A DNA stretch of 25,158 nt from a virus. Under the pieces are notes generated by a model that had not been told where the DNA came from, ran no database searches, and saw only the letters and a program-made list of their open reading frames with translations. The position numbers and the translations under genes were made by a program. Positions 1 to 25,158 of this stretch are shown piece after piece. Numbering within the stretch: the first letter of the stretch is position 1; the number at the start of each line of letters is the position of its first letter. The stretch covers positions 1 to 25,158 of IMG/VR virus record IMGVR_UViG_3300025141_000681; one strand, given 5' to 3'.

Positions 1-54
1 TTGGAACTGTTGGAACTGTTGGAACTGTTGGAACTGCTAGAAATGTTGAGATAT
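1..54. repeat. 9-bp tandem repeat at left edge
   Basis: Four perfect copies of TTGGAACTG (1-36) are followed by two decayed copies (37-54). All three forward frames stay open here for a while: frame 1 reads Leu-Glu-Leu triplets to a TAG at 55-57; frame 3 reads Gly-Thr-Val triplets, a collagen-like G-X-Y pattern, to a TAA at 63-65. The array is cut by the window edge, so its true length and reading frame cannot be told. A period of 9 keeps any frame intact when copy number changes, as expected of a repeat inside a gene's 3' end. Confidence 0.85.
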
Positions 55-65
55 TAGGAGGCTAA
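3..65 (+). CDS. possible 3' end of an upstream gene (frame uncertain)
   Basis: Frame 3 gives four Gly-Thr-Val/Ala triplets, then RNVEILGG and a TAA stop, which reads like a natural C-terminus with a collagen-like stretch. Frame 1 (Leu-Glu-Leu repeats, stop at 55-57) is an equally open alternative. The gene body lies outside the window, so neither product nor frame can be settled. What follows (66-228) is AT-rich and regulatory in character, consistent with a gene ending here. Confidence 0.3.
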   Translation, partial: GTVGTVGTVGTARNVEILGG

Positions 66-97
66 GAGGTTGATAGTCAGATTATTAGACCGACTTG

Positions 98-116
98 TTA
101 ACAATTTAATTGTTAA
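98..116. promoter_or_regulatory. 19-bp palindrome, operator candidate (type B, copy 1)
   Basis: TTAACAATTTAATTGTTAA has perfect 8-bp arms (98-105 and 109-116) around a 3-bp centre. It lies about 50 bp upstream of the -7 element at 168. A closely related 19-bp element lies at 1945-1963, upstream of the terminase genes. Binding by a dimeric repressor or activator is an inference. Confidence 0.5.
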
Positions 117-126
117 TAACTTTTTT

Positions 127-147
127 AACATTTTACAAGAAAATGTT
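127..147. promoter_or_regulatory. 21-bp palindrome, operator candidate (type A, copy 1)
   Basis: Pattern AACATTT-N7-AAATGTT, here with 8-bp perfect arms. It ends on the -33 element of the promoter at 145-175, so a bound protein would cover the sigma contact. The same pattern with the same 21-bp length occurs at 24952-24972 just upstream of the other good promoter. There is no T-tract after it, so it is not a terminator for the + strand. Confidence 0.6.
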
Positions 148-175
148 GATTATTTAAATATTTATTGTATCTTTG
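145..175 (+). promoter_or_regulatory. Bacteroidota-type promoter for the small-gene cluster
   Basis: GTTG at 145-148, a 19-bp spacer, and TATCTTTG at 168-175 match the Bacteroidota housekeeping pattern (TTTG, about 19 bp, TAnnTTTG). The start codon at 229 lies about 50 nt downstream of the expected transcription start. The -33 half overlaps the type A palindrome, suggesting repression. Confidence 0.7.
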
Positions 176-228
176 CCTTGTCAATAATTAAAAGACAATA
201 AAACAAAATTAACTAAATTAAAAAAACA

Positions 229-513
229 ATGAAAACAATTAACAGGCACAATCAATCAATCCAATGCAAACTAACTTTATTAGAGGGTGACACATTGTAT
301 CCAAAATACCTATTAGAAACAAGTTGCAGGGGGTTTGAAAATAGTTATAGTATAAAAACTAAGGTCTGCGGATTAAATGAGTGCAGCGAAAAAAGTTTAT
401 ATTTTGGCGTATCTTCTGCAGTTTGTTTAAACCTAGACAATACAAACGAAGAAACGTTAATAAATGAAGCAATTGAAGACATTTTTTCAGAACTAACGCA
501 AGAGAATTACTAA
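229..513 (+). CDS. hypothetical small protein (94 aa)
   Basis: Product not recognised. It is soluble-looking, with five cysteines (near residues 13, 33, 47, 52 and 66) and an acidic C-terminal helix-like stretch. The ATG follows the promoter at 145-175 by about 50 nt and sits behind an A-rich leader containing ATTAACTAAA, which recurs before neighbouring small genes. It is the first gene of a cluster of short genes ending at the terminator near 1373. An early or accessory phage role is likely from position only; no function can be assigned. Confidence 0.6.
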   Translation: MKTINRHNQSIQCKLTLLEGDTLYPKYLLETSCRGFENSYSIKTKVCGLNECSEKSLYFGVSSAVCLNLDNTNEETLINEAIEDIFSELTQENY

Positions 514-570
514 AGTCTATTACTAGCGAAACAAAACGCAATAAAACAAAATTAACCAAACTATAAAAAA

Positions 571-945
571 ATGAATACAGAAACAATCAAAACAGAATTA
601 CAAGAGTACATCGCCGACGAATTACACAACGTCAACATAGATAATATGATTAGTAGAGGTCAAGACGTCCATGAATTACACCAAGAACTATTTAATCAAG
701 ACTATTATTTAATCGGTTATTATAAGTGTGAAGAGTGGTTAAAGCATCACAACATTAATATATTTGATGGTATCAACTTTGTACAAGATTGGGAAAAAGA
801 AAACTTTGGAGAGTTTAAACAATACACAAACGCAGAACAACTAGTTAACATGATAGTGTATATAATAGGCCAAGAGATACTACAAAAAGCAAAAGATATA
901 AACGCTTTAAATGATGTGTTTAAGTTCGCAGAAGTAAAAATGTAA
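571..945 (+). CDS. hypothetical phage protein (124 aa)
   Basis: Not recognised as a named family. It is rich in Glu, Asp and Asn and probably alpha-helical. A central block (SRGQDVHEL then YYKCEEWLKHH) recalls small Bacteroidota phage proteins and also partly resembles the 59-residue product at 1175-1354 (ARGQQDEF then YWDNHI), so the two may be distant paralogues. Its leader (539-570) repeats 21 of 22 bases of the leader of the gene at 229. It lies 57 nt after that gene and is probably in the same transcript. Confidence 0.65.
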   Translation: MNTETIKTELQEYIADELHNVNIDNMISRGQDVHELHQELFNQDYYLIGYYKCEEWLKHHNINIFDGINFVQDWEKENFGEFKQYTNAEQLVNMIVYIIGQEILQKAKDINALNDVFKFAEVKM

Positions 946-950
946 ACAAC

Positions 951-1058
951 ACAAACATATATATATGGACTAAAGACTTTGCAAATGTAGTGGCTGAAAC
1001 CTTTAGAAGTATTAAAAAAGCAAAAGAATATATTAATCAATTAAATAAAAACAATTAA
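951..1058 (+). CDS. small open frame without a normal start
   Basis: The frame reads a protein-like sequence, with YIWTKDFANVVAETF followed by a Lys-rich helix, ending at TAA 1056-1058. It has no ATG: candidates are GTG at 990 (about 22 aa) or a -1 frame shift out of the gene ending at 945, with which it overlaps from 924. It may be a gene that lost its start, a fused C-terminal extension of the upstream product, or chance. The coding-like composition is the only support. Confidence 0.3.
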   Translation, partial: TNIYIWTKDFANVVAETFRSIKKAKEYINQLNKNN

Positions 1059-1062
1059 ACAA

Positions 1063-1158
1063 ATGAGAGAAAAAATATTAATGCAAATTGAATTATTTGA
1101 AGACGGACAAATTAACGTCTATGAATTTATAAAACAATTAAAAATAATTATTAACTAA
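1063..1158 (+). CDS. very small protein (31 aa)
   Basis: The ATG at 1063 follows an A-rich stretch and gives a 31-residue amphipathic peptide with acidic and hydrophobic residues (contains LFEDGQINVYEF). No family recognised. It lies between two other small genes with 4- and 16-nt gaps, the spacing of a real small-gene cluster. Length makes this only moderately secure. Confidence 0.4.
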   Translation: MREKILMQIELFEDGQINVYEFIKQLKIIIN

Positions 1159-1174
1159 CTAAAAAAATAAACAA

Positions 1175-1354
1175 ATGAAAACACAAACAAACTTAAAAGG
1201 ATTTTTAAAAGAAGATTTAAAAAAATTAGAATATCATACACAAGAAATTATAAACAATATTTATGCAAGAGGGCAACAAGATGAATTTAAAAAGGATATT
1301 GAAAAAATAGAGGGTATTTTAATTTATTGGGATAATCATATTAACAAACTTTAA
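1175..1354 (+). CDS. hypothetical helical protein (59 aa)
   Basis: The ATG at 1175 lies behind the leader ATTAACTAACTAAAAAAA, the same type as before the genes at 229 and 571. The product is Lys/Glu-rich and probably helical throughout. Its core (YARGQQDEF then ILIYWDNHI) resembles the middle of the 124-residue product at 571-945. It is the last gene before the terminator at 1373-1398. No function can be named. Confidence 0.55.
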   Translation: MKTQTNLKGFLKEDLKKLEYHTQEIINNIYARGQQDEFKKDIEKIEGILIYWDNHINKL

Positions 1355-1372
1355 TAACTAATAAGGACAATT

Positions 1373-1398
1373 AAACCATCTTAACGGATGGTTTTTTT
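1373..1398 (+). terminator. rho-independent terminator of the small-gene cluster
   Basis: Perfect 8-bp stem AAACCATC (1373-1380) and GATGGTTT (1387-1394) with a 6-nt loop, running into a 7-T tract (1392-1398). It lies 18 nt after the stop of the 59-residue gene and closes the left transcription unit. Confidence 0.85.
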
Positions 1399-1583
1399 GT
1401 GCTTAATATCTACATACTATAAGCATATAAAACACTCTTAAAAGCATTTAAAATGATTAGTTATATTTTGTTAAATGTTTGTTAAATTAGAATTAATTTG
1501 TTTTGATTTGTTAGATTTTTCTCTTTACAGATACAAATCTTTATAAAAAAAAAGATATTATTTTTAATAATTACAAAGAATTT

Positions 1584-1637
1584 CCAGAACTTAAGCAGGT
1601 TTTAGTTTGGCCAGAACTTAAGCAGGTTTTAGTTTGG
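1584..1637. repeat. perfect 27-bp tandem duplication
   Basis: Two identical, directly adjacent 27-bp units occupy 1584-1610 and 1611-1637. Each begins CCAGAACTTAAGCAGG and ends TTTAGTTTGG. In one forward frame each unit encodes PELKQVLVW, and that frame is open from about 1516 to a TGA at 1672 but has no start codon. The 18 bases 1575-1592, overlapping the first unit, recur exactly at 3490-3507 inside terL, where both encode KEFPEL. Confidence 0.9.
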
Positions 1638-1811
1638 TTCTTTAATTTTAAAAGGGGATTAAAAAAATATTGAGGGGTTGAATTCCGTAAATCGTATACC
1701 ATACAACTCTTTGACCATACACCCCTACACGTTCAAAACCAAAGTTCAATTTTATAAACTCTATGTTTTATTTAAACATCTATTTAAAAAGGTTGGTACA
1801 CACTTTGCGAT

Positions 1812-1895
1812 ATGAGCAATGATGTTTACTATAGGTTTGAGGACGATTATAAGGTGTTAAGAAATGTACATAGTCTTATAAGAGGACGAAGTTAG
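1812..1895 (+). CDS. doubtful 27-aa open frame
   Basis: ATG at 1812 to TAG at 1893-1895, peptide beginning MSNDVYYRFEDDYK. The codons look reasonable and it sits in an otherwise empty gap, but the length is within chance expectation and no family is recognised. Recorded as a weak candidate only. Confidence 0.2.
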   Translation: MSNDVYYRFEDDYKVLRNVHSLIRGRS

Positions 1896-1944
1896 TGTTT
1901 TAAAAATATAGTTTTTCATAGTTTTGTTACAATAGATAATAATG

Positions 1945-1963
1945 TTAACAATTGGTTGTTCAA
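1945..1963. promoter_or_regulatory. 19-bp palindrome, operator candidate (type B, copy 2)
   Basis: TTAACAATTGGTTGTTCAA matches the element at 98-116 at 15 of 19 positions, including the outer arm bases. It lies 52 nt before the ATG of the terminase small subunit gene. Control of the late operon by the same regulator as the left promoter is an inference. Confidence 0.45.
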
Positions 1964-2015
1964 TTTTATATTATAATTAGGAAAGTAGAAAAGAAAGTTT
2001 TTGTATTTTGGCGAG

Positions 2016-2429
2016 ATGGAAGAAAAGAAATTAGGGGAGGAAGCACGAAAGAAGCGACCTCAACTTGGCAAGATAGATGAGAATTATAATAAGACTCCTA
2101 AATCACTATTGCCAAAAAATAAAGAACTAAGGCAGATAGCAAAGATGACTAGGAAGTCATTAGCATATGCTTTAGAAGGACAGCCAGTAAAGATTAAGAT
2201 GGCATTAGATATTTTATTTGAGGAAGACCCTAGAGCCTACATAGATGCTATAGCAAAATTAATGAACTATGCTATCCCAAAATTATCATCAACAGAAATC
2301 AAGAAAGACACCGATACTAAGATTGAGATTAAATTAAATGAAGGGGCTACCCTTGAAGATATTAAAAATCAAATTAGAGGTCTTGATGATACGGAAGATA
2401 TTGACTATACAGAATTAGATGACCAGTAA
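2016..2429 (+). CDS. terS: terminase small subunit-like protein (137 aa)
   Basis: Probable DNA-recognition subunit of the packaging motor. The assignment rests on position directly before terL, size, and character: a basic N-terminal half (Lys/Arg-rich around residues 5-45), a helical middle (EDPRAYIDAIAKLMNYAIPK) and an acidic C-terminus (DDTEDIDYTELDDQ) that could contact the large subunit. The middle helix resembles small terminases of Bacteroidota phages. I chose ATG 2016; a TTG at 2001 is possible but less likely. It overlaps terL by 11 nt, implying translational coupling. Confidence 0.65.
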   Translation: MEEKKLGEEARKKRPQLGKIDENYNKTPKSLLPKNKELRQIAKMTRKSLAYALEGQPVKIKMALDILFEEDPRAYIDAIAKLMNYAIPKLSSTEIKKDTDTKIEIKLNEGATLEDIKNQIRGLDDTEDIDYTELDDQ

Positions 2430-3864
2430 AAAACTATTAAAGTTTGCTCTTGAAAAGAAACTATGTGAAATGAGTTTCTATGAGTTCTTTAAAAAGGCTT
2501 GGCATGTAGTAGAGCCATCAGTACCTCTGTCTACAAATTGGCATCATAAATATATATGCGATATACTACAGGTAGAGTGTGAGAGAATAATAAAACAAGA
2601 ACCAAAAACAAAAGACATAATTATTAACGTACCATTTAGAAGTACAAAGTCTTTGATAGTTACTGTTATGTTTCCAGTATGGGCTTGGATAAAATCTCCA
2701 AAACTAAGATTCATTACCTCATCATATTCTGCAACACTATCTATTGAACTATCAACAAAATCAAGAGATATAATATTTAGTGAATGGTTTAAAAGAAGAT
2801 GGGAAGATGTTTTCTTTATTAAGAAAGACCAAAACTTAAAAGAGAGATATGAGAATAATCATATTGGTATGCGAAGAGCAACCTCTGTTGGAGGTACTGT
2901 AACAGGGCAGGGTGGGGACTTCCTAATAGTGGATGACCCCCTATCACCACAAATGGCAAACTCAGCAACCGAAAGAGATAATGCTAATGAGTGGTACAGG
3001 ACAACATTCTACTCAAGATTAAATCAAGCAGACATTGGGGTGAGAATAATTATTATGCAAAGAATACATGAAGAAGATTTAAGTGGATTCTTATTAGATA
3101 GAGAAACAAGATTAAATTATAAACACATATGTATACCAGCAACTAATGAAAATGGAAACATAAAACCAAAATCATTAGAGAAGTTCTACGATAAAGATAG
3201 TGGTTTATTTTGGGAGGATAGGTTTAGTAAAAAAATATTAGATGATTACAAAAGTGCTTTAGGGACTTATGGGTATGCTGGACAACTACAACAAACACCC
3301 ACACCACTAGATAGTGGGATGATACATAGAGATTGGTTTAGGGTAGATAGACACAAAAGAGAGGAAGCGACAGTAAACTTTATTATAGACCCAGCGTATA
3401 CTGCAAATCAAAAGAACGACCCCTCAGCATTATTAGCATATACCTATGTAGACAATAAGTGGCAGATAGTAGATTGTACAAATGTGAGAAAAGAATTTCC
3501 AGAACTTGTTAGGTTTATACCTGAGTGGGTGCAGAAAAATGGGTACACAAATAAGAGTAGGATATATGTAGAGCCAAAAGCATCTGGTAAGTCTATAGTA
3601 CAAACATTAGTTAGGGAAACAGGGTTGAATATAAAAGAAGATAAACCACCAACAAAAGATAAGGTAGCAAGAGTAAGTGATATTAGTGCTTCACTTGAAA
3701 GTGGCAGGGTTAGTTTATTGCATGGTAGATGGAACGAAGAGTTTTTAGACCAACTATCTAAATTCCCATCAGCCAAACATGATGACATGGTAGACTGTTT
3801 AGTGATGGCTGTTAACAAAGAAATTTGGGGGAACGGTAAGGGGAAGATAGTTTATTTTAATTAA
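2419..3864 (+). CDS. terL: terminase large subunit (481 aa)
   Basis: ATPase-nuclease that packages DNA into procapsids at the portal. Visible parts: an ATPase domain (about residues 35-240) with Walker A-like VPFRSTKS at 71-78, Walker B FLIVDD at 168-173, and a likely coupling region before residue 215; then an RNase H-like nuclease with Asp324 (FIIDPAYT), Glu385 (YVEPKASG) and the HDDMVD acidic cluster at 454-459. The nucleotide loop lacks the usual glycine before Lys-Ser, although Arg74, Lys77 and Ser78 are kept. Length is normal for the family. It starts inside the end of the small subunit gene. Bases 3490-3507 match the gap upstream of terS exactly. Confidence 0.95.
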   Translation: MTSKKLLKFALEKKLCEMSFYEFFKKAWHVVEPSVPLSTNWHHKYICDILQVECERIIKQEPKTKDIIINVPFRSTKSLIVTVMFPVWAWIKSPKLRFITSSYSATLSIELSTKSRDIIFSEWFKRRWEDVFFIKKDQNLKERYENNHIGMRRATSVGGTVTGQGGDFLIVDDPLSPQMANSATERDNANEWYRTTFYSRLNQADIGVRIIIMQRIHEEDLSGFLLDRETRLNYKHICIPATNENGNIKPKSLEKFYDKDSGLFWEDRFSKKILDDYKSALGTYGYAGQLQQTPTPLDSGMIHRDWFRVDRHKREEATVNFIIDPAYTANQKNDPSALLAYTYVDNKWQIVDCTNVRKEFPELVRFIPEWVQKNGYTNKSRIYVEPKASGKSIVQTLVRETGLNIKEDKPPTKDKVARVSDISASLESGRVSLLHGRWNEEFLDQLSKFPSAKHDDMVDCLVMAVNKEIWGNGKGKIVYFN

Positions 3865-3911
3865 TTTTTCAGTTTGTTAGAAAATTATGAAAATATTTAG
3901 AATAAGGAGTG

Positions 3912-3919
3912 TAATTTTG
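3912..3919 (+). promoter_or_regulatory. isolated -7 element
   Basis: TAATTTTG fits the Bacteroidota -7 pattern TAnnTTTG and lies 28 nt before the ATG at 3948, in the 83-nt gap after terL. No TTTG or TTG is found at the expected 17-23-bp distance upstream, so promoter activity is doubtful. Confidence 0.25.
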
Positions 3920-3947
3920 TGTCGTTTTGAATAATTATCATAAAACT

Positions 3948-4388
3948 ATGAAAGATAGTGAAGTAATTTACTTAAATGACGACCACGAAAAAATTGTGGA
4001 CAAGCACATTAAGGGAGTTAAGAAATTAATGTATTATGCTACTGAACAAGTAGGTACTGGTAAATATCAAGATTTCTTGAGTATTATGAAATCTATATAT
4101 CTGTACTCTAATAATTTTTACAACACTATGTTAAAAAAAAGAGAGTATGATGAGGGGGAGATGGCAGAATTTATATTTTTAATTCCAAATATGTCTTTTT
4201 ATACTTCTATTGGTTTCTTAACAGCCCTTAAAGATGGTGATAATGATTTAATGTTGAGAGATAAACTAGAAAGGATTGGGTTTAACTGTGAGAACACTAC
4301 AGCAGAATTAGCAGACGTATTATTTGAAGAAAATGAAAAAAAGAAGTTTTTTAATACCTCAGTTGACGAAAAAATAAATCAAAACTAA
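3948..4388 (+). CDS. hypothetical protein upstream of tail chaperones (146 aa)
   Basis: Not recognised. It appears to be a helical soluble protein with a His/Asp-containing N-terminus and an acidic, Lys-rich C-terminus (FEENEKKKFF). I chose ATG 3948; the frame is also open to a TTG at 3927, which would start only 7 nt after the -7-like element. The next gene starts 4 nt after its stop, so it belongs to the tail-chaperone operon. A role in tail assembly is possible from context only. Confidence 0.75.
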   Translation: MKDSEVIYLNDDHEKIVDKHIKGVKKLMYYATEQVGTGKYQDFLSIMKSIYLYSNNFYNTMLKKREYDEGEMAEFIFLIPNMSFYTSIGFLTALKDGDNDLMLRDKLERIGFNCENTTAELADVLFEENEKKKFFNTSVDEKINQN

Positions 4389-4392
4389 TTAT

Positions 4393-5073
4393 ATGATACA
4401 AATTAAAATTCAAGACAAAAACTATGACATCCCAACCAAGTGGAAAGACATGAAGTTGAATTATTGGTGTGGGCTATATGCTATAATCAATAAGTATAAC
4501 AAAAGAGATGAAGAAGGGAATGTCATAGAAGCAGAACACTCAGAGGTAGAACTATTAAAAATGAATAGAGATATTTTTATGTACTTAACTGAGTTGAAGG
4601 CAGAAGAAATGAATCAACTTGATTTAGAGAGTGTGAATAGTGCTGTCAATGCTTTTGCTGGGGCTTTAGAAGAATATAAGCCACAAGGGATAGAAAAATT
4701 TGAGTTAGATGGTGAGGTGTATTATTTCCCAAAAGAATTTTTAAAAAGAAATACATTTGGAGATTACATAGAGTCTACACACTTAGATAGTACAATAAAG
4801 ATAATGAAGCATGGAAGATTTGATGTGTTACCAGAACAAATGGCAATACTATGTAGAGCAATAGGAGAGGAGTATGATGATGATGTTATCCCCCCTAAAA
4901 CAGAAAAATTCAAGGAATTGACAATGGACATAGTTTGGGAGTTCAGTTTTTTTTTGACTATGCAAAGCGTAAAATTAACAAGGACTTTCCAAATGTTTTT
5001 GGGGAAAACAGAAGAGGAAGTGGAACAGGCAAAAACAGAGTTTCTACAGTTGGACTCTACAACAAGTTCATAA
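4393..5073 (+). CDS. tail assembly chaperone, first frame (gpG-like, 226 aa)
   Basis: Probable chaperone that coats the tape measure during tail-tube assembly, analogous to lambda gpG. Support: size, acidic helical character, location among tail genes, and above all the gene layout: an overlapping -1 frame runs from 4899 to 5273. The N-terminus (KIQDKNYDIPTKWKDMKL) resembles Bacteroidota phage chaperone-like proteins. Reading past the T9 run gives the short form; slipping gives a longer fusion of about 293 residues. It is oddly far from the tape measure gene (12550), with five genes between. Sequence similarity to gpG itself is not claimed. Confidence 0.6.
   Translation: MIQIKIQDKNYDIPTKWKDMKLNYWCGLYAIINKYNKRDEEGNVIEAEHSEVELLKMNRDIFMYLTELKAEEMNQLDLESVNSAVNAFAGALEEYKPQGIEKFELDGEVYYFPKEFLKRNTFGDYIESTHLDSTIKIMKHGRFDVLPEQMAILCRAIGEEYDDDVIPPKTEKFKELTMDIVWEFSFFLTMQSVKLTRTFQMFLGKTEEEVEQAKTEFLQLDSTTSS
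4947..4953 (+). promoter_or_regulatory. candidate -1 ribosomal slippery site
   Basis: A run of nine T (4947-4955) contains the canonical heptamer T TTT TTT in phase with the first frame (codons 186-187). After a -1 slip decoding continues as TTT GAC into the second frame, which is open to 5273. A second, weaker candidate is G GGG AAA at 5001-5007, where only the P-site codon re-pairs fully. No obvious stimulatory stem was identified. Confidence 0.55.
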
Positions 5074-5273
5074 AACCATATGGCTGGTTAAACAGTTTGT
5101 ATATGGTGGCAGAAAAAAAGATATTTAGAGTGGATGGACAAAACGATATAGAAAGTGTTAAAAGAACAGACTTGTATAAGGTTTTAACTTATTTAAGTTG
5201 GAATACTGCTAAGAATGATTATGAAATTGCTGTTCAGGAAAAAATACATAATAAAAACAATATAACATTATAA
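4953..5273 (+). CDS. tail assembly chaperone, frameshifted extension (gpT-like)
   Basis: This frame is open from 4899 to TAA 5271-5273 and has no ATG suited to independent translation; a TTG at 4935 is the only early start. Its C-terminal part (KPYGWLNSLYMVAEKKIFRV then YKVLTYLSW) resembles the second-frame chaperone of other Bacteroidota siphophages as I remember it. It is most simply the -1 extension of the upstream chaperone, giving a gpG-gpT type fusion. The next gene starts 2 nt after the stop. Confidence 0.6.
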   Translation, partial: FDYAKRKINKDFPNVFGENRRGSGTGKNRVSTVGLYNKFIKPYGWLNSLYMVAEKKIFRVDGQNDIESVKRTDLYKVLTYLSWNTAKNDYEIAVQEKIHNKNNITL

Positions 5274-5275
5274 CA

Positions 5276-6418
5276 ATGGCAATAACAAGATTAACAGATA
5301 TAGTATCAGTATTTGAAAGCAAGTGGACTTATGGAGATGTTAAGTTTGGTTATGAAGGAGAGGTAAACCAAGACCATGACACACAATACCCATTAATGCT
5401 TATTCAACCTCCTGAATCTACAATACCTACAATATATGATGGTAGGGAGGAGTATACATTTGAGATAAATTTTTATAATTTATATTCACAAGCGGCACAA
5501 TCGGTAGTAGCACTACAGCAAAGATGGGACAACTTACAAGACTTGGCTAATGAGTGGCTAGATTTTGTTTTAAAGAACTATCAAGATGCAACAGTTGAGG
5601 CTTACTTAAATGATGAAAGTATTGAGATTGAAAGAGTGAAGGAAGTAGCAAATGATAAATTAGTTCAACTAAAACTAACATTCACAATGAGTGGGTTTAC
5701 AAAATGCTTTAGACCAGTATCTAATTACCCATCAGACTTCTCTGATTTGGTAGTTTGGTTAAAAGCAGATAGTGGGGCTACATTTGATATACCATCTAAA
5801 AGAGTTAGTGCTTGGGCTGACCAATCTGGAAATAGTAATAGCGTGGCACAGGCTACAACTGCAAATCAACCATTAAGGAATGGTTATGATGGGGCTAACG
5901 ATAAAACATACCTTTCTTTTGATGGGACTAATGATGGTCTTACTTCAAATTCAAACTGTCCTATCTCTAGCAATAGTTATACTGTATTTGTTGTTGCAAA
6001 ACAAAATGCAGCAGATGCTAGTACGTTACCAGTATTTAGTTACGTTAGTGGTGCTAATCTGATTTCAGTTGGGTTTACTGAGAATAAATTTCATTCTCTT
6101 GTTGCTGATGGAACTACGACTCTTCAGTCAAGTAGTAGAGATTCTAGTAATTATGGATTAATAGCAACAGGGCTGGATGGAAGTACAGGAAGATTAAAAA
6201 CTTCTATCAATGATAGTTCAGATGCAGTAGATTCAAGTGGTTCTTGGGATGATACTACAACTTTTAATGGGGCTGCTTTTGCTATAGGACGTAAGAAAGG
6301 TGTGGAGGTGTTTACAAATACAAATGTTGAAGAGGTTATTGTTTACAATAGAGAGTTAACTGATAGTGAAAAAACAGATATAAAAAATTATTTAAATTAT
6401 AAATATAAAATATATTAA
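5276..6418 (+). CDS. tail protein with C-terminal LamG/concanavalin-like domain (380 aa)
   Basis: Two parts are visible. Residues 1 to about 148 resemble a small tail-completion or terminator-type protein of Bacteroidota phages (mixed strands, ending near TMSGFTKCFRP). Residues about 150-380 form a LamG/concanavalin-like jelly roll: it opens with LVVWLKADSG, continues with VSAWADQSGNSN and LSFDGTNDG, and ends with the hallmark strand and helix VEEVIVYNRELTDSEK and NYLNYKYKIY. Such domains bind glycans, so the protein probably displays a lectin on the virion. The surrounding genes are all tail genes. Which step of tail assembly the N-terminal part serves is inferred. Confidence 0.75.
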   Translation: MAITRLTDIVSVFESKWTYGDVKFGYEGEVNQDHDTQYPLMLIQPPESTIPTIYDGREEYTFEINFYNLYSQAAQSVVALQQRWDNLQDLANEWLDFVLKNYQDATVEAYLNDESIEIERVKEVANDKLVQLKLTFTMSGFTKCFRPVSNYPSDFSDLVVWLKADSGATFDIPSKRVSAWADQSGNSNSVAQATTANQPLRNGYDGANDKTYLSFDGTNDGLTSNSNCPISSNSYTVFVVAKQNAADASTLPVFSYVSGANLISVGFTENKFHSLVADGTTTLQSSSRDSSNYGLIATGLDGSTGRLKTSINDSSDAVDSSGSWDDTTTFNGAAFAIGRKKGVEVFTNTNVEEVIVYNRELTDSEKTDIKNYLNYKYKIY

Positions 6419-6421
6419 GAT

Positions 6422-8191
6422 ATGGCAGGAGTAAGAGGACTTTTAAGTTGGGGGTTTCAACCATTAGATTTTTCTGGTTCTAATCTGGCAGGTGCGTTCC
6501 CAACATATATGGGAAATAATCTAATAGGCGTACACCAACCACTAAGATTTCAAATACAATGGACTGGATTGCATGAGGACGAAAATGCCTCTGCTAGTAA
6601 TTGGGATGGTAATGATGGTGATTTAATAAAAGTAGTTTTTCAGGTGATGAGTGCTGTAGATGAGGGGAGTGGTGTTACCAATTGGAAAACTATAGCAACG
6701 ATAAAAAAGACAAAAGATATTGCAAATAGAAACTATGCGACAGGGGCTTCTAATGTTGTACAAAGGTTTACAATAGATGTAAGTCAAATACTTGCAGATG
6801 AACTCTCATATAGTTTATGCCCAATAGACAAAGGAACTTGGGAGAGTAATTACTATGGTGGTATGAATGGAGGGGCTGTAATGCAAGACAACGTGCTTGG
6901 AAATAGTGGTGCTGCTGGTAGTCCTGTAAGTTGGTTTAATATTTCAAAAAATGGCACTTATAGAAATATAAAAGTAAGAGCAACTTTTGAAGTTATAAAT
7001 GGAGAGGGTCATGTCGTTCCTGCTGCTACTGGGGCAATGGACTCAAATTTCATTACTGTTATAAATTCAGTATCACAATTTGAGCAGGATGAAACTTACC
7101 TAGCAGATTATACAATGTTCAATACTGCTTCTACTAAAAAATTTCTTACTAGAAATCCATATGAAGGAGAAGATATTAAAAAGCCAGTTGGAATAGATGA
7201 AGAGGCAGAGTTTTTACAGTTTTATATATATTCTGCACACTATACTGATATTAGTGGTGCTGGTGATAGTAGTGTTGGGTCTATAGGATTCAAGGTAGAA
7301 ACATTTGACGCAAGTGGTGCAGAAAACACATTTTACATGAGAGATTTTGAAGCAAATGCTGAAACGGATGCTAGTACAGGATTTGGTACTTTGAAAATTA
7401 AAGCGGGTCAATATCAAATGTTTATTCAAAATGTATCACCTTACTATATAAAAAATTTAGCAACAGGTTCTGCTACTGCTGCACCTGCAACAGCATATGC
7501 ACCCCCAGATGGAAGTGATTCTAACTTCCCATATTGGAAATCCTATAGTGGTGATACGATAACAGATGACACTATTTACTATAGAGTTAGTCTTGTAAAG
7601 ATTGGATTAGAGAGTCCTTACACAATAAAAAAATCAAGTGAGTACAAGTATTATGTTATTGATAGAGAAGATGAGAATATTCCTTATGGATTTGTTCGTT
7701 TTCATTGGCTAAACTCTATAGGAGGTATTGATAGTTATACTGCCAAAAGAGATGTTTCTGAAGGGTTGACCATAAGTAGAGATGTGGTAGAAAGAAAAAG
7801 TGTAGATAGAACATGGTATCAAACAGATTATGGAAATAATGCCCTTCGTATATCAGACACAATGAGAGGAGGGGATTTATATAAAGGGGGTAGAGAGGTT
7901 TCTAATGTAAACGCAGAAAGAAATTTAAGTGTTTATACAGAGCCTTTAAATACTATGACTGCGAAGTGGCTAGAAGAAATTATGTTATCTCCTAACGTAT
8001 GGGTGGAGATGGACACACCAGCAACAGCAACGGGGAAGGAACGAGAACCATACTTACGACCATCAACTAAAGGATATATACCTGTAATCATAACCAATAG
8101 TGATGTTGAAACTGTTAATCAAGAGCAAGGGCTTGTTAAGTTTAATATTGATTATACTCTAGCACATAAAGTAATAACACAAAGAACCTAA
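6422..8191 (+). CDS. large tail/baseplate protein (589 aa)
   Basis: Structural protein of the tail tip or baseplate, judged from position, size and a conserved block near residues 405-465: YKYYVIDRE, then FVRFHWLNSIGGIDSYT and a VERKS turn. This 'aromatic...N-x-GG-x-D-x-Y/F-T' pattern occurs in tail proteins of many Bacteroidota phages. The N-terminal half is beta-rich and Ser/Gly/Thr-rich. No enzymatic motif is seen. It is separated by 3 and 5 nt from its neighbours, so it is in one operon with them. It starts ATGGCAGG, the Met-Ala start seen in most late genes here. Confidence 0.65.
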   Translation: MAGVRGLLSWGFQPLDFSGSNLAGAFPTYMGNNLIGVHQPLRFQIQWTGLHEDENASASNWDGNDGDLIKVVFQVMSAVDEGSGVTNWKTIATIKKTKDIANRNYATGASNVVQRFTIDVSQILADELSYSLCPIDKGTWESNYYGGMNGGAVMQDNVLGNSGAAGSPVSWFNISKNGTYRNIKVRATFEVINGEGHVVPAATGAMDSNFITVINSVSQFEQDETYLADYTMFNTASTKKFLTRNPYEGEDIKKPVGIDEEAEFLQFYIYSAHYTDISGAGDSSVGSIGFKVETFDASGAENTFYMRDFEANAETDASTGFGTLKIKAGQYQMFIQNVSPYYIKNLATGSATAAPATAYAPPDGSDSNFPYWKSYSGDTITDDTIYYRVSLVKIGLESPYTIKKSSEYKYYVIDREDENIPYGFVRFHWLNSIGGIDSYTAKRDVSEGLTISRDVVERKSVDRTWYQTDYGNNALRISDTMRGGDLYKGGREVSNVNAERNLSVYTEPLNTMTAKWLEEIMLSPNVWVEMDTPATATGKEREPYLRPSTKGYIPVIITNSDVETVNQEQGLVKFNIDYTLAHKVITQRT

Positions 8192-8196
8192 AATAT

Positions 8197-11100
8197 ATGG
8201 CAGTAAGAATAGAAATATTAGACTATAATTATAGTGTCAATCCCGTTGGACAGAATATGATTGGGAATTATTCCTTTACTGATACATCTTGTTGGTCGTT
8301 GAATGGTACTTGGCTTAATGGGGGAATATCAGGGGGGATGGCTCATTCTGTTCCTACTGCAACTGTTGGTTATGGTAATATCCAAAGCACATGTTTAAGT
8401 ACCTCTTTTGAAATAGGAGTATCCTACAGGGTGGAATATAGGATAACTGGAAAAACTCAAGGGAATCTATATCTTCTATTTAGAAAGGATGATGGTAGTT
8501 GTGCTGACCAACTTTTGCCCAGTACCGACGGTACACATGTATATGATTTTAAACAGGCAAATTGTAATCTTACAAATTTTGGGTTTTTTGTAAATGGTAA
8601 TTTTGATGGGAGTATTAAGTATGTTAAATGTCGTAGGTTGAGTGGAATTGATTGGGATAAAAGTATGGTAGGGGAGTTAGAGATAACAGACCATTCTGAT
8701 TTTCCTCTTGCTTTAACATTGCAAATTGGGAATATACAAGACATCACTTCAACAAGTGGAGATTATAGTAAAACTTTTAAAGTCCCTGCAACAAAAAACA
8801 ATAATAAATTATTAAAACACATATACAATCCTAAAGTAGTTCTTCAAAATAATGCAGCAAAATACAAACCTTGTAGAATAGTTATAGATGGGATGCAAAG
8901 CCTAACTGGACTTATTAAAGTTGTAGGAATGGAAGGGAGGGGAGAAAACGCATCTCTTTATAACTGTGTTTTTTATGGTAATAATATGAGTTGGGCAAAA
9001 GGGTTGGAGGAGGCGTATTTGAACACACTAGAGTTACCTAATTCAAAAGGTCTTAGTTATAATAAGACAGGTGTAATAGACACTTGGCAACATGAAGATT
9101 CAGATTCAGCATCTCCAATAGTTTACCCTGTAGTATCTTATGGGGATTTTAACCCAGATGGAAAAGACTTTACTATTCAATTATTAGACCATAAAGAAGA
9201 TGCTTACAACACAGGTGGAACACAAGCGTTAGGGTATTTTGGCTGGTTTGAGAATGGTAGTGAGTATCCAACGCCTAAGCCTACATCAGATTGGCGACCT
9301 GCAGTATTTGTTAAAACCACATTAGAACAAATATTTAAGATGGCTGGTAATTATACAATATCATCTCAATTTATGGACACAGATATGTTTAAGAAATTGG
9401 TTTGGTTACTTCCAAACTTTCAATATAATAATCCTGATGATAGGTATAATGATTTAGGAATAGAGGCTGAATGGCAGAATTTAAGTGTTCTTACTGTACC
9501 TGCTACCACTTATATTACTACACCACTATCAACTGATGGGGTTGTTGAAGATTTTAAAGACATAAGCACTACTAATGGGGATTATGCTTATACTGGGGCT
9601 GGCAGGAACGTGTTAGATATAGGCGCAACAAAGAATTTGAATGTAACACTAGACAATGGAAGTTATTTTGATATGGGGAATGACTATATAACTGTAGGAG
9701 AATATGGCAATTATGACATCATATTAGAGGGGCTACAAGTAAGAATAGCAAGAGCATATCATGATTCTACTAGTACTGAAAACCTCTATCAAGTTGGAAC
9801 TACTGTAAATGTTGAAGTGAGGACAGTAGGACAAACTTCTTGGAATATTATAGCCCAATCAGAAAAGGCATTAGAGCCAACTCAACAAGGGTATCCTTCA
9901 GGGACTACTTCTACTAATCGTTCCATTCCTTTGTATACTCAACACTTTAGAGATATAGAGGCTATTGATTTAAAAGCAATATTTTTAAATAAAGGAGACA
10001 GAATAAGATTCACTACAGGGCTACGTGTAAATTCTTCTAGTCCTGGTAGTCCTAATTTCAAGATATATTGTTGGTGGAGGGCGAGGTACAGAGCATCTTT
10101 GCGGATTTCTATTGACCCATCTGGTGTTTATTGGGGACAAACTTATGATTTAGATAAAGTTATAGACCCAAAATACAAACAAATTGATTTTATTAAAGGG
10201 GTTGCTCATGCTTTTAATTTAGTAATGACTACTAATTCAGAAGACAAAGTAGTATATATAGAACCCTTCAATGATTTTTACCAAACTCCATCAAATGCAG
10301 TAGATTGGACATCTAAATTAGACAGAAGTAGAGAGATTTCTGATAAATGGATGCCAAGTGAGTTAAAAAGAAATTTTGTTTTTAAATATAAAACAGATGA
10401 TAATGATGAAAAAGTAAAATATAGAAAGAGGCTTTTTGATGATATAGAAGATGAGTACCCTTATAGAGAAACATTATCAGATGAGTTTGATAAAGGAGAT
10501 TCTATATTTGAAAATCCGTTTTTCGCAGGAACATTTAATGGTCAAGATAGGGACACTAATGATGATAGAATTGAGGTTTATTCTCCTTGTTTATGGCAAG
10601 ACAAAGGAGATGGTTTGCAAACCTCTGTAAATGATTGGGCTAGACCAGATAAAGGATATGATTTTAAGCCAAGACTTTTATATTGGAATAAACTAGAAGA
10701 CCTTGACCAAGCATCTACTTTTGTTAATTATGCAGCCAAAGTACAAGTATGGGAATCATCAGACCTAAGGTATCTTAATGCTAATAAAAACTACCCATCT
10801 GGAGATGTGCCAAATATATATCCACAAGCAACATCAGTAGACAAGAATAATGCTCTTAAACCTGTATTAACTTATGGTAATGTTTGGGTGAGAAATTATG
10901 ATGCAGTGAATGACACTTATTCATCCAATGAAATCGGTAAAGGGCTTTATGAAACTTATTATAGAGGTCTGTTTGAGATGCTAAAGCAGAGTCCTAGATT
11001 AAGAACTGTATATGTAGATTTAAAAGTAAAAGATATTGTAAACTTAAACTTTGCAAAATTAATATATATAGATGGTTGCTATTGGAGAATAGGTAGAGTT

Positions 11101-11271
11101 GTAGATTACAAGCCTAATGGTAACACTCCTACAAAGGTAGAGTTAGTAGAATGGATTGAAACAGGGGTTCATGCTTTACATCCCCCATCCTATGGTATTT
11201 CTGGAGGGGTTAGTAGATGGGGAACGAGTCAGGCTGAAGAGTTGGGTTGGTGGGGTAACTGGGACGCATAA
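8197..11271 (+). CDS. tail tip/baseplate hub-like protein with inserted jelly roll (1024 aa)
   Basis: Large tail protein. Residues about 155-210 (MVGELEITDHSDFPLALT and SGDYSKTFKVPATKNNNKLL) match a conserved start region of Bacteroidota phage tail proteins. The C-terminal region (VDLKVKDIVNLNFAKLIYI then YWRIGRVVDYKP) is the expected end. Between the first 10 residues and residue 155 lies an extra Cys/Ser/Gly-rich beta segment (about 19-147) with the look of a carbohydrate-binding-module-like jelly roll (NYSFTDTSCWSLNG near its start), apparently inserted. Host-surface contact is a reasonable inference. Stop is 10 nt before the next ATG. Confidence 0.65.
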   Translation: MAVRIEILDYNYSVNPVGQNMIGNYSFTDTSCWSLNGTWLNGGISGGMAHSVPTATVGYGNIQSTCLSTSFEIGVSYRVEYRITGKTQGNLYLLFRKDDGSCADQLLPSTDGTHVYDFKQANCNLTNFGFFVNGNFDGSIKYVKCRRLSGIDWDKSMVGELEITDHSDFPLALTLQIGNIQDITSTSGDYSKTFKVPATKNNNKLLKHIYNPKVVLQNNAAKYKPCRIVIDGMQSLTGLIKVVGMEGRGENASLYNCVFYGNNMSWAKGLEEAYLNTLELPNSKGLSYNKTGVIDTWQHEDSDSASPIVYPVVSYGDFNPDGKDFTIQLLDHKEDAYNTGGTQALGYFGWFENGSEYPTPKPTSDWRPAVFVKTTLEQIFKMAGNYTISSQFMDTDMFKKLVWLLPNFQYNNPDDRYNDLGIEAEWQNLSVLTVPATTYITTPLSTDGVVEDFKDISTTNGDYAYTGAGRNVLDIGATKNLNVTLDNGSYFDMGNDYITVGEYGNYDIILEGLQVRIARAYHDSTSTENLYQVGTTVNVEVRTVGQTSWNIIAQSEKALEPTQQGYPSGTTSTNRSIPLYTQHFRDIEAIDLKAIFLNKGDRIRFTTGLRVNSSSPGSPNFKIYCWWRARYRASLRISIDPSGVYWGQTYDLDKVIDPKYKQIDFIKGVAHAFNLVMTTNSEDKVVYIEPFNDFYQTPSNAVDWTSKLDRSREISDKWMPSELKRNFVFKYKTDDNDEKVKYRKRLFDDIEDEYPYRETLSDEFDKGDSIFENPFFAGTFNGQDRDTNDDRIEVYSPCLWQDKGDGLQTSVNDWARPDKGYDFKPRLLYWNKLEDLDQASTFVNYAAKVQVWESSDLRYLNANKNYPSGDVPNIYPQATSVDKNNALKPVLTYGNVWVRNYDAVNDTYSSNEIGKGLYETYYRGLFEMLKQSPRLRTVYVDLKVKDIVNLNFAKLIYIDGCYWRIGRVVDYKPNGNTPTKVELVEWIETGVHALHPPSYGISGGVSRWGTSQAEELGWWGNWDA

Positions 11272-11281
11272 ATTTAAAAAT

Positions 11282-12034
11282 ATGGCAAATAGACAACAAA
11301 TATCAGGAAGAGGGGTTGCTCAGTCAAGTGGCTTGGAAGTTTTTAGAAATATAACTACATATAGTGGGGAGTATTTGAATTGGGGTAATGCAGATTCCTA
11401 TGGGACTTCTTTAGGGTCAGATACTGATTACGAGGTGGATAACGCTGCCACAGACCCACATGTTGACGCATTGGTTAACTCAAGAGCAACAAAGGTTGGG
11501 CAATGGATGAAGTATAATACAGCAACAGGGAGTAATTATAAAGCAGCAACACCACCCACAAGTGGTAGTGGGCGGTTTACTTTTAATGGTGAACATGCAG
11601 GAGGAGGAGTTGCTTCATATAGTGGTATATATCAAATGATGTCATTGGAAGAAGGGGAAACATATAAGGTAGAATTATTAACACCTATAGATGCAAATAT
11701 AGGCAGTTTGTATATAAACACTTACACTCCTACTCCAAACCCAGACGCATCAGATGTTAGCACGTTTAAAATAACTTCAACAACAAACATATCATACCCA
11801 ATTACAAATTCAACAATAGGATTATTGACATCAGAATTTACTGCTGCAAATCAAAATGACATTTTAGTTGTTTACTTTACAACACTTGAAACATCTTCAA
11901 CTGATATTAAAGTGAAAAATATATCTGTAAAACTAAAAGAAGATTTCTTAATTCCTGTTTATTCAGAAGATATAATTGGCAATGCCCAGACAGTATTAAG
12001 AAGAAATGTTCAAACTCCAACATTCAATACATAA
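11282..12034 (+). CDS. tail-associated jelly-roll-like protein (250 aa)
   Basis: Not a named family. I chose ATG 11282 (MANRQQ); the frame is open further upstream to 11156, but that would overlap the large tail gene. The first 100 residues are Gly/Ser/Thr/Asn-rich. Residues about 110-235 read as a beta-sandwich (YKVELLTPIDANIGSLYINT, DILVVYFTTLE and IKVKNISVKL), similar in feel to carbohydrate-binding modules. It follows the hub-like gene and overlaps the next gene by 3 nt (TAATG). A surface or fibre role is inferred. Confidence 0.65.
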   Translation: MANRQQISGRGVAQSSGLEVFRNITTYSGEYLNWGNADSYGTSLGSDTDYEVDNAATDPHVDALVNSRATKVGQWMKYNTATGSNYKAATPPTSGSGRFTFNGEHAGGGVASYSGIYQMMSLEEGETYKVELLTPIDANIGSLYINTYTPTPNPDASDVSTFKITSTTNISYPITNSTIGLLTSEFTAANQNDILVVYFTTLETSSTDIKVKNISVKLKEDFLIPVYSEDIIGNAQTVLRRNVQTPTFNT

Positions 12035-12537
12035 TGAAAATTTTAAAACATACAAATAGAGCATTAAGAGAGGTGGGTGATATGCTGCGTGTGAAACTGC
12101 AGGATGAACTTAAAGCACAACAGCATAATGCTACAGGTAGATTAAGTAGGGGGCTTAAATATAATGTTATAAAAAGAGGTCTTAGTATTTTAAATGTAAC
12201 CTCATCTGTTGCTTATTGGAAAGCAGTTAACAATCCTAAGTTCGCTAAAGTTCCAAATTTTAGAGAGATATTTAAATGGCTACAAGCGAAAGGACTTCCA
12301 TTAAGTTCTGCTACACATATTCTTAGAAAGTTAAAATCTCATTACGGTAAACCTTATGTGTATTGGACAGAAGGGAATAGTTTAAGAAGAACAAACTTTG
12401 CAGGATATGTAGCAAATAAATTTAAAGGCAAGGTTGCAAATAAGTTAGCACCATCAATAGGTGTAGATGTGGCTAATATGATAGCAGACCAAATTAAAAA
12501 GAATAATCCAAAAACAAATGTTACTAAAGCATTTTAA
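12034..12537 (+). CDS. HK97 gp10-like/tail completion-type protein (167 aa)
   Basis: A basic protein whose N-terminus (helix with EVGDMLRVKLQDELKAQ, then TGRLSRGLKYNVI) has the layout of the HK97 gp10 or minor tail/neck family: a helix, then a 'TGxLxxSl' style strand. The C-terminal half is Lys-rich (ANKFKGKVANKLAP). Context supports tail assembly: it overlaps the jelly-roll gene and precedes the tape measure gene by 12 nt. Confidence in the family is moderate. Confidence 0.55.
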   Translation: MKILKHTNRALREVGDMLRVKLQDELKAQQHNATGRLSRGLKYNVIKRGLSILNVTSSVAYWKAVNNPKFAKVPNFREIFKWLQAKGLPLSSATHILRKLKSHYGKPYVYWTEGNSLRRTNFAGYVANKFKGKVANKLAPSIGVDVANMIADQIKKNNPKTNVTKAF

Positions 12538-12549
12538 TATATAATAGAT

Positions 12550-15138
12550 ATGGCAACAAATACAGAAAAGATAGTAGTACAGGTAGTCGTACAAGGACAA
12601 AAAGATTTAAAAAAATTAGAAGGTAGAACTAAAACTACAACTGCTAGTTTTGGGAAAATGGCTGTAGGAATTGCTGGGGCGGTTGCTGCCTTTAGAGCAG
12701 TTTCAAGTGCTGTGGGTTCAGCAATAAACACATTCAAGGGGTTTGAGTTTCAAATGGCTAAAGTTAGAGCAACTACTGGGGCTAGTAATAAGGATTTCAA
12801 GAAACTAAATGCTTCAGCACAACAATTAGGTAGAACTACATTCTTTACTGCTTCACAGGTAGGGGCATTACAGATGAATTTTGCTAAGTTAGGGTTTACT
12901 ACTTCTGAGATATTAGATGCTCAAGAAGCAACATTAAGGTTGGCGACTGCAACAGGTAGTGATTTAGCAAGAGCAGCAGTAGTAGCAGGTGCTGCAGTAA
13001 GAGGTTTTAATTTAGACGCATCAGAAACTGAAAGAGTGGTTGATGTAATGGCTGTATCGTTTACAAGTTCTGCTATGGATATTGAGAAGTGGCAAACTTC
13101 TATGACGAAGGTAGCCCCTATTGCCGCAGGGGCTGGTGTATCTATTGAGAGTACAGCAGCAGTTATGGGTAAATTAACTGACGCAGGTATTGAAGCGTCT
13201 ATTGCAGGAACATCCATGAGAAATATATTTCTGAAAATGCAAGATTCATCTTCAGATTTAGCACAACACTTAGGATTTACAGTTAAAAGTAGTAAAGATT
13301 TAGAAAGAGCATTAATTCAATTAAATAAAGAGGGGCTTTCAAACGAAGAGATAATGGGTCTTGTTGATTTAAGGCAAGTAGCAGCATTTGCGACAATGGT
13401 TAATGGAACTGATGCTATTTTAGATATGACAGATGCTTTAGAAGATGCTAATGGTGCTGCTCAAGAGATGGCTGATATTATGGCTGATACTTTAGAGGGC
13501 GATTTAATTACTGCTAAATCTGCGTGGGAGGGGTTTCAGATAGCAATTATGGAGGGTTCTGGTAAAATATCTATATGGTTAAGAGAGGCTGTTCAAACTT
13601 GGACTTTCATATTAAATGGATTTTCAGATAGTTTAAAGGATAGCGACCAAATTGCAGCAGATATGTTTACTAATGCTACGAAAACTGCAAAAGAAGAAAC
13701 AAAAAAGTTAATTAAAGATAGAGGAGAGTTTGGTACTACTTATTCTAGGCAATTATATGAAGAACAGAAACTTTTAGAGGGCAGTTTAAGAAGAAAAGAG
13801 TTTGATGTAGAAAAATCAGAAGAAAAACTTGCTGAACTTATAGGTGATGGTAGTGGGGCAAGGATGCAATGGTGGGCACAAGAAATTGATGAAGAACAAA
13901 AAAGACTTGAAGAGAAAAAGAAGATAGTTGAAGCAACAAAAAAAACTATAGAAGATTTAACAGAAGAGGTTGAGGTTCAAAAGAAAAAAGAAGCAGATGC
14001 CTTAGATATTGCAGCCTTAAAAAAATTCCAAAAAGACCAACAAGAAATAAGGAATAAAGAAAAATCAGATAAAGAGGCTCAAAAGAAGAGGGATAAGGAG
14101 GCAAAAGAGGCTAGAAAAAAAGACCAAGAAGATTTTAAGCAATCGCAAACAGACTTAACAAACGCTTTACAAGAAGAATTAAATGCAGAAAAAGAAAATT
14201 TAGCGAATAAATTAATAACTCAAGAAGAGTATGATTTAAGAGTCTTTGAAGCAGAACAAGCACATCTTGAGAATATGAAGAATCTTAATATTGCTTATGG
14301 TGAAGATGTTGCTGCTATTAATGGTCAGATACTTGACAACGAACTGCAGATGATTGCTGATAAGGCTGCCGCAGAATTAAAGGCTAATGAAGATAAGGAA
14401 AAACAAAGAGATGAAGATATTCAAAGCATGGAGGATTTGGCTAACCAACTGATAAAAGTTGGAGAGCAAGAAGAGGGGCTTAACGAATTGAAAAAAATAG
14501 GAATACAATTATCACAAGCAGCAGCGATAGTAAAGGGGATTGAAACACTACAAGATAAATTAGCAGAACTTCAAGCATATAAAACAGCAACAGCAAGAAC
14601 AGCAGAGGCAGGTGCTACTATAGTAGCAGCAGGGGCTGATGCAACAGGGGCTGTTACAAAAGCAGCAAATAATCCATTTCCATTTAATCTTATAGCAATA
14701 GCAGCAACTATAGCCGCCTTAATAGCAGTTGTTGCGAATGTTAAGGCATTGAAAAAATCTTTTGGTAAAGGTGGAGTGATTGATGAGTTTGCAAATGGAG
14801 GTGTGGTGAATGGTAAATCACACGCACAAGGAGGAGAGAAATTTGCAGTAGGAGGAAGAGTAGTAGAATTAGAAGGAGGTGAGGCTGTTATAAATAAAAG
14901 AAGTACAGCAATGTTTAGAAATCAATTATCAGCAATGAATTCTGCAGGAGGAGGTGTTAAATTTGCAGATGGTGGATTACTTAATATGCCCTCATTCTCT
15001 CAACAGCAATTTAATGCTCTAGGTCAAAATCAAATGATGGGTGCTATGGGGGGTGCTAGTAAAGTAGTGGTAGTTGAAGCGGATATTACAGACAGTCAAA
15101 ATACAGTAAGCGTGATAGAATCTTCTGCAACAATTTAA
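12550..15138 (+). CDS. tail tape measure protein (862 aa)
   Basis: Sets tail length and is ejected with the DNA. Residues about 60-240 are the TP901-type tape measure core (FEFQMAKVRATTGAS, TFFTASQVGALQMNFAKLGF and GTSMRNIFLKMQ). Residues about 385-640 are long charged coiled coil rich in Lys and Glu. A hydrophobic segment at about 713-732 could cross a membrane. The C-terminus has the Gly-rich block common in these proteins (FANGGVVNGKSHAQGG, then ELEGGEAVINK). At about 0.15 nm per residue, 862 residues predict a tail near 130 nm. No peptidase motif was seen. No sheath gene is present, so the tail is of the non-contractile type. Confidence 0.93.
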   Translation: MATNTEKIVVQVVVQGQKDLKKLEGRTKTTTASFGKMAVGIAGAVAAFRAVSSAVGSAINTFKGFEFQMAKVRATTGASNKDFKKLNASAQQLGRTTFFTASQVGALQMNFAKLGFTTSEILDAQEATLRLATATGSDLARAAVVAGAAVRGFNLDASETERVVDVMAVSFTSSAMDIEKWQTSMTKVAPIAAGAGVSIESTAAVMGKLTDAGIEASIAGTSMRNIFLKMQDSSSDLAQHLGFTVKSSKDLERALIQLNKEGLSNEEIMGLVDLRQVAAFATMVNGTDAILDMTDALEDANGAAQEMADIMADTLEGDLITAKSAWEGFQIAIMEGSGKISIWLREAVQTWTFILNGFSDSLKDSDQIAADMFTNATKTAKEETKKLIKDRGEFGTTYSRQLYEEQKLLEGSLRRKEFDVEKSEEKLAELIGDGSGARMQWWAQEIDEEQKRLEEKKKIVEATKKTIEDLTEEVEVQKKKEADALDIAALKKFQKDQQEIRNKEKSDKEAQKKRDKEAKEARKKDQEDFKQSQTDLTNALQEELNAEKENLANKLITQEEYDLRVFEAEQAHLENMKNLNIAYGEDVAAINGQILDNELQMIADKAAAELKANEDKEKQRDEDIQSMEDLANQLIKVGEQEEGLNELKKIGIQLSQAAAIVKGIETLQDKLAELQAYKTATARTAEAGATIVAAGADATGAVTKAANNPFPFNLIAIAATIAALIAVVANVKALKKSFGKGGVIDEFANGGVVNGKSHAQGGEKFAVGGRVVELEGGEAVINKRSTAMFRNQLSAMNSAGGGVKFADGGLLNMPSFSQQQFNALGQNQMMGAMGGASKVVVVEADITDSQNTVSVIESSATI

Positions 15139-15157
15139 CAATCAGAGAAATAAACAA

Positions 15158-15352
15158 ATGTTTGTTGATAAAAAAACTAAGTTAGAAAGATTAGGTGTCT
15201 GTAAAAGTTGTAGTTTTTACCGAAACTTTATGTTACTAAAAAGACCAAAGATTACAAAGGGGGCAAGATGTGCTGATTGTAAGTGTTTCCTAGATGCAAA
15301 GACATCATTAACTAAAGAGTTCTTTGGTAAGTGTCCTCAAAATAAATGGTAA
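15158..15352 (+). CDS. small cysteine-rich, zinc-ribbon-like protein (64 aa)
   Basis: Six cysteines: C15-x2-C18, then C38-x2-C41-x-C43, then C59 in the ending CPQNKW. The pattern suggests one bound zinc, and the 'CP..KW' ending resembles a small protein found near tape measure genes of other Bacteroidota phages as I remember it. It starts 19 nt after the tape measure gene and is probably co-transcribed. Function unknown. Confidence 0.75.
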   Translation: MFVDKKTKLERLGVCKSCSFYRNFMLLKRPKITKGARCADCKCFLDAKTSLTKEFFGKCPQNKW

Positions 15353-15362
15353 AACTTTACAT

Positions 15363-15665
15363 ATGGATTTAAAACAAATCGCTGATAATTACAGTATAGA
15401 AAAAAGAAAAATGATGACAAACTCTGTTATCAAAAATAAAAACCACACAAAAAATTTCACTTCTTATCATGCTGAATCATTATATACAATGTTTGCAGAA
15501 TGGCATCTATTATTTCCTGCACAAAAGCAAGACATTAAATGTACTTCATGTAGAAAAGCAGTAGTTAAGTTTTGGGAAACTATGGTAGATGAGTGGATTA
15601 TAGTTGCACAAACATCAACAAAAAAACCTAATGCCCCTAAAAAGAAAAAAACAAAAGCAAAATAA
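15363..15665 (+). CDS. small CxxC protein (100 aa)
   Basis: ATG 15363 is preferred over the open TTG at 15324, which would overlap the upstream gene. It contains C60-x2-C63 in DIKCTSCRKAVVKFW after an aromatic helix (FAEWHLLFPAQ), and ends in a strongly basic tail (KKPNAPKKKKTKAK). A nucleic-acid or protein contact is suggested by the basic tail only. It lies 10 nt after the zinc-ribbon gene and overlaps the next gene by 35 nt. Confidence 0.65.
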   Translation: MDLKQIADNYSIEKRKMMTNSVIKNKNHTKNFTSYHAESLYTMFAEWHLLFPAQKQDIKCTSCRKAVVKFWETMVDEWIIVAQTSTKKPNAPKKKKTKAK

Positions 15666-15969
15666 GATTGATGTAGTTAAAGACTTCATTGAAACTGCTG
15701 GAGAGGGATTAGAGAAAAGATTTGGACTACATCCCACTTGCAAAGATATTGTAAGGCATTTTGTAGAAAGGGGTGTAATAGAACCTAAAAGACTTCGTAA
15801 TTTCATGATTATTGTTGACTTTGATAGAATGTTAATTACTAATAAAGGAAGCAGAACTCACACTTGGATGGATTTATCTATAAAATATGATATAAGCGAA
15901 AGTCAAGCACAAAACATAGTTTATAAAGAAAGAAAAAAGTCCGAATCATCTAGTAATATAACGTATTAA
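15631..15969 (+). CDS. helix-turn-helix-like small protein (112 aa)
   Basis: ATG 15631 chosen; a TTG at 15604 is also open. The N-terminus is basic (PLKRKKQKQNK). Residues about 78-104 (TWMDLSIKYDISESQAQNIV) read as a helix-turn-helix: helix, 'DIS' turn, recognition helix. That suggests DNA binding, perhaps as a regulator, in the style of Mor or sigma-like small phage regulators. It overlaps the CxxC gene by 35 nt and ends 57 nt before the protease gene, directly upstream of a -7-like element, so control of the head operon is an attractive but unproven idea. Confidence 0.6.
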   Translation: MPLKRKKQKQNKIDVVKDFIETAGEGLEKRFGLHPTCKDIVRHFVERGVIEPKRLRNFMIIVDFDRMLITNKGSRTHTWMDLSIKYDISESQAQNIVYKERKKSESSSNITY

Positions 15970-16012
15970 AAGTTTTGTAAGAAAATTGGGTAGATTTATT
16001 TTCACTTCCTTC

Positions 16013-16020
16013 TATTTTTG
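16013..16020 (+). promoter_or_regulatory. possible promoter -7 element before the head operon
   Basis: TATTTTTG fits TAnnTTTG. The nearest TTG upstream (15986-15988) is 24 bp away, longer than usual. The ATG of the protease gene is only 6 nt downstream, so a transcript from here would be nearly leaderless. No other start of the protease reading frame fits its family better. Confidence 0.4.
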
Positions 16021-16025
16021 CACTC

Positions 16026-17060
16026 ATGACAGAAAAATGGTATAATATTCAAAATAAAGCAGGTGAAACTGCTGATGTGTATATCTTTGATGAGATAGGT
16101 ATGTATGGTGTAACTGCACAAGAGTTCATTAACGATATTAAAGATTTAAAAGATTTGCCAATCAATTTAAGGATTAACAGTTTAGGAGGAGATGTTTTTG
16201 ATGGTATGGCAATGTATAATGTAATCAAAAGGAGAGAGGCTAAGACTACAGTTTATATTGAGGGTATTGCAGCGAGTATTGCTACTATTGTTGCTCTTGG
16301 TGCAGATGAGGTTATTATGGCTGAAAATTCTTTGTTTATGATTCATAACGCTTGGGGAGGTACAATGGGGGAAGCCAAAGACATGAGAAAAACTGCAGAC
16401 ACTCTTGATAAAATCTCAGGTGAATTAACAGACATTTATAGGAAAAAGACAGGATTGTCTTATGATGCTCTTACTGAGATGATGGATGAGGAAACTTGGT
16501 TAAATGCTGAAGAAGCGTATAACTATGGTTTTGTTGACACTATTTCTGATTCTATTAAAGTGGCTGCAAAGTATGATGTTTCTAAATTTAAGAACATCAC
16601 ACAAGAAGAAATACAGAATAAACTAAATATTAATATAAATAACAAAAAAATGACTAATGAGTTAAAAGAATGGTTTAACAACAAGGTTGATGAAATTGTT
16701 GCTACTGTAAAAGGTGATGTAAAGGTTTCTGAAGATGTTGTTGAAGAAACGACTATTAATGTTAACTTAGGGGATAATGATGATATAATGAATAAAATAT
16801 CTGAATTTGAAACTAATAACATTGAGTTATCAAACAAAATCACTTCATTAGAAGAAGAATTGGTTTCTGCAAAAGGAACTAACGAAACTTTAACTGGAGA
16901 AGTAGAGGCGTTACACGCTAAAATCAACAAAGCAGATGCTAAGGGTACTGAAATAAAAACTGATAGCGACCCTGTAGTAGTTGAAAACAAAAAAGAAGAT
17001 GCTAATGCAGGTTTTTATGCAGCAATGGCAGAAAGAGTAAGAAATAAATTTAATAACTAA
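16026..17060 (+). CDS. ClpP-like head maturation protease with C-terminal scaffold-like region (344 aa)
   Basis: Residues 1-185 are a ClpP/S49-like protease of the phage prohead type: NSLGGDVFDG (51-60) for the oxyanion region, nucleophile Ser84 in GIAASIAT, His107 in MIHNAWGG, and probably Asp171 in VDTIS. Residues about 209-344 are acidic and coiled-coil (SNKITSLEEELVSAK), as in scaffold proteins, ending in a basic C-terminal helix (AAMAERVRNKFNN). The enzyme would cleave scaffold and capsid delta-like parts during head maturation. An internal ATG at 16650 may make the scaffold part alone. The capsid gene follows by 14 nt. Confidence 0.9.
   Translation: MTEKWYNIQNKAGETADVYIFDEIGMYGVTAQEFINDIKDLKDLPINLRINSLGGDVFDGMAMYNVIKRREAKTTVYIEGIAASIATIVALGADEVIMAENSLFMIHNAWGGTMGEAKDMRKTADTLDKISGELTDIYRKKTGLSYDALTEMMDEETWLNAEEAYNYGFVDTISDSIKVAAKYDVSKFKNITQEEIQNKLNININNKKMTNELKEWFNNKVDEIVATVKGDVKVSEDVVEETTINVNLGDNDDIMNKISEFETNNIELSNKITSLEEELVSAKGTNETLTGEVEALHAKINKADAKGTEIKTDSDPVVVENKKEDANAGFYAAMAERVRNKFNN
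16650..17060 (+). CDS. nested scaffold protein from internal start (136 aa)
   Basis: Met209 of the protease gene is encoded by an ATG preceded by AACAAAAAA, the A-rich context typical of starts in this window. Starting there gives MTNELKEWFNNKVDEI, an acidic coiled-coil region and a basic C-terminal helix, which is what a procapsid scaffold looks like. In lambda the C protease and Nu3 scaffold share such an in-frame arrangement. The internal start is inferred from sequence context only. Confidence 0.45.
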   Translation: MTNELKEWFNNKVDEIVATVKGDVKVSEDVVEETTINVNLGDNDDIMNKISEFETNNIELSNKITSLEEELVSAKGTNETLTGEVEALHAKINKADAKGTEIKTDSDPVVVENKKEDANAGFYAAMAERVRNKFNN

Positions 17061-17074
17061 AAAAATAAAAAAAA

Positions 17075-18082
17075 ATGGCAAATGTAGCAAATAAAGGAAC
17101 TTTCGCAACTTACTCAGGGGCGAACCTTAACGAAATATTTTATGAGCCAGTATTTAGAAGTGATGATATTATGCGTAACTATAGAGTTATTCCTAATGTA
17201 AAGCACAAAATGAATGTGTTTACTTCTGCTGCTCTAACAAAAATCGTAGCAAAATATGATGGTTGTTCAGCAACAAGTGGTTCAACTCAATTTAATATTG
17301 ATGAGAAAACAATTACTGCTGGTAGAATGAGAGTTGCTCTTGAGCAATGTACTGATGAGTTCTTCGGAACTTACATTGAAGAAATGTACCGAAATGGTGT
17401 TGATGTAATGAACTTAGAAGGAACTCAATTAGCAGATGCGATTGTAAATCGTGCTGTAAAAGGTATCGCACAAGATGTTGTAAGATTAGCATGGGGTGGA
17501 GATAGTGCAACTGCTAACTATGACCAAATGTCTGGATGGATGAAATTAATGGGAGATGATGCAACTGTATTGGCTGCTAGAACTGAGTATAGTGCAGTAG
17601 CACCTACAACACCTACAGCAGCAGAAGCACTTGGACTATTAAGAACAATGTATGATGATGCACCTGCAGCGTTACAACAAGTACCTGCATCAGATAAGAA
17701 GATATATGTATCTCCTAAGACTTACAATAAATACTTACAAAACTTAGAGGGAACTTCTGCTGATTTAGCAATTACCAACCAACAAGATGGTTTATTAGTT
17801 GTTAAGTTTAGAGGTGTTGAATTAGTTCCTATGTATGAGTGGGATACTATTTTAGCAGATACTGACCCAGCAATGTTCTTGAGAGGTGGTGTTAATGGAA
17901 CGGAAGGTGCTTGTTACTGTGCAGTAGACAACTTAATCATTGGTTCTGATGTAACTGACCCTGAAGGTTCTTTTAAAGTATTTTATGATGACTTAGAAGA
18001 ACAAATGTTCTTCAGAGGATACTTCAAGTTAGGAGTACAATTCTTGTACCCTTCACTTGTTCAATGGGGAATTTTCTACTAA
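17075..18082 (+). CDS. major capsid protein (335 aa)
   Basis: Main shell protein. The call rests on length, position directly after the protease/scaffold gene, a strong terminator right behind it, and overall composition typical of HK97-fold shell proteins of Bacteroidota phages: a helical N-terminal part (LNEIFYEPVFRSDDIM), a central segment with LADAIVNRAVKGIAQDVVRLAWGG, and a C-terminal beta region (FFRGYFKLGVQFLYPSLVQWG). No long N-terminal delta domain is seen, in agreement with a separate scaffold. Confidence 0.85.
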   Translation: MANVANKGTFATYSGANLNEIFYEPVFRSDDIMRNYRVIPNVKHKMNVFTSAALTKIVAKYDGCSATSGSTQFNIDEKTITAGRMRVALEQCTDEFFGTYIEEMYRNGVDVMNLEGTQLADAIVNRAVKGIAQDVVRLAWGGDSATANYDQMSGWMKLMGDDATVLAARTEYSAVAPTTPTAAEALGLLRTMYDDAPAALQQVPASDKKIYVSPKTYNKYLQNLEGTSADLAITNQQDGLLVVKFRGVELVPMYEWDTILADTDPAMFLRGGVNGTEGACYCAVDNLIIGSDVTDPEGSFKVFYDDLEEQMFFRGYFKLGVQFLYPSLVQWGIFY

Positions 18083-18096
18083 TAATATGTAATAAT

Positions 18097-18130
18097 AGAG
18101 GGAAGGTGTTAAAACCTTCTCTCTTATTTA
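18097..18130 (+). terminator. terminator after the capsid gene
   Basis: An 11-bp stem (18097-18107 with 18114-18124, one G-U pair) and 6-nt loop, followed by TATTTACTTTTT. It sits 14 nt after the capsid stop. It probably attenuates read-through and so raises capsid transcript over the genes downstream. Confidence 0.75.
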
Positions 18131-18160
18131 CTTTTTAATAACTTATAAAATAATAATAAT

Positions 18161-18757
18161 ATGGCAATAGATAATGGTATAGCGGTAGATTGTTCTGCTC
18201 TACAGGCTGCAGGTGGTATAAAGCAAATATGTCTAAGAAGTTATGCTTCTGGAGATTCTGTAACTTTTAATGATGACGCAGCAAATCATGATATAACAAA
18301 GATTGTAGATACAGGTGGTTCAACAGCAACTTGGAAACTTTTTGAATTTAAAAATGAAACTGCTGATTTAACTATTAATGCAACTAAAGAAAATGGTTCA
18401 ACAGTATTTGAGTGTGGTCTTACTTTTATGATACCACAAATCAACAATGTTAAAATGCACGAATTGCAAGAACTGCTTAATGAGTGTATGATGGCTATAG
18501 TTGTAACTTCAAATGATGAAAAATTAGTTGTAGGGTTAAGTCAAAAATATGCAAATAGTGTAACTGCTCCTGAAAAAAACCAAACTTTCTTAAATTTAGC
18601 AAGTATGGAAGGGGGTACAGGTGCTGCGTATTCTGACCAAAATGGTTTAACGATTAGTTTAATGGCTAGACAGTTTGAACTTCCAAGACAATATGATGCA
18701 GCATCTGGTGCAGGTCTTGTAGTTAATACGTCTACTTTAACAGCAACTACAACATAA
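18161..18757 (+). CDS. probable major tail tube protein (198 aa)
   Basis: Size and layout fit a siphovirus tail tube protein: N-terminal 'GIAVDCSALQAAGGIKQICL', a central strand-rich part (ADLTINATKENGSTVFECG), a helix (KMHELQELLNECMMAIVV) and a second strand-rich part. Similar proteins occur in Bacteroidota phages. It is unusual that it sits among the head genes, between capsid and portal. It follows the capsid terminator by about 30 nt and is closed by another structured element. A head decoration protein is the main alternative. Confidence 0.5.
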   Translation: MAIDNGIAVDCSALQAAGGIKQICLRSYASGDSVTFNDDAANHDITKIVDTGGSTATWKLFEFKNETADLTINATKENGSTVFECGLTFMIPQINNVKMHELQELLNECMMAIVVTSNDEKLVVGLSQKYANSVTAPEKNQTFLNLASMEGGTGAAYSDQNGLTISLMARQFELPRQYDAASGAGLVVNTSTLTATTT

Positions 18758-18763
18758 TAAATA

Positions 18764-18832
18764 AATATATACTAATAGGTTGGTATTTTATCGTAAAATG
18801 TTTTAAACATAACCCTATTAATATATTTTTTT
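18764..18832 (+). terminator. compound hairpin terminator
   Basis: Outer arms AATATAT (764-770) and ATATATT (821-827), inner arms TAATAGG (773-779) and CCTATTA (814-820) in the 18700-18800 range, then a 7-T run at 18826-18832. The loop itself holds a perfect hairpin ATTTTA-TCG-TAAAAT (18785-18799) and an overlapping palindrome ATGTTTTAAACAT (18798-18810). Placed between the tail-tube and the next gene. Confidence 0.6.
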
Positions 18833-18893
18833 AATAATGTGTGATTGCTCTAATAATATTGTAGATTTATCACACTTAAAAATTTATACAATT

Positions 18894-19115
18894 ATGGCAA
18901 AATATAAAGCGATAGAAGAAGTAATAATTTATCACGGAACTAATGGTGTTATAATAACATCTGCAGCAACCCAAGAAGAATTAGCATATGCTTATGAAGA
19001 TTTAGGAGCAACTGATTTAATAGAAAAATTATCAACTACAAAAACTAAAGATGAGTCAAAGAAAGCAGCCAAAAAGAAAAAGTCAGGTAAAGAATCTTCA
19101 GACTCAAAAGAGTAA
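18894..19115 (+). CDS. small hypothetical protein before portal (73 aa)
   Basis: ATG 18894 (MAKYKAIEEV) matches the ATGGC start of other late genes and gives a compact domain with a Lys/Ser-rich tail (KKAAKKKKSGKESSDSKE). The frame is open to an ATG at 18837, adding a Cys-containing 19 residues; a possible hairpin at 18839-18875 argues that this stretch is leader. The tail overlaps the portal gene by 65 nt. Such small proteins are common before portal genes; function unknown. Confidence 0.6.
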   Translation: MAKYKAIEEVIIYHGTNGVIITSAATQEELAYAYEDLGATDLIEKLSTTKTKDESKKAAKKKKSGKESSDSKE

Positions 19116-20358
19116 TACTTTTGAATTTGGAGTTTTTAATTTAGCAATTCCTGAACATATTGAAGAACCACAAGACTTATCAAAAGTAAGGACTAAATTC
19201 ATACCATTTGGAACTAATAACTTATTTCCTCAATATTTAGCAGAATTAAAAAGGAAATCTAGTACACATAGAAGTGTATTAGCGCAGAAAGCAGTTTTCA
19301 CAAGTGGTGCAAAATTTGTAACCAACAATGAAACTGTTAAAGAATATATTAAAGATGTAAACGCTGATGGCGAATCATTAAGAGAGGTTTTTAAGAAACT
19401 TGCTGATGATTATTACACTTTCGGTAACGCTTATTTAGAGGGGGTTTTATATGATGGTGGATTAAATCTATATCACATAGATGCTACTACTGTTAGAATG
19501 TCTAAAAGCAAAAAAGAAGTATATGTACACCCAGACTGGGCTAAGTACAATACTATGAAGGATAAACTTTCTATAATCCCTCTTTATCCAAATAGTGGAG
19601 GGAGTAGATTTGTTCTTCAATTTAAAGATTACGAACCAACATTCCAATTCTATGGACTACCAGATTATATTGCTGCTTTAGAGCATATTGCTGTAGATTA
19701 TGAAATTGGCAAATGGAATCACACTAAATTCAAAAATGGCTTTCAACCTTCTGCTATTATTGAGATTAATGGTGATATGGGGGAAGAGGAAGCAAAGAAG
19801 TTAGTAAGAGAGGCACAGAAGAAATTTGTTGGAGATGGGAATAATGGTAAAATTATGTTTATTGTTAAAAATGGAGATGCTTCTAATGCTAATGTTCAGA
19901 TTATAAAAGATGACCAAGAGGGTAGTTGGATAGATTTACAACGAATAACTGACCAAAATATTGTAACTGCTCATAGGTGGCAACCATCATTAAGTGGATT
20001 AGTTAGTTCTGGAAAAATGAATAATACAGGTAGTGAGATTAGAATCGCTTATGATTTAGCAATGACTACAGTAATTAAAGACACTTCTGATTTATTATTA
20101 AATGGTCTAAGAACTGTTTTATATAATGAAATGGGGTTCTTGCCAGAAGAATTATTAATTCATTATGAGCCGCCAATTAGTTTTGCGACTCAGATTGACC
20201 CTAAGCAAATTCTTACTATTAATGAGCAAAGAAAAATGTTAGATGAAGATTTACCAATGTTAGAAGAAGGTAATATGTTTTTAACAGATAGAGAGCAAAT
20301 TATTGTAACAAGAGATGATGAGGATGGTGCATCCCAAGCAACTGAAACAAAAGAATAA
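19051..20358 (+). CDS. portal protein (435 aa)
   Basis: Forms the dodecameric DNA entry channel at one vertex. Support: length, a conserved N-terminal region (FIPFGTNNLFPQYL then SSTHRSVLAQKAVFTSG), the 'DDYYTFGNAYLEGV' segment, a mid region with LPDYIAALEHIAVDYEIGKW typical of HK97-type portals, and C-terminal helices around LTINEQRKMLDED. ATG 19051 is used, overlapping the previous gene by 65 nt; the N-terminus is basic. Its place downstream of the capsid gene is unusual, because portal normally precedes protease and capsid. Confidence 0.9.
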   Translation: MSQRKQPKRKSQVKNLQTQKSNTFEFGVFNLAIPEHIEEPQDLSKVRTKFIPFGTNNLFPQYLAELKRKSSTHRSVLAQKAVFTSGAKFVTNNETVKEYIKDVNADGESLREVFKKLADDYYTFGNAYLEGVLYDGGLNLYHIDATTVRMSKSKKEVYVHPDWAKYNTMKDKLSIIPLYPNSGGSRFVLQFKDYEPTFQFYGLPDYIAALEHIAVDYEIGKWNHTKFKNGFQPSAIIEINGDMGEEEAKKLVREAQKKFVGDGNNGKIMFIVKNGDASNANVQIIKDDQEGSWIDLQRITDQNIVTAHRWQPSLSGLVSSGKMNNTGSEIRIAYDLAMTTVIKDTSDLLLNGLRTVLYNEMGFLPEELLIHYEPPISFATQIDPKQILTINEQRKMLDEDLPMLEEGNMFLTDREQIIVTRDDEDGASQATETKE

Positions 20359-20360
20359 CT

Positions 20361-20945
20361 ATGGCAAATGTAAACAAATATATCCCTCTAGTAACAGCAG
20401 CAGAAGTTATAAGCAATAGTTTTACTAATGCAAATACTGACCCTGCTTTAATATCTGACAACACAATTTTACTATCTGAACTTGCTCATATAAAATCAGA
20501 ATTAGGTCAGAAGTTTTATGAGGAAATAAAAACACAACACAATAATGGGACTTTAACTACAGCAAATCAAACACTAATGGATGATTTTCTAACAAGATGT
20601 CTTTGTTGGTTTGTTAGATTTGAAGTTATAAATGAAGTTCAAAGTAATAGTACAAGTGCTGGGATAGTGCATAATATAGATGAATTTGCTACTGTTATAG
20701 ACCCAGCAGAATTAAATGCTTATAAGCAAGACACTTATAGAAAGTCTGAAATATACTTAAAAGATATGTTAGATTATATGAATGGTGATGACCAGTCAGG
20801 AGATTATCCTACTTATGAATCTAACAAACCTTGCAATGATAATGTTTATAAGAATCATGGTATAATAATGTATGACAGTATATATTCAAGACCAACTAGA
20901 AATTATGATAGTTGGAAAAACTACTGTCCTTGTGATGATTGTTAA
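20361..20945 (+). CDS. head-tail connector-like protein (194 aa)
   Basis: A mostly helical N-terminal 110 residues (AHIKSELGQKFYEEIKTQH then LTRCLCWFVRFEVINEVQ) resembles connector/adaptor proteins found directly after portals in Bacteroidota phages. The C-terminus is Tyr/Asp/Asn-rich and ends in CPCDDC. It starts 2 nt after the portal stop. The connector role is inferred from fold feel and position. Confidence 0.6.
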   Translation: MANVNKYIPLVTAAEVISNSFTNANTDPALISDNTILLSELAHIKSELGQKFYEEIKTQHNNGTLTTANQTLMDDFLTRCLCWFVRFEVINEVQSNSTSAGIVHNIDEFATVIDPAELNAYKQDTYRKSEIYLKDMLDYMNGDDQSGDYPTYESNKPCNDNVYKNHGIIMYDSIYSRPTRNYDSWKNYCPCDDC

Positions 20946-20956
20946 AAAATAAATAA

Positions 20957-21595
20957 ATGGCTGCAAACGAACATAAAAACTTAAATGATGTAAACAGGCA
21001 CAATCCAAAAGGACTTGAGTCTGCTACAAATAATACTGTTTTAAGTAAAGGTGCAGGTAGTTCTGCAACTGAAACTGATGGACTTTTAGTTTGGCAGGGC
21101 AAATCCAATCTAGGTGTTACTAATTATAGTATGCAGGGGTATTTGACTGGTGCTACAAATTACACTTATGGTGAGGATATAGCAGACACTAAATCTCCTT
21201 TTGAAATGGCTGTTGATTATGGTACTGCTACAGTATCTTCAGGGAGTTTATCTCCAACTAATTTTTTTAGGATAGGTCAGGCTTGTGTAATTCCAGAAGC
21301 AGCAACTGTTACTTCTATTAGTGGGTGGATTACAAGTAATGGGGGTAATGTGGTTACTATTGCTATAGTTAAAATAACTCCAGTAGCAGGGGCTACAGCA
21401 AGTGTTGTTCCTATAGTAGTTGATGAAATTGCCGTAACAGGGCTTAGTAATAACAATAAAGGAGTAAGAATAAACGAAACAACCATAACCACAGCATCTT
21501 TGGCTGCAGGGGATATTATAATCCCAATGGTTAAAGAAGCGAGTGCAGGTTCAACTATTTATATGAATATAGCGGTACAAACAACAACATTCTAA
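20957..21595 (+). CDS. minor virion structural protein (212 aa)
   Basis: Begins with a block shared by structural proteins of many marine phages: ANEHKNLNDVNRHNPKG followed by LSKGAGSSATETDG. This is followed by a Gly/Thr/Ser-rich beta region with alternating hydrophobics (VTIAIVKITPVAG, VPIVVDEIAVTG). Likely a fibre-like or decoration protein on the head or tail. No catalytic motif seen. It overlaps the next gene's ATG by 1 nt. Confidence 0.6.
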   Translation: MAANEHKNLNDVNRHNPKGLESATNNTVLSKGAGSSATETDGLLVWQGKSNLGVTNYSMQGYLTGATNYTYGEDIADTKSPFEMAVDYGTATVSSGSLSPTNFFRIGQACVIPEAATVTSISGWITSNGGNVVTIAIVKITPVAGATASVVPIVVDEIAVTGLSNNNKGVRINETTITTASLAAGDIIIPMVKEASAGSTIYMNIAVQTTTF

Positions 21596-21828
21596 TGAAC
21601 ACTAAGGAAGAATTAATTGCAATGAAGAAAGACATTAACACAATGGATGGGAAGATAGATAAGATTGACTCTAAATTAGATATGCTCACAGAAAAACTTT
21701 TAGACCCAGATAAAGGAGTTACTGCTAGAGTAAATAGAAACACAGCAATGAGGAGGGTTTTGGTTAAAGCAATGTGGGTTATATATACTATAACATTAGG
21801 GGCATTAATAAAAATATTTACAGATTAA
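21595..21828 (+). CDS. coiled-coil plus single TM protein, XhlA-like (77 aa)
   Basis: An N-terminal coiled coil (MKKDINTMDGKIDKIDSKLD, heptad-like) is followed by a basic turn and one TM segment at about 55-74 (MWVIYTITLGALIKIF). This is the plan of XhlA-type and other small lysis-associated or membrane-anchoring phage proteins. It lies between structural genes and upstream of the lysis genes. Function inferred from topology only. Confidence 0.55.
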   Translation: MNTKEELIAMKKDINTMDGKIDKIDSKLDMLTEKLLDPDKGVTARVNRNTAMRRVLVKAMWVIYTITLGALIKIFTD

Positions 21829-21862
21829 AAAAAATAAAAACAAATAAAATAATAATAATAAT

Positions 21863-22309
21863 ATGGCAACAACAGTAACAACAGCAGATTTAACAGTAAC
21901 AGTAACAGAGTCCTATACTTTAAATGGGGTTGCTTATGGTAACTCAATAAATAAGAGTTTTGCAAGTAATGGGCAGGTTTTGCAAAGAATAATGAATGTA
22001 AGCACATCAGACCCTGCAATTTTAAACTTTGGGGCATCAGATGCAGCAGGTCAACTTACTGTAGGAGATTTCAAGTATTTTAGAATTACAAACTTAGATG
22101 ATACTAATTTTATAACTTTAACACTTTATAATGGGGCAGACTCTTTCTTTTATAAATTATTAGCAGGAGATGTCTTCTTGTTAATGAGTAACGATATGGA
22201 TGCTATTGACGCTAGTACAACTTTTGGTGCGTTTGCAGATATAACTCAGATAAAGGCAGATGCAGATACAGCAGCGTGTGATATAGAGATATTAGCAGTA
22301 ACAACATAA
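21863..22309 (+). CDS. minor structural/fibre-like protein (148 aa)
   Basis: A beta-rich protein with pattern YFRITNLDDTNFITLTLYNG, then ITQIKADADTAACDIEIL. The same 'RITNLDDTNFxxL' and 'KADADTAAC' phrases are familiar from virion proteins of marine phages. It likely decorates the virion. A 34-nt A-rich gap precedes it; the next ATG follows its stop by 1 nt. Confidence 0.65.
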   Translation: MATTVTTADLTVTVTESYTLNGVAYGNSINKSFASNGQVLQRIMNVSTSDPAILNFGASDAAGQLTVGDFKYFRITNLDDTNFITLTLYNGADSFFYKLLAGDVFLLMSNDMDAIDASTTFGAFADITQIKADADTAACDIEILAVTT

Positions 22310-22310
22310 T

Positions 22311-22445
22311 ATGGCGAGAAGAACGCCAGTTTTTAAGTTTAGAGGGAATACCAGAAAAAAGAGAAAGGGTATACACTCTAAAAATAAAAGTAGAACAAAA
22401 GGGGGGAAACAATATGTTAAACCTTATAATTCTCAAGGGAGATAA
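22311..22445 (+). CDS. very basic small protein (44 aa)
   Basis: 16 of 44 residues are Lys or Arg and none is acidic. The pattern (FKFRGNTRKKRKGIHSKNKS, ending PYNSQGR) matches a short protein I recognise from many Bacteroidota phages and prophages, always unannotated. Nucleic-acid binding is likely from charge. It ends in TAATG, sharing bases with the endolysin start, so translation may be coupled to it. Confidence 0.7.
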   Translation: MARRTPVFKFRGNTRKKRKGIHSKNKSRTKGGKQYVKPYNSQGR

Positions 22446-22801
22446 TGAAATTAAAATATTTCAAAAAATCAGAGTTCACTTGTAAATGTGGGTGTGGTGA
22501 AACTGTTATTAGTGATGATTTATTATTGCAATTAGATAGGGCAAGAGGTTTTGCAGGAATACCATTTAAAATAAATAGTGGCTATAGATGTGAAAACCAT
22601 CCCGAAAGTAAGAAGAACCCAACCTCATCTCACATTACAGGCTTGGCTGCAGATATTGAATGTAAAGATAGTAACACTAGGGCGATTATGATGGATGCTT
22701 TAGTTTATGCAGAATTTGAAAGATATGGATTACATAAATCTTTTATCCATGTGGATATAGATTATAACAACAAACCAAGTCCTGTGATTTGGTTGTATTA
22801 A
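22445..22801 (+). CDS. M15-type peptidase endolysin (118 aa)
   Basis: Peptidoglycan-degrading peptidase of the M15 (D-Ala-D-Ala carboxypeptidase-like) family used by phages for lysis. Zinc ligands are visible as His63 and Asp70 in SSHITGLAAD and His102 in FIHVD. INSGYRCENHP (43-53) is the usual upstream block. The N-terminal CKCGCGE is typical of the M15_3 type. No signal peptide, so it needs a holin to reach the wall. Start ATG overlaps the stop of the basic protein gene. Confidence 0.92.
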   Translation: MKLKYFKKSEFTCKCGCGETVISDDLLLQLDRARGFAGIPFKINSGYRCENHPESKKNPTSSHITGLAADIECKDSNTRAIMMDALVYAEFERYGLHKSFIHVDIDYNNKPSPVIWLY

Positions 22802-22823
22802 TTAATAATTAAAAATAAGAAAA

Positions 22824-23216
22824 ATGAAAAAAACAATTTTAGCACTAGCAGTATCATTATTTTGTTTCAATGCCTCAGCACAATATAGAGTAATGAGTAA
22901 TATAAACGAGCCTTCAGATGGAGAAAGTTGGGGGCTGGAAAACTTTACAAATAACATTGGTGTTGGGTATCAGTTAAATAACGAGATGATGTTAGGTGTT
23001 CAGAAAAATGGTGATGACTATGATTTGGTAGCAAGGTACAGTATAGATGATATGATTTATATGTCAGCACAAGTTCCTGCTGAAAACTCTACAGATAATA
23101 TCACTTTGGGAATTGGCACTTCTATTAGAGTGTGGAATGAACTTTATGTAGAGCCAAATTATACTAGAAAAAATGATGATAATTCTTTTAATATAGGATT
23201 GTCTTATAAACTTTAA
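22824..23216 (+). CDS. secreted outer-membrane beta-barrel-like protein (130 aa)
   Basis: An N-terminal signal peptide (Lys-Lys, hydrophobic core, ASA then Gln20) gives a mature part of about 111 residues. The rest alternates polar and hydrophobic residues in about eight short strands (MLGVQKN, YDLVARYSI, IYMSAQVPA, ITLGIGTSIRVW and ELYVEPNYTR) and ends in a strand NIGLSYKL, with no long soluble domain. This is the look of a small 8-stranded outer-membrane barrel. It sits between the endolysin and holin-like genes. Roles such as superinfection exclusion (compare lambda Lom) or outer-membrane disruption at lysis are guesses. Confidence 0.7.
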   Translation: MKKTILALAVSLFCFNASAQYRVMSNINEPSDGESWGLENFTNNIGVGYQLNNEMMLGVQKNGDDYDLVARYSIDDMIYMSAQVPAENSTDNITLGIGTSIRVWNELYVEPNYTRKNDDNSFNIGLSYKL

Positions 23217-23240
23217 TAATAACTTAAATAAATATATATT

Positions 23241-23414
23241 ATGGAAATTTTAAAAAAAATGTTTGATTCAAGAAAATTTTGGTATACAATTGGGGCTATA
23301 TTTGTTCCTTTTGCAGCAGTTAAATTAGGTCTTACTGAGGGTGAGATTGAGAAAGTTTACTACGCAATTCTCACACTTATCTTAGGTCAAGGACTAGCAG
23401 ATATTAAAAAATAA
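23241..23414 (+). CDS. holin-like small membrane protein (57 aa)
   Basis: ATG 23241 gives 57 residues with two hydrophobic segments, about 14-28 (FWYTIGAIFVPFAAV) and 40-52 (YYAILTLILGQGL), and a basic N-terminus and end. Size, topology and place after the endolysin fit a class II-like holin. It overlaps the next gene by 1 nt. Holin activity is inferred from topology and context. Confidence 0.65.
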   Translation: MEILKKMFDSRKFWYTIGAIFVPFAAVKLGLTEGEIEKVYYAILTLILGQGLADIKK

Positions 23415-23692
23415 TGTTTAAAAAATGGATAGGTCAGGCATTAATGTCAAGTGGTGTTAAGCCAATAACAGAACTTTTAAAAGCAGTAAAACAACTTTTT
23501 ACAGATTCTAAGGGGAAGTGGAGTAGTAAAAGAACCATTAGTGGTGTAATAGTTGTTTCTGCAAGTTTATATATAGAGAAAAATGGTATAGATACAAATG
23601 CCCTTATAATGACAGGGCTTGGTGTCCTTCCTTTATGCTTCTCTGTGTTTGAAAAAAAATGTGCAAACTGTACAGATAGTTGTAAAAAATAA
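23414..23692 (+). CDS. holin-like protein with cysteine-rich tail (92 aa)
   Basis: A basic amphipathic N-terminal half (residues 1-40) is followed by two hydrophobic segments (about 42-54 and 62-79) and a C-terminal CANCTDSCKK with Cys83, Cys86 and Cys90. It could be a second holin, an antiholin or a lysis accessory. The CxxC/C tail could bind metal or form disulfides. Its start overlaps the previous stop. Two terminators follow. Confidence 0.6.
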   Translation: MFKKWIGQALMSSGVKPITELLKAVKQLFTDSKGKWSSKRTISGVIVVSASLYIEKNGIDTNALIMTGLGVLPLCFSVFEKKCANCTDSCKK

Positions 23693-23712
23693 TTATCTTA
23701 GCAACTTACTTG

Positions 23713-23738
23713 GATAGGGTTGTTCCTATCTTTGTTTT
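23713..23738 (+). terminator. first terminator after the lysis genes
   Basis: A 6-bp stem GATAGG (23713-23718) and CCTATC (23725-23730) with a 6-nt loop, followed by TTTGTTTT. It lies 20 nt after the last lysis gene's stop. Confidence 0.6.
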
Positions 23739-23758
23739 CATTGTTTATAGTTTTCAAG

Positions 23759-23794
23759 AGTGAGGTGTTAAAAAGCATCTCACTTTTGTATTTT
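23759..23794 (+). terminator. second terminator after the lysis genes
   Basis: A 9-bp stem (23759-23767 with 23776-23784, one G-U pair) and an 8-nt loop, followed by TTTGTATTTT. Together with the terminator at 23713 it isolates the late operon from the gene at 23843. Confidence 0.75.
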
Positions 23795-23842
23795 ATAAGC
23801 ATTTATTTTGCATAACTTGCGTGGCAATCAATAAATAATTTT

Positions 23843-24931
23843 ATGAAAAAATATGGAAAACGAATTAGATTGTCTCCAGAAGAGGTGGAGGTAATCTATG
23901 AGGGTAGAGCCAGTACAACAAATATTAATGGTAATACAGCGTTAGATATTCATTTAGCGGATAGGGGTATCTCTAAAAAAGATGTGGTTTCTGTTAAGCA
24001 TTGGCAATCGGCAAATGGAGAATACAGATTCAGCGTAGTTACAAAAGAAGATATGTCTATTAATGAAAACGACATATTAGATAATATAAGTAACCTTATT
24101 GAGAACCACTCCCCTCACTACCCTTCAGTAAAAAGAAAAAACAAAAATGCCAATCACTTATTGGTAATAAATCCAGCAGACATACATATAGGTAAATATG
24201 CAAATGCTGTTGAAACTGGTAGTGGATATGATGTTGAAACTGCCTGTATGCAGGTTTTAGAGGGGTTACAGGGACTTGTTGATAAAGCACAAGGGTTTAG
24301 TGTAGAAAAAGTTTTATTTTGCATAGGAAATGATGTACTGCATATTGATAATGTTTACAGCACAACAACAAAGGGAACTTATCAAGACACAGACGGAAAG
24401 TGGTGGGAACACTTTGAGGTTGCTTTAGCGTTATATATAAAATGTGTAGAAATGTTAAGGCTGGTTGCACCTGTAGATGTTGTTCACTCTATGAGCAATC
24501 ATGATTACCAGAGTGGGTTTCATTTAGCCCACGCATTAAAGAGTTGGTTTAGACATGAGGATGAGGTAACATTTGACATTAGTGTGTCGCACAGAAAATA
24601 TTATCAGTATGGTACTAACTTGATAGGGTTAGAGCATGGTGATGGTGCTAAAATGGATAACCTGCCTTTATTAATGGCTCAAGAAAAGCCAGAAATGTGG
24701 AGTAGCACTAAATATAGATACTGGTATTTACACCATTTACACCATAAAGTAAAACACAAATGGAGAGATGCTAAAGATTTTATTGGTGTTACTGTAGAGT
24801 ATATGCGTTCACCATCAGGAACTGATAGTTGGCACTCAAGAAAAGGATTCACAGGTATTTTAAAAGCAGTTGAAGGCTTTATACACGAAAAAAATAGTGG
24901 TCAAGTAGCACGATTAGTGCATTATTTCTAA
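23843..24931 (+). CDS. metallophosphoesterase-like protein (362 aa)
   Basis: Calcineurin-like phosphoesterase fold motifs in order: D113-I-H115 (ADIHIGK), G162-N163-D164, N219-H220-D221 in place of the usual GNHE/GNHD, H265-G266 (LEHGDG), and H298-L-H300. The first 100 residues are a separate domain (start SPEEVEVIYEGRAS, reminiscent of small helical DNA-binding parts). Similar genes occur near the ends of Bacteroidota phage genomes; substrates (nucleic acid or nucleotides) are unknown. It stands alone behind two terminators. A -7-like sequence with one T missing (TATTTTG at 23804) may be part of its promoter but is weak. Confidence 0.85.
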   Translation: MKKYGKRIRLSPEEVEVIYEGRASTTNINGNTALDIHLADRGISKKDVVSVKHWQSANGEYRFSVVTKEDMSINENDILDNISNLIENHSPHYPSVKRKNKNANHLLVINPADIHIGKYANAVETGSGYDVETACMQVLEGLQGLVDKAQGFSVEKVLFCIGNDVLHIDNVYSTTTKGTYQDTDGKWWEHFEVALALYIKCVEMLRLVAPVDVVHSMSNHDYQSGFHLAHALKSWFRHEDEVTFDISVSHRKYYQYGTNLIGLEHGDGAKMDNLPLLMAQEKPEMWSSTKYRYWYLHHLHHKVKHKWRDAKDFIGVTVEYMRSPSGTDSWHSRKGFTGILKAVEGFIHEKNSGQVARLVHYF

Positions 24932-24951
24932 AAATTTTAACCTAGTAGGCA

Positions 24952-24972
24952 AACATTTATTAAAAAAATGTT
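24952..24972. promoter_or_regulatory. 21-bp palindrome, operator candidate (type A, copy 2)
   Basis: AACATTT-N7-AAATGTT, the same length and half-sites as 127-147. It ends 8 nt before the -33 element of the promoter at 24981. It has no T-tract after it, so it is not a terminator for the + strand. Confidence 0.6.
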
Positions 24973-24980
24973 AAAAAACC

Positions 24981-25011
24981 TTTGGTAGTTGATTCCAATT
25001 TTATAACTTTG
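24981..25011 (+). promoter_or_regulatory. Bacteroidota-type promoter for the right-end gene
   Basis: TTTG (24981-24984), 19-bp spacer, TAACTTTG (25004-25011): an essentially perfect match to the Bacteroidota pattern, with the same spacing as the promoter at 145-175. Start codon at 25042, so the leader is about 25 nt. Confidence 0.8.
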
Positions 25012-25041
25012 CTTCAATTATTAACTAAAAACTATACACAA

Positions 25042-25158
25042 ATGAAAACAAAAGAATTTACAATACACAAAGAATATGAGAATATAGCGATATTAGAAAA
25101 TGGAGGCTATAAAACTCTAAAAAATTGTCACAAAACTTTTATGCATATATGCGACAAT
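25042..25158 (+). CDS. 5' part of a small gene cut by the window end (39 codons seen)
   Basis: ATG 25042 opens MKTKEFTIHKEYENIAIL and remains open to the last base. The leader contains ATTAACTAAA about 25 nt upstream, as before the small genes at the left edge. The product is not recognised. It has its own promoter and palindrome, suggesting the start of a second regulated (early or accessory) unit. Confidence 0.65.
   Translation, partial: MKTKEFTIHKEYENIAILENGGYKTLKNCHKTFMHICDN

Follow-up and report, generated by a model that had tools for sequence, protein, structure and literature searches.

An overlapping gene pair in a phage tail module

How is a reading frame expressed when it overlaps a phage tail-module gene and has no ATG, and does its product serve tail assembly? 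Phage G-GT frameshifts are treated as ribosomal events and are searched for by their heptamers. An original prediction for the window, the whole 25,158-base virus record analysed here (IMGVR_UViG_3300025141_000681; the source phage is called marine), followed that logic: a 226-codon frame and an open −1 frame would be joined by ribosomal slippage on an in-phase T TTT TTT within a run of nine T's (T9), giving a tail chaperone pair of the lambda gpG/gpGT type. The overlap of the two frames around T9 and the in-phase heptamer are both present in the sequence, together with the following features:

4393..5073, + strand: frame-0 open reading frame for a gpG-like short product of 226 aa, conserved in the 80 viral contigs that the first scan yielded
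4899..5273, + strand: open −1 frame, the conserved part of which starts at the T run
4937..4941, + strand: GGGAG, Shine-Dalgarno (SD)-like, 5 nt 5′ of the T run, of doubtful role and lost in a remote clade
4947..4955, + strand: T9, the candidate slippage tract, reading agT TTT TTT TTg; in both families the run is always T9, T10 or T12
4956..5273, + strand: gpT-like C-terminal part of a predicted 293-aa fusion (DYAKRK...KPYGWLNSLY...), which would be reached only by a frame change
5276..6418, + strand: next gene, resembled by the gene after the pair in family-2 contigs and in phage P12024S
12550..15138, + strand: tail tape measure gene, five genes downstream of the pair, as the original prediction had placed it

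Both T TTT TTT (4947-4953) and T TTT TTG (4950-4956) are in phase within the run. A slip at T9 would join 187 codons (to 4953) to 106 codons of the −1 frame, and the arithmetic thus bears out the anticipated 226-residue short form and fusion of about 293 residues; the −1 fusion product itself is strongly supported. The window's other in-phase slippery sites are followed by at most 23 open −1 codons, against 105-106 at T9. Since T9 is the sole in-phase slippery site in the window with more than 23 such codons and is kept in relatives, the frame overlap is not due to chance. The highest-identity relatives of the window's TerL are mostly from Bacteroidota phages, and the locus would encode a two-product tail-module protein of a probable Bacteroidota siphophage.

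Three further observations concern the window. Its modules have an odd order (2001-20358): TerL is followed by the tail genes up to the tape measure, then by the head protease, capsid protein and portal genes. A second overlapping pair of open reading frames, each with a TTG start, occurs at 15324-15969 (15324-15665 and 15604-15969). In the frame-0 protein (4393-4780), a beta hairpin with P..W...T...Y after it apparently occurs twice, near residues 2-30 and 102-130, as an internal repeat.

Conservation of the frame change in family 1

A first scan with the frame-0 protein as query yielded 80 viral contigs, ranging from 90% down to 40% identity, and further scans that used the −1 part or profiles as queries extended the set to about 30% identity. 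The arrangement recurs in more than 130 contigs of the window's family (family 1). Conservation of the heptamer and its phase had been proposed as a check: the T run stands in the same register in 80 of 80 first-scan relatives, and the −1 frame is open in all except L050 and L070 (contig end). Two arrangements held to speak against a frameshift, a relative without the slippery run and a second gene with a conserved ATG, were sought among the relatives and not found; every readable site, in several hundred related phages, keeps a run of at least nine T's. No relatives were found in bacterial genomes. Searches for cultured-phage sequence relatives of family 1 also found none, remote ones being reached only through fold.

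According to the alignments, conservation of the frame-0 protein extends as far as FFL and is taken up there by the −1 protein. Third-position changes on the tree number 0, 0, 0 and 0 at codons 184-187; the average for the remaining invariant codons is 11.8. The codon in front of FF has T as its last base in every family-1 case, including the remote clade, where position 185 carries V, I or L (S, A or G elsewhere) and the run is T10. Frame-0 residues 189-226 are not conserved as protein. In the relatives other than the window itself, the frame-0 tail after the run (21-45 codons) was not clearly longer than under synonymous resampling, and selection on this tail was dropped as a proposal. Judged from these alignments, the fused product (293 aa in the window) is the protein that evolution preserves.

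Two local features of family 1 were also noted. The codons GAG and TTC at window 4939-4944 are near-invariant in most of the family, against codon usage (GAG 34%, TTC 18%). In one relative, L058 (8522-9724), the −1 frame runs into the next gene to give 400 aa, as a small indel beyond the gpT-like part could produce; this merged frame is either a natural fusion or a sequencing error.

A second family that includes cultured Nonlabens phages

The two halves of the protein were modelled separately. The AlphaFold2 model of the frame-0 half had a mean pLDDT of 77, and a fold search with it matched uncharacterised phage proteins, one of them from Nonlabens phage P12024S. The −1 half gave a low-confidence model, with which a fold search returned no match. 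Based on its length and a profile match rather than an accession look-up, the P12024S protein was taken to be the product of gene 38, which encodes 175 aa, lies directly after TerL and contains an in-phase T9; the −1 part downstream is annotated as a separate gene, 39. This gene belongs to a second family of several hundred contigs (family 2) that includes the cultured Nonlabens (Persicivirga) phages P12024S and P12024L. In hhalign comparisons of families 1 and 2, the frame-0 halves matched with a probability of 97.4 (E 1.3e-11) and their FF codons coincided, and the −1 halves matched with a probability of 96.2 (E 2.1e-9). By these profile comparisons, homology between the families holds both before and after the slip.

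Genes 38 and 39 of P12024S (L376:23136-23830, JQ823122) are annotated as two hypothetical proteins. As in the window, genes 38-39 of P12024S and P12024L follow TerL, carry an in-phase T9 and have a −1 product homologous according to hhalign; they differ from the window pair in sequence, at about 15% identity, and in the register of the run, [2-3-3-1] versus [1-3-3-2]. On comparative grounds, P12024S genes 38 and 39 are probably one frameshifted gene with a T9. In the loci examined (the window, P12024S and L447), the pair comes first in the tail module, after TerL, and is followed by a similar gene; by inspection, this next gene is tail-terminator-like.

Flavobacterium phage 6H (L377:10352-10927) has a 191-aa gene with TTTTTTC 22 nt before its stop, and the protein matches residues 1-190 of a 293-position PHROG. 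It is likely, by its length, to be a fold relative and may represent another frameshifted gene.

Run length and codon register

We compared run lengths at 234 unique, automatically recognised sites from both families, whose counts are not independent, as layouts are shared by descent, and, with amino-acid constraint in both frames, were given no formal P value: 207 are T9, 26 are T10 and one is T12. Family 1 contributes 128 T9 and 10 T10, and family 2 contributes 79 T9, 16 T10 and the T12. None of the 234 has T7 or T8 at the homologous site. Two shorter matches (T7 and T8) that were considered as family sites turned out to be unrelated genes. A freshwater group missed by the automatic filter has T9 too.

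The constant length is reached in different ways. The T run occurs in all three frame-0 registers, in the layouts [1-3-3-2], [2-3-3-2], [2-3-3-1], [3-3-3-0] and [3-3-3-1], plus the T12; the sequences include xxT TTT TTT TTR, xTT TTT TTT TTG, xTT TTT TTT Tan and TTT TTT TTT CTG. At least 11 layout changes were counted on the family-2 tree. The 5′ and 3′ T's trade off, and there are never fewer than nine in all: with one 5′ T the 3′ Leu codon is always TTR, whereas with three CTG is allowed. Among open reading frames of at least 150 codons in the fetched loci, unrelated in-phase T TTT TTT sites comprised about 92 T7, 21 T8 and at most two of T9 or longer. A/T runs of nine or more elsewhere were rarer than a crude expectation. 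Since the heptamer would be intact in shorter layouts, yet unrelated sites are nearly all T7 or T8, we read the pattern of run lengths as pointing to selection for at least nine T's.

The +1 frame stops 0-3 codons after the T run in all 234 sites, as at window 4954-4958, and products of a one-base deletion would therefore be truncated at once.

Mechanism of the frame change

Programmed transcriptional slippage on T9 probably makes the fusion. We favour it with moderate confidence over ribosomal −1 frameshifting because at least nine T's are kept across registers and no conserved ribosomal stimulator was found. In this mechanism, most mRNAs would carry U9 and yield the 226-aa short form. As the 9-10 bp rU:dA hybrid is weak and can realign, RNA polymerase would slip on T9 and some mRNAs would gain one U; ordinary translation of the latter would enter the −1 frame and produce the 293-aa fusion. 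We infer that the realignment takes place during transcription. Bacterial RNA polymerase, whose hybrid spans 9-10 bp, slips efficiently where nine A's or T's follow one another (PMC5009743), and a 9A or 9T run of a length conserved among homologues has been proposed as a mark of purposeful slippage (PMC1088944). At this locus, the homopolymer is at least nine long, its length is conserved in homologues and it is independent of codon register, as expected of programmed transcriptional slippage. The site shares these properties, and a frame-altered product, with slippage in Thermus dnaX, Shigella spa13/mxiE and IS elements; unlike those, it lies in a phage tail-module gene and its slippage is predicted from sequence. 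In the titles and abstracts on slippage with tail assembly or tape measure, a scope that mostly did not extend to subscription papers, we found no report of transcriptional slippage in a phage tail gene. Three observations weigh on the other side: each run of nine or more T's also holds an in-phase T TTT TTT, such that a ribosomal slip is always available; the length of the run is in part a consequence of residues conserved in the two frames; and polymerase slippage does not account for the GAG TTC that most of the main family conserves 5′ of the run.

Ribosomal −1 frameshifting, the mechanism originally proposed, is possible but less likely. The P- and A-site tRNAs would slip in tandem on U UUU UUU or U UUU UUG to give the same 226-aa and about 293-aa products, perhaps helped by the long U run and by the upstream GGGAG. 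An in-phase heptamer of the X XXY YYZ type, as in a ribosomal −1 PRF cassette, is found at every site examined; the lambda G-GT precedent is ribosomal, as known phage G-GT frameshifts are described to be (PMC5009743); and most of the window's family carries GGGAG with the conserved GAG TTC codons 5 nt before the run. However, the heptamer needs only seven T's, yet runs of seven or eight are absent from the 234 sites, and the extra 5′ T's are of no use to it. Over 40 relatives, no downstream hairpin or other structure was detected after the run (mean z −0.1 to −0.6, for structures other than pseudoknots). The SD-like GGGAG occurs in most of family 1 but has been lost from the remote clade. SD motifs are lacking in the leaders of the phage's genes, an SD core being present in that of only one of 23 window genes. 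Bacteroidia ribosomes do not recognise SD sequences (PMC9976891). The proposal of a ribosomal slip on T TTT TTT is thus partly supported: the heptamer is conserved in phase, but with T runs of at least nine conserved across registers and no conserved RNA stimulator, this is not the better-supported mechanism.

It is very improbable that the pair represents two separate genes, in which the −1 frame would be translated from an internal start or by reinitiation. The second frame indeed has no ATG, as predicted, but the TTG at 4935 could be taken for a start, and many family-1 members have an NTG codon four codons 5′ of the run. This NTG is a by-product of a conserved Trp codon, TGG, and is absent in several relatives; the tree shows 19 changes at its first base and no bias towards ATG. 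In the −1 frame, L195 has TAG and L209 has TGA directly before the run, L206 and L207 have no ATG, GTG or TTG upstream of it, and several family-2 members have stops upstream of it. A separate second gene is therefore excluded in some relatives, which have no possible start, or have a stop, just 5′ of the run. Moreover, the −1 protein is conserved only from the run onward. By this comparison, the −1 part is most likely made only as a fusion.

That the frame break is a T-homopolymer sequencing error or a decayed gene has a negligible probability: homopolymers are error-prone and the merged frame of L058 is consistent with an indel, but 234 unique sequences, taken from independent contigs, share the identical break with the genomes of two cultured phages, and its conservation rules out an assembly error for the family as a whole.

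A likely tail-chaperone role

Based on position and layout, the pair likely has a tail-chaperone (gpG/gpGT-like) role. In lambda, a short form and a −1-extended form are encoded in the tail module (PMC5009743). The window pair likewise comprises, by comparative sequence, overlapping open reading frames in the tail module that would be joined by a programmed frame change to give a short and an extended product. In other respects the two systems differ. The window pair has no detectable homology to lambda gpG/gpGT; it is found near TerL, one gene after it and five genes before the tape measure, rather than between the major tail protein and tape measure genes; and it has a T9-T12 tract for which no stimulator was found, instead of a lambda-type heptamer. 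Searches of PHROG, Pfam and PDB gave no significant sequence match, and the PDB matches of the frame-0 half were insignificant. The fold search returned two weak matches named tail assembly chaperone (E 0.04 and 0.7). The gpG/gpGT-like role originally suggested is thus upheld by layout and tail-module position, but not by homology to a known chaperone or by a place beside the tape measure gene. Because there is no significant sequence match, the fold hits are weak and the defining gene place is not occupied, we do not class the pair as a G/GT member, although it likely works like one. By analogy, the short and long forms may act in tail assembly as lambda gpG and gpGT do.

Implications

On balance, we lean slightly towards the view that, in a large and uncharacterised group of Bacteroidota phages, programmed transcriptional slippage on T9-T12, rather than ribosomal frameshifting, fixes the ratio of the tail-chaperone forms, in hosts whose ribosomes make no use of SD stimulators. 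If so, two decoding mechanisms, one of the ribosome and one of RNA polymerase, would serve a single assembly function, as in dnaX, and this would explain how Bacteroidota phages manage without Shine-Dalgarno stimulators. The finding would also correct the annotation of several hundred phage contigs, in which a single fusion protein may appear as two genes or as one truncated gene. The cultured phages P12024S and P12024L make the mechanism directly testable.
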